Positions 1 to 64,000 of a stretch of 64,000 nt of DNA are shown piece after piece (within the stretch, counting starts at the first letter, position 1; each line of letters starts with the position of its first letter). Under the pieces are notes generated by a model. It had not been told where the DNA came from. It saw only the letters and a list, made by a program, of their open reading frames with translations, and made no database searches. Position numbers and translations under genes: made by a program. Source of the stretch: Clostridia bacterium (GTDB taxonomy: Bacteria; Bacillota; Clostridia; Christensenellales; Aristaeellaceae); contig JAFUFB010000003.1 of the NCBI GenBank assembly GCA_017470145.1, forward strand, positions 62,001 through 126,000, read 5' to 3'.

Positions 1-282
1 GCCCAGGAAGGTACCGATGACGGTGACGAAGATGGTAACGCCATAGGACATGATCAGCTGATGTCCATAGCGCAGGACGGAGCTGAAGCCGGCGGTGGAC
101 CATTTGGCCGGGAAGAAGGAGAAACCGTTCTGGGAGATGGTCATTTCGTCCGTCAGGGCCGAGATGAACACCAGCAGCACCGGGCCAAAGGTGAAGACGG
201 TAAAAATCAACAGGCAGATTAGCAGGATCAGTTGCCCTGTGCCGAACTTGCGGCTGGCGGTGGTACTATATTTCTTAGCCAT
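1..282 (-). CDS. Sugar ABC transporter permease, MalG/YtcP-type (partial, 3' end off window)
   Basis: Membrane subunit of a CUT1-family carbohydrate importer; only the first 94 residues are visible because the gene runs off the left edge. Reading the minus strand from the ATG at 282, there is one membrane helix (about residues 17-38), an outside loop containing FFPAKWS, a motif common near the start of the second permease of these importers, and the beginning of a second helix (about 78-94). A purine-rich GAAAGAAAG precedes the start. The EAA loop that would contact an ATPase lies outside the window. It follows the permease at 429-1340 in the same direction, so the two probably form the channel heterodimer. 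The substrate cannot be read from the sequence; oligosaccharides are likely from the family. Confidence 0.85.
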   Translation of the reverse strand, partial: MAKKYSTTASRKFGTGQLILLICLLIFTVFTFGPVLLVFISALTDEMTISQNGFSFFPAKWSTAGFSSVLRYGHQLIMSYGVTIFVTVIGTFLG

Positions 283-325
283 TTTCTTTCTTTCGACTCC
301 TTTCGATTTAAAGAGCGCCGATGTC

Positions 326-407
326 CTCCCCCGATCCGTGGGGGAGCGCCTGTCAGCATCCTTTGATGAGCGCTGAATGAGGTTTTCCTGTCCCCCCGCG
401 ATGCGGG
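326..407. repeat. Two GC-rich hairpins between permease genes
   Basis: CTCCCCC (326-332) pairs with GGGGGAG (340-346), and CCCGC (395-399) pairs with GCGGG (403-407). They fill the 146-base gap between the two co-directional permease genes. Similar GC-rich hairpins recur at 53602, 58773 and 58815. They may tune expression inside the operon or be mobile palindromic units. Confidence 0.5.
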
Positions 408-428
408 AGAACTTTCTTCAATCGCGCT

Positions 429-1340
429 TTAGAACAACGCGTTCTCCGGCTCAATCTTCCGGACCATGCCGTTGGCCAGCAGCATCAGCAACAGGCCAAC
501 GATGCTCTGGAAGAAGGAGGTGGCGGCGGTGAAACCGAAATTGGAGCTCTTGAAGATGGCGTTCAGCACATAGGAGTCGATGACCTGGGTTGTGCTGTAC
601 AGGATGCCGCTGTTCCGGGTCACCTGATAGAACAGACCAGTGTCGGAATGCATCACATTGCCCACGGAGAGCAGCAGCATGACCGTTACCATAGGGATCA
701 GGGAAGGAATGGTAATATGGCGAATCTGCTGCCACTTGTTGGCGCCGTCGATATCCGCTGCCTCGTACAGGGAGGTATCGATGCCGGCCAGGACGGACAT
801 ATACAGCACGGAGCCGTAGCCCGTATCCTTCCAGACCTTGGTGATCAACAGAATCCAGGGCCAGTACCCCGCCTTGGAGTAGAAGCGGATGTTGGTTCCG
901 AAAACGTTATTGATCATGCCTGTGTCGGAGGCGATGAAGGCGTAAACGATGAACTGCACCGCCGCGTAGGAGATGAACACGGGGATGATCATCAAGGTCT
1001 GCATGGTTTTGGCCGCCCGCTTCAGCATTAGCTGATCAATGGCGATGGCCAGGGTCACGTTCAGGAAAGTACCTACCGCGGTAAACAGCAGATAATACAG
1101 CACGGTGTTCTTGGTAAAGTTTATGAAGGTATCCTTCGAGGCGAAGAGAAATTCGAAATTCTTTAACAGAGGATTGGCCCAGGGGCTGCCGAAGATGCCC
1201 TGCGCGTAGTTAAAATCCTTGAAGGCCATGACCAAACCGGACATGGGCACATACATGATAAAAAACAGAATCAGAAACACGGGCAGCGCAAGCACGACGT
1301 GCGCCCGGTTTTTCCAGGTGTTTTCCAGAAATGACTTCAC
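429..1340 (-). CDS. Sugar ABC transporter permease, LplB-type
   Basis: First permease of a CUT1 carbohydrate importer, 303 residues with the start chosen here. Six hydrophobic helices are visible, and the cytoplasmic EAA loop (EAADIDGANKW, about residue 195) is the docking site for a shared ATPase. I chose the GTG at 1340 because GGAGGGG lies about eight bases upstream; an ATG 45 bases further out overlaps the operator at 1370-1386. It shows the same overall pattern as the protein at 2869-3852 (for example IRFYS followed by WPWI and the loop motif IDGA-KW-Q-R-IT-P), so the two are paralogues within neighbouring importers. No ATPase or binding-protein gene is seen on this side, though the operon continues beyond the window. 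Confidence 0.88.
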   Translation of the reverse strand: MKSFLENTWKNRAHVVLALPVFLILFFIMYVPMSGLVMAFKDFNYAQGIFGSPWANPLLKNFEFLFASKDTFINFTKNTVLYYLLFTAVGTFLNVTLAIAIDQLMLKRAAKTMQTLMIIPVFISYAAVQFIVYAFIASDTGMINNVFGTNIRFYSKAGYWPWILLITKVWKDTGYGSVLYMSVLAGIDTSLYEAADIDGANKWQQIRHITIPSLIPMVTVMLLLSVGNVMHSDTGLFYQVTRNSGILYSTTQVIDSYVLNAIFKSSNFGFTAATSFFQSIVGLLLMLLANGMVRKIEPENALF

Positions 1341-1369
1341 CAGAACATCCCCTCCACATTTTTTTATCC

Positions 1370-1386
1370 CTTGAATAGGATTCAAG
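1370..1386. promoter_or_regulatory. Palindromic operator CTTGAAT-AGG-ATTCAAG
   Basis: Perfect 7-bp arms around a 3-bp centre, directly upstream of the 429-1340 start. The site and five following bases (1370-1391) recur as an exact inverted copy at 2644-2665. Matching palindromes with centre TCG/CGA lie at 21825 and 22165. The form fits a LacI-type operator; it could also be a recombination site. The regulator is not in the window. Confidence 0.65.
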
Positions 1387-1427
1387 AGATTGGAAATCGA
1401 ATTATTTTACTGGAGAGGAGTGGTAGG

Positions 1428-2390
1428 ATGGCATGCAGAATGTGCCACGCTGTTCTGAAGAAGAAATGGTTATTCTGCCCATACTGCGGATTAAAGATCG
1501 TCCCCGGGAAAAATGAAGAAGACGTCCGACAGACTCTGACCTTTCAAGAGCTGTACGATCGATGGGCGGAGGCCTATCGGGCGCGGGTTAGTCCTTCTAC
1601 GATGTATTGCTACTAGGCGGCCCGGAAGTATTTTGCCGCCCTGGATGACCGGCCCTTTTACACCCTGGATCTGGAGGATCTGCAATCCAGCGTGGATGCC
1701 TGTCCCCAAGGCAAACGTACCCGGGAAAACATGAAGGCTCTGGCCTGCCTCCTGTATCGATACGCCTTGCCCCGGCATATTTCGGACCAGAATTACGCCC
1801 TGTTCGTGGATACCGGGCGGGGCCGCAGCGAGCCCCGGTCCGCCTTCACCGCCCGGGAAATTGAGCTGATCCTGGCTCACGTGGGAAAAACGCCATATGC
1901 GGACGAGATCGCGGTGCTGATCTATACGGGTTTTCGCCCCTGCGAGCTGGTGGAGCTGAAGGGGGAAAAATTCATCCAGGAGGAGGGGATTTCCTATTTG
2001 ATTGGCGGGCGGAAAACGGTGGCCGGAATCAACCGAGTGGTAACCATCGCGCCGAAGGTGCTGCCCATCATCAAGCGGCGGGCGGAGGGAAAACCCGGTC
2101 TGCTTTTTCCCCGGGAGGATGGAAAAAAGATGTCCGTGCGATATTTCCGAGAGAAGCATTTCTATCCCGCCCTGGCGGCCATGGGTCTCCAGCCCCTGCC
2201 GCAGAAGGGCGATTCGCCTCGCTTTACCCCCTATACCTGTCGGCATACCTTCTCGGACCTGATCAAGAACGTCTCCGGGGCGGACCGGGATAAGGCGGCG
2301 CTGATGGGCCACGCGGATTATCAAACCACCCGCACCATGTATCAATCCTCCTGCCTGCAGGATCGGAAAGGGATTACGGATCAATTGTAA
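1428..2390 (+). pseudogene. Tyrosine recombinase/integrase interrupted by one in-frame TAG
   Basis: One continuous reading frame encodes an integrase-type tyrosine recombinase, broken by a single TAG at 1614-1616. The ATG at 1428 follows GGAGAGGAG. The N-terminus carries a CxxC...CxxC zinc ribbon (MACRMC, FCPYC), then a core-binding domain, and from about base 1830 the catalytic domain: TGFRPCE with the first Arg, GGRKT with the Lys, YTCRHTF with the second Arg and His (the usual first His is Tyr), GHADYQTT and the final nucleophile region TMYQ. Everything after the stop is intact, so the break is recent, a sequencing error, or tolerated by suppression. The gene at 23830 ends with TAG, so the codon serves as a stop in this genome. 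The gene sits between the inverted palindromes at 1370 and 2649. Confidence 0.8.
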
Positions 2391-2550
2391 AATGGAAGCG
2401 GGCGTTCGAACCGCGAACGGCAAAAAAGCTCGGATAAGGAAAAAACAGCTTTTGTTTGACGTATATGAATCGTTTTTATCAATTAAATAGTGTATTGGAA
2501 CGTTTTTATACCCGCTGGTTGGATACACCGTAAAAAAACACATTAAATGG

Positions 2551-2579
2551 TTGCCTTTTGCGGCCATTTGTTGTATAAT
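2551..2579 (+). promoter_or_regulatory. Promoter for the 2869-6670 importer operon
   Basis: TTGCCT, a 17-base spacer and TATAAT (2574-2579). It lies inside the segment bounded by the two inverted palindromes, and the operator at 2649-2665 is about 70 bases downstream of the -10 box, suiting roadblock repression. The rest of 2391-2868 shows no gene. Confidence 0.7.
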
Positions 2580-2648
2580 CCTGTCCAGTTGAGAGGGATG
2601 CGGAGCGAGTGACATGATCCCTTAAGGCTTTTTCGTTTCCTTGAATCT

Positions 2649-2665
2649 CTTGAATCCTATTCAAG
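2649..2665. promoter_or_regulatory. Palindromic operator CTTGAAT-CCT-ATTCAAG
   Basis: Exact inverted copy of the site at 1370-1386, in the leader of the 2869-6670 operon. Extending to 2644 gives a 22-bp inverted repeat with 1370-1391. Its position downstream of the promoter matches that of the 22165 site in the other importer pair. Confidence 0.65.
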
Positions 2666-2735
2666 AGCGCGGGTGGTCCGGTCGTTGCGCCGGGCTTGCG
2701 GGGCGCTTTGGGCGGGTGGAAGGCCACTCACCTGT

Positions 2736-2754
2736 GATTCAATTTACTTGAATC
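2736..2754. promoter_or_regulatory. Additional half-site pair GATTCAA-N5-TTGAATC
   Basis: A 7-bp inverted repeat built from the same TTGAAT half-site but in inside-out order with a 5-base centre. It may be a secondary binding site for the same regulator. Confidence 0.4.
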
Positions 2755-2868
2755 AAATGGATTATAACAGAGAGAAGGGAAGAAGAGAAGCCATTCTGCC
2801 TCCGGTAGAGAAAAATTCATTCTTTTTCGGGCTTGACAGCTGGGAAAAGAGGGAAAGGTTGTGACGCA

Positions 2869-3852
2869 ATGAGCCAGACAACGGTGAAAAAGAAAAAGAA
2901 GTCCTCCATGGCAGGGGGAAGGAAGCGGCAAGGGGCCTATCTGCTGATGGTGCTGCCGGGCGTGCTGTTCCTGCTGGCCTTCGCTTATCTGCCCATGCCA
3001 GGCGCGTTGCTGGGCTTCAAGTTCTATCAGATGACGGTGCCGAAGCCTGGCGATCTGTTCCAGAACGTTTTCCTGAACAGCCTGGTCAAGAGCGAATGGG
3101 TGGGCCTGAGCAATTTCACCTATCTGCTGAAGGACGCGGGGATGCTGATCCGCAACACTGTGGGCTATAACCTGGTGTTCATGGTGATCGGCGTCGTTTT
3201 GCAGGTGGGCCTGGCGGTTATCATCAACGAGATGCGGAACCGCAAGACTGCCAAGGTGTATCACACTATCATGTTCATGCCCTACTTTGTCAGCTGGATC
3301 GTGGTCATGTATGCCCTGTATGCCATGATCTCCGCCACGGGCTTTATCAACGCCACCTTCAAGGCCGGCGGAGCGGACTACATCCGCTTCTATTCCGAAA
3401 AGAAATACTGGCCCTGGATCTTCATCATCGCCCAGGCCTGGAAGTACACCGGCCAGGGGTCCATCATCTATCTGGCGACCCTGACGGGCTTTGACGAACA
3501 GCTGTACGAGGCGGGGGCCATCGACGGCGCCTCCAAGTGGGAACAGTTCCGCTACATCACCCTGCCCCAGCTGATGCCCACCATCGTCATGCTGCAGATT
3601 CTGGCCATCGGCCGGATCTTCAACGGCGACTTCGACATGTTCTACTCCCTGCCCAACGGCTCCGGCACGCTGCGGACCGTGACGCAGACCATCGACGTCT
3701 ATGTGTATGACACCCTGAAGAAGGGCAACCTGCGGAACTCCTTCGGCTATGCCGGCGCCGCCGCCTTCTTCCAGTCCATCGTGGGCTTCGTGCTCATCCT
3801 GCTGACGAACTACATCGTCCGGAAGCATCAGCCTGAAATGGCGCTATTCTAA
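2869..3852 (+). CDS. Sugar ABC transporter permease, LplB-type
   Basis: First membrane subunit of a CUT1 importer, 327 residues. The N-terminus is a Lys-rich cytoplasmic tail (KKKKKSS), followed by six helices and the EAA loop EAGAIDGASKWEQF (about residue 215). The ATG at 2869 follows GGGAAAGG. It is the first gene of an operon with the permease at 3870 and the binding protein at 5165, driven by the promoter at 2551. No ATPase gene is present, as is usual for Gram-positive importers that share an MsmX-type ATPase encoded elsewhere. The family imports oligosaccharides; the actual sugar cannot be told from the sequence. Confidence 0.92.
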   Translation: MSQTTVKKKKKSSMAGGRKRQGAYLLMVLPGVLFLLAFAYLPMPGALLGFKFYQMTVPKPGDLFQNVFLNSLVKSEWVGLSNFTYLLKDAGMLIRNTVGYNLVFMVIGVVLQVGLAVIINEMRNRKTAKVYHTIMFMPYFVSWIVVMYALYAMISATGFINATFKAGGADYIRFYSEKKYWPWIFIIAQAWKYTGQGSIIYLATLTGFDEQLYEAGAIDGASKWEQFRYITLPQLMPTIVMLQILAIGRIFNGDFDMFYSLPNGSGTLRTVTQTIDVYVYDTLKKGNLRNSFGYAGAAAFFQSIVGFVLILLTNYIVRKHQPEMALF

Positions 3853-3869
3853 GAGGGGAGGGAAGAAAG

Positions 3870-4814
3870 ATGACAGCGATTGCCAAGCCGAAGAAAAATG
3901 TCCACGACAACCATAATTCGGATACTCAGGCCCGGAACCTGATCTCCAAGCGGACGAACCTGCTGTTCAACATCCTGCTGGTCGTCATGTGTATCCTGGT
4001 GATCTTCCCCCTGTGGATCATCCTGATTTCCTCCTTCACCAGCGAGAGCTCCCTGTCCCAGTATGGATACCGCCTGTGGCCCATGGAATGGTCCACCATG
4101 GCTTATAGCTATCTGTTCCGGGATGGCTCCATCATGGTGACGGCGTATAAGAATACCCTGATCGCCACCGTGTCCGGCACGATCATTTCCGTCATTACCG
4201 TAGGCCTGTACGCCTACGCCCTGAGCCGGCCGGACTTCAAATTCCGGAAATTCTTCACCTTCTTCAGCTTCTTCACCATGCTGTTCAGCGGCGGTACGGT
4301 CAGCTATTACAACATGTGCCGCAGCGTGCTGGGGCTGAAGGATACGGTGTGGGCCCTGTTCCTGCCCATGGCCTTCTCGGCCTATTGGGTCATCATCATG
4401 CGGACCTTCTACCAGAGCAATGTGCCGGAGGCCATCATCGAATCCGCCCGCATCGACGGCGCGGGAGAATGGCGGACGCTGATCCAGATCGTGCTGCCCC
4501 TGGCGGTGCCCGGGTTTGCCACGGTGGCTCTGTTTAGCGCCATTGGCGTATGGAACGATTTCCGGCAGTGCCTGCTGCTGAATGACTCCTCCGAGTACTA
4601 CAACCTGCAGTATACGATTTATCAGACCATGAACAACCTGCGCTTCCTGAAGGAGAACGCCAGCCGCATGGGCGGCGTCAGCGTCAGCAACCTGCCCTCG
4701 GAAACCTTCCGCATGGCCATGGCCGTGGTAACGGTGGGCCCCATCATCCTGGCGTATCCCTTCTTCCAGCAGTATTTCGTGAAGGGACTGACCGTTGGGG
4801 CCGTGAAGGGATAA
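3870..4814 (+). CDS. Sugar ABC transporter permease, YtcP/MalG-type
   Basis: Second membrane subunit, 314 residues, 17 bases after the first. It has a 30-residue hydrophilic N-terminal tail, six helices and the EAA-type loop IIESARIDGAGEWRTL (about residue 190), which contacts the ATPase. GAGGGGAGGGAAG precedes the ATG. The C-terminus ends in the typical FVKGLTVGAVKG. It should pair with the product of 2869-3852. The stop codon lies inside the first long palindrome of the repeat array downstream (4810-4857). Confidence 0.92.
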   Translation: MTAIAKPKKNVHDNHNSDTQARNLISKRTNLLFNILLVVMCILVIFPLWIILISSFTSESSLSQYGYRLWPMEWSTMAYSYLFRDGSIMVTAYKNTLIATVSGTIISVITVGLYAYALSRPDFKFRKFFTFFSFFTMLFSGGTVSYYNMCRSVLGLKDTVWALFLPMAFSAYWVIIMRTFYQSNVPEAIIESARIDGAGEWRTLIQIVLPLAVPGFATVALFSAIGVWNDFRQCLLLNDSSEYYNLQYTIYQTMNNLRFLKENASRMGGVSVSNLPSETFRMAMAVVTVGPIILAYPFFQQYFVKGLTVGAVKG

Positions 4815-5086
4815 AATTTTCTGCCCCCCTGTGGGGGAAATTGCAGAAAATTTTATCAGAGCCAACAAGGAGCGAGCATCCCGCGCGCGGTGCGTGAGGC
4901 GCTTGCGCCTGCGGTGCGCGTGCGAATCCAATCCCCAGTGGGCAGTCGCGACTATGTTGGCGACCGGGATAAAATTTTCTGCCCCCCTGTGGGGGAAATT
5001 GCAGAAAATTTTATCAGAGCCGACAAGGAGCGAGCTGCCCAGTGGGCAGTCGCGACTATGTTGGCGACCGGAATAAAATTTTCTGC
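4810..5086 (+). repeat. Duplicated palindromic cassette between permease and binding-protein genes
   Basis: Two 68-base units (4810-4877 and 4968-5035) differ by one base. Each contains a hairpin with 15-bp arms (GATAAAATTTTCTGC and its complement) and an inner CCCCC...GGGGG stem. Each is linked to a 34-base unit starting CCCAGTGGGCAGTCG (4934-4967, 5038-5071). A truncated third arm ends at 5086. The array fills most of the 350-base gap before the binding-protein gene and overlaps the preceding stop codon. It could hold back read-through or protect the downstream mRNA. Confidence 0.8.
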
Positions 5087-5164
5087 GACCGCCCCCTTCC
5101 CCTGGTTCTACGCAGGCTGTGGACGCCTGCTGAACAAATACATTTTTCTTAAGGAGGTACCCCT

Positions 5165-6670
5165 ATGCGTAAACTCGTTGCACTGCTGATGGCTCTGACC
5201 ATGATGCTGGGCATGGTATCCTTCGCTTCCGCGGATGACACCTACAACCTGGACATCTACTGGGTCGGCAATGGCGACAACTCTGCCGTTCGGCAGGGCG
5301 TAGAAGAAGCGATCAACGCTTACATCGAGCCCCTGATCGGCGCGACCGTAACCTTCCACATCATCGGTTGGGATGACTGGACTGACAAGGCTGTGAACGC
5401 CCTGCAGTCTGGCGAGAAGATGGACCTCATCTTCACCGCTGACTGGCGTGAGTATGGCATCGAAGTGTCCGGCGGACTGCTGCAGCCCCTGGATGACCTG
5501 CTGGAAGAATATGGCCAGGGTATCAAAGAGACCCTGCCCCAGACCTTCCTGGACGGCGTCAAGGTGAACGGCGTGCTGTACGGCATCCCCACCAACAAGG
5601 AACTGTGCGTGCCCGAAGGATACCTGGTCAACGTGACCGCGGCCAAGGAGATTGGCTGGGATGTGCAGTTTGACGATCCCACCATCAAGACCGTGGAAGA
5701 CCTGGAGCCCTGGCTGGCTGCCTACAAGGAAAAGTATCCGAACAAGTATCCCTACCTGATGGACGGCGCTGCCGGCCGCTGGCCTGATGAGCCCTGGGTG
5801 GCTGACTGGGCGAGCCTGGACGACAACTACCTGGCCATGAAGATGGCGGCGGATGAGAACGGCGAATTCGACGAGACCATCTATTCCATCTTCGAAACCC
5901 CCGAGCAGGAAGCTCACATCCGCACTATGTACAAGTACGGCCAGGCTGGTTACATCGATCCCGATGCTGCCCTGACCAGCTTTGACTACAACGGCACCTT
6001 CGGCCGCGGCGACTTCCTGGTCATGACCGCGCCTCTGAAGGGCAACAACATCAAGGCCACTGAAATGTATGAAGCCAACCACACTGTGGACTTCGAGTAC
6101 ACCGAAATCACCACCCAGCCCAAGTACGTCATCACCGTGCACGCGGGCGGCTCCATGTTCGGTATCCCGGTGACCAGCCAGAATCCTGCCGCGGCCATGA
6201 AGTATCTGAACCTCATGCACTCCGACAAGGAACTGGTCAACCTGATGCTGTTTGGCGTGGAAGGCGTCAACTACACCAAGGTGAACGACGAGCAGGTCGA
6301 GATCTCCTCTGATGCCAACTGGTACGGTGTCCATGGCGGCGCCTGGACCGTTGGTAACACCCTGCTGCAGTACGTGACCACCGCTGAAGATCCTCAGAAG
6401 AACGCCCTGCTGCAGTCCTACGCAGACGACGCCGTGGCGACCGCTTCTCTGGGCTTCCGCTTCACCAAGGACCCCGTGGCTGATCAGATCGCTGCCGTGG
6501 CCCAGGTGATCAAGGAATACGCTGAACCCCTGATGTGCGGCCAGGTGGATCCTGACAACGCTTCTGCTGGTATCGAAGCGCTGAAGGCTGCTCTGAAGGA
6601 CGCCGGTGTTGACGAAGTCAAGGCCGAAGTTCAGGCGCAATATGATGCGTGGAAGGCTGCCCAGGAATAA
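5165..6670 (+). CDS. Extracellular sugar-binding protein of ABC importer
   Basis: Captures the sugar outside the cell and delivers it to the 2869/3870 permeases; 501 residues. AAGGAGG lies seven bases before the ATG. The first 24 residues form a signal sequence ending VSFASA-DD, which looks like signal peptidase I cleavage; no lipobox Cys is seen, although Gram-positive binding proteins are usually lipoproteins, so how it stays at the cell surface is unclear. The mature part has the two-lobe composition of the large LplA/YtcQ-like class. It is the last gene of the operon, is set apart from the permeases by the palindromic array, and is followed by a strong terminator. It has acidic surfaces and many Trp/Tyr residues, as expected for sugar binding. 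Confidence 0.9.
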   Translation: MRKLVALLMALTMMLGMVSFASADDTYNLDIYWVGNGDNSAVRQGVEEAINAYIEPLIGATVTFHIIGWDDWTDKAVNALQSGEKMDLIFTADWREYGIEVSGGLLQPLDDLLEEYGQGIKETLPQTFLDGVKVNGVLYGIPTNKELCVPEGYLVNVTAAKEIGWDVQFDDPTIKTVEDLEPWLAAYKEKYPNKYPYLMDGAAGRWPDEPWVADWASLDDNYLAMKMAADENGEFDETIYSIFETPEQEAHIRTMYKYGQAGYIDPDAALTSFDYNGTFGRGDFLVMTAPLKGNNIKATEMYEANHTVDFEYTEITTQPKYVITVHAGGSMFGIPVTSQNPAAAMKYLNLMHSDKELVNLMLFGVEGVNYTKVNDEQVEISSDANWYGVHGGAWTVGNTLLQYVTTAEDPQKNALLQSYADDAVATASLGFRFTKDPVADQIAAVAQVIKEYAEPLMCGQVDPDNASAGIEALKAALKDAGVDEVKAEVQAQYDAWKAAQE

Positions 6671-6699
6671 TTCCTGAAAAGACCTGAAACAAAACATGT

Positions 6700-6730
6700 C
6701 CCTCCCGGGTTTCCCGGGAGGGATTTTTTA
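6700..6730 (+). terminator. Rho-independent terminator after binding-protein gene
   Basis: CCCTCCCGG pairs with CCGGGAGGG across a 5-base loop region (6700-6722), followed by ATTTTTTA. Confidence 0.9.
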
Positions 6731-6880
6731 GTGGCACAGCTTTGCAATGATGCGCCTGGGGGGAGAAACTGGCTCAACATCGATCCAGATAAGATATATG
6801 AATAAGGGATAAGAATGATAGGGGATGACATTAACTCGGAGTGCGCCCACCTGCTGTAAAAATCCACAGAAGAGAAAGAC

Positions 6881-7028
6881 AGAAGCTGCGCTCTGCGCAG
6901 CTTTCGTCTTTCGAAAAATGTTGGCCTTCAGGAATGTGTTTCCGACGATTTTAAGGTTGAAAACCGTCGGAAACACATGATAAAAATACAACTTCCGACG
7001 ATTTTAAGGTTGAAAATCGTCGGAAGTT
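6881..7028 (+). repeat. Three-hairpin structured repeat, copy 1
   Basis: Three stems in a row: AAGCTGCGC/GCGCAGCTT (6883-6903), a stem from 6934 to 6978 opening ATGTGTTTCC, and one from 6990 to 7028 opening ACTTCCGACG. The last two share the core CCGACGATTTT-AAGGTTG-loop. A diverged inverted copy lies at 13997-14147. Several stem changes between the copies are compensatory (T-A versus C-G in both long stems), so the hairpins themselves seem to be maintained. Bases 6731-6880 show nothing recognisable. Confidence 0.8.
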
Positions 7029-7037
7029 ATGTATAAT
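7010..7037 (+). promoter_or_regulatory. Promoter at the edge of structured repeat copy 1
   Basis: TTGAAA (7010-7015, inside the third hairpin), a 16-base spacer, TATAAT (7032-7037). It points into the ATPase gene at 7064. The start codon follows closely, so the mRNA leader is very short. Confidence 0.55.
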
Positions 7038-7063
7038 AGGCTTGAAAGGTTGGTGATTGCTCG

Positions 7064-8500
7064 ATGCGTCGTAATCTGATTGGCCGTGAAAATGAGCTTA
7101 GACGCCTGGATCACTGTATGCAGGAGGATCGGGCCCAGTTGATCGTGCTGTACGGTCGTCGCCGTATTGGGAAAACTTTTTTGATAAATGAATACTTTGA
7201 AGGTCGTTTTGATTTTAAAATCACCGGCGCTTACAAGGAGAAGAAGGATATCCAGTTAGAGAGCTTTGCGGAAGAATTATCAGATCACTTAGGTGAGCTG
7301 GTTCCTGTTCCCAAAGACTGGAATACTGCATTTTATTCGCTTCGTCGCTATTTAAACACTTTGCCTTTCGATGAAAAAAGAATCCTGTTTTTCGATGAGC
7401 TTCCCTGGCTGGATTCCCCTCGATCCGGGTTTCTAAAGGCGTTTGAGCATTTCTGGAATGACTATGGCAGCGCGCAACGGAATCTTATTTGCGTTGTTTG
7501 TGGTTCTGCCACCTCCTGGATGGTTAATAACATTGCACAGAACAAGGGTGGACTTTTCAATCGCCAAACCTGTAGTATTGATCTCCGGCCATTTACGCTA
7601 CAGGAAACTGAGCATTATCTCCAGACCAGAAATATCGAATGGTCCCGTTATGATATTGCCGAATGTTATATGATCATGGGAGGGATTCCCTATTATCTCA
7701 GCCTCCTGGAGCCTGAAAGGTCTTTGAGCGATAACATTGACAATTTGTTTTTTCGCAAGCGTTCCGAGCTGTGGAATGAATTCCAGCAATTATATCGTAC
7801 TCTGTTTTCCAACAGTGAACAATACATGCAGATTGTGGAAGCACTTAGTAAGCGCCGAATTGGTCTGACCAGAAGTGAAATCATTCGGGCGACAGGGTTA
7901 CCTGATAACGGGTCGTTCACGGAAAAATTAAAGGATCTCATCGCTTCCGATTTTGTCAGAGTTTCCTCCCAATTTGGCCGCAAGAACGAAGCATTCTACC
8001 AATTAAAGGATTACTATACCTTGTTTTATTTCCATTTTATTCAGAATCGAAATGGCCGGGATGAACACTTTTGGACTCATTCCATTGGCTCGAGCACAAG
8101 ATACAATTGGGTTGGGCTCGCATTTGAGCGAATCTGCAAGGACCATATACAGCAGATTAAACAGAAAATAGGTATTTCAGCTGTATTGACAGAAGAAGCG
8201 TCCTGGTTGTGGAAGGGGAATGAAGAAACATCTGGAGCGCAGATAGATCTGGTAATAGATCGGCGGGATCATGTCGTCAATTTATGTGAGATCAAGTATT
8301 CCGAAATAGAATATGTGATTGACAAAGAATATGATCAGACACTACGAACAAAAAGGGATATTTTCCGGCAGGTCACAGAAACCAAGAAAACGCTGCAGTT
8401 TATTCTGATCACAACCTATGGGCTGAAACAAAATAAGTATAGCGGTATAGCCAGCGGACAGGTGACGCTGGATGATCTTTTCGCTCCTGTTTACAACTGA
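7064..8500 (+). CDS. AAA ATPase of the archaeal ATPase / DUF234 family
   Basis: 478 residues. The N-terminal AAA domain has the Walker A motif YGRRRIGKTFL (about residues 25-36) and Walker B ILFFDELPWLD (about 106-116). A helical/winged region follows. The C-terminal DUF234-like part has the pattern IDLVIDRR...LCEIKYSE, which resembles a PD-(D/E)XK nuclease core (D, E-x-K). The family is widespread and mobile; its role is poorly known and often placed in DNA conflict or stress. Base composition is clearly more AT-rich and codon use less biased than in the neighbours, suggesting horizontal transfer. It starts right after the structured repeat, which supplies its apparent promoter. Only weak GG-rich bases precede the ATG. 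Confidence 0.88.
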   Translation: MRRNLIGRENELRRLDHCMQEDRAQLIVLYGRRRIGKTFLINEYFEGRFDFKITGAYKEKKDIQLESFAEELSDHLGELVPVPKDWNTAFYSLRRYLNTLPFDEKRILFFDELPWLDSPRSGFLKAFEHFWNDYGSAQRNLICVVCGSATSWMVNNIAQNKGGLFNRQTCSIDLRPFTLQETEHYLQTRNIEWSRYDIAECYMIMGGIPYYLSLLEPERSLSDNIDNLFFRKRSELWNEFQQLYRTLFSNSEQYMQIVEALSKRRIGLTRSEIIRATGLPDNGSFTEKLKDLIASDFVRVSSQFGRKNEAFYQLKDYYTLFYFHFIQNRNGRDEHFWTHSIGSSTRYNWVGLAFERICKDHIQQIKQKIGISAVLTEEASWLWKGNEETSGAQIDLVIDRRDHVVNLCEIKYSEIEYVIDKEYDQTLRTKRDIFRQVTETKKTLQFILITTYGLKQNKYSGIASGQVTLDDLFAPVYN

Positions 8501-8655
8501 AAACCTATTCTTCCCTCTACAATTTCGTTTAGTAGCCTTTATATAGTTTTAGGATGCATCGCTATTCTAAGCTTCTTGAGAAGCATCATTCAGTTCACCA
8601 CAGTGTTATCATAAGGATGGATAGTTTTTCGAGCCAATTTTTGATATCCTCCCTC

Positions 8656-8684
8656 TTGAAAAAAACGTTTTAATTATGTATACT
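8656..8684 (+). promoter_or_regulatory. Promoter with embedded AAAACGTTTT palindrome upstream of GH3 gene
   Basis: TTGAAA, a 17-base spacer, TATACT. The palindrome AAAACGTTTT (8662-8671) sits between the -35 and -10 boxes, where a LacI-family repressor would block polymerase. It differs from the CTTGAAT sites, so a separate regulator is likely. Confidence 0.7.
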
Positions 8685-8720
8685 CTCCTCATTCAAATCC
8701 AGCAGAAAGGATGAATTTCC

Positions 8721-11000
8721 ATGGACGTTAAGAATGTAGTCTCTCAGATGACCCTGGAGGAAAAATGCTCCCTGCTCTCCGGCGCTGATTTCTGGCACAC
8801 CCGCAGCGTGGAACGGCTGGGGGTCAAGGGCATCATGGTTTCCGACGGCCCTCACGGACTGCGGAAACAGGATGACCAGGCGGATCATCTGGGCATCAAT
8901 GACAGCATCAAGGCTGTGTGCTTCCCCGCGGCCTGCGCCAGCACCTCCTCCTTCGACCGGAATCTGGTCCGTACCCTGGGGGAAACCATCGGCGACGAAT
9001 GCCAGCATGAAAAGGTTGCTATCAACCTGGGTCCAGCCATCAACATCAAGCGTTCCCCCCTTTGCGGCCGGAACTTTGAATACATGAGCGAGGATCCCTA
9101 TCTGGCGGGGGAAATGGCCGCCAGCCTGATTCAGGGCGTGCAGAGCAAAAACATTGGCGTCAGCGTGAAGCATTTCGCCGCCAACAATCAGGAGCATCGC
9201 CGGATGTCCTCCTCCAGCGAGATCGATGAGAGGACCCTGCGGGAAATCTATCTGCCCGCTTTCGAAGCCGCCGCGAAAAAAGGCCATGCCTGGACCTATA
9301 TGTGCAGCTATAACAAGATCAACGGCGTCCATTCCGACGTCAACAAATGGCTGCTGACGGATGTGCTGCGCAAGGAGTGGGGGTCCGACGCCTATGTCAT
9401 GAGCGACTGGGGCGCGGTGACCGATCGCGTGGCCGGCGTGGCTGCCGGGCTGGATCTGGAAATGCCGGGCAGCGGCGGCGTCAACGACGCGGAAGTGGTC
9501 AAGGCCGTGCGGGAAGGCCGCCTGGCGGAGGCGGATGTGGACGCCTGCGTGGAGCGGATTTTGACCATCCATCAGCGGTATCTGGAAAACGCCAAGCCTG
9601 AAACGCCCTGGGATCAGGAAAAGGATCACGCCCTGGCGGGAAAGCTGGCGGCGGATTGCCTGGTGCTGCTGAAGAACGAAGGAAACATCCTGCCCCTGAA
9701 GCAAGGCGAGAAGATTGCCATCATTGGTGAGTTTGCCCAGAAACCCCGTTTCCAGGGCGGCGGCAGTTCCCATATCAATTCCTTCAAGGTCACCAGCCTG
9801 CTGGACGCGGTGGCGGATATTCCGAATGTTACCTATGCCCAGGGATATCGCATCCTAAGCGATGAGGTGGATGAGGCGCTGCAGGCGGAAGCCCTGGCGG
9901 CGGCTAAGCAGGCGGACAAGGTGGTCATCGTGGCCGGCCTGCCGGACAGCTATGAAAGCGAAGGCTATGACCGGGATCATATGCGGATGCCCGCTAATCA
10001 GAATGCCTTGATCGAAGTCATCGCGGCAGAGCATCAGCAGGTCGTGGTGCTGCTGTACAACGGTTCCCCGGTGGAAATGCCCTGGCTGGACAAGGTTCAG
10101 GGCGTGCTGGAGGGTTACCTGGCCGGCCAGAACGTGGGTACCGCCAACCGGGCAGTGCTCTGGGGCGAGGTGAACCCCAGCGCGCGCCTGGCGGAAACCA
10201 TGCCCATTCGCCTGGAGGACACCCCCAGCTATCTCAGCTTCGGCGGGGAAGCGAACACCGCGGTTTACAGCGAAGGCATCTTCGTGGGATATCGGTATTA
10301 CACGAAGAAGAAGCTGGCGGTGAATTTCCCCTTCGGTTACGGTCTCAGCTATACCACCTTCGAATACTGCAATCTGCGGCTGGAAAAGGATCAGATCAAG
10401 GATACGGACACCCTGCAGGTCTGCGTGGACGTGAAAAACACCGGCAGCGTGGCCGGCAAGGAAGTGGTGCAGCTGTACGTCTCTGACCGGGAGAGCGCCG
10501 AGGTGTTCCGGCCGGTTCGGGAGCTGAAGGGTTTCGACAAGGTGGAGCTGCAGCCTGGGGAAACGAAGACGGTTTCCTTCACGCTGGACAAGCGCTCTTT
10601 CGCCTTCTGGAATGTGAACACGAAGGATTGGTTCGTGGAGACGGGCGTGTTCGATATCCAGATCTGCAAGAACGCAGAGGAAGTGGTGCTGTCGGCGCCG
10701 GTAACCGTGGAAGGCACCGTTCCGCTGCCCATCCTGGTGGACGAGGATACCATCATGATGGATCTGAAAAAGCATCCCGCCAAGATGGCCATCCTCCGGA
10801 AGGCCCGGGAAGCCATGCGGCCTGCCCAGGAAGAGGAAAAGAAGGAGGAAAGCGCCGCCGCCAGCGAGGCCATTACCGAGGATATGAACGAAGCCATGGA
10901 GCGGTATTCTCCCCTGCGGAATATGATCAGCTTCTCCGGCGGGCAGGCAAATCACGAGGATCTGAAGCAGCTGATTGACGCCATGAACGCGGTAGAATAA
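8721..11000 (+). CDS. Beta-glucosidase, glycoside hydrolase family 3
   Basis: Hydrolyses terminal beta-linked sugars from oligosaccharides; 759 residues without a signal peptide, so it acts on imported sugars in the cytoplasm. The N-terminal barrel holds MVSDGPHGLR (about 38-47), the conserved KHFAANNQ and the nucleophile Asp229 in YVMSDWG. The second alpha/beta domain (about 310-540) and a C-terminal fibronectin-III-like domain (about 575-650, KNTGSVAGKEVVQLYV) complete the GH3 layout. A charged tail of about 80 residues (EEEKKEES) follows and is longer than usual. AGAAAGGA precedes the ATG. It has its own promoter and terminator and probably works with the neighbouring importers. Exact specificity (glucoside, xyloside) is open. 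Confidence 0.93.
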   Translation: MDVKNVVSQMTLEEKCSLLSGADFWHTRSVERLGVKGIMVSDGPHGLRKQDDQADHLGINDSIKAVCFPAACASTSSFDRNLVRTLGETIGDECQHEKVAINLGPAINIKRSPLCGRNFEYMSEDPYLAGEMAASLIQGVQSKNIGVSVKHFAANNQEHRRMSSSSEIDERTLREIYLPAFEAAAKKGHAWTYMCSYNKINGVHSDVNKWLLTDVLRKEWGSDAYVMSDWGAVTDRVAGVAAGLDLEMPGSGGVNDAEVVKAVREGRLAEADVDACVERILTIHQRYLENAKPETPWDQEKDHALAGKLAADCLVLLKNEGNILPLKQGEKIAIIGEFAQKPRFQGGGSSHINSFKVTSLLDAVADIPNVTYAQGYRILSDEVDEALQAEALAAAKQADKVVIVAGLPDSYESEGYDRDHMRMPANQNALIEVIAAEHQQVVVLLYNGSPVEMPWLDKVQGVLEGYLAGQNVGTANRAVLWGEVNPSARLAETMPIRLEDTPSYLSFGGEANTAVYSEGIFVGYRYYTKKKLAVNFPFGYGLSYTTFEYCNLRLEKDQIKDTDTLQVCVDVKNTGSVAGKEVVQLYVSDRESAEVFRPVRELKGFDKVELQPGETKTVSFTLDKRSFAFWNVNTKDWFVETGVFDIQICKNAEEVVLSAPVTVEGTVPLPILVDEDTIMMDLKKHPAKMAILRKAREAMRPAQEEEKKEESAAASEAITEDMNEAMERYSPLRNMISFSGGQANHEDLKQLIDAMNAVE

Positions 11001-11020
11001 GGAGCGAATAAATCGCATCC

Positions 11021-11061
11021 AAACAGGTGGTTTTCTTTTTCGGAAAACCATCTGTTTTTTC
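11021..11061 (+). terminator. Terminator after GH3 gene
   Basis: AAACAG-TGGTTTT pairs with AAAACCA-CTGTTT around a loop, followed by TTTTC. Confidence 0.8.
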
Positions 11062-11090
11062 TTTACGAATCGGTCCGGAAAGGGTACAAT
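11062..11090 (+). promoter_or_regulatory. Promoter for threonine/serine exporter operon
   Basis: TTTACG, a 17-base spacer and TACAAT (11085-11090), starting directly after the GH3 terminator. Confidence 0.55.
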
Positions 11091-11143
11091 AACCCTGTCT
11101 TCAAAATGAAGGCAGCATTGATGGAGAGAGGGATCGGGCAGGA

Positions 11144-11941
11144 ATGTCAGAGAACACACACCCCGCCCCAGAGCAGGGCGTCATGGAGGCGCTGCAGCTG
11201 GCGGGGCGGATCATCATAGAAAACGGGGGCGAGACCTATCGGGCGGAGGAAACCATCTGCCGCATGGGCCAAGGGATTGGCCTAACGGAGGTGGAAAGCT
11301 TCGCAGTGCCCAGCGGGCTGTTCATCAGCTATCGCGGCCATGACGGCTTGCTGGAGTCCAGCGTGAAACGGGTGCATCGGCAGGGAACCAATCTGACGAA
11401 AATCGACCAAGTGAACGCGGTGTCCCGCAAGGTCACCGCTGGGCAGATGAGCATCCAGGAAGCTTGGGAGGAATTGCAGCGCATCGACGCAAGTCGAGGG
11501 CCGGTGGCATCCGGCTGGATGATTTTGGCGGCCTTTCTTTGCGCCGGCGGGTTTGCCCTGCTCTTTGGTGGCGGTGAATGGGAGATTCTGTTCGCGGGCC
11601 TGGTGGCTGCGGTGGTTCAGCTGGTAGGATTAGTGAACCAGAAGATGCATATGCAGTGGCTGGTGACCGCGATTTTCGGCGGGTTCCTGACCTCCCTGCT
11701 GCCCCATTTCATCATCCACCTGCTTCCCGGAGTGTCCCAGGAGATTTTAATCGCCGGGGCAGTCATGCCCCTGGTGCCCGGACTGGCCATGACCAACGCC
11801 GTGCAGGATACCATGCGAGGGGATATGGTGTCCGGGCTGTCCCATGGCACCCAGGCGCTGCTGACCGCCTGCCTGATCGCTGGCGGAGCGCTGCTTTCCA
11901 ATGCGCTGGTGCGGCTGCTGGAAGGGGGGCTCCTGGGATGA
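11144..11941 (+). CDS. Threonine/serine exporter family, larger subunit (ThrE N-terminal type)
   Basis: 265-residue membrane protein of the ThrE/DUF1212 family, which exports threonine and serine in characterised actinobacterial members. The soluble N-terminal half has the family motifs NGGETYRAEET (about residues 28-38) and ESFAVPSGLF (about 50-59). About five helices follow from residue 120. In this two-gene form the second half is a separate protein encoded next, and the reading frames overlap by four bases. The start at 11144 follows GGGCAGGA. Substrate assignment is from the family only. Confidence 0.87.
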   Translation: MSENTHPAPEQGVMEALQLAGRIIIENGGETYRAEETICRMGQGIGLTEVESFAVPSGLFISYRGHDGLLESSVKRVHRQGTNLTKIDQVNAVSRKVTAGQMSIQEAWEELQRIDASRGPVASGWMILAAFLCAGGFALLFGGGEWEILFAGLVAAVVQLVGLVNQKMHMQWLVTAIFGGFLTSLLPHFIIHLLPGVSQEILIAGAVMPLVPGLAMTNAVQDTMRGDMVSGLSHGTQALLTACLIAGGALLSNALVRLLEGGLLG

Positions 11942-12378
11942 TACAGGATATTCTGCTGCCCGTGCTGGGGGCCTTCATCGGCAGCATTGGTTTTGCCCTG
12001 CTGGTGCAAGCCCCGCTGCGGTCCCTGCTGCCCTCTGGGATCATCGCCGCCCTGACCTATCTGGTCTATAGCTTGATCGCCTTCGCCGGGGTTTCAGAGG
12101 CGCTGGCGGTTTTTGCCGGGGCGCTGTTCGGCTCCCTGGCGGGGCAATGGGTGGCCCGGCGAATGAAGATGATTGGTACGGTGTTTCTGATGTCCGCCAT
12201 TGTGCCGGTGGTGCCGGGGCTGGGGCTCTATCGAATGATGACGCTGCTGGGCCAGGGGGCTACTGCCGCTGGCGCGGATCAGGGGATTCAAGCCATGATT
12301 ACCATCGCCATGATCGCCCTGGGGCTGGGCTTCGGCAGCTTTACGGATCGAAGGTTTCATCCAGGGAAGAAGAAGTGA
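11938..12378 (+). CDS. Threonine/serine exporter family, smaller subunit (ThrE C-terminal / DUF3815 type)
   Basis: 146-residue protein of about four to five helices, partner of the upstream ThrE N-terminal-type subunit. Its ATG overlaps the preceding stop (ATGA), typical of translational coupling and of a fixed-ratio complex. The motif VVPGLGLYRMM (about residue 95) is characteristic of the family; a related VPGLAMTNA motif lies in the large subunit, reflecting the shared ancestry of the two halves. It acts in the cytoplasmic membrane. Confidence 0.86.
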   Translation: MIQDILLPVLGAFIGSIGFALLVQAPLRSLLPSGIIAALTYLVYSLIAFAGVSEALAVFAGALFGSLAGQWVARRMKMIGTVFLMSAIVPVVPGLGLYRMMTLLGQGATAAGADQGIQAMITIAMIALGLGFGSFTDRRFHPGKKK

Positions 12379-12426
12379 TATTTTGACTGCTTGTCACAAT
12401 CATCATAGGGAGGGGAATAATTTCAG

Positions 12427-13971
12427 ATGAAGGCAATTCAACACAGTATCCAATATGACCGAAAGACCGGCCAGGCGGCACATTTTGAATCCGAAGCGTC
12501 CTGCCTCCCGGAAAACCAGTTTCCCCACATCGTGGAAGATCACGTGATTGGCCTGTATCCCAGCTTTCGCTTTCAGAAGGTGGATGGCTTTGGCTGCGCC
12601 TTGACGGAAACCGCCTGCTATTTACTTTCCCAAATGTCCCCGGAACAGCGAACAGAGACGCTGTCATTTTGGTTTGGGCCAGAGGAGAATAAAGCCCGTT
12701 TTGTCCGTATCCCTATCGACAGCTGTGACTACTCCCTCTCCGAATATCAGGCGGTGGCGGATCCCATCGCTGATCCAGAGCTGAATACCTTTTCCATTGA
12801 TCGGGATCGAAAGTACATTTTGCCCGTGGTGAAGGAAGCCCTGACCCTTTCCGGGGGAAAGCTTTCCGTGCTGCTGAGCCCCTGGTCTCCCCCGTGGCAG
12901 TGGAAAACCCCGCCCCAGGGGCAGAAAAACGACGCGGTCACCTATGGCGGACAGGAAGTCACAGAGGAATCGCTGACCCCTTCCCGCAACAATGGAGGAA
13001 GCCTGAAGCCGGAGTTCTATGGTTCCTGGGCGAAATATCTGGTCAAGTTTATTCAGGCGTATCTGGCGGAAGGGATCCCGGTGACCATGCTTTCCGTACA
13101 AAACGAAGCCGCCGCGGCCACGCCCTGGGACAGCTGTGTCTGGACCTGTGCCCAGGAGAAGGATTTCCTGCGGGGACATCTCTACCCTGCGCTGCGGGAT
13201 GCCGGCCTGGCGGAACGACTGGAAATCTTTGTCTGGGATCACAACAAGGAACGGATGGTGGAGCGAATTGAAGAGATGATGGACCCGGAAATTGAGCCTT
13301 TGATCAGCGGTTTCGCTTATCATTGGTATACGGGGGATCATTTTGACGCCCTGGCGCTGCTCCGGGGGAAGTATCCGCAGAAGGTATTGATGCATTCTGA
13401 AAGCTGCCCCCTGCATATGCCAGGCCGGGTCACCTTTGCGGAGATGGATTTGGAGGCGCTGAAGAAGAAACCCAGGGCCTCCCTGGCTCCGGAGGAAGCG
13501 ATGATCCTGGACAGTGTGGGGGATAAAACTCCCGCGGATGTGGATTTGGAAGACGCTTTTGCCTATGCCCATGACATCATTGGGGATTTGAACAGCGGCA
13601 TGAACCGATGGATCGACTGGAACCTGATTGTGGATCCCAACGGCGGCCCGCGGCACGTGGCCGGCGGATTTGCCGCGCCGCTGGTTTATGGCGCGGACGG
13701 AAAGGTTATCCGCACGGTTACCTTCGAATACCTGTCGCTGATCATGGACGCCATCCCCTCCGGATCGGTCCGGATTGGTTGCAGCAGCTATGGTGCAGAG
13801 GTGGAGGCGGTGGCGGTATCCTCTCCCGACGAGAAAGAGATTCGCGTGCTGCTGTTCCAGCGCGGAAATAAGAAAACCACGGTCAATCTTCGTCTGGCCG
13901 AGCAAGTAATTTCCGTGGAGCTGCCGCCGGAAAGCCTGACCAGCGTACGGGTCAAGGATTTAATTGGCTAA
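12427..13971 (+). CDS. Glycoside hydrolase family 30 (glucosylceramidase-like)
   Basis: 514 residues, no signal peptide, so a cytoplasmic glycosidase. The barrel carries VDGFGCALTETA near residue 50, the acid/base Glu227 in SVQNEAA and the nucleophile Glu325 in MHSESC. A C-terminal beta domain (from about 425) completes the GH30 layout. AGGGAGGGG lies upstream of the ATG. It is 48 bases after the exporter gene with no clear own promoter, so co-transcription is possible. Together with the GH3 enzyme it would trim imported beta-linked oligosaccharides (beta-glucosides or beta-xylosides); the ceramidase name reflects family ancestry, not a proven substrate. The gene ends just before the second structured repeat. 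Confidence 0.9.
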   Translation: MKAIQHSIQYDRKTGQAAHFESEASCLPENQFPHIVEDHVIGLYPSFRFQKVDGFGCALTETACYLLSQMSPEQRTETLSFWFGPEENKARFVRIPIDSCDYSLSEYQAVADPIADPELNTFSIDRDRKYILPVVKEALTLSGGKLSVLLSPWSPPWQWKTPPQGQKNDAVTYGGQEVTEESLTPSRNNGGSLKPEFYGSWAKYLVKFIQAYLAEGIPVTMLSVQNEAAAATPWDSCVWTCAQEKDFLRGHLYPALRDAGLAERLEIFVWDHNKERMVERIEEMMDPEIEPLISGFAYHWYTGDHFDALALLRGKYPQKVLMHSESCPLHMPGRVTFAEMDLEALKKKPRASLAPEEAMILDSVGDKTPADVDLEDAFAYAHDIIGDLNSGMNRWIDWNLIVDPNGGPRHVAGGFAAPLVYGADGKVIRTVTFEYLSLIMDAIPSGSVRIGCSSYGAEVEAVAVSSPDEKEIRVLLFQRGNKKTTVNLRLAEQVISVELPPESLTSVRVKDLIG

Positions 13972-13996
13972 ACATGTGAGAGACGAAACGCAAGCA

Positions 13997-14147
13997 GAAG
14001 TTCCCGACGATTTTCAACCTTAAAATCGTCGGGAGCTGTATTTTTATCATGCGTTTCCGACTATTTTCAGCCTCAAAATCGTCGGAAACGCATTCCTGAA
14101 GACCATTATTTTTTCAAAAGACGGAAGCTGCGCAGAGCGCAGCTTCC
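13997..14147 (-). repeat. Three-hairpin structured repeat, copy 2 (inverted)
   Basis: Inverted, diverged copy of 6881-7028: stems at 14000-14036, 14049-14093 (ATGCGTTTCC with GGAAACGCAT) and GGAAGCTGCGC/GCGCAGCTTCC (14123-14147). Stem pairs differ from copy 1 in a compensatory way. Here it fills the gap between two converging genes and can stop transcription from both sides. No promoter-like -10 is preserved at its end, unlike copy 1. Confidence 0.8.
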
Positions 14148-14163
14148 TTTTGCTTCTGTGGGC

Positions 14164-15252
14164 TTACAGCAGGTGGGCACACTCCGGATCGAAGGAGATG
14201 TACGCCTGTTCCCCCGTTTGGAAGATTTTCTTGTTCAGGGGGCAGTTATCGGTAATCTTAACCAGCTCTTCCCCGACCCGCACATGATAGTTCTGATAGC
14301 TGCCCATGAAGCAGCTCAGCTCCACCCGGCAGGGCAGCATGCCCTCGTCCCCGATGGTGATGGCCTCCGGACGCAGCACGATTTCGCAGGCTTCGCCGGG
14401 GTTTCTCTTCTTCTCCGTGCGAACGGCCACCTTCCCCGCGGGCAGGGAAACAATCGCTCCCTTCTCCGCGTTTTCGGAGACCTTTCCGTGCAGGAAATTA
14501 CATTCGCCGATGAAGTCTGCCACGAATTCGCTGTTGGGCTTGTAGTAGATCTCCATGGGGGAGCCCATCTGCGCGATCACCCCCTGCTTCATCAGGATGA
14601 TCTGATCCGAAATCGCCATGGCTTCGCTCTGATCATGGGTTACATACACCGCGGTGATCCCCAGAGCCTGCTGAATCCGACGAATCTCCGTCCGCATCTG
14701 CACCCGCAGCTTCGCGTCCAGGTTGCTCAGGGGCTCGTCGAACAGCAGCACGCCGGGCTCCACCACCAGGGCTCGCGCCAGAGCCACCCGCTGCTGCTGG
14801 CCGCCGGAGAGCTGGTTGGTCATCCGCTGTTCCATGCCGGAAAGCTCCACCAGGCCGAGAATTTTCTCCACCCGGTCTCGAATCTCGTTCTTCGGAACCT
14901 TCCGCAGCTTCAGCCCGTAAGCTACGTTATCAAACACATTGTAATGGGGGAACAGGGCGTAGCTCTGGAACACCATGGCCGTGTCCCGCTTATTGGGCGT
15001 CAGGGCATTAATGGGTTCTCCACCCAGGTAAATTTCGCCCTCGTCCGGGCTCTCGAACCCAGCGATCATCCGCAGGGTGGTGGTCTTGCCGCAGCCGCTG
15101 GGCCCCAGCAGAGTCACAAAGCTGCCGGGAGCAATGTCCAGCGCCACGTCGTGCACCGCGTAGAAATCCTTCCCCGTCTTGGGGTCCTTATAAATCTTGG
15201 AAATATGGTCCAGTTTGACGCCCTTGGGCTGCTTTACTTTCATGTCCGCCAT
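14164..15252 (-). CDS. ABC transporter ATPase, FbpC/PotA-type
   Basis: ATP-hydrolysing subunit of the importer whose permease and binding protein are encoded just upstream; 362 residues. Visible motifs: Walker A GPSGCGKTT (about residues 50-58), signature LSGGQQQR (about 148), Walker B VLLFDEP (about 168), H-loop VTHDQ (about 202). A C-terminal TOBE-like regulatory domain follows from about residue 250. AAGGAGG lies nine bases before the ATG and is embedded in the last codons of the permease gene, so the two are translationally coupled. The subfamily covers iron(III), polyamine and phosphonate importers, so the substrate is inferred from context. Confidence 0.92.
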   Translation of the reverse strand: MADMKVKQPKGVKLDHISKIYKDPKTGKDFYAVHDVALDIAPGSFVTLLGPSGCGKTTTLRMIAGFESPDEGEIYLGGEPINALTPNKRDTAMVFQSYALFPHYNVFDNVAYGLKLRKVPKNEIRDRVEKILGLVELSGMEQRMTNQLSGGQQQRVALARALVVEPGVLLFDEPLSNLDAKLRVQMRTEIRRIQQALGITAVYVTHDQSEAMAISDQIILMKQGVIAQMGSPMEIYYKPNSEFVADFIGECNFLHGKVSENAEKGAIVSLPAGKVAVRTEKKRNPGEACEIVLRPEAITIGDEGMLPCRVELSCFMGSYQNYHVRVGEELVKITDNCPLNKKIFQTGEQAYISFDPECAHLL

Positions 15253-15255
15253 AGG

Positions 15256-16968
15256 TCACTTAACCTCCTTCTGCTTTCTGCTGGTTCCAAAGAACTTAAT
15301 GAACAGGTTCATGAGCAGCACCGCGCCATAGGTGATCAAAATCAGGATGGTAGCGAAGGCGCAGGCGATGCTAAAGGAACCTTTTTCCGCGAATTCGTTA
15401 ATCTGCACGGTGATCAGCAGATAGCTGGGCGTCACCAGCAGGATGATGGCGGAGATGGCTGTAATGGACCGGACAAAGGCGGTTACCAGTCCGGAGAGGA
15501 AGGAATCCTTAATCAGGGGCAAGGTCACGGAGGTGAACACCTTCAGGCTGTCGGCCCCCATGTCATAGGCGGATTCCTCAATGCTCTTGTCAATCTGTCG
15601 CAGGGCGGAAATACCGCTGCGGGTACCCGTAGGCAGGGAACGAACCACGAACACAATGATCAGGATCAATCCCGTGCCATAGATGCCGCTCAGCAGCCCC
15701 GTATGGAACAGGCCATTGGCAAAGCCCCGGATATACCCGACGCCCAGCACCGTGCCCGGCACGGCCATGGCCAGGATGGACACCGCTTCGATGAACCCTT
15801 TTCCCCGGAAATTCCGCTTCACCACCAGGTAGGAGATGATCATGGACAGCAGGGCGGTAATCGGTGCGGCGATCAGGGACAGCACGAAGGAATCCCGGAA
15901 GGCCTGCAGGCCCCGATAGCGGGTGAACACCTGCTGGAACCACTTGAAGGTCAGGGGCGTGAATTTATATCCCCAGGTCGGGAACAGTGCGCCAATGGGC
16001 ACGCAGATGTACATCAGGATGACGAAGATCGCTCCCAGGGAGCAGAGGATGGTCAGGGGGATGGTGACGGATTTATCCTCGATCAGCATCCGAAGCCGGC
16101 TGGCCTTCCCCGTCAAGGTGGCGGCGGTCTTCCGCTCCAAATAGTATTTCTGTACGGCGAACATGGCCAGGGTGATGCACAGCAGCACCACTGCCATGGC
16201 AGCCGCGCCCTCCTTGTCCATGGCGCCGGTGATCTGCAGATAAATGGTGGTGGCCAGGGTGTCATAGCTGCCGCCGATGATCATGGGGTTGGCGAAATCT
16301 GCGATGGACTCAATAAAGGTCACCAGGAACGCGTTCCCCAGCCCGGGCAGCAGCAGGGGCAGGGTCACCGTGGTAAACACCTTCCACCGGGAAGCCCCCA
16401 TATCCCGGGAGGCCTCCTCCATGGAGGGGTCGATGTTCTTCAGCAGGCCCTTCAACATCATGTAGCATACCGGGAAGAAGGTCATGGTCTGCACGATGAC
16501 GATACCCCAATAGCCATAGATGTCGTTATCATAGATGCCCAGCAGGAAGCGGGTAATGAGCCCCGCCCGGCCAAAGAGCATGATCATGCTCAAGCTCAGC
16601 ACGAAGGGGGGCGAAACCACCGGTAGCATGGAAACCACCCGGAACAGCCCGCCGACCACCTTCCGCATCCGGACATAGACTTCCACATAGGCGAAGAGCA
16701 GGCCGATCATGGTGGAAAGAATTCCCACCACGAAACCTACCTTCAGGGTGTTGGTAATGGCCCGGCGGAAAGTCCACATGCCAAAGATTCGCCGGAAGGT
16801 ATCCAGGGTAAATCCGTTGCCGCCATACAGGCTGTCCACCAGCAGTATCGCCAGGGGATAGAGGATAAACAGCGTCAGAAATGCGATCAGTACCACTATG
16901 GTGGTCATCATGATGGGATCCGCCATCAGTTTCTTTCGATCCAGGCTTGCGCTTTGACCCTTTGCCAC
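15256..16968 (-). CDS. ABC transporter permease with two fused membrane domains, FbpB-type
   Basis: 570 residues with about twelve helices: two tandem permease domains in one chain, each with an ATPase-docking loop (EEASRDMGASRWKVF, about residue 185, and EESAYDMGADSLKVF, about 470). This fused layout is typical of iron(III)- and related importers of the FbpABC group. It sits three bases before the ATPase gene and downstream of the binding-protein gene. The short gap between binding protein and permease holds a terminator-like hairpin, which would lower permease expression relative to the binding protein. Confidence 0.9.
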   Translation of the reverse strand: MAKGQSASLDRKKLMADPIMMTTIVVLIAFLTLFILYPLAILLVDSLYGGNGFTLDTFRRIFGMWTFRRAITNTLKVGFVVGILSTMIGLLFAYVEVYVRMRKVVGGLFRVVSMLPVVSPPFVLSLSMIMLFGRAGLITRFLLGIYDNDIYGYWGIVIVQTMTFFPVCYMMLKGLLKNIDPSMEEASRDMGASRWKVFTTVTLPLLLPGLGNAFLVTFIESIADFANPMIIGGSYDTLATTIYLQITGAMDKEGAAAMAVVLLCITLAMFAVQKYYLERKTAATLTGKASRLRMLIEDKSVTIPLTILCSLGAIFVILMYICVPIGALFPTWGYKFTPLTFKWFQQVFTRYRGLQAFRDSFVLSLIAAPITALLSMIISYLVVKRNFRGKGFIEAVSILAMAVPGTVLGVGYIRGFANGLFHTGLLSGIYGTGLILIIVFVVRSLPTGTRSGISALRQIDKSIEESAYDMGADSLKVFTSVTLPLIKDSFLSGLVTAFVRSITAISAIILLVTPSYLLITVQINEFAEKGSFSIACAFATILILITYGAVLLMNLFIKFFGTSRKQKEVK

Positions 16969-17087
16969 CGGCCATCGCCCCTTTCCTACTCACTTACGGT
17001 CTTTCGTCGAAAAACATCTGTGCTTGTTTTTCTACATCGATTTTCTCCGACCCCTTTGGGGGCGAAGAAAAGTTCTTCCTTGTTTCT

Positions 17088-17116
17088 GAAAAACCCCGCC
17101 CCCGATGGGGGCGGGG
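17088..17116 (-). terminator. Intra-operon terminator after binding-protein gene
   Basis: On the minus strand CCCCGCCCCC pairs with GGGGGCGGGG (17094-17116), followed by five Ts. It lies between the binding-protein and permease genes of one operon, so it is probably partial (attenuating). Confidence 0.75.
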
Positions 17117-17145
17117 CAGGAATTCAATTGCCAATTCGCCGAATC

Positions 17146-18231
17146 TTATTCGGTCTTGAACCGATCGTCCGCGGCGTCGCCCAGGGCGTTGATAACGTCT
17201 TCCACGTTCTGGGTGGTTTCTTCCACGGCCTTGGCGAAATCATAGCCATCCCACACAGCGTCCAGGGTCAGGCCAAACTCCGCGGCGGCTTCGGGCTGCT
17301 GCGCGTTGTCGATGACCAGGAACTGATAGGAACCGGTGTCGTCCGCCTGCTCCACGCAGTCGGGGGACAGGGCGTATTCCATGAACAGCTTGGCAGCGTT
17401 GGGATGCTTGGCGCCCTTGAAGATAGCCACCGGGCCGATTTCGCAGGCGGTTCCGTCCGCGGGGATCACCAGCTGAACGTTGTCATAGCCGTTGTCCAGG
17501 ATCTGGGTGATGCCATCATGCAGGAAGCCGATGCCGATGACGCATTCGCCGGTACCCACGTTCTTGGAGGGGCCGGAGCCGGACTTGGTATACTGGGCCA
17601 CGTTCTTGTCCAGCGCCACCAGATAGGCGATACCGTCGTCATGGCCCTTCATCTGCAGCATCAGGTTGGCAGCCAGCTTGGGGGTGCCAGCGGTGTTATA
17701 GTTGGAGAACCAGATCAGGCCCTTGTATTCTTCCTTCAGCAGGTCATCCCAGGTCTGGGGAACTTCCAGGCCCAGACGAGCGATCTCGTCCTTGTTGACC
17801 ATGAAGCCCAGGATACCGGTGTAGATGCCGTACCAGTTGCCGTTGGGATCCTTGTACAGATCGCTCAGCAGATGGGACGCGTTCACCGGGACGTAGCTGT
17901 TGTCCAGGAAGCCCTTGGCCGCCAGCGCGTCGTAGGGATTGTTGGTGCCGCCGAACCAGACGTCAGCGGAGGGGTTGCCGTTTTCTTCTTCGATCTTGGT
18001 GGGCACTTCGCCGGTGCTCAGCCGCTGGAACTGGGTCTTGATGCCGTACAGCTGTTCAAACTTCTGGCAGGCGGCGGCCAGGTAGGGTTCCTCGCAGGAA
18101 CCGTAAACTACCAGCTCGCCTTCGGCCTTGGCGGCATCAATCAAATCGGCGGGCAGCTCTTCCGCGGCAGCGAAGGACAGACAGCCAATCGCCATCAGCG
18201 CAGCCAACAGCAGGGACAGGAACTTCTTCAT
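17146..18231 (-). CDS. Iron-type ABC importer binding protein (FbpA-like)
   Basis: 361 residues with an N-terminal signal sequence ending LSFAAA-EE. A Cys at residue 17 (AIGC) is a poor lipobox match, so the mode of anchoring is uncertain. The mature protein begins with LVVYGSCEEPYLAA and has the order of elements of the class that binds iron(III), 2-aminoethylphosphonate or related anions (for example SADVWFGG, IPADGTACEIGPVAI). GGGAGG precedes the ATG by about ten bases. It is first in a three-gene operon with the fused permease and ATPase. Iron is the best guess from the permease type; a Tyr pair for iron could not be confirmed by eye. Confidence 0.85.
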   Translation of the reverse strand: MKKFLSLLLAALMAIGCLSFAAAEELPADLIDAAKAEGELVVYGSCEEPYLAAACQKFEQLYGIKTQFQRLSTGEVPTKIEEENGNPSADVWFGGTNNPYDALAAKGFLDNSYVPVNASHLLSDLYKDPNGNWYGIYTGILGFMVNKDEIARLGLEVPQTWDDLLKEEYKGLIWFSNYNTAGTPKLAANLMLQMKGHDDGIAYLVALDKNVAQYTKSGSGPSKNVGTGECVIGIGFLHDGITQILDNGYDNVQLVIPADGTACEIGPVAIFKGAKHPNAAKLFMEYALSPDCVEQADDTGSYQFLVIDNAQQPEAAAEFGLTLDAVWDGYDFAKAVEETTQNVEDVINALGDAADDRFKTE

Positions 18232-18358
18232 TTTAACAGACCTCCCTATTGTAAAAAATATATTCCTTCAGACGGCTCCCCGTCTGAGAAGGTTCCAGCA
18301 AAAAGGCTTCTCTGGATATCCCCCGCTTCCGATATGCCTCTCGTTTCTTTCGGAAGGA

Positions 18359-18387
18359 AGTATACCATATTCTCCAGCTTTTGTCTA
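18359..18387 (-). promoter_or_regulatory. Promoter for the iron-type ABC importer
   Basis: On the minus strand TAGACA, a 17-base spacer, TATACT. The leader to the ATG at 18231 is about 120 bases. Confidence 0.6.
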
Positions 18388-18477
18388 TGCGGACAAAAAT
18401 ATTTTTCGTGGGAACTTGCTGCCTCACGGATATATTCATCATCACTTCTTTTCAGCAAGGGATGAAAAGCCCAAGCA

Positions 18478-18509
18478 AAAACCAGGAGCTCGAAGGAGCT
18501 CCTGGTTTT
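18478..18509 (-). terminator. Terminator after the sugar importer operon (minus strand)
   Basis: AACCAGGAGCT pairs with AGCTCCTGGTT (18480-18506), with T-rich ends on both strands. It closes the operon that runs from 21700 to 18525. Confidence 0.85.
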
Positions 18510-18524
18510 GCGTCCATTGAGGAT

Positions 18525-19406
18525 TTATCCCTTCACCGCACCGGCGATGAAGCTTTCCTGAATCTGCTTGCTCAGGAAGATATACACCAGCAGAGTGGGC
18601 AGGGTAGCCATGGCCAGGGCCGCGCCGATGGGGCCCCATTCCGTGGTATACTGGCCGCTGAGGCCCTGGATACCGACGGGGAGGGTCTTATAGGCTTCCT
18701 TGCTGATGAACACCGTGGCGAACATCAGCTCGTTCCAGCACTGCAGGAAGGTATAGATGCCCACGGTGGAAACCGCGGGGAGCATCAGCGGCGCGATAAC
18801 CCGCAGGAAGATGCCCCACACGCCGCAGCCATCCAGGAAGGCGGCTTCGTCCAGATCGTAGGGGATATCACCCATGAAGCCGATGCTGATCAGGATGCCC
18901 ATGCTCAGGGAAAAGGCGGAGTAGGGGATGATCAGGGCCCAGTAGGTGTTCAGCATGCCCACCCGGGACAGGGTGGTATACAGGGGCACGATGGCCGCGT
19001 GGATCGGGATGGTCAGCCCCAGCATGAAGAAGCTGTTCATCCGCTTCCGGCCCTTCCACTGCAGCCGGGTCATGGCATAGGTGGCCATGATGGCGGCCAG
19101 CAGCACGAAAATGATGGAAACCACCGTAACAATCAAGCTGTTCAGGAAATACTGCCCCATATGGCCCACGTTCAGGGCCCGGGTATAGTTTTGCCACAGC
19201 CAGTTCTGGGGCAGGCCCATGACGTTGGCGCCGAAGATTTCCTCATTGCTCTTCAGGGAGAAGGTAAACATCCAGTAGACGGGGAACAGGCAGATAATGG
19301 CCCAGAGGACCAGCCCGACCTGCACTAGCACGTCCGTCCACTTGAACTTGTGCTGCTGGGCCACGGGGATATCAGCCTGATTGACCTTTGCTTTGCTTGC
19401 ACTCAT
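18525..19406 (-). CDS. Sugar ABC transporter permease, MalG-type
   Basis: 293-residue second membrane subunit of a CUT1 importer. Six helices follow a 25-residue cytoplasmic tail. The EAA-type loop LDEAAFLDGCGVWGIF (about residue 185) docks a shared ATPase. GAGGAG precedes the ATG. It starts one base after the stop of the MalF-type gene, so the two subunits are coupled. The operon is 21700 (binding protein), 20286, 19406. The absence of an ATPase gene is as in the other sugar importers here. Confidence 0.92.
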   Translation of the reverse strand: MSASKAKVNQADIPVAQQHKFKWTDVLVQVGLVLWAIICLFPVYWMFTFSLKSNEEIFGANVMGLPQNWLWQNYTRALNVGHMGQYFLNSLIVTVVSIIFVLLAAIMATYAMTRLQWKGRKRMNSFFMLGLTIPIHAAIVPLYTTLSRVGMLNTYWALIIPYSAFSLSMGILISIGFMGDIPYDLDEAAFLDGCGVWGIFLRVIAPLMLPAVSTVGIYTFLQCWNELMFATVFISKEAYKTLPVGIQGLSGQYTTEWGPIGAALAMATLPTLLVYIFLSKQIQESFIAGAVKG

Positions 19407-19407
19407 C

Positions 19408-20286
19408 TTACTTCTCCTCCTTGAACGCGAGATTGATCAGCATGGCGAATACGAAGCACAGCACGATCAACATGACGGCGATGGTGGACCCCATGCCGTA
19501 TCTGTTCCGCAGGAACAGCAGATTGATCATCAGCGTACTGGGCAGCTCGGTGGCGTGGTTGGGGCCGCCGTTGGTCAGCACATAGATCATGTCGAAGGAT
19601 TTCAGCGATCCGGTGACCGCGAAGATGACGCTGACCCGCAGGATGGGTCGGATGTAGGGGATGGTGATGTACCAGCTGACCTGGGCGGGCGTGCAGCCAT
19701 CCAGCATGGCGGCCTCGTTCAGATCCGCCGGCATGCCCTTGATTCCGGCGTACATCAGCAGCATATGGTAACCCACGTACTGCCAGAGGATGGGCACCAG
19801 GCAGGCGCCGAAGGCCACGTTTTTATCCCCCAGCCAGATGCGGGTCCAGCTATCCAGCCCCACGGAGCGAAGGAACATGTTCAGCGCGCCGTATTCGGGG
19901 TTGTAGATCTTGATCCACAATTGGCCGATAACCACGGAGGAGATCAAAACGGGCATAAAGTAAATGGCCAGATACCAGCGTTCGCCCTTGACATGCCGGC
20001 TCAGCTTCAGGGCCAGAAGCAGGGCGAAGGGCAGCTGGATGCAGACGGAGAGCACCGCAAGAAGCATGGCGTTTTTCAGGGCCCGCATGATGTTGATGGA
20101 CTTGCTGGTAAACAGCTCCACATAGTTCTGCAGGCCAATGAACTTGGGAATTCCCAGGCCGTTCCATTCCGTCAGGCTGTAATAAGCCGACATGGCGATG
20201 GGGGCGATCAGGATGCCGACGAAGAGAATCAGCGCCGGCAGCAGGAACAGAAAGATGTTCAGCTTGTAGGAAAATGGTCTGTGCAT
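19408..20286 (-). CDS. Sugar ABC transporter permease, MalF-type
   Basis: 292-residue first membrane subunit of the same importer, with six helices and the docking loop LNEAAMLDGCTPAQVSW (about residue 185). GGGAG upstream supports the ATG at 20286. The motif YSLTEWNG after the first helix is common to the MsmF/MalF group. Between the binding-protein gene and this gene lies a terminator-like hairpin that may set a lower permease level. Confidence 0.92.
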   Translation of the reverse strand: MHRPFSYKLNIFLFLLPALILFVGILIAPIAMSAYYSLTEWNGLGIPKFIGLQNYVELFTSKSINIMRALKNAMLLAVLSVCIQLPFALLLALKLSRHVKGERWYLAIYFMPVLISSVVIGQLWIKIYNPEYGALNMFLRSVGLDSWTRIWLGDKNVAFGACLVPILWQYVGYHMLLMYAGIKGMPADLNEAAMLDGCTPAQVSWYITIPYIRPILRVSVIFAVTGSLKSFDMIYVLTNGGPNHATELPSTLMINLLFLRNRYGMGSTIAVMLIVLCFVFAMLINLAFKEEK

Positions 20287-20306
20287 GATTCCGGACTCCC
20301 TTTCCT

Positions 20307-20368
20307 CAAAAAAAGTGAGGGAGACGGCCCCGCTTTCAGGAAATATCCCTGTCCCGGGAACCGTCTCC
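20307..20368 (-). terminator. Intra-operon terminator between binding-protein and permease genes
   Basis: On the minus strand GGGAGACGG (20360-20368 side) pairs with CCGTCTCCC (20318-20326 side), followed by a run of seven Ts (20307-20313). It is likely partial because permease genes follow. Confidence 0.8.
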
Positions 20369-20455
20369 CTGTTATTTACTTTGCGAGTTTCCGTAATTTT
20401 TCGGGAACGCTGAACCTAATCTCCCTCAGGGACTCAGATTCGCGCTGCCTTCCAA

Positions 20456-21700
20456 TTACTTGTTGTACAGGGTGTCATCCATGCCCTGGGCGAACTCTTC
20501 GGGGGTGATGTCGCCAGCATAAGCCAGGCCGATGTAATCCAGATAGGTGTTGGCCTGATCAGCGCTCAGGAAGTTGTCTCCGAACAGCACCATGCCTTCG
20601 GACTTGGCGGCGATGTCAGCCACCTGGGAAACCAGATCGGACACCTGGGCGTCGGGATCGGGAGTCCAGCAGGGCAGGTTCGCGCCGGACTTGTAGTCCG
20701 CGTCGGACATGAAGCGGCCCAGCTCGAAGGCCAGCGCCACGGCTTCTTCCTTGTGCTCGGTGGTAGCGGTGACGGCCAGGGTGTTGTTGGGGCCGCCGAT
20801 CAGCTCATACAGGGAGGCGTTGTCCGCGTTCAGCACGGGGAACAGGCCAGCCTGGAACTTCGCGGGGTTCTCGCTCTTGTCGATGTCGCCGCAGTTCCAG
20901 GAACCATTCTGATAGAAGGCGTACTTGCCGGCGATGAAGTTGGTCTTCACTTCGTCGTTGCCCAGAGCGGCAGCGTTGGGATCAAAGTAGTTCTTGTTCA
21001 CCAGGTTCTGGAAAGCTTCCACAGCCGCGATGACGTCGGGGTTGTTCCAGCTCTCTTCGCCGTTGTACAGCTTGATCAGCCGCTCGGTGCCGACGGACTT
21101 GATCATCAGGGGCTCCAGGTACTCAGACAGGCACCACAGCTCCTTGCCAGACACGCCGAAGGGGGTGATGCCGGCGGCCAGCAGGGCGTCGCAGCACTCG
21201 TTCATCTCTTCGATGGTGGTGGGGATGTGATCATAGCCCACGGAGGCCAGGATCTCCATGTTGGCGAAGAGCACGACTTCGCTCATGGTGTAGGGAACGC
21301 CGAACAGTTTGCCATCGTAGGAAGCGTTGGCAGTCATGTTCACAGGCAGCTCTTCCTGATAGGTGGGATAGTACTCGTCCAGGTTCAGCACGCGATCTGC
21401 GGCCACGAATTCGCCCAGGAAGCCCATGCCCCAGGTGAAGAACACATCGGGCAGGTCAGTGCCGGCGGACATGGCGGCCTTGATCTTGATCTTGTACTGC
21501 TCGTTCTGAGTGGGCTCATGGTTGACCTTCACGCCAGGATGAGCGGCCTCGAAGGCAGCGATGGCGTCGATAAAGGTCTGATAGCTGGAGTCGCTTTCCA
21601 CAGCGATGGTCCACAGGTTCAGGGTCACGTCCTCCGCCACGGCGGAAGCGATGCCCAGCAGCATGATGGCTGCCAGCATCAGGGCAACGAGTTTCTTCAT
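20456..21700 (-). CDS. Extracellular sugar-binding protein of ABC importer
   Basis: 414 residues with the start chosen at the ATG at 21700, which AAAGGAGG precedes; a longer frame upstream has no ribosome binding site. The signal sequence ends GIASAVA-ED without a lipobox Cys. The mature domain begins VTLNLWTIAVESDSSYQTF and has HPGVKVNHEP, typical of the MsmE/raffinose class of CUT1 binding proteins. It is the first gene of its operon, with a palindromic operator at 21825-21841 about 125 bases upstream. The sugar is probably an oligosaccharide. Confidence 0.9.
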   Translation of the reverse strand: MKKLVALMLAAIMLLGIASAVAEDVTLNLWTIAVESDSSYQTFIDAIAAFEAAHPGVKVNHEPTQNEQYKIKIKAAMSAGTDLPDVFFTWGMGFLGEFVAADRVLNLDEYYPTYQEELPVNMTANASYDGKLFGVPYTMSEVVLFANMEILASVGYDHIPTTIEEMNECCDALLAAGITPFGVSGKELWCLSEYLEPLMIKSVGTERLIKLYNGEESWNNPDVIAAVEAFQNLVNKNYFDPNAAALGNDEVKTNFIAGKYAFYQNGSWNCGDIDKSENPAKFQAGLFPVLNADNASLYELIGGPNNTLAVTATTEHKEEAVALAFELGRFMSDADYKSGANLPCWTPDPDAQVSDLVSQVADIAAKSEGMVLFGDNFLSADQANTYLDYIGLAYAGDITPEEFAQGMDDTLYNK

Positions 21701-21824
21701 AAGGGGAATCCTCCTTTGTGTTTTTGCGGCTATGCCGCTATTTCTCAAACAGCGCTTCCTCGCTGTTTTCGACGAAAGGAATTGTTTGGGGCCATCCCCA
21801 GGGGACGGGCGTTTTTACAAAAAC

Positions 21825-21841
21825 CTTGAATTCGATTCAAG
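21825..21841. promoter_or_regulatory. Palindromic operator CTTGAAT-TCG-ATTCAAG
   Basis: Third member of the CTTGAAT-N3-ATTCAAG set, in the leader of the minus-strand importer. The bases 21825-21843 recur inverted at 22163-22181. A clear minus-strand promoter in 21842-22160 was not found, only weak boxes near 21860-21900. Confidence 0.65.
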
Positions 21842-22073
21842 AGTAGAAACGACTTCTTCCTTTGATTTATAATGTATCGAAAGAATTGTCCTCCTTCTCA
21901 ATTTCGTCCATTTTTCGATTTGTTTGTTCGATTTATTCACAAAATCCGCAATCAAATTTCAATGGTAAAAATCAAAATTCGCCTTTGAAAGCAGCTCTCT
22001 TCAAGGGATTTTCCAGCGGGGCGAATCCTTCCCTGTATTTGGTGAATTTGGCAAAAATGTAACATAAATTCGC

Positions 22074-22102
22074 TTGCGCTTTTCCAGGGAGTGAGGTATA
22101 AT
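22074..22102 (+). promoter_or_regulatory. Promoter for the 22264-26280 importer operon
   Basis: TTGCGC, a 17-base spacer, TATAAT (22097-22102). It lies between the two inverted palindromes, as in the 2551 promoter. The remainder of the 560-base divergent gap is AT-rich and shows no gene. Confidence 0.7.
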
Positions 22103-22164
22103 TCTATCCGTTCGGAAGTGGTCGATATGGAAACGGGGCTTTCGGGCTTTTGTTTCCCCGGGCT

Positions 22165-22181
22165 CTTGAATCGAATTCAAG
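22165..22181. promoter_or_regulatory. Palindromic operator CTTGAAT-CGA-ATTCAAG
   Basis: Fourth member of the set; with flanking CTC/GAG it is a 21-bp palindrome (22163-22183). It is 63 bases downstream of the -10 box, nearly the same spacing as in the 2869 operon. Confidence 0.65.
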
Positions 22182-22263
22182 AGCGAAAAATTGTCGATAA
22201 CAGCGAGATCGCTGTTGGAGAAAATATGCGGCAAAGCCGCAAATTTACAAGGAGGATACCCCT

Positions 22264-23625
22264 ATGAAGAAGGTCCTTTCCCTGGTCCTGGCGCTGGCGC
22301 TTGTGCTCGGTTGCATGAGCTTTGCCTCCGCTGACGACGCGAAGATCAAGCTGGTTGTTTGGTCTTTCACCAACGAGCTGCAGGGCATGATCGAGAAGTA
22401 TTATCTGCCCGATCATCCCGAACTGGACATTCAGTTCGAGATCTATCCCACCGATGGTAACGCCTACACCACCAAGGTGGACAACCTGCTGGCCACCACC
22501 CCCGATTCCGACGAAGCTCCCGACATCTTCACCCTGGAAGCTGCGTTCGTGAAGCACTATGTTGAGTCCGACTGGACCGGCGATCTGAAGACCGTTGGTT
22601 TCACCGACGAAGAGCTGTCCACCGCTTTCCCCGTCATGGCGCAGATCGGCCAGAATGCCGCTGGCGTCCAGAAGGGCCTGAGCTGGCAGTCCACCCCCGG
22701 CGCTCTGATGTATCGTGCCTCCCTGGCCGAGAAGTATCTGGGCGTCACCACTCCTGAAGAATTCCAGGAGAAGGTTGCGGATTGGGATACCTTCCTGGAG
22801 ACCGCCGAAGAGCTGAAGGAAGCTTCTGAAGGCGCCGCCAAGATGGTGACCGGTTCCGGCGACATCTGGAATGCCTATCAGTATCAGCGGTCTGAGCCCT
22901 GGGTTGTGGATGGCAAACTGGTCATCGACGACGAGCTGCTGGACTTTGAAGAGCTGTGCAAGACCCTGGAGCAGGATGACCTGACCCAGAAGGGTGGCGC
23001 CTGGACCGAGACCTGGTTCGCCGGCATGCAGGGCGTCAACGAGACCCTGGTGTACCTGCTGCCCACCTGGGGCCTGCATTACACCCTGAAGCCCAACTGC
23101 GCTCCTGGCGCTTCCGGAGACCTGACCGAAGAAGAGCTGCAGAAGGTTTCTGAAGAGAACAACGGTACCTACGGCGATTGGCGCATGGTCGAAGGACCTA
23201 CCGCTTACAGCTGGGGCGGCACCTGGATGGGCATCAACGCTGCGAAGGCCGAAAAGGCTGACGATGCGAAGAAGGCCGCGATCCATGACCTGATCTACTT
23301 CTTCTCCCTGAATGAAGATTGGCTGCTGACCTATGCCCATGACTCCGGCGACTTCGTTGGTTCCGCCACCGCTGTCGAGAAGTATCTGGCCGAAGGCGAG
23401 CATCCCAACCCCTTCCTGGGCGGCCAGGATCACTATGCCATCTTCGCCAAGGGCGCGGCTCTGGCCAACGGCTCCCTGATGAGCGAATATGACGACACCA
23501 TCAACAGCCTGTTCAGCGACTATGTGACCACTCCCTACACCAAGGGTGAGAAGGATCTGGACACTGCCATCGACGAATTCAAGGCTGCTGTGGCTGCTCA
23601 GATCACCACGATCACTGTGGAGTAA
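22264..23625 (+). CDS. Extracellular sugar-binding protein of ABC importer
   Basis: 453 residues. AAGGAGG lies eight bases before the ATG. The signal sequence (LVLGCMSFASA-DD) has a Cys at residue 17, but the cleavage context suits signal peptidase I after ASA. The mature part begins IKLVVWSFTNELQGMIEKYY and is a CUT1-type two-lobe protein. It leads an operon with the permeases at 23830 and 24799; a terminator-like hairpin separates it from them, a pattern seen in all binding-protein-first operons here. The codon use is strongly biased, consistent with high expression. Confidence 0.9.
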   Translation: MKKVLSLVLALALVLGCMSFASADDAKIKLVVWSFTNELQGMIEKYYLPDHPELDIQFEIYPTDGNAYTTKVDNLLATTPDSDEAPDIFTLEAAFVKHYVESDWTGDLKTVGFTDEELSTAFPVMAQIGQNAAGVQKGLSWQSTPGALMYRASLAEKYLGVTTPEEFQEKVADWDTFLETAEELKEASEGAAKMVTGSGDIWNAYQYQRSEPWVVDGKLVIDDELLDFEELCKTLEQDDLTQKGGAWTETWFAGMQGVNETLVYLLPTWGLHYTLKPNCAPGASGDLTEEELQKVSEENNGTYGDWRMVEGPTAYSWGGTWMGINAAKAEKADDAKKAAIHDLIYFFSLNEDWLLTYAHDSGDFVGSATAVEKYLAEGEHPNPFLGGQDHYAIFAKGAALANGSLMSEYDDTINSLFSDYVTTPYTKGEKDLDTAIDEFKAAVAAQITTITVE

Positions 23626-23672
23626 TTTCCAAGACGGAGGAACGCAGCATTTCTGCTGAGACGTAACTTCGC

Positions 23673-23713
23673 GGGGCTGCTTCTGCCTGACGGCGGGGGC
23701 AGCCCCCTTTTTT
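23673..23713 (+). terminator. Intra-operon terminator after binding-protein gene
   Basis: GGGGCTGC (23673-23680) pairs with GCAGCCCC (23699-23706), followed by CTTTTTTCC. A second hairpin with arms beginning GCTTTCCCCATCAGGG follows at about 23729-23778. Both lie before the permease genes of the same operon. Confidence 0.8.
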
Positions 23714-23829
23714 CCTTTCGCGTACGAAAGCTTTCCCCATCAGGGGGAAGCCTTCTGGCCCTGATGAGGAAAGCTTTTGGAGGAGAAGAGGCTTTCTCCG
23801 AAGGAAAAATATGAAAAGGGGTGAAGCGC

Positions 23830-24798
23830 ATGCAAAAAGCGCAGGCGAACAAGAAAAAGGTAAAATCCATTAGCTATAGCCGCTATGGATACTACTTTAT
23901 CGCGCCATTCTTTATCACGTTCCTGATCTTCCAGCTGTATCCCATTTTCTTCACCTTCCGTACCTCTCTGACGGACGCTGTGGGCTGGGAGAAGGTGCTG
24001 AACAACAGCATCATCGGCTTCGAAAATTTCCGCCAGCTGTTTGATCCCTCCAGCCTGGTGTACCCGAAATTCTGGGGCGCCATGGGGAATACGATCATCA
24101 TCTGGTTCTTCAACTTTGTGCCCCAGCTGGGTCTGGCACTGATCCTGGCCTCCTGGTTCACGGACGCCCATCTGCACCTGAAGGCCCAGGGCTTCTTCAA
24201 GGTGACGATTTTCCTGCCGAATATCATCACCGCCGCCACCATCGGTATGCTGTTCATGAGCCTGTTCAGCTTCCCCGTAGCGCCCATCAACACCTTCCTG
24301 CAGTCCTCCGGCATCGCCAATCTGCCGACGGAATTCTTCCGGTCGGTGGCCTGGAGCCGAGGCCTGATCTCCTTCATCCAGTGGTGGATGTGGTGCGGCA
24401 ATACCATGATTGTCATGATCGCCGGCATCAGCGGCATCAACCCCAGCATCTTTGAGGCGGCGCTGGTGGACGGATGCACCAGCCGGCAAACCTTCTGGAA
24501 GATTACCCTGCCCTTGATCAAGCCCATCCTGGTTTACAACCTGACCACTTCTCTGGTGGGCGGCCTGACCATGTTCGACATTCCGCACATGATGACCCAG
24601 GGCAACCCCAACGAAACCACCAACACCGTGGCCCGCTTCATTTATATGCAGGGCTTCACCGGCAGCCGCAACTTCAACATGGCCAGCGCGGCCAGCGTGG
24701 TCCTCTTCGGCATCATCATCATCGGATCCCTGGTGATTCGTTACCTGCTGAACGAGCATGACCCCAAGCCTGCCAAGGCCGGGAAGGGAGGCAAGTAG
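23830..24798 (+). CDS. Sugar ABC transporter permease, MalF-type
   Basis: 322-residue first membrane subunit with the ATG at 23830 preferred over a GTG nine bases earlier, because AAAAGGGG ends about eight bases upstream. There is a Lys-rich tail (KKKVKS), six helices and the docking loop IFEAALVDGCTSRQTFW (about residue 215). The TAG stop directly abuts the ATG of the next gene. It would pair with the unusual MalG-type subunit encoded next. Confidence 0.9.
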   Translation: MQKAQANKKKVKSISYSRYGYYFIAPFFITFLIFQLYPIFFTFRTSLTDAVGWEKVLNNSIIGFENFRQLFDPSSLVYPKFWGAMGNTIIIWFFNFVPQLGLALILASWFTDAHLHLKAQGFFKVTIFLPNIITAATIGMLFMSLFSFPVAPINTFLQSSGIANLPTEFFRSVAWSRGLISFIQWWMWCGNTMIVMIAGISGINPSIFEAALVDGCTSRQTFWKITLPLIKPILVYNLTTSLVGGLTMFDIPHMMTQGNPNETTNTVARFIYMQGFTGSRNFNMASAASVVLFGIIIIGSLVIRYLLNEHDPKPAKAGKGGK

Positions 24799-26280
24799 AT
24801 GAAAAAAACAAGAAAAATCATCTTCCTGGTCTGTATGGTTTTGACGCTGCTGGCCATGTTCCTGCCGGTGGCGGATTTCCAGGATAACTCCTCCGCCTCC
24901 ATGTCCACGGACATCGAGAAGCAGCAGGACAAGGTGGACAGCGCCCAGAAGCAGCTGGACCGCTGGATTGAGGGCGGCAAGAAGAGCGAAGCCGATATCC
25001 AGAAGCAGCGGGATAAGGTAGCTAAGGAGCAGAGCAAGCTGGACGAATTGATTGCCCAGCAGGAAGCTGCCAGCAACGAAACCGGCGCTGGCTTGCGCTA
25101 TACCCTGCTGCCGGGCAAGCTGCCCGCGGAGCTGGAGATTGACCAGAGCGTCATCAACCAGTATAAGGTATACACCACCAACTTCCCCGTGTATTATGCC
25201 GGCATCTGGGCGGCCTTTGGGCTGCTGATCGCGGCGACGCTGCTGGTGCTTCTGGCGGGGGACAAGCCCATCAGCGTGCTGTATACCATCTCCTCCTTCT
25301 GCCATCTTTGCGCCATCGTGCTGATCATCTACACGCTGCTTCGGCTGGCCGCGTTCCCCATCAAGCTGCCCTACGGTAACGCCCAGATTCGGACGCTGAC
25401 AGCCGTGGTGCTGGTGGCGGCGCCCATCGTGGCTTTCGCGGCACATCTGACGGCGGTGCAAAACTCCAAGCGGAGCATGATCTATGTTTTCTGCACCTTC
25501 CTCAGCGCCCTGGCCATCGTGCCCTTCTGGATCATGATTGTCAACGCCACCCGTTCCAGCCAAGCCATTCAGCAGAATGTGAGCTTGATTCCCGGCACCT
25601 ATCTGAAGTATAACTGGAACGTGTTGGCCTCCAAGAATTTCGACGTTACCATTGGCTTTAAAAACAGCGCCATTATCGCCTTTGGCTCTACCATCCTGAG
25701 CGTGTATTTCTCCGCCATGACGGCCTATGGCTTCAAGGTGTATGACTTCAAGGGCAGCAAGTTCCTCTACGCCGTGGTGATGGCCATCATCATGATTCCT
25801 GGCCAGGTCACCGGAACCGGCTTCTACATGTTCATGTATCAGTTGGGCTGGATCAACAGCTATCTGCCCCTGGTGGTGCCGGCCATTGCCAGTGCCAGTA
25901 CGGTGTTCTTCTTCCGGCAGTATCTGGAGGCCAACTTCCAGATCTCTCTGGTGGAAGCCAGCCGTATCGATGGCGCGGGAGAGTTCTTCACCTTTAACCG
26001 TATCGTATTGCCTATCATGGTGCCTGCTATGGCTACCATGGGCATCATGGCGGTGATCGGAAGCTGGAACAACTACCTGACGCCCTTGATGCTGTTGACG
26101 GATACCAAGATGAAGACCCTGCCCATGATGGTGCAGGAGCTGCGGGGCGATATCTATCGCACGGAGTATGGCTCCATCTATCTGGGCTTGACCCTGACGG
26201 CCCTGCCGCTGATCATCGTGTACCTGGCGTTCTCCAAGTATATCATCGCCGGCGTGGCCCTGGGCGGCGTCAAGGAATAA
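24799..26280 (+). CDS. Sugar ABC transporter permease, MalG-type, with long N-terminal membrane/coiled-coil extension
   Basis: 493 residues, about 200 more than the family norm. The C-terminal 270 residues are a normal MalG-type permease with six helices and the docking loop LVEASRIDGAGEFFTF (about residue 395). The N-terminal 200 residues add one helix (about 7-27), an outside segment with heptad-like charged repeats (about 35-92, KQQDKVDSAQKQLDRW, KQRDKVAKEQSKLDEL) and about three more helices. The extra part could hold the binding protein, sense the wall or bind a partner; none of this is established. The start is immediate after the preceding stop, and the frame is continuous, so this is not a frameshift artefact. 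Confidence 0.88.
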   Translation: MKKTRKIIFLVCMVLTLLAMFLPVADFQDNSSASMSTDIEKQQDKVDSAQKQLDRWIEGGKKSEADIQKQRDKVAKEQSKLDELIAQQEAASNETGAGLRYTLLPGKLPAELEIDQSVINQYKVYTTNFPVYYAGIWAAFGLLIAATLLVLLAGDKPISVLYTISSFCHLCAIVLIIYTLLRLAAFPIKLPYGNAQIRTLTAVVLVAAPIVAFAAHLTAVQNSKRSMIYVFCTFLSALAIVPFWIMIVNATRSSQAIQQNVSLIPGTYLKYNWNVLASKNFDVTIGFKNSAIIAFGSTILSVYFSAMTAYGFKVYDFKGSKFLYAVVMAIIMIPGQVTGTGFYMFMYQLGWINSYLPLVVPAIASASTVFFFRQYLEANFQISLVEASRIDGAGEFFTFNRIVLPIMVPAMATMGIMAVIGSWNNYLTPLMLLTDTKMKTLPMMVQELRGDIYRTEYGSIYLGLTLTALPLIIVYLAFSKYIIAGVALGGVKE

Positions 26281-26302
26281 TAATCTTTCAGCGAACTTTT
26301 TG

Positions 26303-26361
26303 CGGGAGGCGAAAGCCTCCCGTAATTTATGGAGAAGGTGTTGGCGCGCCTTCTCTTTTTT
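26303..26361 (+). terminator. Tandem terminators after the sugar importer operon
   Basis: CGGGAGGC-GAAA-GCCTCCCG (26303-26322) and GAGAAGG...CCTTCTC (26332-26355) followed by six Ts. Confidence 0.85.
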
Positions 26362-26456
26362 GTGGGGAGAAAGCCGGATTTATTCCAATTATGCTTACGC
26401 TGTTGATTTACAAGGGATTGCTCGCTTTCCGCTCTGCGGAGCGCTTTTTCGGTCCC

Positions 26457-26485
26457 TTGAAAATAGGCGGCATTTATAGTAGAAT
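26457..26485 (+). promoter_or_regulatory. Promoter for the tethered AAA gene
   Basis: TTGAAA, a 17-base spacer, TAGAAT (26480-26485). Confidence 0.65.
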
Positions 26486-26560
26486 GAATTCGTCTGTTCA
26501 GCGGGATTGTCGCTCCGGACTGAGGAGATTTGGAATTGAAGTTCATTCGGGAGGGTCGAT

Positions 26561-29500
26561 ATGAAGCGGTCCCGGTTTCTTTGTTTTTTTGTCTGGCTGA
26601 TGGTGGTATGCCTGTGCTTTTCCTGCGCCCTGGCGGATACGATTGCCCGGCTGGAATTCCCCTATGGATACACGGCTTCTCTGCTGGCCGCGGGCGGTAC
26701 GCCCCTGACCTTGGTCTACGATAATCAGTATTATTATTTCAAGGGGGAGGGCACCATCTTTAGCCCCTCCTTTGCCATGGAAGGGAGCCAGATTTCCTCC
26801 CTTTTTGAATATGTCTACCCGGAAAATCTATCCGATCGGGCCATTGGCCAGGGGAATTTTGTCCTGGGCCATCTGCATCTGGACGGCTTTGAAAACTGGG
26901 AGCTGATGATCGGTGAAGGCGACCGGGAGGATGGGTACTATATGTTTACGGAGCCCATGCCCCAATCCGGCGCCTTTGATCAGGATATCCTGCTGGAAAA
27001 GAGCACCCTGGGCCGCCCCTGTCGGGTGGACCGGGTGTATCTTTATCACAGCGGGGACGTCTATGGCGCGGTGGCGCTGTACATGGATTTTGAAGACCAG
27101 AGCGGTGCGGATCCTGCCATCATGGAGAGCATTCGGTCCCAGCTGATGGCCCTGACCCAGTCCAATCTGAAGCCGCCCTATTCCTCCGTGGTTTCGATCG
27201 AGATCGATGCCCCCTTGGGGAGCATTCTGGTTTCCACGGAAGCGGCCCGAAACCGGGCGCGGACGGCAGGCATTGTAACCTATACTCGCGCAACCACAAC
27301 CCAGCGGCCTACTGCGGAGCCCACGCCGGAGGAGGCTTCGCCGACCCCGACCCTGGAGCCCACACCGGAACCTACCGAGACGCCCTCTGCAACGCCCACC
27401 CTGGAGCCCACCCCAGAGCCGACGCCGGAACCGACGCCAGAGCCTACGGAAGAACCGACAGCGGAGCCGACGGAGGAGCCTAGCCTGGAGCCGACCCTGA
27501 CACCGGAGCCAGGGCCCCTGCTGGTGGATAACCTGGAGGTGTATGCGGATGCCATCGTCGTGCAGGGGTATTATCTGCCGACGGCGACGCCTGTGCCGAC
27601 GCCTACGCCCACCCCTGTGCCGGAACCGACCCCCATGCAGATCGATACCCTGGAGGTCAGCGCGGACGCCATCGTGTTCTCTGGCAATATCACCATGCCT
27701 ACGGCGGAACCGACAGCCGTGCCGACGCCTACGCCGGAGCCTACCGCGACACCGGAACCCACGCCCATCAATTTAGAAAACCTGGAAATCAACGCGGATG
27801 CGGTTGTGTTCTCGGGTAATATTACCATGCCTACGCCTACACCCTCTCCGGAGCCCACTCCGTCGCCGGAACCGACGCCGGTGCTGCTGGACACCATGGA
27901 GGTCAGCGCGGATAGCATCGTGTTCAATGGCAATATTACCATGCCCACTCCCACGCCTTCGCCAGAACCCACTCCGTCGCCGGAACCGACGCCGGTGCTG
28001 CTGGACACTATGGAGGTCAGTGCGGAGAGCATCGTGTTTAACGGCAACATTACCATGCCTACGCCCACGCCCTCCCCGGAACCCACGGTGTCTCCGGAAC
28101 CGACGCCCATCAATCTGGAGAATCTGGAAATTAGCGCGGAGAATATTCTGTTCTCAGGGAATATCACCATGCCCACGCCCACGCCTTCGCCAGAACCGAC
28201 CCCGTCGCCGGAACCAACACCGGTGCTGCTGGATACCATGGAGGTGAACGCGGACAGCATCGTATTCAATGGCAATATTACCATGCCTACGCCTACGCCC
28301 TCCCCGGAACCTACTGCGTCCCCGGAGCCGACGCCCATCAATTTTGACTCTCTGGAGGTCAATGCGGATTCCATTGTGATTCAGGGAAATATTCTGCCGA
28401 CGCCTACCCCGGTGGCTACGGCGACCCCTGAACCCACACCCCTGAACCTGGATACCTTGGAGGTCAACGCGGAGAACATCGTCTTCTCCGGGGCGATCCA
28501 TCTGCCGACGCCGGAGCCCACGGCGGTGCCGACGCCTTCGCCGGAACCCACGGCTGTCACCTTTGACACCCTGGAGATCACCGCGGAAAACATCGTTTTC
28601 GCCGGGGATTTGAATCTGCCAGCCGCCGCGCCCACACCGACGCCTACCTTTACGCCAGAACCGACGGAAACGGAAACGCCCCTGCCGACCCGGAACACTG
28701 CCGCCAGCGGCATCAACTGGATCAATTGGCTGGCCGTAGGGCTGGGACTGCTGTCCCTGGCGGTGGCTGGGGTCATGGGCGTGCTGCTGACCCGGAAAAA
28801 GAAAGGCCCGGTGGACGATACCAATTCCCGCCAACGGTTCTTCCGCCTGGCGGAGGTGGACGACCGCATGAGACAGCAGGCGGAGCCCCAATGGGACGAG
28901 GAAGCGACCCTGGAGCAGATCTGCGTCCAGTTCCGGGATTTCGCCGCCTCCCAGCTGCATCTGTACTATTCCCTGGACCTGATTCGTACCTTTATCGCCA
29001 GCTTCGCCGCCAGCCGGCTGGTGATTTTGCAGGGCATCTCCGGCACGGGAAAAACCTCCCTGGCCTATGCCTTTGGCAAATTTGTGGAGAATCCCTCCAC
29101 CATCATCCCGGTGCAGCCCTCCTGGCGGGACCGCAGCGATCTGTTGGGATACTTTAACGAATTCACCAAGCGGTTTAACGAGACGGAGCTGCTGACCAAG
29201 GTATACGAGGCCCAGTATTCCGACCATATCTATCTGTCCGTGCTGGACGAGATGAACATCGCCCGGGTTGAATATTACTTTGCCGAATTCTTGTCCATTC
29301 TGGAAATGCCTGACCCGGAGGAATGGGTAATTCAGGTGGTGCCGGACCAGTGGGAGCGGGACCCCGACCTGCTGGACAAGGGCAAGCTGAAGCTGCCGGC
29401 CAACATGTGGTACGCCGGCACGGCGAATAACGACGATTCCACCTTCGCCATCTCCGACAAGGTGTATGACCGGGCCATGATTCTGGATATCGACAGCAAG

Positions 29501-29908
29501 ACCGCCCCCTTCGAGGCGCCGGAAACCGCCTCCCTGGCCCTGAGCAGTACCCGGTTCCGCCAGCTGCTGGTGGAATCCCGCCAGACTTATCATGTGCATT
29601 CCGAAAACCTGGAAAAGATTGGTCAGCTGGATGATTATCTGGCCGCCCATCTGCGGGTTGCCTTCGGAAACCGCATCATGAACCAGTTCCACCGCTTTGT
29701 GCCGGCTTATATGGCCTGCGGCGGAACGGAGCTGGAGGCCATTGACTTCCTGATCTGCAAGAAGGTGCTGCGGAAGCTGGAAAGCCAAAACCTTTCCTTC
29801 ATTCGGGAGGAGATCGACGGCCTTTGCGAGCGGCTGGATCAGCTCTTTGGCCGGGACGCCATGAAGCACTGCCTGGAATACCTCCATCGGCTGAAAAGGA
29901 TGGGATAA
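26561..29908 (+). CDS. Surface-exposed Pro/Thr-repeat protein with cytoplasmic McrB-like AAA+ domain
   Basis: 1115 residues. The order is: signal sequence (1-25); an outside domain of unknown fold (about 26-240); a Pro/Thr/Glu-rich stalk; ten copies of a short motif like LEVSADSIVFNGNITMP (about 320-690) joined by PTPSPEPTP linkers; a membrane helix (about 720-742) followed by RKKKKG; and a cytoplasmic AAA+ domain. Walker A is GISGTGKT (825-832), Walker B is LDEMN (895-899), and AGTANNDDSTFAISDKVYDRA fits the sensor region of McrB-type GTPase/ATPases. Such an ATPase fused to a surface stalk is unusual. GGGAGG precedes the ATG. The next gene follows after six bases, so the two form an operon. 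Classical McrB cuts modified DNA with McrC; the membrane anchor here argues for another task. Confidence 0.85.
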   Translation: MKRSRFLCFFVWLMVVCLCFSCALADTIARLEFPYGYTASLLAAGGTPLTLVYDNQYYYFKGEGTIFSPSFAMEGSQISSLFEYVYPENLSDRAIGQGNFVLGHLHLDGFENWELMIGEGDREDGYYMFTEPMPQSGAFDQDILLEKSTLGRPCRVDRVYLYHSGDVYGAVALYMDFEDQSGADPAIMESIRSQLMALTQSNLKPPYSSVVSIEIDAPLGSILVSTEAARNRARTAGIVTYTRATTTQRPTAEPTPEEASPTPTLEPTPEPTETPSATPTLEPTPEPTPEPTPEPTEEPTAEPTEEPSLEPTLTPEPGPLLVDNLEVYADAIVVQGYYLPTATPVPTPTPTPVPEPTPMQIDTLEVSADAIVFSGNITMPTAEPTAVPTPTPEPTATPEPTPINLENLEINADAVVFSGNITMPTPTPSPEPTPSPEPTPVLLDTMEVSADSIVFNGNITMPTPTPSPEPTPSPEPTPVLLDTMEVSAESIVFNGNITMPTPTPSPEPTVSPEPTPINLENLEISAENILFSGNITMPTPTPSPEPTPSPEPTPVLLDTMEVNADSIVFNGNITMPTPTPSPEPTASPEPTPINFDSLEVNADSIVIQGNILPTPTPVATATPEPTPLNLDTLEVNAENIVFSGAIHLPTPEPTAVPTPSPEPTAVTFDTLEITAENIVFAGDLNLPAAAPTPTPTFTPEPTETETPLPTRNTAASGINWINWLAVGLGLLSLAVAGVMGVLLTRKKKGPVDDTNSRQRFFRLAEVDDRMRQQAEPQWDEEATLEQICVQFRDFAASQLHLYYSLDLIRTFIASFAASRLVILQGISGTGKTSLAYAFGKFVENPSTIIPVQPSWRDRSDLLGYFNEFTKRFNETELLTKVYEAQYSDHIYLSVLDEMNIARVEYYFAEFLSILEMPDPEEWVIQVVPDQWERDPDLLDKGKLKLPANMWYAGTANNDDSTFAISDKVYDRAMILDIDSKTAPFEAPETASLALSSTRFRQLLVESRQTYHVHSENLEKIGQLDDYLAAHLRVAFGNRIMNQFHRFVPAYMACGGTELEAIDFLICKKVLRKLESQNLSFIREEIDGLCERLDQLFGRDAMKHCLEYLHRLKRMG

Positions 29909-29914
29909 GCAAGA

Positions 29915-31858
29915 ATGAATGAATTCAGGAGCCTTTATCAGGCTTACCAGGAGTATATTCGTGCCGTGGCGGAGGATCCCACCCATCAGGCGCTGCTCCG
30001 GTCCCTGGGGGAGGATCCCCAGGCCCGGGAGCAGCTGGAGGATCAGTGCACCGCCATCGTCTGGGACGGGGAGTGGATCGAAGCCTTCGAAGCCGCCTTC
30101 CCCTTTATCGAGAAGGCCATCGAGGAGCAGCGACGGTTCATCGAGACCTATTCTGAAATCCGCCGGGTGGATCAGGCCCGGAAAACTACTGTGGACTCCA
30201 TTCGCCATCTGGCGGAGCACAGCAATCTGATCTCCCGGGTGGAGGGGGAGGATGTGATCCCCGATAAAATCCTCATCGTCCAGCGGGAGGATAATTACGC
30301 CATTTACGAAAACCGATTCCTCTATACATTGGTGCAGCAGATGCAGGACTTCCTGAATCGCAGGTATGCCGCCGTGCAGGAGGTAAATGGCCTGCGGGAG
30401 CTGCGGTTCTCCTTCGACCGGGATGGCCGGGGGAAGAATATGCGTTTCCAGAGCCGGCTCACCTTCGCTCTGGACCAGCTGCCTCCGAAGACGGCCCTGC
30501 CGGAGGAGCGGACGGAGGACATGAGCGACATGGAGCGGGTGGAGCTGCTGGTGCGCCGGACGGGGGTGCTGGTGAACGCCCCCCTGATGCGCCAGCTGAA
30601 GGGCTGCATCCAAGTGTCGTCCCCCATCGTGCGGACCAATGTCTTTAAGAAAAACGAGAACTTCAAGCAGGCGCTGAACCTGTTTGAATTCCTGCAGCGG
30701 TATCAGAAGCCCGGCTATGAAATCATCCGGGAGGAAGCCCCTGCCCATCTTTTTCCGGAGGAGCTGCGGGCCCAGCTGAGCGAGCTGGCGCTGCTGCAGG
30801 CGCTGTTTTCCCGCCTGATTCTGGATCAGGACCTGGCGGAAGGGCTGCGGCAGGAGATGGCTCTGGGGGAGGAGCAGGCGGCGCTGGAGCGGCAGAAGCA
30901 GGAAAATGTCATTGAGCAGGCAGCCCGATCCCGGGTGGCCCAGGCGCGGCGGGAAGAAACCGTCCTGCGACAGCGAGAAATCGCCCAGCGGGAGGAGCTC
31001 ATCGCCCAGCGAGACGAGGAGATCGCCCGGCAGCAGGGAGAAATCGCGGATCGGGATCTAAGGATTGAAAAGGCGGATCAGGAGATTCAGTCCCTGGGGC
31101 AGGAGCTGACCGAGACTCGGGAGAGCTATGAAGCGGAGCTGAAGGAGACTCGGGAAGGGTACGAAACCCAGCTGAAGGACACCCAAGAGGGCTACGAGCA
31201 GCAGCTGATCGAGACGAAGAACAGCTATGAGACCCAGCTAACCGAGACTCGCGAAGGCTACGAAACCCAGCTGACCGACACCCGGAACAGCTATGAAACC
31301 CAGATCGCGGAAAACACCGCGGCGGCGGAGCGGCAGCTGGCGGAGACTCTCGCGGCAGGGGAGCAGGCCATGGCGGACGCCCAGGCTGCCATGCAGATGC
31401 AGATGGATGCGGCTGCGGCGGAATACGTCCGCCGGATGGAAGCCACCCAGGCCGAGGCTCAGCGGATGGAGCAGACCCTCCAGGACGCCCGGGAAGAAAC
31501 CCGGCAGGCCCTCTCCAAGGTAGAGGAGGAGCGCCGGCTACGCCGGGACGATCTGGAGCACGCCAAGGAAGAGATGCTAGCTCTTCGGAAGAAGATGGGC
31601 GGGGAGACCGCCCAGGCCCGGGAGGAAACCAAAGCCGCCCGGAAGGAAATCGTGGAAGCCCAGGCCAAGAACAAGGCCTTGCAAAAATCCCTGTTGGAGG
31701 CCCAGCGGCAGCTGCGGGAGACCAAGGAAAAGAACGCCAGCTTGCAAAAGCAGCTGATCCAGGCCAGGGAATCCGCCCGCAAAGCCCGGGGAGAAGCGCC
31801 CCCCACCCGGAATGTGCGCCACGCGGTTCGCAAGCTCTGGAATGGGACGAAAGATTGA
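29915..31858 (+). CDS. Coiled-coil partner of the tethered AAA protein (DUF2357-like N-terminal half)
   Basis: 647 residues, no signal peptide or membrane helix. The N-terminal 300 residues include QREDNYAIYENRFLYTLVQQ (about 129-148), which resembles the DUF2357 proteins encoded next to McrB-type ATPases; this is recognised by eye only. From about 310 to 640 it is a long coiled coil, with tandem 11- to 13-residue repeats such as ETREGYETQL and DTRNSYETQI (about 405-470). No McrC-type nuclease motif was seen. It starts six bases after the AAA gene and probably binds its product in the cytoplasm, perhaps as a rod or scaffold. Only weak ribosome-binding bases are visible, consistent with translational coupling. 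Confidence 0.75.
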   Translation: MNEFRSLYQAYQEYIRAVAEDPTHQALLRSLGEDPQAREQLEDQCTAIVWDGEWIEAFEAAFPFIEKAIEEQRRFIETYSEIRRVDQARKTTVDSIRHLAEHSNLISRVEGEDVIPDKILIVQREDNYAIYENRFLYTLVQQMQDFLNRRYAAVQEVNGLRELRFSFDRDGRGKNMRFQSRLTFALDQLPPKTALPEERTEDMSDMERVELLVRRTGVLVNAPLMRQLKGCIQVSSPIVRTNVFKKNENFKQALNLFEFLQRYQKPGYEIIREEAPAHLFPEELRAQLSELALLQALFSRLILDQDLAEGLRQEMALGEEQAALERQKQENVIEQAARSRVAQARREETVLRQREIAQREELIAQRDEEIARQQGEIADRDLRIEKADQEIQSLGQELTETRESYEAELKETREGYETQLKDTQEGYEQQLIETKNSYETQLTETREGYETQLTDTRNSYETQIAENTAAAERQLAETLAAGEQAMADAQAAMQMQMDAAAAEYVRRMEATQAEAQRMEQTLQDAREETRQALSKVEEERRLRRDDLEHAKEEMLALRKKMGGETAQAREETKAARKEIVEAQAKNKALQKSLLEAQRQLRETKEKNASLQKQLIQARESARKARGEAPPTRNVRHAVRKLWNGTKD

Positions 31859-31875
31859 CAAATCAACAATTTATG

Positions 31876-31903
31876 TTGACACGGGAAGAAAAAGTGATAT
31901 AAT
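31876..31903 (+). promoter_or_regulatory. Promoter for thrS and its T-box leader
   Basis: TTGACA, a 16-base spacer, TATAAT (31898-31903); among the best consensus matches in the window. Confidence 0.8.
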
Positions 31904-31909
31904 TTCTTC

Positions 31910-32141
31910 ACTTGCCGGATGACGAGGGACATGCCGCGTCTCCATGCCGCGAAAGAGAACGGGGGTCTTGGGCTGAAAGCCCCCGCCGCGGGATCTTCGC
32001 TGGAACCACCCATCCGACGGCAACGGTTCATGTCCGATATCGCATGGCAGAAATGAAGTGGTGTAAAGCAAGCGGGGTGGAACCGCGGATGCGTCATAAA
32101 AATGAGCATTCGTCCCAGCATAATTGGGGCGAGTGTTTTTT
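31910..32141 (+). promoter_or_regulatory. T-box riboswitch upstream of thrS
   Basis: The leader senses uncharged tRNA and controls thrS by transcription antitermination. The conserved T-box core GGGGTGGAACCGCGG lies at 32073-32087. Stem I is closed by TTGCCG near 31911 and CGGCAA near 32024. A candidate threonine specifier ACC followed by A is at about 32005-32010. The competing terminator hairpin is at 32107-32141. The core assignment is secure; the specifier is an inference. Confidence 0.93.
32107..32141 (+). terminator. T-box-controlled terminator
   Basis: CATTCGTCCC pairs with GGGGCGAGTG across a 9-base loop, followed by six Ts. Confidence 0.85.
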
Positions 32142-32180
32142 ATTACGCGAAGCCCCGAAAAGAAGAAGGAGGGAACCAAC

Positions 32181-33965
32181 ATGAAAATCATTTACAACGA
32201 CGGTCACGTGGCGGACTGTCCTCCCGAGCTGGAGCTGGATACCCTGCGGCATTCCGCGGCCCATATCATGGCTCAGGCCGTGAAACGGCTGTATCCCGAC
32301 GCCCATTTCGCCTATGGCCCGGCCACGGAGAAGGGCTTCCATTATGACATCGACATGGGCGATGTAAAGCTGACGGACGAGGATCTGCCCGCTATTGAAA
32401 AGGAAATGCAGAAGATCGTGAAGGAAAACCTGCCCTTCAAGGTCTATCCCCTGCCCCGGGAAGAAGCGGTCAAGCTGATGCAGGATCGGGGAGAGAAGTA
32501 CAAGGTGGAGCATATCGCCGACCTGCCGGAAGACGCGGTGATCACCTTCTATCAGCAAGGGGATTATATCGACATGTGCGTCGGCCCGCACCTGACCTAT
32601 ACTAAGGCCCTGAAGGCTTTCAAGCTTACGGCCTTGTCCGGCGCCTATTGGAAGAATGATCAGAAGAACAAGATGCTGACCCGGCTGAACGGCGTGGCCT
32701 TCCGCAACGCGGAGGAGCTGGCTGCCTACGAGAAGGAAGTGGAGGAGGCCAAGGCCCGGGATCATCGGCGCATCGGCAAGGATATGTCCCTCTTCATGCA
32801 GGATGACCTGATCGGCAAGGGCCTGCCCATGTTCCTCCCCAAGGGATATACCCTCTGGCAGCAGCTGGAAAACTATATCCGGGAAAAGGAGCGGGAGCTG
32901 GGCTATCAGCATGTGCTGACCCCCTGCGTCGGTACGGTGGATCTGTACAAGACTAGCGGCCACTGGGAGCACTACAAGGACAATATGTTCCCGGCCATGG
33001 AAGTCGAAGGGGAGACCTTCGTGCTGCGGCCCATGAACTGCCCCCACCATATGCGGATCTATGCCAACGCCCTCCATTCCTATCGGGATCTGCCCATCCG
33101 CATCGGCGAAATCGCCCATGACTTCCGCTTCGAGTCCAGCGGCACCCTGAAGGGCATCGAGCGGGGCCGGCATTTCTGCCAGAACGACGCCCACCTGTTC
33201 GTGACGCCGGAGCAGATCAAGGACGAGGTCAGCAGCGTGTGCGACCTGATCTTTGACACCTATAAGGATTTCAACATCACCAATTATCGCTGCGTCCTGA
33301 GCCTGCGGGATCCGGAGGACAAGGTGAAGTACCATCAGGACGACCAGATGTGGGAGACGGCGGAAAACGCCCTGCGGGAAGTGCTGACGGAGCTGGGTAT
33401 CAACTTTACGGAGGAGATTGGCGAGGCTGCCTTCTACGGGCCGAAGCTGGACGTGAACGTGAAGCCGGCTGTGGGCGCGGAGTATACCCTCAGCACCTGC
33501 CAGCTGGACTTCTGCCTGCCGGCGAAGTTCGATCTGAAGTACGTGGATCGGGACGGCACGGAGAAGACCCCCGTGGTGCTGCATCGGGCCATCCTGGGCA
33601 GCCTGGACCGCTTCATGGCCTATATCATCGAGGAAACCAAGGGCATTTTCCCCACCTGGCTGGCGCCGGTGCAGGTGAAGGTGCTGCCGGTTTCCGACAA
33701 GAGCATGGATTATGCCGAGAAGGTGTATCGCCAGCTGCGGAAGGAAGGCGTCCGGGTGGAGCTGGATGACCGGAACGAGAAGATCGGTTACAAGATCCGC
33801 TATGCTCGTCAGGTGGATAAGGTGCCCTACATGATCATCCTGGGCGAGAAGGAAATCGCGGAGAACAACATCTCCGTCCGGGATCGGGCCACCGACCAAA
33901 CCAACGTATACACCGTAGATGAATTCGCCAATAAAATCCGCCAGGATGTGGCAGAAAAGAAATAA
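32181..33965 (+). CDS. thrS: Threonyl-tRNA synthetase lacking the TGS domain
   Basis: Charges tRNA-Thr with threonine in the cytoplasm. AAGGAGGGA precedes the ATG at 32181, giving 594 residues, about 45 fewer than the common form. After only about 24 residues the editing-domain motif HSAAHIMAQAV appears, so the N-terminal TGS domain is missing. The editing site, the class II motif 2 (FRFESSGTLKGIERGRHF) and motif 3 (HRAILGSLDRF) are present. Cys287 in MNCPHH and the later His residues are the expected zinc ligands. The C-terminal anticodon-binding domain is complete. Expression is under the T-box leader. It sits between the AAA pair and the SNF2 gene without an obvious functional tie to them. 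Confidence 0.95.
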   Translation: MKIIYNDGHVADCPPELELDTLRHSAAHIMAQAVKRLYPDAHFAYGPATEKGFHYDIDMGDVKLTDEDLPAIEKEMQKIVKENLPFKVYPLPREEAVKLMQDRGEKYKVEHIADLPEDAVITFYQQGDYIDMCVGPHLTYTKALKAFKLTALSGAYWKNDQKNKMLTRLNGVAFRNAEELAAYEKEVEEAKARDHRRIGKDMSLFMQDDLIGKGLPMFLPKGYTLWQQLENYIREKERELGYQHVLTPCVGTVDLYKTSGHWEHYKDNMFPAMEVEGETFVLRPMNCPHHMRIYANALHSYRDLPIRIGEIAHDFRFESSGTLKGIERGRHFCQNDAHLFVTPEQIKDEVSSVCDLIFDTYKDFNITNYRCVLSLRDPEDKVKYHQDDQMWETAENALREVLTELGINFTEEIGEAAFYGPKLDVNVKPAVGAEYTLSTCQLDFCLPAKFDLKYVDRDGTEKTPVVLHRAILGSLDRFMAYIIEETKGIFPTWLAPVQVKVLPVSDKSMDYAEKVYRQLRKEGVRVELDDRNEKIGYKIRYARQVDKVPYMIILGEKEIAENNISVRDRATDQTNVYTVDEFANKIRQDVAEKK

Positions 33966-34004
33966 GCATAACAAAAGCCGCCGAATGGCGGCTTTTGTTA
34001 TGCT
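33965..34004. terminator. Terminator after thrS
   Basis: An 18-bp perfect stem (AGCATAACAAAAGCCGCC and its complement) with GAAT loop; the 3' arm carries CTTTTGTT. Confidence 0.85.
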
Positions 34005-34030
34005 GGGGAAAGGGGCAGGGGGTAAAGGGG
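34005..34030 (+). other. G-quadruplex-type motif upstream of SNF2 gene
   Basis: GGGG-AAA-GGGG-CA-GGGGG-TAAA-GGGG on the coding strand, 93 bases before the SNF2 start. A related motif lies at 43149-43179. Confidence 0.55.
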
Positions 34031-34122
34031 CTCCCGCCCGCTGGAAAGTAGAAAAACAGGCAGGAAATCCCATAACAAAAGGAGAAGTAGTAAAAGTTAA
34101 TAACATTTTCCAGGAGGCAAGG

Positions 34123-37017
34123 ATGGATCAGCTGGAATTGGAACTGCAGCGGGAAGCCCCCAAGCGCGGCGAAGAACTCCTCTCCCTCATCGAGGGCGAG
34201 CTCCCCGCGGAGACGAACCTCCGCATGGAGATCACCCTGGTGCTGCCCCGGGCCGGAGAAGAAAACCTCCGGGCCGGCTTGCGCATCGGCCAGGGAAAAT
34301 GGTACGTGGTTAAGGATATTCCCCAATTCCTGGAAGCCTGGCGGGAAAAATCCCCCTTGAACTTCCAGAGCAAATTTGTCTACGAGCCCTCCTGGATGCA
34401 CTTTTCAGAAACCAACGAAGCCATCCTGCAGCTGCTGGATCGGATGCTTTCCGCCAGCCAGTTAGGCAAATGGATGCCCAGCCAGGCGGAAGCCCGGCTG
34501 CTGCGCCTGCCGGATAACATCGCCGGGCAGCTGCTGCGCCTGCTGGAGAGCCTGCCGGTGCGGGTTATGGACCCGGAAGGGGAGATTCATTCCACCCGCG
34601 CCCTGGCGGAAAAGCCCATTCCCATGCAAGCGGAATGCCGCATGATGCCCCGGGGGCTTTCCATCACTCTGTCCCTGCCGGAAGAAATTCAGCCCCTGAC
34701 CCAGGATTGCGCCTATGGCCTTTCCACCGAGGGGCCCCAGATCATTCCCGCCAACCAGCGGGCCCTGCTGCGGTTCCTGCTGAGACGCCGGCAGGAGGGC
34801 TTGGTGCGCCTGGATTACCCCCTGCAAGCCATGGATCAGGCCGTAGGGGAGGTGCTGCCCTATCTGAAAACCCGCTGCGCCGTGGAAATGAGCGAGGAGC
34901 TGCGGGAAATGCTGGTGCGCAAGCCCCTGGAATCCCGGGTGTATCTGGATCGGGATGGCCGCAGCGTGGTGGCCAAGGTGCTGTTTAAGTATGGCGACAT
35001 GGAGCTGAACCCCTTCGCTCCCAGCGGGGTGAAGGTAGCCCTGGAGCGTGGTGAAAAGCTGCTGCTGCGAGACGCGGAGGGGGAGCACGCGGTGCTGGAT
35101 ATCCTGGCCAACGCCGGCTTCCGGGTCACGAAGGAGAATATCCGCCTGAGTCAGGAGGAGGCTCTGTTCCGCTTCCTGAACGAAGGCGTCAAGCGCCTGG
35201 GGGAGGTCAGCGAAATCTTCCTCAGCCGGGATTTCCGCCGCATGGAGAATCGGCGTCCCGCCCTGCGGGGCGGGCTGCGGATGGAAAGTGGCAGCTTGCT
35301 GATGAATCTGGAGATCGATGGCGCGCCTACGGACGAGATTTTAGGCATTATGGAGGCCCTGAGCCGCTCCCGGCAGTATTACCGCATGAAGGATGGCACC
35401 TTCCTGAATCTGGAATCCCTCCAGGGCTGGCAGGAGGGGGCGGAGGCCATCCGGGAGGCCGCGGAGCGGGACGGCGCGAAATGGGAAAAGGACGCCCTGT
35501 CCCTGCGGAGCTATCGGGCGGGCTATCTGGTCCGCATGCTGCAGGAGCTGGGCCTGCCAGTGGAGGCGGATGAATCCGCCCAGGAGGTGGCGGAGGAGAT
35601 CAGCGGCCAGCGGGCCCCTGCCCCGGCGCCGGAGACGGGCATCCCCCTGCGGGATTATCAGCGGCGGGGATACGAATGGATGTATATGCTGGACCGGCTG
35701 CATATGGGCGGTGTGCTGGCGGACGACATGGGCCTGGGGAAGACCGTGCAGGTCATTGCCCTGCTGAAGGCCACCCGCCAGCCGGATCGTACCAGCCTGA
35801 TCGTGGCCCCCACCAGCCTGGTGTATAACTGGCTCAGCGAGATCAAGCATTTCGCCCCGGATCTCAGCGCAGCGGTGGTGACCGGGGCCCTGGCCCAGCG
35901 GGAACGGATGTGGGCCCATTTGAAGGAGCATGGGGATGTGGACGTGGTCATCACCAGCTATCCCCTGATCCGGCGGGATCTGGAATATTTAGCGGAGATT
36001 CCCTTCCGCTTCGCCGTGCTGGACGAGGCCCAGAACATCAAGAACGCCAGCAGCCAGGTGGCCATCGCCGCCCGGAAAATCCAGGCGGACACCCGGCTGG
36101 CCCTGACGGGCACCCCCATGGAAAACGGGGTCGGGGAGCTGTGGAGCATCTTCGATTTCGTGCTGCCGGGGTACCTGCCGGGATACAATGCCTTCCTGCG
36201 GCGGTATCAGGACGGCATGAACAGCGAACAGCTGCGGAATCGGATTCGCCCCTTCCTGACTCGGCGGCTGAAGCAGGATGTGGCCTCGGAGCTGCCGGAC
36301 AAGGTGGAAACCCGGCTGGTGGCTGCCATGACGGCGGAGCAGCGGAATGTCTACCGGGCTGCTATGGAGCGGCTGCGGCCCAAGGTGCAACAGGTCATGG
36401 AGGAGAAGGGCCCAGGCCGGGGGCATTTCGAGGTGCTCAGCGCCCTGACGGAGCTGCGGGAAATCTGCTGCGATCCGGGCCTGGTGCTGGAGGGCTACGA
36501 TGGGGGCAGCGGCAAGGAAGAGATGCTGATGGAGCTGCTGCCCGGGCTCATCAAGGCGGGGCGGCGGGTGCTGATCTTCAGCCAGTTCACCTCCATGCTG
36601 AAAAAGCTGCGGCCCCATCTGGAGCGGGAGGGATACACAACCCTGTATCTGGACGGCGAAACCCCGGCAGGGGAGCGGCTGGAGATGACGGAGAAATTTA
36701 ACGGCGGGGAAGGCCAAATCTTCCTCATCAGCTTGCGGGCCGGGGGCTCCGGCTTGAACCTGACGGGGGCGGACGTGGTGATTCACTATGACCCCTGGTG
36801 GAACCCCGCGGCGGAGGAGCAGGCTACGGACCGGGCCCACCGCATCGGCCAGACCAAGCAGGTGGACGTGATTCGCCTGGTCATGGGGGAAAGCATCGAG
36901 GAAAAGGTGGTGGAGCTGGGGGAAAGGAAGAAGGCCCTCTTCGACCGCCTCATCACCCCCGGGGAATCCGGCCTGGAAGCCCTCAGCGCCCAGGATATTC
37001 GAGGATTGTTTGACTGA
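34123..37017 (+). CDS. SNF2-family helicase/ATPase
   Basis: 964 residues, a DNA-dependent ATPase that moves along duplex DNA. AGGAGG lies five bases before the ATG at 34123; the frame is open further upstream but without a start signal. The N-terminal 450 residues match the helicase-associated region of bacterial SNF2 proteins by position and pattern; the SWIM-type zinc motif often found at their start is not seen. The ATPase begins near LRDYQRRGYEWM (about 510). Walker A is DDMGLGKT with Lys540, motif II is DEAQ at Asp634, LTGTPMENGVGELWSIFDF is motif III, and the second lobe ends with DRAHRIGQTKQV. Zorya systems include an SNF2-like ZorD, and a Zor-like pair lies 9 kb away, but this gene also resembles a common housekeeping-type helicase. 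Confidence 0.92.
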   Translation: MDQLELELQREAPKRGEELLSLIEGELPAETNLRMEITLVLPRAGEENLRAGLRIGQGKWYVVKDIPQFLEAWREKSPLNFQSKFVYEPSWMHFSETNEAILQLLDRMLSASQLGKWMPSQAEARLLRLPDNIAGQLLRLLESLPVRVMDPEGEIHSTRALAEKPIPMQAECRMMPRGLSITLSLPEEIQPLTQDCAYGLSTEGPQIIPANQRALLRFLLRRRQEGLVRLDYPLQAMDQAVGEVLPYLKTRCAVEMSEELREMLVRKPLESRVYLDRDGRSVVAKVLFKYGDMELNPFAPSGVKVALERGEKLLLRDAEGEHAVLDILANAGFRVTKENIRLSQEEALFRFLNEGVKRLGEVSEIFLSRDFRRMENRRPALRGGLRMESGSLLMNLEIDGAPTDEILGIMEALSRSRQYYRMKDGTFLNLESLQGWQEGAEAIREAAERDGAKWEKDALSLRSYRAGYLVRMLQELGLPVEADESAQEVAEEISGQRAPAPAPETGIPLRDYQRRGYEWMYMLDRLHMGGVLADDMGLGKTVQVIALLKATRQPDRTSLIVAPTSLVYNWLSEIKHFAPDLSAAVVTGALAQRERMWAHLKEHGDVDVVITSYPLIRRDLEYLAEIPFRFAVLDEAQNIKNASSQVAIAARKIQADTRLALTGTPMENGVGELWSIFDFVLPGYLPGYNAFLRRYQDGMNSEQLRNRIRPFLTRRLKQDVASELPDKVETRLVAAMTAEQRNVYRAAMERLRPKVQQVMEEKGPGRGHFEVLSALTELREICCDPGLVLEGYDGGSGKEEMLMELLPGLIKAGRRVLIFSQFTSMLKKLRPHLEREGYTTLYLDGETPAGERLEMTEKFNGGEGQIFLISLRAGGSGLNLTGADVVIHYDPWWNPAAEEQATDRAHRIGQTKQVDVIRLVMGESIEEKVVELGERKKALFDRLITPGESGLEALSAQDIRGLFD

Positions 37018-37109
37018 TCAGAAGAAAAGAAAATCTAAAGGGAATGCAGATTTGAACATATCAGTATTTTCTCAATCGTAACAACTTTGTGAAGCTTCTG
37101 TGACGAAAC

Positions 37110-37138
37110 TTGCAACAAACTGCTATCTGTGGTAGAAT
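37110..37138 (+). promoter_or_regulatory. Promoter for the CotH/DUF4956/VTC cluster
   Basis: TTGCAA, a 17-base spacer, TAGAAT (37133-37138). Confidence 0.6.
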
Positions 37139-37194
37139 ACGCGCTGGTTTGAACGAATTTGTACGCGCTTTTGCGGCCGAAGGGAGGGGAGCGG

Positions 37195-40100
37195 ATGGAC
37201 ACCAATACCGGCAACGGGATTCATGGGCGCAGGTCCGCTTCCCGGGCGACGAAGCTGCGCCGCAGAAGGCAGCGGCTGAATTTCCTGCTTTTGGCAGGGA
37301 TGATCGCCGCCATCGCGCTGATCGTGCTGGTGACTCCGAAAGAACCCCTACAGCAGGCGGTGTATACCATCGCCTCCGAGGACGGCACGGTGGGGGACGG
37401 CGTCCGCCTGGTGACGCAATACGAGGGCCTGCGTATCAGCGAGGTCATGCCCTCGAATCGCAGCGCTGTGACGGACGAAAATGGCGAATATCCGGACTGG
37501 ATTGAGATCTGGAACAGCTCCGACGCCGCCATGAACCTGAAGGGCCTGGGCCTCAGCGACCGCAGTGACAGCATTCGCTTCCTCTTTCCGGACATGACTT
37601 TGCCGGCGGACGGGCGGATGATTATCTTCGCCTCCAACAGCAATCAGGCGGATCCCGGCCTGCCCTTCCACGCGAAATTCAAGCTTTCCAGCGTCGGGGA
37701 AACGGTGTATCTCTACGACCCCAATGCTTATCTGATCGACAGCTGCAAATATCCCATCCTGGGCTCCGATGAGAGCTGGGCCCTGACGGCGGAGGGTTTC
37801 CAGGCGGTGGAATACTTCAGCCCCGGGTTTGAAAACTCTCCGGAGGGCCATCAGGCTTATCGGGAGAGCATCATGGTCTCCGGCGGCGCCTTGATCATCA
37901 ACGAGGTGATGGCGGACCCGATGACGGGCCTGCGGGATGAGGACGACGAGCTCAGTGACTGGGTGGAGATTTATAACACCACGGCAAATGCTGTCAGCCT
38001 GGATAATTACGCCCTCAGCGATAATGAGAGCAAGCCCCTGAAGTGGCGCTTCCCCAAGGGCGCCAGCATCCCCGGGTATGGATACTACGTAGTGTTCTGC
38101 TCCGGGAAGGACAAGGTGGAGGCCGTCTCCGGCGTGCCCCACAGCAATTTCAGCATCTCCGCAGAGCGGGAAACCATCATCCTGGCGGACAGTCGGGGCC
38201 ATGTGGTGGACCGGGTCATGATCGACAACCTGGCGGAGGATTGCAGCTATGGCCGCAACGACCAGGGGACCATGCAGGTTTTCCAGACGGCGACCCCCGG
38301 CCTGCCCAACAATCAAATCGGCTTCAATCAAATGGACAGCAACCTCCGGGCTATGAACCCCTCCGGGGTGTATATCAGCGAGGTGCTGGCCTCCAATGAT
38401 TCTATTACGACCTATCCCTCCGGCGGCAACACGGACTGGATCGAGCTGTACAATTCCTCCTCCCAGAGCGTGGATCTTTCCGGATATGGGCTCAGCGATC
38501 GGCTGACCCGGGGGCGGAAATGGCAGTTTCCTCAAGGGACCATCATTGGCGCGGGGGAGTATAAAATCGTCCTGTGCGATGGCGCCCGGGGCTCTACCGA
38601 CGTGGGGGTGCTGCGGGCCAGCTTCAAGCTGAACCGGACCGCAGGCGAAACCCTGGCCTTTACGGACCCGGAGGGGCGCGTTCTGGATAAGGTGATCCTG
38701 CCGGTGCAGCGGACCGATATTTCCTATGGCCGGACCTTGGGGATGTCGGGCTTTTTTTATTATGAGACTCCCACGCCCTTCCAGATGAACGGCCAGGGCT
38801 TCGCGGGATACGCGGAGGAGCCCAGCCTGACGGAGGCGCCGGGGACGTACTTCTCCACGGTGTATGCCCAGATCAATGTGCCTGAAGGAACCCAGGTGTA
38901 TTACACCACCGATGGTTCCGACCCCACCACCGCCTCCACGCCCTATAACGGCGAGCGGCTGGAGCTGAACTTTACCACGGTGCTGCGGGCCCGGGCCTTC
39001 GCGGCGGATCCGAACCTGCAGCCCAGCGAGATCGTGACGGGGACGTATCTTATCAACGCCTATCACACCCTGCCCATCGTCTCCCTGGTCACCAATCCCG
39101 CCAATCTGTGGGATCCGGTGAACGGCATGCTGGCGGAGGGGAACATCCTGAAGGAAGCCCCCGGCAAGCTGCCCTTTAAGAATTCCACCTATCGGGCGGT
39201 GAAGGACAGCGGCGCTCGCTTCCCGGTGCATGTGGAGATGTACGACACCGACGGCACTCAGATTTTGAACCAGGGAGCCCAGTTCAGCCTCATGGGGGAT
39301 TACAGCCTGGATATGCCCCAGAAGAGCATGAAATTCCGGGCCAAGAGCCTCTATGGCGCCAAGACCTTCGCCGCCGCCCTGTTCCCGGATCGGGAGTATA
39401 CGGAGTATAAGAGCTTCGTCCTGCGAAACAGCGGAAATGACTCCATGTGGACCCGGCTGCAGGATGGTTTCGAGAGCCGGCTGCTGGATTATTACGGCGC
39501 CACCGTGATCCATCAGGCCTGGCGGCCCGTGGCGGTATACCTTAACGGTACCTACTGGGGCCATATGAACCTGCGGGAGCGGGTGGATAAGTTCTTCGTC
39601 GCCCAGCATGAGGGCTTGCCCTTCGACCAGGCGGACGATTTCGACATCCTGCAGGCCAGCGGCTCCACCAAGTATGGCAGCAACAAGGAATTCAAGGCCA
39701 TGCTGAAAAAGATCAAGGCTGGCAATCCCGCCAAGAACGAGGAGGATCTGCAGTACATCCTGGATAACGTGGATGTGGATAACCTCTTCGAATATATGGC
39801 CCTGGAGATGTTCGTTGGCAATAGCGATATCGGTAACACCCGGTTCTATCGCCTGAAGGGCACGGACGGGAAGTGGAAATGGATCTGGTACGACGCGGAC
39901 TACGGCCTGTTTATGTCCAACTTCGATAGCCCCAAGAGCTATACCAAGGAGAAGGGCATGGGCCAGCAGAACATCGACAACACCATCTTCCGAAAGCTGC
40001 TGTCCGTGCCGGAGTATAAGGACCAATTCCTGCGAAAGCTGGGGGATGTGTTCCAGACCCTGACCACCAAGACCATGCTGGAAATTCTGGAGCCCCTGGT

Positions 40101-40359
40101 GGAGCAAATCACCCCCGAGATGGAGCTGCATTGGGCTCGCTGGGGTGAGGAAAACGACCAGATGGTGCTGTCCGAAGTGCCCACCACCGTGGACGGCGCC
40201 TACAGATACTGGGAGAAGCGGGTGGAAAGATTGCGCAATGTCTGCCGCAAGCGCCCCACCTATCTCTGGGAAATGGTCCAGAACGCCTTTGACCTGACCA
40301 ACGCGCAGATGGTGGAATATCTGGGAGAAAAGCCCGATATGCCCCCAGACGCGGTATAA
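37195..40359 (+). CDS. Membrane-anchored CotH-kinase protein with lamin-tail domains
   Basis: 1054 residues with the ATG at 37195 (GGGAGGGGAGCGG upstream). A basic tail and one helix (about 27-45) anchor it, with the rest outside. Three lamin-tail-type domains follow, marked by ISEVMPSNRS...DWIEIWN, INEVMADPM...DWVEIYN and ISEVLASND...DWIELYN. Then comes a chitobiase-C-type beta domain (YYTTDGSDPT, about 570) and a CotH domain (about 640-990, with RNSGNDSMWTRLQDGF, YWGHMNLRERVDKFF and WIWYDADYGLFM). CotH proteins are atypical kinases that phosphorylate spore-coat or surface proteins. It leads a cluster with DUF4956 and VTC genes, an arrangement recurrent in clostridia, pointing to surface phosphate or polymer chemistry. 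Confidence 0.88.
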   Translation: MDTNTGNGIHGRRSASRATKLRRRRQRLNFLLLAGMIAAIALIVLVTPKEPLQQAVYTIASEDGTVGDGVRLVTQYEGLRISEVMPSNRSAVTDENGEYPDWIEIWNSSDAAMNLKGLGLSDRSDSIRFLFPDMTLPADGRMIIFASNSNQADPGLPFHAKFKLSSVGETVYLYDPNAYLIDSCKYPILGSDESWALTAEGFQAVEYFSPGFENSPEGHQAYRESIMVSGGALIINEVMADPMTGLRDEDDELSDWVEIYNTTANAVSLDNYALSDNESKPLKWRFPKGASIPGYGYYVVFCSGKDKVEAVSGVPHSNFSISAERETIILADSRGHVVDRVMIDNLAEDCSYGRNDQGTMQVFQTATPGLPNNQIGFNQMDSNLRAMNPSGVYISEVLASNDSITTYPSGGNTDWIELYNSSSQSVDLSGYGLSDRLTRGRKWQFPQGTIIGAGEYKIVLCDGARGSTDVGVLRASFKLNRTAGETLAFTDPEGRVLDKVILPVQRTDISYGRTLGMSGFFYYETPTPFQMNGQGFAGYAEEPSLTEAPGTYFSTVYAQINVPEGTQVYYTTDGSDPTTASTPYNGERLELNFTTVLRARAFAADPNLQPSEIVTGTYLINAYHTLPIVSLVTNPANLWDPVNGMLAEGNILKEAPGKLPFKNSTYRAVKDSGARFPVHVEMYDTDGTQILNQGAQFSLMGDYSLDMPQKSMKFRAKSLYGAKTFAAALFPDREYTEYKSFVLRNSGNDSMWTRLQDGFESRLLDYYGATVIHQAWRPVAVYLNGTYWGHMNLRERVDKFFVAQHEGLPFDQADDFDILQASGSTKYGSNKEFKAMLKKIKAGNPAKNEEDLQYILDNVDVDNLFEYMALEMFVGNSDIGNTRFYRLKGTDGKWKWIWYDADYGLFMSNFDSPKSYTKEKGMGQQNIDNTIFRKLLSVPEYKDQFLRKLGDVFQTLTTKTMLEILEPLVEQITPEMELHWARWGEENDQMVLSEVPTTVDGAYRYWEKRVERLRNVCRKRPTYLWEMVQNAFDLTNAQMVEYLGEKPDMPPDAV

Positions 40360-40374
40360 AAGGAGGACAAAACC

Positions 40375-41076
40375 ATGGAAACCGCCACCACAAGCATCAA
40401 AAACGTCCTGAAGAGCGACGCTGGCCTCAGCGAATACTTCACCAACCAGTTCATCAGCCTCACCCCCTGGAAAATCCTCATCGGCCTGCTGATGGGCTGC
40501 GTCGTCGGCCTTATCATCGCCTTCGTCTACAAGCGCTGCTACCGCGGCGTGCTCTACAGTCCGTCCTTCGCTATGACGCTGATGATGCTGACCCTCATCA
40601 CCACCCCGGTGGTCATGTGCATCAAGAGCAACATCTCCCTCAGCATGGGCATGGTGGGCGCCCTGAGCATCGTCCGTTTCCGTACGGCCGTGAAAGACCC
40701 CATGGACACCGCCTATATGTTCTGGGCCTTGACCATGGGCATCCTGCTGGGGGCGGAGATGTACGTCCATGCCCTGATGGTGGTGCTGGTCATCAGCGCC
40801 ATCCTCTTCGCCATGTCCTTCTTCCATTTCAGCAAGAGCAATGCCTATCTGCTGGTGGTGCATTATGACGACTATGCCGAGCAGGATATCACCCAGCTGC
40901 TGCGCCGCACAGTGAAGCAGCGGAAGCTGCGATCCAAGACCGTGACACGCTCCGGCGCAGAGATGACCGTGGAAGTTCGCCTGGACAGCAAGCAGGATCT
41001 GGTGGCCGCGGTGCTGAACCTGGAAGGCGTCCATGACGCGACCCTGGTGGCCTGCCAGACGGAAGCGGGGGCGTAA
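40375..41076 (+). CDS. DUF4956 membrane protein
   Basis: 233 residues, 15 bases after the CotH gene, with AAAGGAGG upstream. About four helices (about residues 32-52, 62-82, 85-100 and 118-145) are followed by a cytoplasmic alpha/beta domain of about 75 residues. The motif GALSIVRFRTAVKDPMDTAY (88-107) is characteristic of DUF4956. The family often neighbours VTC-type polyphosphate polymerases and CotH; its biochemical role is not known. Membrane transport or tethering of the VTC product is a reasonable guess. Confidence 0.88.
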   Translation: METATTSIKNVLKSDAGLSEYFTNQFISLTPWKILIGLLMGCVVGLIIAFVYKRCYRGVLYSPSFAMTLMMLTLITTPVVMCIKSNISLSMGMVGALSIVRFRTAVKDPMDTAYMFWALTMGILLGAEMYVHALMVVLVISAILFAMSFFHFSKSNAYLLVVHYDDYAEQDITQLLRRTVKQRKLRSKTVTRSGAEMTVEVRLDSKQDLVAAVLNLEGVHDATLVACQTEAGA

Positions 41077-41086
41077 ACCGGTGGCC

Positions 41087-41791
41087 ATGAACACATTGCC
41101 CCTGCGGCACGAGCTGAAGTACTTTATCAACGAGGAGCAGTATTATGTGCTCTCCGGGATATTGGACCGGGTGCTGAACAGGGACCCGAATGGGGATGAG
41201 TACAACGAGTACCACATCCGCAGCCTGTATTTCGACACGGTGTATAACTCCGCCCTGTTCGACAAGCTGGATGGCAACCCCAACCGGGATAAATTTCGGA
41301 TTCGGATCTATAACTTCAGCGACCGGGTCATTAAGCTGGAATGCAAAACCAAGGTGGGCAGCCTCATCTCCAAGCGCAGCCAGACCATTCCCCGGCTCCT
41401 CTGCGAGCAGCTTATGGCTGGTGATCCGGCTGGCCTGGAAACAACCCGCAGCGGTCTGCTGAACGACATGTATCGGGAAATGACGGTGAATCTGCTGCGC
41501 CCCGCTGTGCTGGTGGACTACGTCCGCGAAGCTTATCTCCATCCGGCGGAGGAGGTGCGCATCACCTTCGACAAACAATTACGGACTGGCCTGTGGAGCA
41601 AGGATCTGTTCAATCCCCAGGTGCCCACCATCCCGCCCTTTGATGAGAACTGGATGATCCTGGAAGTGAAGTTTAACCAGTTCCTGCCCCCCTATATCCG
41701 CGACATCCTGAACACCTACTGCGCCGGAGCCATGCAAAGCGCCATCAGCAAATACACCTGGTGTCGCCGTTTCGAAGAACTGGAAGCGTAA
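41087..41791 (+). CDS. VTC-domain protein (polyphosphate-polymerase-like)
   Basis: 234 residues; a GTG six bases upstream of the ATG at 41087 is an alternative start. The tunnel fold of VTC proteins is marked by RHELKYFI (residues 6-13), SLYFDT, RDKFRIRIYN, KLECKTK, VDYVREAY and ILEVKFN; the paired basic residues in these strands bind phosphate or triphosphate in studied homologues. It lacks the SPX domain and membrane part of the yeast protein; DUF4956 may supply the membrane part. It is soluble and cytoplasmic here. Whether it makes polyphosphate or another phosphate product is unknown. Confidence 0.87.
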   Translation: MNTLPLRHELKYFINEEQYYVLSGILDRVLNRDPNGDEYNEYHIRSLYFDTVYNSALFDKLDGNPNRDKFRIRIYNFSDRVIKLECKTKVGSLISKRSQTIPRLLCEQLMAGDPAGLETTRSGLLNDMYREMTVNLLRPAVLVDYVREAYLHPAEEVRITFDKQLRTGLWSKDLFNPQVPTIPPFDENWMILEVKFNQFLPPYIRDILNTYCAGAMQSAISKYTWCRRFEELEA

Positions 41792-41808
41792 CCCCGCTTC
41801 CAGTTTTT
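41778..41808 (+). terminator. Terminator overlapping the VTC stop codon
   Basis: AACTGGAAGCG (41778-41788) pairs with CGCTTCCAGTT (41795-41805), followed by Ts; the stop TAA lies in the loop. The next gene starts 16 bases later without a separate promoter, so termination is probably partial. Confidence 0.75.
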
Positions 41809-41823
41809 AAAAAGGAGCTCATG

Positions 41824-43005
41824 ATGAAGAAGAAAACATTATGCTTAGTGATTATATTTATCTTATTATCCGTGGTTGGTATTGCCGTAGGGGCGGAGGC
41901 CCGCGACCTCACCTCCCTTTGCACCTTCGACTCCAACGGCAAAAGCAAAAACCCCGCCGAAATGCTGGACAACGATGTCAGCACCTACTTCCCCCTGAAG
42001 GAAAAGAAAGCCATCCTCGCCATCTCCTGCCCAGAACCCATCGGCGGCGTCTACATCATGGCCTTCGACAAATACGGCAAAGACCATAATTACGACTTGC
42101 AAATCCCCGATGGCGAAGATTGGAAAACCATCGACCAAGGCGGCCAGTACCTGGTCCACTACCATGAACTTCCCGATCCAGCCACCGAGCTTCGCCTGGT
42201 CATGACCGGCCAGGAGCGCCTGCGCATCGCGGAAATCCGCGTCTTTGGCCCTGGCGAACCGCCGCCGGAAGTCCAACGTTGGCAAACCCTGGAAAAATGC
42301 GACATCATGCTGCTCTCCGCTCATCCGGATGATGAAATCCTCTGGTTCGCGGGCTTGATGCCCACCTATGGCGGAGACCGGGGCTACCGCATCCAGGTTG
42401 CTGTTCTGGCGCCTACCGGCGGCATGCGGAAGCTGGAGCTGCTGGGAGCCATCTGGCACTGCGGTGTCAAGTATTATCCCGAAATGCTGGGCTTCATTGA
42501 CAAAAACGGAAAGAATCCAGAAAAACAATACTCCCTCTGGAAGGGCAAAAACCGAGTGCTGAGCCGAGTCACGGAAGTCGTGCGGAAGCATCAGCCAGAG
42601 GTTATTGTTACCCATGGGGAAAAGGGTGAATATGGCCATGGCGCCCATAAAACCGCCGCAGACGCCGCGAAGAACGTGGTAAAGCTCTCCGGCAATGCCA
42701 AGAAATATCCCGATTCCGCGAAGAAGTACGGTACCTGGGAAGTAAAGAAGCTCTATCTCCACGAATATGAAAAGAACCCCATCCTCCTGAACTGGAACGA
42801 GCCCCTGGCCGCCTTCGATGGCAAAACGGGATACGAGGTAGCCACCGAAGCCTTTGAATTCCACGCCAGCCAAATCAAAAGGGATTGGCATTTCGAGGTT
42901 CACGGCAATCACGATAACGCCGAATTCGGCCTCTATTACACCACCGTGGGCCAGGATACAGGAATTGGAGATTTGATGGAGAATATTACTATCATAAAGG
43001 AATAA
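41824..43005 (+). CDS. Secreted PIG-L-type deacetylase with N-terminal beta (F5/8-type) domain
   Basis: 393 residues; the second of two adjacent ATGs (41824) is preferred for its distance from AAAGGAG. A signal sequence (about 1-22, ending VGA-EA) directs export. Residues 25-150 form a discoidin-like beta domain (AEMLDNDVSTYFPL, LRIAEIRVFGPG). The PIG-L domain follows, with zinc-binding AHPDDE (166-171) and the second His pair in GEYGHGAH. The family removes acetyl groups from N-acetylglucosamine-type sugars. Its place after the CotH-VTC genes suggests work on a cell-surface glycan. Confidence 0.85.
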   Translation: MKKKTLCLVIIFILLSVVGIAVGAEARDLTSLCTFDSNGKSKNPAEMLDNDVSTYFPLKEKKAILAISCPEPIGGVYIMAFDKYGKDHNYDLQIPDGEDWKTIDQGGQYLVHYHELPDPATELRLVMTGQERLRIAEIRVFGPGEPPPEVQRWQTLEKCDIMLLSAHPDDEILWFAGLMPTYGGDRGYRIQVAVLAPTGGMRKLELLGAIWHCGVKYYPEMLGFIDKNGKNPEKQYSLWKGKNRVLSRVTEVVRKHQPEVIVTHGEKGEYGHGAHKTAADAAKNVVKLSGNAKKYPDSAKKYGTWEVKKLYLHEYEKNPILLNWNEPLAAFDGKTGYEVATEAFEFHASQIKRDWHFEVHGNHDNAEFGLYYTTVGQDTGIGDLMENITIIKE

Positions 43006-43085
43006 CCTGTAATGGATAGTACAGAAGAAAGGGCTGTGGGGCGGAGCCCCACCACTAACTAATCCCCTTTCCCTCGCGCACGGGG

Positions 43086-43179
43086 TTTTTCGCTCCATTA
43101 GGGAACTGTCCAGTGGACAGTTCGGAGCGAAAAACGGGCGGAAGCCCTGGGCGTAAAAGGGGGTAGGGGGTAAAAGGGG
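43086..43179 (+). repeat. Nested hairpin and G-quadruplex-type motif upstream of Clp-type ATPase gene
   Basis: Outer arms TTTTTCGCTCC (43086-43096) and GGAGCGAAAAA (43124-43134) enclose AACTGTCC/GGACAGTT (43104-43122). G-runs follow at 43149-51, 43159-63, 43166-70 and 43176-79, echoing the motif at 34005. The rest of 43006-43231 shows no gene or clear promoter. Confidence 0.55.
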
Positions 43180-43231
43180 CCTTTATAGCTGGATTGAGAA
43201 CAACTATGAAAAATTAGACGGAGGACAGAGA

Positions 43232-45118
43232 ATGGACCAACTAATCTCCAAATGGCACCGAGAGCTGGAGCTCTTCAGCGGCATTAAACCCTTGCTGATC
43301 CTGGAAGGCAACGTCCTGGATCAGTACCGTTACCCCGTGGCGGGTAGCCTGCAGCAGGATGAAATCGTCCCCCTGAGCCGTTATCTCTACACCTATTTCA
43401 AGGACGAGGGCTATGACCAGATTGTCTTCTACAGCAATCTGGTAGGCTTCGTCAGCCCCTATGATCCCACCATGCTCTCCCGCTATGCTTCTCTCTCCGG
43501 CGCGGAGATTTCCCAAGGAGCCATCCAGGCGGAATTCAAGGGCAACGACGCCAACACCGCCCCCAACGTGATTCGCCGGGCAATGGGCCAGCAGCAGGCG
43601 GCCACTGTCACCGTGCTGGAGATGGCCAGCCATTATATCACGACCCCCGAGCGCATGGATCAGCAGGATGTGAATAGCTTCAACATCCTGCTCCAGAGTG
43701 CCCTCAGCAGCGCCTGGGTGAAAACCCCGAACGGCAAAAAGCAGAATCTGCTGGTGATCCTGGTCAATAAGTTGAATGACCTGCCCACCTGGTTCTATCT
43801 CAACAACCCTGTCTGCAAGATCCTGACCTTGGACGCCCCCAGCCGGGAGGAGCGGAAGCGTATGCTGGAGGGAGAGAACCTGGCCGGCTTCTTCTCCGGC
43901 ACGGTCTATCGCCGGGATATGCCCTATTATCGGGAGCACCCGGAGGAGCTGGAACGTATCCGGGAGCGCTTCGTGGGTCTGACGGAGGGCCTCACCTTTA
44001 CCGAGCTGGAGGAGATGCGCCGCCTCAGCAAGCAGGAGGAGACTCCGATCCGGGATCTGTGCACCGTGGTGGATCTCTATAAATACGGCATCAAGGAGAA
44101 CCCCTGGAGCACCCTTAGCGTGAAAAGCCTGAAAACCGCTAAGCAGGATTTTGAAAAGCGGATCAAGGGCCAGGACGCCGCCCTGGAGCGGACCCTGGAC
44201 GTGGTGAAGCGGGCGGTCACCGGCATGAACGGCGTCAATTCCTCCTCCACCGGTAAGCCTAAGGGCGTCCTGTTCTATGCCGGACCCACGGGAACGGGCA
44301 AAACGGAAACCGCCAAAGCCCTGGCGGAAAAGCTGTTCGGCGACGAAAGCGCCTGCGTCCGCTTCGACATGAGCGAATATGGCCAGAGCCATTCGGACCA
44401 GAAGCTGATGGGCGCCCCTCCCGGATATGTGGGCTATGAGGCCGGCGGCCAGCTGACCAACGCCGTGAAGGAGAACCCCTTCTGCATTCTGCTGTTCGAC
44501 GAAATCGAGAAGGCCCATTCCTCCATTCTGGATAAATTCCTGCAGATTCTGGAGGATGGCCGCATGACGGATGGCCAGGGCAAGACGGTCTATTTCTCCG
44601 AAACCATCATCATCTTTACCAGCAACCTGGGCATCTACGTCAAGGACGCCTTTGGCAACCGCCAGCCCAATGTCACCATGGACATGGAGTACAGCGAGGT
44701 TCGCACTCGGGTTCGTTCCGCCATTGAGGATTATTTCAAGCTGGAGCTGGGTCGCCCGGAGATCCTAAACCGCATTGGCGAGAACATCGTTGTCTTCGAT
44801 TATATCCGCAAGGATGCCGCCAAGCTGATCCTGAAGAGCCAGGTGAATAAGATCATCAACAACCTGCGGGAGCAGAAGAACATCAGCATCCGCATTGAGG
44901 ATTTTGCTTATCAGAGCCTGGAGGACGCCGCTACCTTCGATCTCAGCAACGGTGGACGGGGCATCGGTAATCAGGTGGAGAGCCTGCTGGTGAACCCCTT
45001 GAGCCGGTGGATGTTCGATAACAGCGTGATTCAGGACGCGAATCTGGTCATCGAGGGCTTCGACACGGCCGCGAACCCGCCAGCCCTCCGGTGCCGCGTA
45101 GAGGAGGCAGAGGCATGA
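43232..45118 (+). CDS. Clp/HSP100-type AAA+ ATPase
   Basis: 628 residues. The N-terminal 280 residues look like a degenerate AAA domain without a Walker A motif (LLILEGNVLDQY, TVTVLEMASHY). The C-terminal module matches the second ATPase domain of ClpB/ClpC: Walker A GPTGTGKT (351-358), pore loop APPGYVGYE, Walker B LLFDEIEKAH (Asp423-Glu424), sensor ITSN-like FTSNLG and the arginine-finger region GRPEILNRIGEN. Proteins like this thread or remodel other proteins. There is no Clp N-domain or ClpP-binding loop. GACGGAGGA precedes the ATG. The stop overlaps the next start by four bases (ATGA), so the two are coupled. Confidence 0.88.
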   Translation: MDQLISKWHRELELFSGIKPLLILEGNVLDQYRYPVAGSLQQDEIVPLSRYLYTYFKDEGYDQIVFYSNLVGFVSPYDPTMLSRYASLSGAEISQGAIQAEFKGNDANTAPNVIRRAMGQQQAATVTVLEMASHYITTPERMDQQDVNSFNILLQSALSSAWVKTPNGKKQNLLVILVNKLNDLPTWFYLNNPVCKILTLDAPSREERKRMLEGENLAGFFSGTVYRRDMPYYREHPEELERIRERFVGLTEGLTFTELEEMRRLSKQEETPIRDLCTVVDLYKYGIKENPWSTLSVKSLKTAKQDFEKRIKGQDAALERTLDVVKRAVTGMNGVNSSSTGKPKGVLFYAGPTGTGKTETAKALAEKLFGDESACVRFDMSEYGQSHSDQKLMGAPPGYVGYEAGGQLTNAVKENPFCILLFDEIEKAHSSILDKFLQILEDGRMTDGQGKTVYFSETIIIFTSNLGIYVKDAFGNRQPNVTMDMEYSEVRTRVRSAIEDYFKLELGRPEILNRIGENIVVFDYIRKDAAKLILKSQVNKIINNLREQKNISIRIEDFAYQSLEDAATFDLSNGGRGIGNQVESLLVNPLSRWMFDNSVIQDANLVIEGFDTAANPPALRCRVEEAEA

Positions 45119-45861
45119 GCGAAGAGAATAAGAGCCCGACCAATATCAACAATGCCCAGGAGGAATGGCTGCGCCGCTTGAAGGCCATCGGGGTGGATCT
45201 GTGGGGCAACGGCCCTTCTCAGCAGGCCCGGGAGGAGGCGGAGCAAGCGGTGGAGAAAGATTTTGCCGCGGAAGCTGCAACTGCCCAGCCCACAGTCCCT
45301 GCGGCAACGGGCAAGAAGCCGGAAGCTCCGCAGCCTGTGACCGCGAAGCGCCCGAAGCTGACCATCGAGAACCTGTGGATTACGGCGGATGAAACCGTGG
45401 ATTGGACGGAGGCCCTCCTGCGGGAGACGGCCCGGGATGGGCTCACCAGCCCCAAGTTGTGGAGCTTCTATCACCGCATGGCCCCGAAGGTATTGGCGGG
45501 GGATACCGGCGCCTATGCGGAGGTGCTGACCACCATCAATCCCCTGGGAGACCTGACGGAATATGTGTCCGGCATGGTGCTGCGTACTCCTGGGCCGGAT
45601 CAGCTGGAGTGCATCTTTGAGTGCCAGCCGGATGATCTGGAAAAGTATGGGCGGGACTATCTGGGAGCCCTCAGCCTGCGCACTGCCCGGGATCTGCTGG
45701 CCATTCTGCCCGTGTCCGAGGTAAAGATCACCGGCAACCTGGAGAAGGAGCAAAAGGTCAAAGTCACCTTTCACCGGCATCAGCTGCTGAAGAAGAAGAT
45801 GGCTTTCCTCAACCCCGCCGATTTCCTGGAAGCCTGCGGCGGAGAAATCAATGAAGATTAA
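45115..45861 (+). CDS. Unknown partner of the Clp-type ATPase
   Basis: 248 residues, not recognised. The first 40 residues are helical and charged (QEEWLRRLKAIGVDLW), then an Ala/Pro/Lys linker (about 50-85), then a folded domain of about 160 residues (LTIENLWITADETVDWTEAL; ending FLNPADFLEACGG). There is no signal peptide or membrane helix. The four-base overlap with the ATPase gene implies a 1:1 complex, for example an adaptor. A candidate role in linking the ATPase to the nearby motor is inference only. Confidence 0.8.
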   Translation: MSEENKSPTNINNAQEEWLRRLKAIGVDLWGNGPSQQAREEAEQAVEKDFAAEAATAQPTVPAATGKKPEAPQPVTAKRPKLTIENLWITADETVDWTEALLRETARDGLTSPKLWSFYHRMAPKVLAGDTGAYAEVLTTINPLGDLTEYVSGMVLRTPGPDQLECIFECQPDDLEKYGRDYLGALSLRTARDLLAILPVSEVKITGNLEKEQKVKVTFHRHQLLKKKMAFLNPADFLEACGGEINED

Positions 45862-45999
45862 GAAACTCCCGGGGTGCGAGCGTAGCGATTAACCACGGTG
45901 ACGATTGTTTCGACTAAGTAATGGCATACCATTCGACGTGTCGCTGAATTGTTCCGCCCAAGAGATTGAAATTTTCGTGAAGAAAATGTCAAAAAGGGG

Positions 46000-46028
46000 T
46001 TGACGGGAACCATAAAATCCATTATACT
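46000..46028 (+). promoter_or_regulatory. Strong promoter for the 6S-like RNA
   Basis: TTGACG, a 17-base spacer, TATACT (46023-46028). Bases 45862-45999 hold nothing recognisable. Confidence 0.8.
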
Positions 46029-46034
46029 ATGACC

Positions 46035-46246
46035 ATTCACCTGGGGTTCGCGACAGTCCTTCGGTTTTCCCCACATTTCGAAAAATGGAGCCCGGGTCCA
46101 AGATTCGCAATGTCACGCCCCCGTCCTGGACGTCAGGGGACGGCAGAAGCGATCGGCAGGGCGCCAGCCTGCTTCACATAGCGGGTGAAAAAACGGGGAC
46201 ATCGGCTCCCTGGGCCTAAAAACTTCCTGAAAGGGAAGTTTTTTTG
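46035..46246 (+). ncRNA. ssrS: Probable 6S RNA
   Basis: A promoter, about 190 bases of GC-rich structured RNA and a terminator with no open frame. The 5' part CCTGGGGTTCGCGACAGTCC resembles the 5' side of the 6S central bubble (compare GTTCGC...CAGTCC in the E. coli RNA), and the 3' part GACATCGGCTCCCTGGG resembles GGCATCTCGGAGA. The ends can pair (CCTGGGG with CCCTGGG through two G-U pairs), and inner stems such as GCAGG/CCTGC are present. 6S RNA binds RNA polymerase in slow growth. Assignment is by eye; a covariance-model search would settle it. Confidence 0.65.
46220..46246 (+). terminator. Terminator of the 6S-like RNA
   Basis: AACTTCC pairs with GGAAGTT around a short loop, followed by Ts. 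Confidence 0.85.
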
Positions 46247-46363
46247 TGAGAAAAGGGAAGGGCAGAGCGGCATCCCCTGGAGCAATTTGTTAACAAAATG
46301 TTTCATTTACATTTCTAAAATAAGATGATATAATGACATATCTGGAAGAAGGAGGGCCGAACC

Positions 46364-47659
46364 ATGACTTTGCCTGACCTGTCGAAGGTAACCGCGATCC
46401 TGCCGGATCTGGCGGATTATATTGTTTATGGCGCGATCGTCATTGTGACGTTGATTGGACTGTTTAAATGCCTGATGCCCCTATGGAACACCTCCGCGGC
46501 GCTGCGGCGGGCGATTCGTCGGCTGCAGGACCATGTGGGGGATCCCGGCAAACCAGTTTGGCAGGAGGCCGGCTTCATGGGGAGGCGGCTGAAGGGCTCC
46601 TGGCTGCGCTTTTTGCAGAACGCGGAGCAGCTGGATCGCCGGGGTCTGCCCACCAATGTGGAGGACTACATCAACGACGACACGGTAACCCACTCCCACG
46701 GCAACGCCACCCTGGCGGAGCTGATTCCCAATCTGCTGACCTCCTTGGGTATTTTGGGTACCTTCATGGGCCTGAGCCGGGGCTTGTCGAGCCTGAACTT
46801 CGCCGACGCCAGTCAGCTGATTTCCGGCATCCCAAACCTGCTGAGCGGCATGCGTTTTGCCTTTGGCACCTCCGTGGCGGGTATCTCCTGCAGCCTGGTG
46901 TTCAATATGCTGAATCGCATCTCCCAGGGCTCCAGCTATCGGGCCATTGATGATTTTGTTTCCTCCTTTACCCAACTGGCCATGAGCCGGCCCCTGGACA
47001 ACGATGTGCAGCTGATTTGCCAGAACCAGGACCGGAACCACATGCTGCAGGGGATCAATGATACCTTGGCAGAGCGGATGGCGGAGAATGTGGGCCTGGC
47101 CATTACCCGGGCGATGGAGCCGGTGGCGGGCAGCATGGATCGGTTTATCGTCGGGGCGACCCGAAACCAGATCGAGGGCGTGCACCGGATCGTGAGCCGC
47201 TTCCTGGAGGAGATGGAGCAATCCCTGGGCGGGCAGATTCAGCACCTGGGAGATACCCTGGACGCGGTTTCCTCCAATCAGATTTTGGCGGCGCGGCAGG
47301 CGGAAAGCACCCTGCGGTCCGCGGACAGCATCGTCCGGGACGCGGAAAGCCTACGGAAGCTGACGGACCAGGTGCTGGTCCGGTTTGACGGGTATGTGGC
47401 GGAATTGAAGGAGACCCGGAGCCGGGACGAAGACTTCGAGAAAAAATCCGGGGAACTGCTGATGCAGATGAGCAAGCAGAACCAGGAATTGGCAAAGCTG
47501 ATGGACAGCCTTTCTCAGCGGGTGGACGAAATTCCGGACGCGGAAGCCAGAGAAGCCACCAATGTAACCCTGGCACAGATCTGGGGGATTACCAACGCGC
47601 TGAACGAAAGCGTGCAATCCATCGACAAGACCCTGACCGCCCTTTCGGAGGAGGTCTGA
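46364..47659 (+). CDS. MotA/TolQ/ExbB-type ion-channel subunit with coiled-coil tail (ZorA-like)
   Basis: 431 residues. A first helix lies at about 19-38. The MotA/ExbB core follows, with ELIPNLLTSLGILGTFMGLS (about 119-138) and FGTSVAGISCSLVFNML (about 167-183). From about residue 230 a long, helical, heptad-rich cytoplasmic tail extends to the end. Length and layout resemble ZorA of Zorya defence systems more than flagellar MotA. GAAGGAGGG precedes the ATG. The next gene, four bases on, encodes the MotB-like partner, so together they should form an ion-driven stator complex in the membrane. No flagellar genes lie nearby. Confidence 0.85.
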   Translation: MTLPDLSKVTAILPDLADYIVYGAIVIVTLIGLFKCLMPLWNTSAALRRAIRRLQDHVGDPGKPVWQEAGFMGRRLKGSWLRFLQNAEQLDRRGLPTNVEDYINDDTVTHSHGNATLAELIPNLLTSLGILGTFMGLSRGLSSLNFADASQLISGIPNLLSGMRFAFGTSVAGISCSLVFNMLNRISQGSSYRAIDDFVSSFTQLAMSRPLDNDVQLICQNQDRNHMLQGINDTLAERMAENVGLAITRAMEPVAGSMDRFIVGATRNQIEGVHRIVSRFLEEMEQSLGGQIQHLGDTLDAVSSNQILAARQAESTLRSADSIVRDAESLRKLTDQVLVRFDGYVAELKETRSRDEDFEKKSGELLMQMSKQNQELAKLMDSLSQRVDEIPDAEAREATNVTLAQIWGITNALNESVQSIDKTLTALSEEV

Positions 47660-47663
47660 GCCC

Positions 47664-48635
47664 ATGGCAAGACAATCTATTCATAACCGGCGGGCGGGGC
47701 GGGGATCCACGGGAGGTGGCGCCTCCTGGATCTCCTATTCCGACATGATGGCGGCGCTGCTGCTGATCTTCGTGCTGATATTGACCTACAGCCTGTATCA
47801 ATACTTCACCATGCTGGAGACCAAGACGGCGGAGCTGGAGGAGCAGCAGACGCTGCTGCTGGCCCAGCAGGTGTTGCTAAACAGCAAGGAAGAGGAGCTC
47901 AGCAGCCTGCAGATTTCCCTGGACACAAAGCAGCAGGAGCTGGACGAAGCCAATGCCCAGCTGCTGACCCGGGAACAGCTGCTGGCCCTGCTGCAGCAGC
48001 AATTGGAGGACAAGGAAAACGAGCTGACCCTGGCCACGGCGAAATTGGAGGAACAGCAGATTGCCTTGGCTACTCAGGCCCGGCGGCTGGACGACCTGGT
48101 GGGCGTGCGGACGAACATCATTCGGGATCTTTCCTCCTCCCTGACGGCGGCGGACCTGAAGGCAAAGGTGGACGCCAATGGCTCCATCGTGCTGGACAGC
48201 GCGGTCTTCTTTGAAACGGCACGGTCCGAGATCAAGGAGGAAGGCAAGGCGCTGCTGGATCGGTTCATTCCGGTGTATCTGGATGTGCTGCTGAGCGACG
48301 AATACGCGGATTTCCTAGGGGAAATCATCATCGAGGGGCACACGGATTCCACTGGTACCTATGACAACAACTTGAAGCTGAGCCAGGAGCGGGCCCTGCA
48401 GGTGGCGCTGTATGTGCTGAATATGCCGGGGCTCACCCGTCAGCAGAAGACGCTGCTGCAGCAGATTTTGACCGCGACGGGGAAATCCTGGGCGGATCTG
48501 ATCTATGACGAAAACGGCGTCGAGGATGCGGAGGCCTCCCGGCGGGTGGAGTTTAAGTTCTCCCTGCGGGATGCGGATATGATTGAGGAAATGCAGCGTA
48601 TTTTGCTGGAGAACGAGCTGGATTTGGAGGAATAA
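47664..48635 (+). CDS. MotB/OmpA-type partner with long coiled coil (ZorB-like)
   Basis: 323 residues. The N-terminal SYSDMMAALLLIFVLIL holds Asp27, matching the ion-carrying Asp of MotB-type proteins, within a single helix (about 28-48). A coiled coil of about 90 residues follows (KTAELEEQQTLL to ARRLDDLVG), longer than in MotB. The C-terminal OmpA-type domain (about 170-310) has EGHTDSTGTYDNNLKLSQER, which binds peptidoglycan. GGAGG lies upstream. The coiled coil would set the reach from membrane to cell wall; in a thick-walled cell that spacing may explain its length. Confidence 0.87.
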   Translation: MARQSIHNRRAGRGSTGGGASWISYSDMMAALLLIFVLILTYSLYQYFTMLETKTAELEEQQTLLLAQQVLLNSKEEELSSLQISLDTKQQELDEANAQLLTREQLLALLQQQLEDKENELTLATAKLEEQQIALATQARRLDDLVGVRTNIIRDLSSSLTAADLKAKVDANGSIVLDSAVFFETARSEIKEEGKALLDRFIPVYLDVLLSDEYADFLGEIIIEGHTDSTGTYDNNLKLSQERALQVALYVLNMPGLTRQQKTLLQQILTATGKSWADLIYDENGVEDAEASRRVEFKFSLRDADMIEEMQRILLENELDLEE

Positions 48636-48645
48636 GGAAAGAGAG

Positions 48646-49128
48646 ATGCGACCAGTCGCAATTATACTGCTGATCATCTGCTTAGGGATGATCGGCTTCA
48701 CCGGGTTCCTGTATTTCAACGCCAATGTGGTCATTACGGATATCGACTGCATCGCGGTGGACGCGGGGGACCAGGCGGAGTATTTCCAAGGCCTAAAGGA
48801 CCAGATCGAGGCGGGAACCTTCGTGGGGACGCCCTTTAACACCGCGGAGGTGGGGAAGGCGGAGGAGTACCAGTTCTATTCCTACACGGTGCATGTAGCG
48901 AACGACACCTTCATTAAGGCGGAGGTGGCGGAGGTGCAGGTGACCCCCATGAACGGGGATGTGCTGCAATTAGCGGAAGAAAACGCCCGGACGATTCCTG
49001 CTCGAGGGAAGGGGACCATCCAGGCTACCATCCTGACCAAGAAGGAAATGCACAATGTACGGGAGCTGATGGTGACCTATTATCTATGGGGATTACCCTT
49101 CTCTGCCAGGGTGACATACAGCGAATAA
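48646..49128 (+). CDS. Single-helix membrane protein of unknown function
   Basis: 160 residues with the ATG at 48646 (AAGGAAAGAGAG upstream), ten bases after the ZorB-like gene. One N-terminal helix (about 5-24) anchors an outside domain of about 130 residues, mostly beta by pattern (YQFYSYTVHVANDTFIKAEV, KGTIQATILTKKEM). It resembles an Ig-like or late-embryogenesis-type beta sandwich but no family is recognised. Operon position suggests it is a component of the motor complex. Confidence 0.8.
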   Translation: MRPVAIILLIICLGMIGFTGFLYFNANVVITDIDCIAVDAGDQAEYFQGLKDQIEAGTFVGTPFNTAEVGKAEEYQFYSYTVHVANDTFIKAEVAEVQVTPMNGDVLQLAEENARTIPARGKGTIQATILTKKEMHNVRELMVTYYLWGLPFSARVTYSE

Positions 49129-49296
49129 GCTTGAAAGCGCTCCGCGCAGTATGAGTACCGTAAAAGGTGGATCAGCGGGGGAGAGAAAGGCTTTTAAGAT
49201 GAATTAATATTAAGCAGCGCTTACTTCAATGAAAAGGAATGACTCCGTGTTTCAAACTGATATCTCCCATCGAAGCGCCAGAGGAGGAAAGCAAAA

Positions 49297-49509
49297 ATGG
49301 TAGAAGAAATACGTCTGGGGGATGTGGTCTCCACCCGGAAGCCTCACCCCTGCGGTGGAAATGAATGGACAGTGACCCGAACGGGGGCCGATATCAAAAT
49401 CAAATGCAACACCTGCGGCCACGTGGTGATGCTGGATCGGGAAAAGTTCCTTCGCCGTCGGAAGGCCGTGATTTCACAGGGGCCGGACCCGATGACTCCC
49501 GTTAGTTAA
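49297..49509 (+). CDS. DUF951 small zinc-binding protein
   Basis: 70 residues, start supported by GAGGAGGAAAG. The sequence LGDVVSTRKPHPCGGNEW...IKCNTCGHVVMLDR matches DUF951 (YyzM-like) proteins, with Cys and His residues placed for zinc. The family is conserved in Bacillota, commonly near mechanosensitive-channel or ribosome-related genes, with an unknown role. Bases 49129-49296 hold no clear promoter. Confidence 0.88.
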   Translation: MVEEIRLGDVVSTRKPHPCGGNEWTVTRTGADIKIKCNTCGHVVMLDREKFLRRRKAVISQGPDPMTPVS

Positions 49510-49679
49510 AAACAACAAATATCAAAACGGAAATTTTGTACCCAGAAAAAACATTTTTTGCTTTTCTTTTGGCAAGGATTATGATATCATGTCTCTTGGC
49601 ATATGAAATTAATTTCGACGGGGCCCGTTTCTGCGGGGGTCATCGGAATGAAAATTGAAAAAACAGGAGGAACATGACC

Positions 49680-51767
49680 ATGGCTGAATTTACAACGACC
49701 AACATTCGGAACATTGCCCTCATGGGGCATGGCAGCGAGGGCAAAACCACGCTGACGGAGGCGATGCTCTTCGCTGCCGGAGTGACGGACCGCCAGGGCA
49801 AAGTGGAAGACGGAACCACCGTTTCCGACTTTGATCCCGAGGAGAAAAAGCGCGGTTTTTCCATCAGCGCCAGCTACGCTCCCATTCCCTGGGCGGGAAA
49901 AGTGATCAACACCATCGACGTTCCTGGATATTTTGACTTTGCAGGCGAGCTGATGGGCCCCCTGCGCGTGGTGGAGACTGCGGTCATCGTGATCGGTGGC
50001 GTCAATGGCCTCAGCGTTGGCGCGGAGAAAGCTTGGGACTATGCGGGAGAGCATAAGCTGGGTCGGATGTTCGTGGTCAATCAGATGGACCGGGAGCATG
50101 CCAATTTCGAAAAGATCGTGGCTCAGCTGCGGGAAAAGTATGGCAGCAGCGTGGTTCCGATCTTGCTGCCCCTGGGCGATGGTGCCAGCTTCCGCGGCGT
50201 GGTGAACCTGCTGGAGCGGAAGGCCTATGAAGGCGCTTACAAGAAGAGCCTGGAAGTACCGATCCCTGCCGAGCTGGAAGGCGAAATCAACGAAGCCTTC
50301 GAATATCTGACCGAGCAGGCAGCCGCCGCAGATGACGAACTGATGATGAAATACCTGGAAGGCGAAGAGCTGACTCATGACGAAATCATGGAAGGCTTCC
50401 GCAAGGGGATGAAGGACGGCTCCATCGTCCCCGTGGTGGCCTGCAGCGCCCTGACCGGCGTGGGCATCGCCCGGACCATGGACCTGATGGCGAAGTACCT
50501 GCCTTCCCCCGCCCATGAAGGGCTCCACCAGGTGGGCAAGAACCCGAAGACGGACGAAGAGATCACCCGCGAAAGCAAGGACGACGAGCCCTTCAGCGCC
50601 CTGGTGTTCAAGACCATCGCTGACCCCTTCGTTGGCAAGCTGAGCCTCTTCCGCGTCTTCAGCGGAACCATCTCCGGTTCCACCACTCTGTACAACGCCA
50701 ACAAGGAAAAGACTGAGAAGGCTGGCGGCCTGTTCAGCCTGCGGGGCAACAAGCAGACCAACGTGAACCTGCTGCACGCCGGCGACCTGGGCGCCCTGGC
50801 CAAGCTGCAGTTCACCTCCACGGGCGACACCCTGTGCGACCCCAACAATCCCATCATCTATCCTGAAATCAAATTCCCGGAACCCTGCTTCACCAAGGCT
50901 GTCTACGCTGCCAAGCAGGGCGAAGAAGACAAGGTGTTCAGCGGCCTGAACCGTCTGGCGGAAGAAGATCCCTCCATCCGCATCGCCAAGAACGTGGAAA
51001 CCACCGAGACCGAGCTGTCCGGCGCGGGTGAGATGCATCTGGACGTGATCAAGAACAAGCTGGCCTCCAAGTTTGGCGCCAACGCCGTGCTGCAGGATCC
51101 CAAGATCCCCTATCGTGAAACCATCCGGAAGACTGTGAAGGTCCAGGGCCGCCACAAGAAGCAGACCGGTGGACACGGCCAGTTCGGTGACGTGTGGATC
51201 GAGTTCAGCCCCATCACGGACGGCGAGACCGATTTCGAATTTGTGGACGCCGTCGTGGGCGGCGTGGTTCCGCGGAACTTTATCCCCAGCGTAGAAAAGG
51301 GATTGCGGGAAAACCTGGTGAAGGGCGTGCTGGCCGGATATCCCATGGTGCATATCCGGGCGAAGCTGTACGACGGATCCTACCACCCGGTAGACTCCTC
51401 TGAGATGGCCTTCAAGACCGCAGCCCGCATCGCTTACAAGAAGGGCTGTATGGATGCCAGCCCCGTGCTGCTGGAGCCCATCATGCACGTGGACGTGCTG
51501 GTGCCCAATGAATACATGGGCGACATCATGGGCGACATGAACAAGCGCCGCGGCCGCATCATGGGCATGAATCAGCAGGGCAACATGCAGCTGCTGGAAG
51601 CGGAAGCGCCTCTGGCGGAAATGTTCAAGTACGCCACCGACCTGCGGTCCATGACCCAGGCCAGAGGCTCCTTCTCCATGAAGTTTGAACGGTACGAGGA
51701 AGTGCCGGCCAACGAAGCCCAGAAGATCATCGCCAACGCGAAGATCGAGGACGACGACGAGGAGTAA
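49680..51767 (+). CDS. Elongation factor G-like GTPase (second EF-G type)
   Basis: 695 residues with the ATG at 49680, nine bases after AGGAGG; an ATG six bases earlier is too close. All five EF-G domains seem present. The G1 motif is GHGSEGKT (16-23). The switch 2 motif is DVPGYFDF with Tyr84 where EF-G and EF-Tu have the catalytic His, and the base-recognition motif is NQMD instead of NKxD. These traits fit the second EF-G class known from Thermus and clostridia, whose role beside the main factor is unclear. The normal fusA gene is expected elsewhere with the ribosomal operon. Strong codon bias suggests high expression. A terminator follows. Confidence 0.9.
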   Translation: MAEFTTTNIRNIALMGHGSEGKTTLTEAMLFAAGVTDRQGKVEDGTTVSDFDPEEKKRGFSISASYAPIPWAGKVINTIDVPGYFDFAGELMGPLRVVETAVIVIGGVNGLSVGAEKAWDYAGEHKLGRMFVVNQMDREHANFEKIVAQLREKYGSSVVPILLPLGDGASFRGVVNLLERKAYEGAYKKSLEVPIPAELEGEINEAFEYLTEQAAAADDELMMKYLEGEELTHDEIMEGFRKGMKDGSIVPVVACSALTGVGIARTMDLMAKYLPSPAHEGLHQVGKNPKTDEEITRESKDDEPFSALVFKTIADPFVGKLSLFRVFSGTISGSTTLYNANKEKTEKAGGLFSLRGNKQTNVNLLHAGDLGALAKLQFTSTGDTLCDPNNPIIYPEIKFPEPCFTKAVYAAKQGEEDKVFSGLNRLAEEDPSIRIAKNVETTETELSGAGEMHLDVIKNKLASKFGANAVLQDPKIPYRETIRKTVKVQGRHKKQTGGHGQFGDVWIEFSPITDGETDFEFVDAVVGGVVPRNFIPSVEKGLRENLVKGVLAGYPMVHIRAKLYDGSYHPVDSSEMAFKTAARIAYKKGCMDASPVLLEPIMHVDVLVPNEYMGDIMGDMNKRRGRIMGMNQQGNMQLLEAEAPLAEMFKYATDLRSMTQARGSFSMKFERYEEVPANEAQKIIANAKIEDDDEE

Positions 51768-51788
51768 TTATTCCCCTTCGATTCCTTT

Positions 51789-51816
51789 CCCCCTCCGATG
51801 TGGAGGGGGATTTTTA
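51789..51816 (+). terminator. Terminator after EF-G-like gene
   Basis: CCCCCTCC pairs with GGAGGGGG, followed by ATTTTTAT. Confidence 0.88.
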
Positions 51817-51837
51817 TGTGAGTGGGTTGTTTTCTCG

Positions 51838-51866
51838 TTGCCCCACCTTGGGTTCTGTGATAGGAT
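51838..51866 (+). promoter_or_regulatory. Possible promoter for FAD oxidoreductase gene
   Basis: TTGCCC, a 17-base spacer, TAGGAT. Confidence 0.4.
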
Positions 51867-51940
51867 ATAAAGCGAGCTCAAGGGAAACGAATTGGCTTAT
51901 CCATTGAGCTGTGACCAATGAGAAGGAGTTTTGCTGCCCT

Positions 51941-53542
51941 ATGCTGCGATTGTCGAATTTCCCCGTTCCCCTGGATTACACGGAGGATTCCCTGCGAAAA
52001 CTGGTGATAAAAAAGCTGGGAATCTCAGAGGATCAGCTGCTTTCCCTGAAGCTGTATCGCCGGAGCGTGGATGCTCGGGACAAGGGGGATGTACACTTTG
52101 TACTGAGCCTGGATTTGCAGGTAAAGAATGAAGGTACCCTTTTGAAGCGGCATAAGCAGCTAACCCAGGTACATCATCAGGCTCTTCCGCCGCTGCCGAA
52201 GCCACGGTTTACCCATCCGCCGCTGGTGGTAGGTGCTGGTCCGGCGGGACTCTTTTGCGCGCTGACCCTGGCGAGAGCAGGCGCAAACCCAATTCTGATT
52301 GAGCGTGGAAAATCGGTAGAGGATCGGACGCAGGACGTAACGCGGATGACGGAGAAAGGTCTCCTGGATGAAGAATCCAATGTACAGTTCGGGGAGGGCG
52401 GCGCAGGAGCTTTTTCGGATGGCAAGCTTACCTGCGGGGTAAAGTCTCCTTATCTGCGGGAGGTACTGGAAACCTTCGTGACCCATGGCGCGCCGGAGAA
52501 TATCTTAATTGATCCCAAACCTCATATCGGTACTGACCGGTTGAAGCCGGTAGTGGCTTCGATTCGAAATGAGATTATTCAGCTGGGCGGAACCGTGCTG
52601 TTCGAAACCCGACTGGAGCGGTTGATCCTGCGGGCTGGAAATGTGGTCGGAGTGGAAGTCTCCTGTCGGGGGCAGAAGCGGGAAATCGAGACGGAGCAGG
52701 TATTGCTGGCCATCGGGCATTCCGCCCGGGATACAGTGCAGCGGCTCTTTGAAGACGGCGTTCGCATGGAGCAGAAGCCCTTTGCCATGGGCGTCCGGAT
52801 TGAGCATCCGCGAAAGATGATTGACCAGAGCCAATATGGCGCCTTCGCGGGCCATCCCCGGCTGGGGGCTGCCAGCTATAAGCTGACCTGCCATACCCAG
52901 GATGGCCGAGGTGTATACACCTTTTGCATGTGTCCAGGCGGCCATGTTATTGCAGCTGCCTCTCAACCGGAGGGCGTAGTGGTCAATGGCATGAGCTATC
53001 ATGCCCGGGACGCGGAAAACAGCAATGCGGCGCTGCTGGTGGGCGTACGGACGGAGGATTTTGGAGATGACCATCCTCTGGCGGGATTCATCCTGCAGCG
53101 GAAGATTGAGCGGGCAGCGTATCGAGCGGCAAATCTCTCCCAGGATCATTCCTTTTTTGCGCCTGCTCAGCGAGTAGAGGATTTCCTACAGGGGACGGAA
53201 ACCAATAGATGGGGAGATGTGCATCCATCTTATCGACCGGGAGTTACGATGGCTGATTTGCGAGCTGTGCTTCCGGAGTTTATGATTCATAATTTAAAAA
53301 TCGCCCTGCCGGTGCTGGAACGTCAGCTCCATGGCTTTGCTCTGCCAGATGCAGTGTTGACAGCGCCCGAAACCAGGTCATCCTCCCCGGTGAGGTTGCC
53401 CAGAGATGGTACAGGCCAGGCTGAGGGAATCAGCGGCCTATATCCCGTAGGAGAAGGGGCAGGATATGCCGGGGGCATTGTGTCTGCTGCCCTGGATGGC
53501 ATCAGCGCCGCGCGAAAAGTGTTGGAGTCCGTCGCAGATTAA
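51941..53542 (+). CDS. FAD-dependent oxidoreductase (COG2509-type)
   Basis: 533 residues with the ATG at 51941; AAGGAG lies about twelve bases upstream, and a GTG 30 bases earlier is an alternative. After an N-terminal alpha/beta domain of about 85 residues, the dinucleotide-binding motif VVGAGPAGLFCALTLARAG (about 98-116) binds FAD. The motifs QFGEGGAGAFSDGKL (about 148) and YPVGEGAGYAGGI (about 505) are typical of this family of uncharacterised dehydrogenases in Bacillota. It is soluble. The substrate is unknown. The gene is flanked by terminators and seems to be transcribed alone. Confidence 0.9.
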   Translation: MLRLSNFPVPLDYTEDSLRKLVIKKLGISEDQLLSLKLYRRSVDARDKGDVHFVLSLDLQVKNEGTLLKRHKQLTQVHHQALPPLPKPRFTHPPLVVGAGPAGLFCALTLARAGANPILIERGKSVEDRTQDVTRMTEKGLLDEESNVQFGEGGAGAFSDGKLTCGVKSPYLREVLETFVTHGAPENILIDPKPHIGTDRLKPVVASIRNEIIQLGGTVLFETRLERLILRAGNVVGVEVSCRGQKREIETEQVLLAIGHSARDTVQRLFEDGVRMEQKPFAMGVRIEHPRKMIDQSQYGAFAGHPRLGAASYKLTCHTQDGRGVYTFCMCPGGHVIAAASQPEGVVVNGMSYHARDAENSNAALLVGVRTEDFGDDHPLAGFILQRKIERAAYRAANLSQDHSFFAPAQRVEDFLQGTETNRWGDVHPSYRPGVTMADLRAVLPEFMIHNLKIALPVLERQLHGFALPDAVLTAPETRSSSPVRLPRDGTGQAEGISGLYPVGEGAGYAGGIVSAALDGISAARKVLESVAD

Positions 53543-53544
53543 AT

Positions 53545-53624
53545 ATCCTCCCAAGGGGAGGATCAGATCATTGCTTTTCTTTTAGAGGAACGCTGATGAA
53601 AGCTCCCCCGGATCACGGGGGAGC
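53545..53624. repeat. Hairpins after the FAD oxidoreductase gene
   Basis: ATCCTCCC/GGGGAGGAT (53545-53563) with T-rich bases downstream may end transcription. GCTCCCCCG/CGGGGGAGC (53602-53624) belongs to the GC-rich hairpin family also found at 326, 58773 and 58815. The rest of the gap to 53732 shows nothing clear. Confidence 0.55.
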
Positions 53625-53732
53625 GAGAAAACTCTTGTAAATCAACGAAGTAAGCAAAATGCCTTTACGCTGATTTTGGATAAATCAGCGTTTCCTTAGT
53701 AGATTGATAGGAAGGGAGCGGGAGCCGTTTCC

Positions 53733-54497
53733 ATGGATACCAGACCAATTGGCGTGTTCGACAGCGGCGTAGGCGGCATTGGTACCTTAGCCGCCTTGAC
53801 GAAAGAATTGCCCAACGAACATTTTCTGTACTTTGGGGATACCTTGCACTCTCCCTATGGTACCAAAACCACTGAAGAGGTGCAGCTGCTGGTGCGTGAT
53901 GTGGTTGCTCATATGGAGCAAAGCCAGATCAAGGCCCTGGTCATCGCCTGCAACACCGCCACCGGCGCGGCAGCGGCTATGCTGCGGGCGGAGAAAACAT
54001 ATCCCGTCATCGGCATGGAGCCCGCATTAAAGCCCGCCGAAGAACACTGGCAGGGGGGTCGTATTCTGGTAATGGCTACCCCTCTAACCCTGCGTCAGGA
54101 AAAATTCTTCTCTCTCATGGAGCGCTTCGGGGCCCATGCAGTTCCCTTGCCCTGCCCCGGATTGATGGAGCTGGTAGAACAGGAAGACGACATCGGCGCT
54201 CAAAAGTATCTGGAGGATCTCTTCAGCGGATGGCAGCTGGATAAAGTCGATGCCGTCGTTCTGGGGTGCACCCATTATGTGTTTCTGAAGCCCATGATCC
54301 GCCAAATGCTGCCGGAAAGAATTCTGATTACCGATGGCAACGCTGGAACCGCCCGCCAGCTTAAAAGAGTGCTCACCGACAAGGAGCTCCTCAGCGATAG
54401 CCTCACTGGCTACGTTGAAATGGAAACCAGCGGTGACCCGGATATTGTCTTACCGGTTATGCACAAGCTGTTTGTCAAAGGCCTGGAGATTGAATGA
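53733..54497 (+). CDS. murI: Glutamate racemase
   Basis: Makes D-glutamate for peptidoglycan in the cytoplasm; 254 residues, the usual length. The N-terminal IGVFDSGVGGIGTL (6-19), the catalytic Cys73 in IACNTATG and Cys179 in LGCTHYVF are all in place. AGGGAGCGGGAG is upstream of the ATG at a slightly long distance. It precedes a strong promoter for the next gene and appears to be its own unit. Confidence 0.94.
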   Translation: MDTRPIGVFDSGVGGIGTLAALTKELPNEHFLYFGDTLHSPYGTKTTEEVQLLVRDVVAHMEQSQIKALVIACNTATGAAAAMLRAEKTYPVIGMEPALKPAEEHWQGGRILVMATPLTLRQEKFFSLMERFGAHAVPLPCPGLMELVEQEDDIGAQKYLEDLFSGWQLDKVDAVVLGCTHYVFLKPMIRQMLPERILITDGNAGTARQLKRVLTDKELLSDSLTGYVEMETSGDPDIVLPVMHKLFVKGLEIE

Positions 54498-54523
54498 AAC
54501 AATAAAGCGAATCGCGTGGGAAT

Positions 54524-54552
54524 TTGCACTTTCCTCTGTTCTTTGATATAAT
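54524..54552 (+). promoter_or_regulatory. Promoter for the secreted protein / asd / nth genes
   Basis: TTGCAC, a 17-base spacer, TATAAT (54547-54552). Confidence 0.75.
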
Positions 54553-54641
54553 CAGCCGATACGACTTTTCAGGCGGGAAAAGGGTTTCCGCAGGGAGAGA
54601 GGTCGTGATCTGAAATTGGCAGGAAGGGCCGGTGACTTATT

Positions 54642-56183
54642 GTGCGGAAACGGTTACTCTGGATGCTGTGCGTGCTGTTGACAGTTTGCTGCGGCGCAGC
54701 GCTGGCGGCTACCGATACGACAGAATATACATTGGATTCCATCTACGCGAAGGTGACGCTGTCCGACAGTTATGTTGTGCTCCTGCCGGGCAGTATCGGT
54801 CAGCACCCGGAAATTCTGACCGCCCGGAACACCACGGAGGAGGCCTTCGAGGCGGACTGGGCGGCCCGGGGCGTGCTGATGCAGGCCTGGGTACCGGATC
54901 TGGACGCCTGTTTGGAAATTCGGGCGGCCCAGGATGAGGAGGCGGAAACCTACTTCGACATCAGCGCCCAGACGACGCAGATGCGGACGAATTATCGCGC
55001 CGCCCACACGAAGGGCACCAAGTACAAGGACATGGGATACACCATTCAGGCCACGGAATGGTACAAGAGCAGCGCGGACGTCCGCTTCCTGCAGATTAAA
55101 TACAAGCGGGATGTGAACGGGCTTGTCACTCGGGGATACGCCGACAAGACGGTAAAGAACGGATGGACCATCGTGCTGGACTACCAGGTGTATGGCCGGG
55201 CGGTGCGGGACAAGGATTTGAACAGCCTGAAGAAGGTAGCGCGAACATTGACCTTCACCGAGAGCCAGCCCCTGCCCCAGACCACGAAGGGTACCCTGAC
55301 CTTCACTGCCACCCCACCCACAGAGACCAACGTCAGTTCGTTTACAGTGGAAGGGACCACGACCCCTGGCGCCCAGGTGATTGGTACGCTGATGCGCTAT
55401 GCCAATCCTACCCCGAAGCAATTTAAAGTAGACGCCAACAGCAAGACAGGGAAATTTAAGCTGACCATCAAGATGGACAGCGAAGGGGTTTGGCTGCTGA
55501 CCATGACGGTGGACTTGAACGGCAATACCATTGCGGAGCACGTTTTTGAGCCCACCACCTATCAGAGCACCATGCTGCCCCTGACACTGGATACCCCCGT
55601 GCCGGATCAATTCGAAAGCGACGAATTCGTACTCTCCGGAAAGACCACCAAGGGTGTTTCCATCCAGTGCATCGTTACCGGCGGCGCCAAGACCTATGAC
55701 AAGACGGTCCGGACCAACAACTCTGGCAAGTTCAGCTTCAAGATTCCGACGGACACCCAGAGCGAATATAGCATCACCCTGGTGATGCAGAAAAAGAATT
55801 ACGATACCAAGCGGTATAGCTGGACAGCGAACCGGACCTTGACGGAGCGGGACATCCAGAACCAATACAAGTCGGAGGCAGTGAAGCCCGCTTATACCAC
55901 TCTGACCCGGAAGCTGGAAGCATACACCGGGCGCATCATGGGATACAAGGTATATATCACGGACATCCAGCAGGTGGGGGAGGAATACATCATCTCCGCC
56001 GCCATGACCAAGACGAAGAAAGGGACGCTGAAGGATATTATCGTCATCACCACTGGCGAGGAGCCAGCCTTCGTGGTCGGCAGCGAGCAGACCTTCTATG
56101 GCCGGCTGGAAGGGGCTTACGAGGTTCAGAGCGAGGAGGATACGGAGAAATATCCCAGCTTTGAACTGCTATTCTGGGAATAA
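54642..56183 (+). CDS. Secreted beta-domain protein of unknown function
   Basis: 513 residues with a GTG start at 54642 (AGGAAGGGCCGG upstream). The signal sequence (about 1-22, ending ALA-AT) directs export. The first outside domain (about 25-205) is unrecognised. Two Ig-like segments follow (TFTATPPTETNVSSFTVEGT, about 210-300, and LDTPVPDQFESDEFVLSGKT, about 310-390), then a C-terminal part of about 110 residues (YKVYITDIQQVGEEYIISAA). There is no wall anchor or lipobox. It may work at the cell surface. The next gene is asd after 44 bases, an unexpected pairing that may only reflect shared transcription. Confidence 0.82.
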   Translation: MRKRLLWMLCVLLTVCCGAALAATDTTEYTLDSIYAKVTLSDSYVVLLPGSIGQHPEILTARNTTEEAFEADWAARGVLMQAWVPDLDACLEIRAAQDEEAETYFDISAQTTQMRTNYRAAHTKGTKYKDMGYTIQATEWYKSSADVRFLQIKYKRDVNGLVTRGYADKTVKNGWTIVLDYQVYGRAVRDKDLNSLKKVARTLTFTESQPLPQTTKGTLTFTATPPTETNVSSFTVEGTTTPGAQVIGTLMRYANPTPKQFKVDANSKTGKFKLTIKMDSEGVWLLTMTVDLNGNTIAEHVFEPTTYQSTMLPLTLDTPVPDQFESDEFVLSGKTTKGVSIQCIVTGGAKTYDKTVRTNNSGKFSFKIPTDTQSEYSITLVMQKKNYDTKRYSWTANRTLTERDIQNQYKSEAVKPAYTTLTRKLEAYTGRIMGYKVYITDIQQVGEEYIISAAMTKTKKGTLKDIIVITTGEEPAFVVGSEQTFYGRLEGAYEVQSEEDTEKYPSFELLFWE

Positions 56184-56227
56184 CGCGGTTATCAATCACA
56201 CATGGAAATAGAAGGAGAGCAAATCAA

Positions 56228-57325
56228 ATGGAAAAGCTTCGGGCAGGCATTATCGGCGCAACGGGCATGGTGGGCCAGCGGTTCATCAGCCTGCTGGCGA
56301 ATCATCCCTGGTTCCAGGTCAGCTGCGTGGCGGCCTCCAGCCGCAGCGCGGGAAAGACCTATCGGGAAGCGGTAGGGGATCGCTGGGCCTTTGAATGGGA
56401 GATTCCCGCAGCGGTGGCGGAGATGACCGTGCTGGACGCGGCGGAGATCGACGCCGTCTCGGAGAAGGTGGATTTCGTCTTCTGCGCGGTGGACATGAAA
56501 AAGGACGAGATTCGCGCCCTGGAGGAGAATTACGCAAAGCACGAAATTCCCGTGGTCAGCAACAACAGTGCTTGCCGGGGGCTGGTGGACGTGCCCATGG
56601 TGGTGCCGGAAATCAACTGGAACCATCTGGACGTGATTCCTACCCAGCGGAAGCGGCTGGGCACGACCCACGGGTTTATCGCCGTGAAGCCCAATTGCTC
56701 CATCCAGAGCTATGTGCCCGCCCTGACCCCGCTGCTGGACTTCCGGCCCACGGAGGTTTCCGTGTGTACCTATCAGGCCATCAGCGGCGCGGGAAAGACC
56801 TTCAAAACCTGGCCGGAGATGGTGGACAACGTGATTCCCTACATCGGCGGGGAGGACGAGAAAAGCGAACAGGAGCCCCTGAAGCTATGGGGTCAGGTGC
56901 AGGATCTGGGCGAGGGCCCGGTGATCGTCAACGCGGAAAGCCCTGTCATCAGCGCTCAGTGCCTGCGGGTGGCGGCCAGCGACGGCCACATGGCGGCGGT
57001 GTCCGTGCGATTCGCGGAGAAGGTCAGCAAGGAGCAGATCTTAGATCGGTGGGCGAACTATGAAACGGAAGCCCAGCGGCTGGAGCTGCCCAGCGCGCCG
57101 AAGCCCTTCTTGCAGTATTTTGAGGATCCCTCCCGGCCCCAGACCCGCTTGGATCGGGATTTCCAGAATGGATTCGGCGTCAGCATCGGTCGGCTGCGGG
57201 AGGATAAGATTTTTGACTGGCGGTTTGTGTGCCTGAGTCATAATACCATTCGCGGCGCGGCGGGCGGCGGCATCCTGACGGCGGAGCTGCTGACCAAGAA
57301 AGGGTATTTGATTTCAAGAAGATGA
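56228..57325 (+). CDS. asd: Aspartate-semialdehyde dehydrogenase
   Basis: Converts aspartyl phosphate to the semialdehyde for lysine, threonine and methionine and for diaminopimelate in the wall; 365 residues. The NADP-binding GATGMVGQRF (10-19) and active-site Cys157 in KPNCSIQSY are present. Length and the KPNCSIQ motif place it in the archaeal/fungal-like branch rather than the E. coli branch. GAAGGAGAG precedes the ATG. The stop overlaps the nth start (ATGA), so the two genes are coupled. Confidence 0.93.
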   Translation: MEKLRAGIIGATGMVGQRFISLLANHPWFQVSCVAASSRSAGKTYREAVGDRWAFEWEIPAAVAEMTVLDAAEIDAVSEKVDFVFCAVDMKKDEIRALEENYAKHEIPVVSNNSACRGLVDVPMVVPEINWNHLDVIPTQRKRLGTTHGFIAVKPNCSIQSYVPALTPLLDFRPTEVSVCTYQAISGAGKTFKTWPEMVDNVIPYIGGEDEKSEQEPLKLWGQVQDLGEGPVIVNAESPVISAQCLRVAASDGHMAAVSVRFAEKVSKEQILDRWANYETEAQRLELPSAPKPFLQYFEDPSRPQTRLDRDFQNGFGVSIGRLREDKIFDWRFVCLSHNTIRGAAGGGILTAELLTKKGYLISRR

Positions 57326-57960
57326 CAGAAAAAGAGAGAAAACTTCGCATCTTGCAAGCCCTGGAGGAGACCTATCCAGAGGCGGGGCCGGAGCTGCATT
57401 TCACCAATCCCTATGAGACGCTGGTGGCGACGATTCTGTCCGCCCAGTGCACGGATAAGCAGGTGAACAAGGTGACTCCCGCGGTTTTCGCCCGGTATCC
57501 CGACGCGGACAGTATGGCGAAGGCGGAGCTGGACGATCTTTTCCCCATGGTGAAAAGCTGCGGGTTCAAGAGCAAAGCGGGGAACATCGTCGCTGCCTGC
57601 AAGATCATCAGCGAGGAGTATGGGGGCCAGGTGCCGGCCACCCGGGAGGAATTGACGAAGCTGCCTGGGGTGGGGCGAAAGACGGCCAATGTGGTGCTTT
57701 CCAATGCTTTTGGCGTGCCGGCCTTCGCGGTGGACACTCACGTTTTCCGGGTCAGCAACCGATTAGGCCTCTGCAAGGCGGACTCGGTGGAAGCAACCGA
57801 GCGGCAGATGACGAAGCTGATTCCGGAGGAGAAATGGGGCAAGGCCCATCATTGGCTGATTTGGCATGGGCGGCGGATCTGCAAGGCGCAGCGTCCCCTG
57901 TGCGAGGAATGCCAGCTGAAGGAATGGTGTAAGGAATATCAAAAGACCGGCTCCAAGTGA
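57322..57960 (+). CDS. nth: Endonuclease III
   Basis: DNA glycosylase/AP lyase for oxidised pyrimidines, 212 residues. The helix-hairpin-helix LPGVGRKTA has catalytic Lys120 and Asp138 lies in VDTHVFR, exactly the E. coli numbering. The iron-sulfur cluster ligands C-x6-C-x2-C-x5-C are in ICKAQRPLCEECQLKEWC. The ATG overlaps the asd stop. The gene ends inside a two-way terminator shared with truA. Confidence 0.95.
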   Translation: MTEKERKLRILQALEETYPEAGPELHFTNPYETLVATILSAQCTDKQVNKVTPAVFARYPDADSMAKAELDDLFPMVKSCGFKSKAGNIVAACKIISEEYGGQVPATREELTKLPGVGRKTANVVLSNAFGVPAFAVDTHVFRVSNRLGLCKADSVEATERQMTKLIPEEKWGKAHHWLIWHGRRICKAQRPLCEECQLKEWCKEYQKTGSK

Positions 57961-57974
57961 TGGAGTCGGTCTTT
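57942..57974. terminator. Bidirectional terminator between nth and truA
   Basis: AAAGACCG-CTCCA pairs with TGGAG-CGGTCTTT across the nth stop codon; T-runs occur on both strands. Confidence 0.85.
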
Positions 57975-57977
57975 GCT

Positions 57978-58760
57978 TCAGGTGTGCCACCGGAGGGAGG
58001 CAGGATCTGTAAATGCAGCTTCCGGATAGCGAACCTCCGTCAGTTCCAACCCCTGGGGTGGGGCGGTCATGCCCAGATCCAGCCGATTCTGGGAGGAGAG
58101 AGCTCGGGCGAAGGCATCGGGGCAGAGGCGATGGAGGCCGATTTCTACCAGGGTGCCGGCGATGATGCGGACCATGTTATAGAGGAAGGCATTGCCGGAC
58201 ACCAGCAGGGTGAGGCGATCGCCTTCTTGCAGGAGCTCCGCTCGATCCAGGGTGCGAAGAGTGGTTTTCGCTGTGCCTCCCGCGGCCTGAAAGGCAGAGA
58301 AATCATGGGTTCCCAGCAGGGCGGGGAGGGAAGCCTCCATGGCAGCCGTATCCAGGGGCACTGGCACATGCCAGCAGAGGTTACGGTATAGGGCGCTGCC
58401 ATGGCGGGAATTCAGAATACGGTAGGTATAGGTTTTGCCGCAGGACAGGAACCGGGCATGAAAATCCTGCGGAACCTCCCGGCCGGTTTTGACCCGAATA
58501 TCCGGGGGCAGCTGGGTATTGAGCACGAAGGGGTATTTTTCCGGGGGAATGGAGGATTCCGTGTCGAAATGGACCTGCTGGGCCAGGGCGTGGACCCCGG
58601 CGTCTGTGCGGGAGGAGCCGGTGACTGTCAGGGAGGGGACGCCGGTAGCCCGGGCCAGGGCTTCCTCCAGCACCTGCTGGACCGCCAGGCCATTGGATTG
58701 GCGCTGCCAACCGGCGTAGTTTGTTCCGTCGTATTCGACGGATAATAGAATTCTTTTCAT
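57978..58760 (-). CDS. truA: tRNA pseudouridine synthase A
   Basis: Modifies U38-U40 in the tRNA anticodon arm; 260 residues, the normal length. Catalytic Asp53 lies in GSSRTDAGVHA, and EYDGTNYAGWQRQ (9-21) is the usual N-terminal motif. It is the last gene of the ecfA1-ecfA2-ecfT-truA group, a gene order common in Bacillota, and is separated from ecfT by 120 bases with three hairpins. Confidence 0.95.
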   Translation of the reverse strand: MKRILLSVEYDGTNYAGWQRQSNGLAVQQVLEEALARATGVPSLTVTGSSRTDAGVHALAQQVHFDTESSIPPEKYPFVLNTQLPPDIRVKTGREVPQDFHARFLSCGKTYTYRILNSRHGSALYRNLCWHVPVPLDTAAMEASLPALLGTHDFSAFQAAGGTAKTTLRTLDRAELLQEGDRLTLLVSGNAFLYNMVRIIAGTLVEIGLHRLCPDAFARALSSQNRLDLGMTAPPQGLELTEVRYPEAAFTDPASLRWHT

Positions 58761-58772
58761 TTTATTTTTTTC

Positions 58773-58866
58773 GCTCCCCAGCTTCGCAGGGGAGCTTTAC
58801 TCAGTGCGGTTTAGGTTCCCCCGCTCCGCGGGGGAACTCTTTCTCGCGGTATTTTCGCTCCGCGAG
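58773..58866. repeat. Three GC-rich hairpins between ecfT and truA
   Basis: GCTCCCC/GGGGAGC (58773-58795), GTTCCCCCGC/GCGGGGGAAC (58815-58837) and CTCGCGG/CCGCGAG (58843-58866). They resemble the hairpins at 326 and 53602 and may separate expression of the ECF genes from truA. Confidence 0.6.
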
Positions 58867-58880
58867 GGAGCTATTTTAGC

Positions 58881-59687
58881 TTAAGTAAGGAAGATCCCTT
58901 CCAATATAATTAAAGCAATCAGTCCGGCCATGGCGGCGCAGGCGAGATAATCGTTTTTGGTTACCTTCAGCACCCGGAAGCGGGTTCTTCCTTCGCCGCC
59001 GTGGTAACAGCGGCTTTCCATGGCCATGGCCAGATCGCCGGCCCGGCGGAAGGCGGACACGAACAGGGGCACCAGCAGGGGCACCATGGATTTGGCGCGG
59101 GAGATGAGATTCCCGCTTTCAAAATCCGCTCCACGGGCCATTTGGGCCTTCATGATCTTATCCGTCTCATCCAGCAGGGTGGGGATAAAGCGCAGGGCGA
59201 TGGTCATCATCATGGCCAGCTCATGGGCGGGGAAGTGAATCTTCTTCAGGGGCCCCAGCAGCAGCTCGATGGCGTCGGAGAGGGCCACGGGGGAAGTGGT
59301 CAGGGTTAAAACCGAGGTGCCGATGACCAGGAAGATCAGCCGCAGGGAATAGAACACCGCCTGGCGCAGGGCTTCCCGGGTAATGCGAATGATCCAGAAT
59401 TCTACTAGCACAGTTTCACCGGCGGTGAAGAACAGATTGAGTAAAAAGGTCAGAATCAGGATCATCCGCAGAGGCTTGATGCCCTTGATCAGCATCTTGA
59501 AGGGAATCTTCGCCAGCCGGGACACCAGATACACAAAGCCCAGAATCAGGGCATAGCCCAGCAGGGTATGGACCAGGAAAACGGCGACGATGAAGGCGAT
59601 GGTCAGCACCAGCTTAACCCGTGGATCCAGCCGATGAATGGGGCTATCCACGGGATAATACTGGCCCATGGTGATATTGGTCAGCAT
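58881..59687 (-). CDS. ecfT: Energy-coupling factor transporter membrane protein EcfT
   Basis: 268 residues, start at the ATG at 59687 behind AAGGAGGCG. It links the two ATPases to vitamin-binding S subunits of group II ECF importers. There are about five helices plus a coupling segment with the two short Arg motifs of the family, in AQMARGADF (about 180) and ESRCYHGGEGRTR (about 220). The start overlaps the end of ecfA2 by seven bases. S components would be encoded elsewhere. Confidence 0.93.
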   Translation of the reverse strand: MLTNITMGQYYPVDSPIHRLDPRVKLVLTIAFIVAVFLVHTLLGYALILGFVYLVSRLAKIPFKMLIKGIKPLRMILILTFLLNLFFTAGETVLVEFWIIRITREALRQAVFYSLRLIFLVIGTSVLTLTTSPVALSDAIELLLGPLKKIHFPAHELAMMMTIALRFIPTLLDETDKIMKAQMARGADFESGNLISRAKSMVPLLVPLFVSAFRRAGDLAMAMESRCYHGGEGRTRFRVLKVTKNDYLACAAMAGLIALIILEGIFLT

Positions 59688-60544
59688 GCGCTCGCCTCCT
59701 TCCACAGCCGCAGCAGCTGTTCCTTCAGCTCCTCAGGCCGATATAGATCCGCTGGCAGGTCATAGCCCGCGGCCCGGAGGGCGGCGCAGAGCTTGGCGGA
59801 TTCGGGAATATCCAGGCCGATGGAGGTCATGAGATCCCGACGGGCAAACACCTCCCGGGGGGAACCATCCGCCACCAGTTTGCCCTCCGAGATGACCAGC
59901 AGGCGGGTGGCCAAGCGGGCCATATCCTCCATGGAATGGGAGACCATCAAAATAGTGGTATGATCCTTGGCCCGGAGCTCCTCCAGCATGGAGAGAATCC
60001 GATCCCGCCCCCGGGGATCCAGCCCGGCGGTGGGCTCATCCAGAATCAGCACCTCTGGCTCCATGGCCAGGACGCCGGCGATGGCCACCCGGCGCATCTG
60101 GCCGCCGGAAAGCTCGAAGGGACTTTGTTCCGCGTATTTCGCGTAATCCAGATGGACGCTGTCCATGGCCTTGCGAACCCGGCGATCGATCTCCTCGCTG
60201 GAGAGCCCCTGATTCTTTGGGCCGAAGGCGATATCCTTGGCCACGGTTTCCTCAAACAGCTGATATTCCGGATACTGGAACACCAGGCCGATCCTTTGGC
60301 GCAGGGCGCGACGATTGACGCCTTCGCCATTCAGATCCTGCCCATCCACCAGCACCTGGCCGGAGGTGGGCTTCAGAAGGCCGTTCAAATGCTGCACCAG
60401 GGTGGACTTGCCAGAGCCGGTATGGCCCACGATGCCGATAAACTCCCCGGGCTCAATGGCGAAGGAGACATCGTCCAGGGCGACGGTGCTGATGGCGCTG
60501 CCTTCGCCGTAGGTATGGGTCAGATGGCGGACTTCGATGGACAC
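59681..60544 (-). CDS. ecfA2: Energy-coupling factor ATPase EcfA2
   Basis: 287 residues. Walker A GHTGSGKST (about 40-48), Q-loop VFQYPEYQLFEETV (the YPE-QLF form is characteristic of EcfA2), signature LSGGQMRR (about 144) and Walker B VLILDEPTAGLDP (about 165) are present. It pairs with EcfA1 to power vitamin uptake. Its start lies within the end of ecfA1 (25-base overlap) and its end overlaps ecfT, so the three subunits are tightly coupled. Confidence 0.94.
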   Translation of the reverse strand: MSIEVRHLTHTYGEGSAISTVALDDVSFAIEPGEFIGIVGHTGSGKSTLVQHLNGLLKPTSGQVLVDGQDLNGEGVNRRALRQRIGLVFQYPEYQLFEETVAKDIAFGPKNQGLSSEEIDRRVRKAMDSVHLDYAKYAEQSPFELSGGQMRRVAIAGVLAMEPEVLILDEPTAGLDPRGRDRILSMLEELRAKDHTTILMVSHSMEDMARLATRLLVISEGKLVADGSPREVFARRDLMTSIGLDIPESAKLCAALRAAGYDLPADLYRPEELKEQLLRLWKEASAC

Positions 60545-61374
60545 AGTCTTCGCACCTCCTCCACCAGTTCTTCTACCGTCAAGATCCCCTCCCGCAGGGG
60601 CATGCCCTGAGCACGCAGCTCCGCGGCCAGGGAGGTCATCCGGGGAACGTCCAGATGCAGATCCCGCATCTTTTCCACATCGTCAAAGATCTCCCGGGGC
60701 GTCCCCTCGGAGACGATCTGTCCATCGGAAACCACCAGGATACGATCCGCCTGGGCGGCTTCCTCCATAAAATGAGTGATCCAGACCACGGTGATGCCCT
60801 TTTGCCGATTCAGGGTGCGGACGGTTTCCAGCACCTCCTGGCGGCCGGAGGGATCCAGCATGGCGGTGGCCTCATCGGCGATGAGCACCGAGGGCTCCAT
60901 GGCCAGAATGCCGGCGATGGCTACTCGCTGCTTCTGGCCGCCGGAGAGCATATGGGGCGCGGAATCCGCGAATTTGCTCATGTGCACCGCGGCCAGGGCG
61001 GATTCCACCCGGGGGAGCATCTCCTCCGTGGGGACCCCCAGGTTTTCCAGCCCGAAGGCCACATCCTCCTTGACGATGGTGGCCACGATCTGGTTATCCG
61101 GATTCTGGAAGATCATGCCCGCCCGGCGGCGAATTTCCCAGACGAATTCGTCCTTCGCCGTGTCATAGCCGCAGACCAGAATCCGACCCTCGGATGGCAG
61201 ATACAGGGCGTTTAGCAGCTTGGCCAGGGTGGATTTGCCGGAGCCGTTATGGCCCAGCACGGCCACGAATTCCCCTTCCCGAATCTGCGCCGTGGCATGG
61301 GAGAGGGCAGGGGAGGGCGCTTCCTCATAGGTATAGGAGACGTCTTCCAATTGGATTCTGACTTGCTCGTTCAT
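60520..61374 (-). CDS. ecfA1: Energy-coupling factor ATPase EcfA1
   Basis: 284 residues. Walker A GHNGSGKST (about 41-49), Q-loop IFQNPDNQIVATIV (the EcfA1 form), signature LSGGQKQR, and Walker B VLIADEATAMLDP are seen; the Walker B region has DEA in place of DEP, as in other EcfA1 proteins. GAGGTGATCC precedes the ATG. It follows the metallophosphoesterase gene by 16 bases, and the promoter at 62433-62461 may serve the whole group. Confidence 0.94.
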   Translation of the reverse strand: MNEQVRIQLEDVSYTYEEAPSPALSHATAQIREGEFVAVLGHNGSGKSTLAKLLNALYLPSEGRILVCGYDTAKDEFVWEIRRRAGMIFQNPDNQIVATIVKEDVAFGLENLGVPTEEMLPRVESALAAVHMSKFADSAPHMLSGGQKQRVAIAGILAMEPSVLIADEATAMLDPSGRQEVLETVRTLNRQKGITVVWITHFMEEAAQADRILVVSDGQIVSEGTPREIFDDVEKMRDLHLDVPRMTSLAAELRAQGMPLREGILTVEELVEEVRRLCPSKSAI

Positions 61375-61390
61375 GGATCACCTCAAAGCC

Positions 61391-62329
61391 TTATGGCCTG
61401 GAAATATCAATGCAGTGAATCTGGGGCGGGGTGAAGACCCGGGCGGGAATGACGGAGGTTCCTACACCGTTGGAGATCAGCAGATCGGACCGGTTTTCCA
61501 CCAGCCAGCCGCCCTGATAGCGATCGTCCACGTCAGTGGCGATGCCCAGCAGCCCGGAGAGCCCCCAGATTTGCCCCCCATGGGTATGGCCGAAGAGGGC
61601 CAGATCGAACCAGCCCAGCTTGCCATTCTTGTCCTCCGCCCGATGAATATCGGGGATGATGGAGGGATTATGACAAAGGAAAACCACATAGTCCTCCGCG
61701 GCGGTTTTGCTGGCCAGGGAGGTTAGGGTGGGCTTCCCTGTGCGGACATCGTCCAGGCCAGCGATATAGACCAAGCTGGAGCCAATGCGGACGGCGGTAA
61801 GATCATTCACCAGGGGAACGACTCCTGCATCCCGCATGGCGTCTGTCACCATGTCGCGCTCCGTGTCCGTCTCGCCGTGATCCTTCTCTCCCAGGACCCC
61901 CAGGGCGGCATAGCGGGCATGCAGGGAGGGCAAGCGCTGATAGAAGGCCAGGGCGTCGTCCGGGGAATTGCCGATATCGCCGCCGAAGAGGACGATATCC
62001 GGCTTTAAATCCACAATGGTGTTCACCAGGGAATTCACCCGCCGATTAGAGAAAAAGAAGCCATAATCCACGTCCGAAAGATAGACGATGCGCAGATGGC
62101 CGATATCCGCCGGCAGATCCTCAGAGATCAGGCTGACCCGATCCACCCGGAGAATGAGTGCGTCCACAAAGGGGAAAACCAGCAGAATCACCAGGAGCAC
62201 GGCGCCCAGAATGGCCAGCTGGCGGCGCCGATGATGGCGCTGGGCGTGGCGGGAACGATAATGGCGGGAGGCGGTGGAAGAAACCGCCCAGGGCATGGAC
62301 GGGGAATGCTTTCCACGATATTCATTCAA
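61391..62329 (-). CDS. Membrane-anchored metallophosphoesterase with altered metal motifs
   Basis: 312 residues: a basic cytoplasmic tail (about 1-36, HYRSRHAQRHHRRRQ), one helix (about 37-60) and a calcineurin-like domain outside. The family motifs are present but changed: the DxH site reads SDVDYG, GGDIGN is intact, the GNHD motif reads GEKDHG, and CHNP and GHTHGGQ are intact. Loss of the first His and the Asn suggests changed metal binding or reduced activity. Related YaeI/YkuE-type enzymes act on phospholipid or lipid-linked phosphates. It is the first gene before ecfA1. Confidence 0.85.
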   Translation of the reverse strand: MNEYRGKHSPSMPWAVSSTASRHYRSRHAQRHHRRRQLAILGAVLLVILLVFPFVDALILRVDRVSLISEDLPADIGHLRIVYLSDVDYGFFFSNRRVNSLVNTIVDLKPDIVLFGGDIGNSPDDALAFYQRLPSLHARYAALGVLGEKDHGETDTERDMVTDAMRDAGVVPLVNDLTAVRIGSSLVYIAGLDDVRTGKPTLTSLASKTAAEDYVVFLCHNPSIIPDIHRAEDKNGKLGWFDLALFGHTHGGQIWGLSGLLGIATDVDDRYQGGWLVENRSDLLISNGVGTSVIPARVFTPPQIHCIDISRP

Positions 62330-62432
62330 GAACCATCAGCCTCCCATTCTGCTATCGCTTTTATTTCGCGTGCGGGAGTTACATCGAAACAGCCACACAA
62401 AAACAAACCCAACCCCTTGGCGGGCAGGGGAT

Positions 62433-62461
62433 ATTGTACAATAAAAGCGGACAGACTTCAA
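62433..62461 (-). promoter_or_regulatory. Promoter for metallophosphoesterase / ECF operon
   Basis: On the minus strand TTGAAG, a 17-base spacer, TACAAT. Confidence 0.7.
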
Positions 62462-62588
62462 GGAGCAGGGAAAAAGAAGACGAAAAAGAAAAGAGTGTTA
62501 CAATTCTGTCACGAAATTTTACGACGAAAATGGACTAAAAATGGCTGAAAGCATTGAAAATAAAAGAAAAAATGGATTTGTAAGAAAT

Positions 62589-62617
62589 TTGACAAGAAGT
62601 GAAATGCCGGGTAAAAT
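62589..62617 (+). promoter_or_regulatory. Promoter for the secreted repeat protein
   Basis: TTGACA, a 17-base spacer, TAAAAT (62612-62617), about 50 bases before the start codon. Confidence 0.75.
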
Positions 62618-62668
62618 AAATTCATCCTTTTCTCCATTTGGAGGATGATACATCAGGAGGCTGAAAAG

Positions 62669-64000
62669 ATGAGGAAAGGTTGGATGAAGAAAGTACTGGC
62701 CGCGCTGGTGGCCCTGGGGATGATGATCGCCGGGCTGGCCATGGCTGTGGCTGATTCTGTGCCGGCGGACTGGGCTGATCTGCAGCTGTCCGTTTACTGG
62801 CTGGAGGCGGACGGAATGGAACAGTCCGCCGCGGCTTTGCCCGTGGAAGGGCTGGAAGGCGTATGGTGGGTGCAGGTGCCGGCAGAGCAGATCGGCAGCC
62901 TGTTCCTGCGGGCTTTCCATCCGGGCCATGCCTATACCTATTATCCGGAAAATGACGCACCGCTGACCGGTGTGATGGACGCCGGGCTGACCCTGGAGGG
63001 CCCCTTCATGGTGATTACGGGCTTCAACCAGGAGGCGGAGGACGTGGTGTATACCATTCGGCTGTACATCTCCACCCAGACGCCGCTGCCCGTTTCCCAG
63101 GAAGCTTGGGATTTCTCCGCGGAGGAGATCTCTGAACCCGCGCCGGTAGAAGTGGTGGAAGAGATTCCGGAGGTAATTCCGGAAATCATTCCCGAGGTGA
63201 TTCCAGAGGTTGTTCCTGAAGTGATCCCCGAGGTGATTCCGGAGGTTGTTCCTGAAGTCACTCCTGAGGTGATTCCGGAAGTGATCCCTGAGGTGATTCC
63301 CGAAGCCGTTCCGGATGCAACGCCTGTGGAGCAGGTGGTGGAGATCCCGGAGGAAGTTACGCCGATCGAACAGGTAGCGGAGATTCCGGAAGAGGTTACG
63401 CCTATCGAGCAAGTGGTGGAGGTTCCGGAAGAAGTAACCCTCATCGAACAGGTAGCAGAAGTTCCAGAAGAAGTGACCCCTGTCGAACAGGTGGTAGAGA
63501 TTCCGGAAATTCCGGCGGAGGTATATGAAGAAATCCCCGTGGAGATCCCCGAGGAGCAGCCCACGCCGGAACCGACGCCGATCCCCGTAATCGAGACGCC
63601 AATTCCCCAGGGGGAAATGATCAACCGCTTCGCCCAGACCACCAAGAGCGTACGCTTCCGGGCGGAGAAGAGCACGAAATCCACCATTCAGCGGGAGCTG
63701 AAGGCCAATGAATATGTATACGCCCTGCGGGAGGAGACCAACGAGGCAGGGGAGCTATGGACAGCGGTGCTGACGCGGGACGAGTTCGGCTACGTCATGA
63801 GTGAATATCTGCATGTGCTGACCCAGGCGGATAGCGATATCCTGATGTCCGACCCGGCCCAGACCCCCGTGCCCCCCATGACGGCGGAAGAATTGGACGC
63901 CCTGACCGCACCGGAGACGACTCCGATTCCGGAAATTGTGGAAATTCCGGAGCCTGTCGTCGTGCCGGAGGAGCCGGTGCAGGAAATTCCTCAGGAGGCA
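62669..64000 (+). CDS. Secreted Pro/Glu/Val-repeat protein with SH3-like domain (partial, 3' end off window)
   Basis: 444 codons to the window edge without a stop. AGGAGG lies eight bases before the ATG. The signal sequence (about 1-28, ending AMAVA-DS) directs export. Residues 30-160 form an unrecognised beta-rich domain. Two repeat tracts follow: about a dozen units of IPEV or VPEV type (about 168-215) and five units like IPEEVTPIEQVAE (about 220-285). An SH3-like domain (about 325-385, SVRFRAEKSTKST...FGYVMSEYLHVL) may bind the cell wall, and a second Pro-rich tract (from about 400) runs off the edge. The overall style recalls the stalk of the AAA protein at 26561, though the units differ. 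Confidence 0.8.
   Translation, partial: MRKGWMKKVLAALVALGMMIAGLAMAVADSVPADWADLQLSVYWLEADGMEQSAAALPVEGLEGVWWVQVPAEQIGSLFLRAFHPGHAYTYYPENDAPLTGVMDAGLTLEGPFMVITGFNQEAEDVVYTIRLYISTQTPLPVSQEAWDFSAEEISEPAPVEVVEEIPEVIPEIIPEVIPEVVPEVIPEVIPEVVPEVTPEVIPEVIPEVIPEAVPDATPVEQVVEIPEEVTPIEQVAEIPEEVTPIEQVVEVPEEVTLIEQVAEVPEEVTPVEQVVEIPEIPAEVYEEIPVEIPEEQPTPEPTPIPVIETPIPQGEMINRFAQTTKSVRFRAEKSTKSTIQRELKANEYVYALREETNEAGELWTAVLTRDEFGYVMSEYLHVLTQADSDILMSDPAQTPVPPMTAEELDALTAPETTPIPEIVEIPEPVVVPEEPVQEIPQEA

Follow-up and report, generated by a model that had tools for sequence, protein, structure and literature searches.

Organization of the locus

We analyzed a 64,000-nucleotide stretch of genomic DNA from a Clostridia bacterium, hereafter called the window. 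Two gene units stand side by side at the locus described here, as they do in only a few other genomes (Table 1). The upstream unit encodes a Clp/HSP100-type ATPase and a partner protein. The downstream unit encodes a ZorA-like protein, a ZorB-like protein, and a third protein that we call P5. The original prediction had placed these five open reading frames at 43232..49128 and read them as one candidate new envelope machine or defense system, and we confirmed all five. The label of a new envelope machine is a fair one for the ZorA-ZorB-P5 trio, but the five-gene set divides in two. The best explanation of the layout is that the two units are independent transcription units that meet here.

Table 1. 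Features of the locus and its upstream neighborhood (positions in the window)
Feature	Position	Strand	Basis
SNF2_assoc-type helicase	33919..37017	+	SNF2_assoc, SNF2 and Helicase_C, no Mrr_cat (Pfam)
CotH with lamin-tail domains	37159-40359	+	Pfam
DUF4956 protein	40375-41076	+	Pfam
VTC polyphosphate polymerase-like protein	41033-41791	+	Pfam
Clp/HSP100-type ATPase, 628 aa, one active-type AAA+ domain preceded by ~300 N-terminal residues	43232..45118	+	AAA_2; conserved motifs
ATPase partner protein, 248 aa, translationally coupled	45115..45861	+	ATGA overlap; adjacency
Promoter-like site of the candidate 6S RNA, TTGACG-17-TATACT	46000..46028	+	10/12 consensus matches
Candidate 6S RNA gene separating the units	~46035..46220	+	RF00013; folding and covariation in relatives
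Promoter-like site ahead of ZorA, TTTACA-17-TATAAT with TG	46306..46334	+	11/12 consensus matches
ZorA-like motor subunit, 431 aa, membrane core and C-terminal coiled-coil tail	46364..47659	+	PADLOC, PDB profile, orthologues
ZorB-like wall-binding subunit, 323 aa, a single helix (with Asp27) joined by a long coiled linker to an OmpA-like domain	47664..48635	+	PADLOC, Pfam, PDB
P5, third protein encoded by the motor operon, 160 aa	48646..49128	+	Hydropathy; follows ZorB in 76/80 loci

The candidate 6S RNA gene between the units had escaped the original prediction. RF00013 matched it over the full length of the model at 34.4 bits (E 2.7e-5), below the gathering threshold of 46.4. Fifteen relatives fold alike, with compensatory changes in 9 of 57 pairs. 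A promoter scan returned 4 sites versus 3.0 expected in shuffled sequences and a terminator scan 7 versus 6.8, neither count being above chance. In relatives, the sequence surrounding the promoter-like site of ZorA is again seen ahead of ZorA, even at loci that lack the ATPase. A hairpin followed by a run of T, seen by eye past the candidate 6S gene, is absent from the list of the terminator scan.

The motor subunits resemble ZorA and ZorB

The ZorA-like protein matched the Pfam family MotA_ExbB at 23.6 bits, barely above the cut-off of 22.9, and carries a long C-terminal coiled coil. PADLOC ZorA models recognized it with a best E of 7e-23, and the NCBIfam ZorA model scored 76.7 bits versus a cut-off of 100. 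Searching the PDB with a profile of its family gave ZorA (8qyd) as the best match, at E 3.5e-29. Residues T133 and S170 are invariant among the 24 sequences aligned. The ZorB-like protein matched OmpA at 43 bits and PADLOC ZorB1 at 214 bits; the NCBIfam ZorB equivalog scored 71.5 bits, far below its cut-off of 400. Its best PDB match was also a Zorya subunit (ZorB, 8qyd_F, E 6.6e-26), and ZorB of Zorya type II (8vvi) matched at E 2.4e-24. D27, H226, N236, R243, and R293 are invariant in 27 sequences. The linker between the aspartate and the histidine of the GHTD motif spans 199 residues and varies in length, and the same span covers 127 and 145 residues in the ZorBs of two clostridial Zorya I systems.

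We compared the pair to other ion-driven machines. Flagellar MotAB and the ExbBD/TolQR motors, termed 'FIT' and 'GIT' in the accessible part of PMC12505986, share with the motor described here an ion-driven A/B pair and a one-helix B subunit; their profile matches, however, are weaker or missing, and FliG and Omp85 were not found here. A flagellar stator or stator remnant would account for the MotA_ExbB match, for a sub-threshold MotB_plug match, and for the ZorA-like protein being the only MotA_ExbB protein above threshold in the source genome (84% complete). We give this origin virtually no chance. The ZorA-like family profile finds ZorA and no MotA, ExbB, or TolQ chain in the PDB at E<=0.01, and MotB matches the ZorB-like family at E 3.5e-12, far behind ZorB. 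None of the 37 genomes searched in the genus, the source genome included, gave a FliG_C match (controls positive in 4 of 14). The absence of flagellar genes, noted for the neighborhood, thus holds more widely for this marker. Together with the PDB profile matches it in practice rules out a flagellar stator, and the pair sides with ZorA and ZorB, as had been proposed. A Tol/Ton motor was rejected as well: the outer-membrane marker Omp85 was found in 0 of 31 genomes, 19 of which belong to the genus (controls positive in 7 of 14), and the ExbD match of the ZorB-like protein, at 15.4 bits, is under the cut-off.

A tree of the ZorA core with MotA and ExbB was built on 113 columns, and only 2 of its 29 inner branches were starred, so we did not rely on it for placing the motor. 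P5-type sequences do not form one clade in it, and the sole supported group consists of sequences from loci with a TPR gene. MotA and ExbB sit on branches of length 10, and a Zorya II sequence stands beside that of the window.

The motor and the ATPase are not linked

The original prediction combined an ion-driven stator with an unfoldase, and asked for a survey of homologue neighborhoods in which separation of the motor and ATPase genes would count against the idea. The survey found them unlinked in 29 of the 35 genomes that hold both. In four genomes the units share a multi-megabase contig but are 0.39-2.9 Mb apart. They are on different contigs in 25 of 35, and in every one of these cases more than 6 kb of contig extends past one or both of the genes on the side on which its counterpart would be expected. 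Both genes are at contig ends in one further genome (G026), where linkage is undecidable. The distance is 3 kb or less in 5 of 35: in the window, G042, G018, and G007 the units are adjacent and share a strand, whereas in G014 they are nearby but convergent. Of the 72 motor loci whose sequence reaches 3.5 kb or more upstream, only 4 have the ATPase there. In 13 of the 15 remaining genera of the family, the motor was found and a full-length ATPase orthologue was not.

These results lead us to reject a single machine in which the motor and a Clp-type unfoldase cooperate. The few same-strand neighbors, with the convergent pair in G014, speak for such a machine. The unlinked genomes speak against it, as do the candidate 6S RNA gene between the halves, the genera with a motor and no full-length orthologue of the ATPase, and the different company that the ATPase keeps. 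We consider cooperation of all five genes highly improbable. A plausible combination of motor and unfoldase thus dissolved when 35 genomes were compared.

The ATPase unit accompanies a CotH-DUF4956-VTC cluster

The ATPase matched AAA_2 at 162 bits (cut-off 27), and the ClpB D2-small domain scored 20.6 bits, just below the cut-off of 21.9. The Walker A motif (GPTGTGKT), the Walker B motif (LFDE), and the pore loop (PGYVGYE) are kept in 10 relatives, in which sensor 1 and the arginines are also invariant. The protein therefore carries the AAA+ D2 motif set of a Clp/HSP100 unfoldase, and the best PDB match of the domain is a ClpB-type D2. This D2-type module, with all motifs of an active unfoldase, is what it shares with ClpB, ClpC, and HSP100. 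ClpA, ClpB, and ClpC have two AAA+ domains, whereas this ATPase has only one of the active type; NCBIfam models of the two-domain proteins cover the second domain only, with at best 257.7 of 1232 bits. The N-terminal 310 residues gave no PDB match at E 10. IGF/IGL is the ClpP loop motif, and this loop was not seen in the ATPase alignment.

The start codon of the partner gene overlaps the ATPase stop codon (ATGA), and the gene adjoins that of the ATPase in all 39 genomes that yielded both. Its product had no match in family-profile searches. A CotH-DUF4956-VTC cluster precedes the ATPase, and in 14 of 17 genomes the VTC gene lies upstream on the same strand, no more than 3.4 kb away. In other families, ATPase relatives neighbor kinase, FHA, 4Fe-4S/radical SAM, and PP2C genes. 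The best explanation is that the ATPase and its dedicated partner belong with this CotH-DUF4956-VTC surface cluster rather than with the motor. According to the accessible part of PMC7112168, Gram-positive pel operons are flanked by an accessory cluster of CotH, polyphosphate polymerase, and DUF4956 genes, the same three that stand upstream of the ATPase here. That part of the paper mentions no ATPase; here, the ATPase and its partner are appended and no pel genes are named.

The motor operon has a constant third gene

ZorB follows ZorA in 79 of 80 ZorA-like loci and P5 follows in 76. Since the same gene order recurs, it reflects more than chance. P5 was not found behind ZorB in the remaining four loci: L166 and L178 are at contig ends, in L121 P5 lies about 4 kb further on, and the case of L184 is without explanation. 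Besides the trio, the commonest gene family occurs in 36 of 81 loci, mostly on the opposite strand. P5 has a single hydrophobic stretch (residues 1-30 by hydropathy) followed by about 130 residues that are predicted to lie outside the membrane. Family-profile and PDB searches with P5 gave nothing consistent and no nuclease family; the commonest Pfam name came up for 3 of 54 members, with E values no better than 0.048.

Other lineages pair ZorA and ZorB with other third genes. Among the 15 other genera of the family, 9 have P5, 3 have another one-helix gene (c34), and in 3 neither was seen. A profile comparison of c34 with P5 gave a probability of 0.3%, so there is no detectable homology between them. 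Five of nine loci fetched from other Clostridia are orphan ZorA-ZorB-TPR loci (TPR by Pfam in L231 and L236, the remaining three judged similar by reading). Like the locus in the window, these have a ZorAB-like pair, a fixed third gene, and no ZorC, but the third gene codes for a TPR protein in place of P5.

The motor differs from antiphage Zorya

ZorAB motors are known as part of the antiphage system Zorya. The best-matching solved ZorA and ZorB are those of Zorya type I (8qyd, 8vvn), and the motor described here shares with that type the GTF..TS motif of the ZorA core, the aspartate of the ZorB helix, and OmpA-type wall-binding residues. Zorya I has ZorC and ZorD, whereas P5 takes their place here, and its ZorA in genome G295 has 680 residues versus 431 here. 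ZorB also resembles that of Zorya type II (ZorA-ZorB-ZorE), but no HNH gene that could be ZorE lies directly behind ZorB in the window. Canonical Zorya effectors therefore do not adjoin the motor genes, as had been noted. The SNF2 helicase proposed to be of the fold class of ZorD is present about 9.3 kb upstream of ZorA. Its architecture is not that of ZorD, since SNF2_assoc is present and Mrr_cat absent, and it scored 519.6 bits with pilus_reg_Snf2 versus 227.4 with ZorD, each below its own cut-off.

We searched for ZorC genome-wide in the genus and, beyond the family, in the order. The EH_Signature model (PF15611) matched 0 of 61 relatives, 37 of them of the genus, and the 14 control genomes were also silent. 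The model matched 3 of 291 genomes of the class, and two of these matches are ZorC in ZorA-B-C-D loci (G295 and G328). True Zorya is thus present in the same class, where we also found a ZorA-B-HNH arrangement (G138, locus L230).

The ZorA-like protein was matched in 57 of 60 genomes of the family, two of which (G022 and G029) have only distant ZorA sequences of 27-28% identity; G015, G027, and G033 gave no match. It was matched in 23 of 23 genomes at least 90% complete and in 15 of 15 other genera. A class-wide profile search matched 73 of 291 genomes, but many matches are confined to coiled-coil columns, so this figure is not usable as a motor count. Defense systems are usually patchy and horizontally spread, and the distribution of the motor in the family is not patchy. 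A core gene may nevertheless serve in immunity.

A reduced Zorya, in which the motor senses wall damage by phage and the effector is either P5 or a nuclease encoded elsewhere, would fit the antiphage ZorA and ZorB being the closest relatives and the curated models that name such pairs 'anti-phage ZorAB system'. The NCBIfam cut-offs of these models are not reached, however, and the core distribution argues against defense. EH_Signature is missing from the relatives searched, though the model detects ZorC in the two Clostridia with complete Zorya. P5 begins with a membrane helix and matches no nuclease family. We therefore regard a defense role as unlikely.

A proposed role in the cell envelope

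We think that the trio is probably a standalone, wall-anchored ZorAB-type ion motor with a role in the envelope rather than in defense, separate from the ATPase unit. By homology, the ZorA-like and ZorB-like proteins would assemble with five A and two B subunits, joined by P5. Ion passage through Asp27 and the ring of Thr and Ser residues would rotate the ZorA pentamer relative to ZorB, which would grip peptidoglycan with its OmpA-like domain through an unusually long linker. P5 would be the fixed third subunit, held outside the membrane by its one helix, and would most likely serve as a plug, sensor, or lever in the wall zone. Because the motor is a core, single-locus feature of a monoderm, non-flagellated family and has no adjacent ZorC, ZorD, or ZorE, we infer a housekeeping role in the envelope, which could be wall maintenance or the sensing of wall stress.

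The same proteins might instead form a tension-gated ion channel that produces no torque, with the ZorB linker and P5 sensing the wall and opening the ZorA pore as a signal. The long, length-variable linker is consistent with such a channel, and sensing of the wall by ZorB has been proposed for Zorya in the accessible part of PMC11890865. The ZorA tail is retained, however, and in Zorya this tail is a required cytoplasmic output, according to the same part of that paper. We consider a channel of this kind rather improbable, slightly more so than a reduced Zorya; sequence does not separate it from a torque motor.

A rotating ZorAB-type motor with an envelope role may belong to a further functional class. 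Tentatively, and with somewhat less than even confidence, we suggest that ZorAB-type stators are core housekeeping machines in the envelope of monoderm, non-flagellated Clostridia, each lineage having a third subunit of its own (P5 or the unrelated one-helix c34, both outside the membrane, or a TPR protein). Antiphage Zorya might then be a specialized offshoot armed with ZorC and ZorD or with ZorE. A core motor of this type in cells with neither a flagellum nor an outer membrane raises the question of its task in a one-membrane cell, and of whether defense or housekeeping came first. It also cautions that an 'anti-phage ZorAB' annotation may be based on nothing more than the motor. In the openly accessible literature on standalone ZorAB we came across no account of a ZorAB-P5 operon. 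The bearers of the motor are a family of gut bacteria.

The ATPase and the motor genes form two separate units

All five open reading frames of the original prediction, which had put them forward as a candidate machine pairing an ion motor with an unfoldase, were present when the window's ORFs were checked (see table). The source genome is a 2.45-Mb draft, 84% complete. The ATPase and partner genes overlap at ATGA, 503 bases separate the partner from the ZorA-like gene, and the ZorA-like, ZorB-like and P5 genes follow at spacings of 5 and 11 bases. The ATPase is not linked to the motor; the two are stable units in their own right. We searched 100 genomes for orthologues of the ATPase (identity at least 71%, full length) and of ZorA (identity at least 60%), and 35 genomes held both. 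The pair lay within 3 kb in only 5 of these 35, on the same strand in the source genome, G042, G018 and G007 and convergently in G014. In 25 genomes the genes were on separate contigs, and four (G002, G023, G036 and G044) carry both on a single contig with 394 kb to 2.9 Mb between them; in G026 both sit at contig ends, where linkage is undecidable. They lie apart even in G019, a near relative with an 86% identical ZorA. In an independent set of named loci around ZorA (the best 80 of 379), upstream sequence reached 3.5 kb or more at 72, and 4 of these had the ATPase.

Coordinates of the features discussed
Feature	Locus	Coordinates	Strand	Match
SNF2 gene	window	33919-37017
Clp/HSP100-type ATPase	window	43232-45118
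ATPase partner	window	45115-45861
6S RNA gene	window	46035-46220	+	full-length RF00013, E 2.7e-5, 34.4 bits (gathering score 46.4)
ZorA-like	window	46364-47659
ZorB-like	window	47664-48635
P5 (one-helix protein)	window	48646-49128
Second ZorAB pair	L055	15305-18765
Second ZorAB pair	L067	7674-11260
Second ZorAB pair	L068	2351-5841
ZorA-like gene and 524-aa protein	L229 (G107)	3771-6886
Kinase/ATPase gene row	L083 (G002:C2, 44-kb contig)	15-14925

No more than 132 bases separate the partner gene from the ATPase in any of the 39 genomes holding both (38 full-length ATPases and one fragment, in G028). G051 has a distant partner match and no ATPase orthologue; no partner match was found for the ATPase fragments in G003 and G025. 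In 14 of 17 genomes examined, VTC is found in the same orientation no more than 3.4 kb upstream of the ATPase, the exceptions being G022, with only 3.2 kb of upstream contig sequence, and G052 and G046 from two other genera. The ATPase carries the motifs of an active AAA+ unfoldase. Its N-terminal region lacks Walker A, gave no PDB match and may be a decayed AAA domain. Of 8 loci with ATPase relatives in other families, 6 have a Fer4_12/radical SAM gene no more than 50 bases away from the ATPase, and tblastn placed kinase (4/8), FHA (3/8) and PP2C (3/8) genes at these 8 loci, some of which are incomplete. Because of these neighbors, the ATPase of the genus looks like a branch of a signaling-associated family that gained a new partner, a history separate from that of the motor.

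Consecutive genes at L083 encode a helicase-nuclease, a pair of Ser/Thr kinases, FHA, radical SAM/4Fe-4S, a Clp-type ATPase sharing 57% identity with that of the window, PP2C and DUF6273. PADLOC models match the kinase and helicase and none of the other genes; the row is possibly a signaling or defense island.

A probable 6S RNA gene lies between the units. It scores below the Rfam gathering threshold and had no entry in a search at that threshold, so standard annotation would miss it. An alignment of 15 relatives gave a common fold in which 9 of 57 pairs show compensatory changes, and many relatives have a homologous stretch near the motor with the ATPase elsewhere. Both the 6S gene and ZorA have a promoter-like site upstream, but such sites are no commoner here than in shuffles.

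The motor is a fixed trio homologous to ZorAB

ZorB follows ZorA in 79, and P5 takes its trio position in 76, of the best 80 of 379 loci; the next commonest family near the motor occurs at 36 of 81, mostly on the opposite strand. A ZorA profile built from 24 family sequences matched ZorA chains in the PDB at E 3.5e-29, and ZorB matched ZorB at 6.6e-26, in keeping with the predicted ZorA-like and ZorB-like identities; we consider the motor assignment very likely correct. A flagellar stator grouping was rejected: ZorB matched MotB at only 3.5e-12, and no MotA, ExbB or TolQ chain appeared among the 60 PDB sequences matching the ZorA profile at E ≤ 0.01, the remaining matches being coiled coils and helical bundles.

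ZorA T133 and S170 are invariant and align with E. coli ZorA T147 and S184, which we take to be part of the polar ring. The Zorya paper (PMC11890865) mentions conserved serines and threonines. ZorB D27, H226, N236, R243 and R293 are invariant in the family alignment. The distance from the Asp to GHTD is 199 residues in the window and about 192 to 319 in 27 family sequences, whereas two clostridial Zorya I ZorBs have 127 and 145; two long paralogues have 378 and 425. By homology, the motor would be expected to assemble 5:2 and to be driven by ions. The second ZorAB pairs of three genomes have a very long ZorB (647-699 aa), and blastp found no P5 in them.

The motor is a core feature of the family

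We obtained ZorA matches from 57 of the 60 family genomes, including every one of the 23 with completeness of 90% or more, and from all 15 other genera; outside the family, a single genome among 40 from the order matched. Omp85 was not found in 31 genomes, nor FliG_C in 37 of the genus, and control genomes gave matches to both; the hosts therefore look monoderm and non-flagellated. The motor probably serves envelope housekeeping rather than defense.

P5 was detected by profile in 9 of the 15 other genera; three others have c34, and three showed neither. At L073, L074 and L075 the gene behind ZorB encodes c34 (178-194 aa), which occupies the P5 position and shares its one-helix architecture but belongs to a different family with no detectable homology. 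P5 is essentially absent outside the family: among 291 class genomes the only clear match was the source genome itself, and a second match, at E 3.9e-5 in a frame of 3,163 residues, probably arose by chance. We lean slightly toward P5 being an outside subunit of the motor.

Two genus members, G022 and G029, lack the usual motor orthologue. Their only ZorA matches are distant (27-28% identity), from a gene inside a common cassette of at least 8 gene families (L076 and L077).

The locus is distinct from canonical Zorya

A search of 61 relatives, 37 from the genus and 24 from the order, found no EH_Signature (ZorC). The control genomes were also silent, so we sought a positive across the class. 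Three of 291 genomes matched, and two (G295 and G328) have a ZorA-ZorB-ZorC-ZorD locus, with SNF2 and Mrr domains in ZorD where tested (L226). Zorya I ZorD likewise combines SNF2 and Mrr, whereas the window's SNF2 protein, put forward earlier as sharing the ZorD fold class, has SNF2_assoc and no Mrr domain. It scores 519.6 bits against pilus_reg_Snf2 and 227.4 against ZorD, below both cut-offs, and its gene accompanies the CotH-ATPase cluster in other genomes. We rejected it as ZorD. The motor locus is not a canonical Zorya system.

Five loci in other Clostridia (L231, L232, L234, L235 and L236) carry an orphan ZorA-like/ZorB-like pair followed by a TPR protein (Pfam-confirmed in L231 and L236 only), with no ZorC there. 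At L229, the 524-aa protein after the ZorA-like gene combines an N-terminal helix resembling that of MotB with SpaA-type prealbumin-fold domains, and no OmpA domain was reported; the two genes possibly encode a motor anchored through another wall domain.
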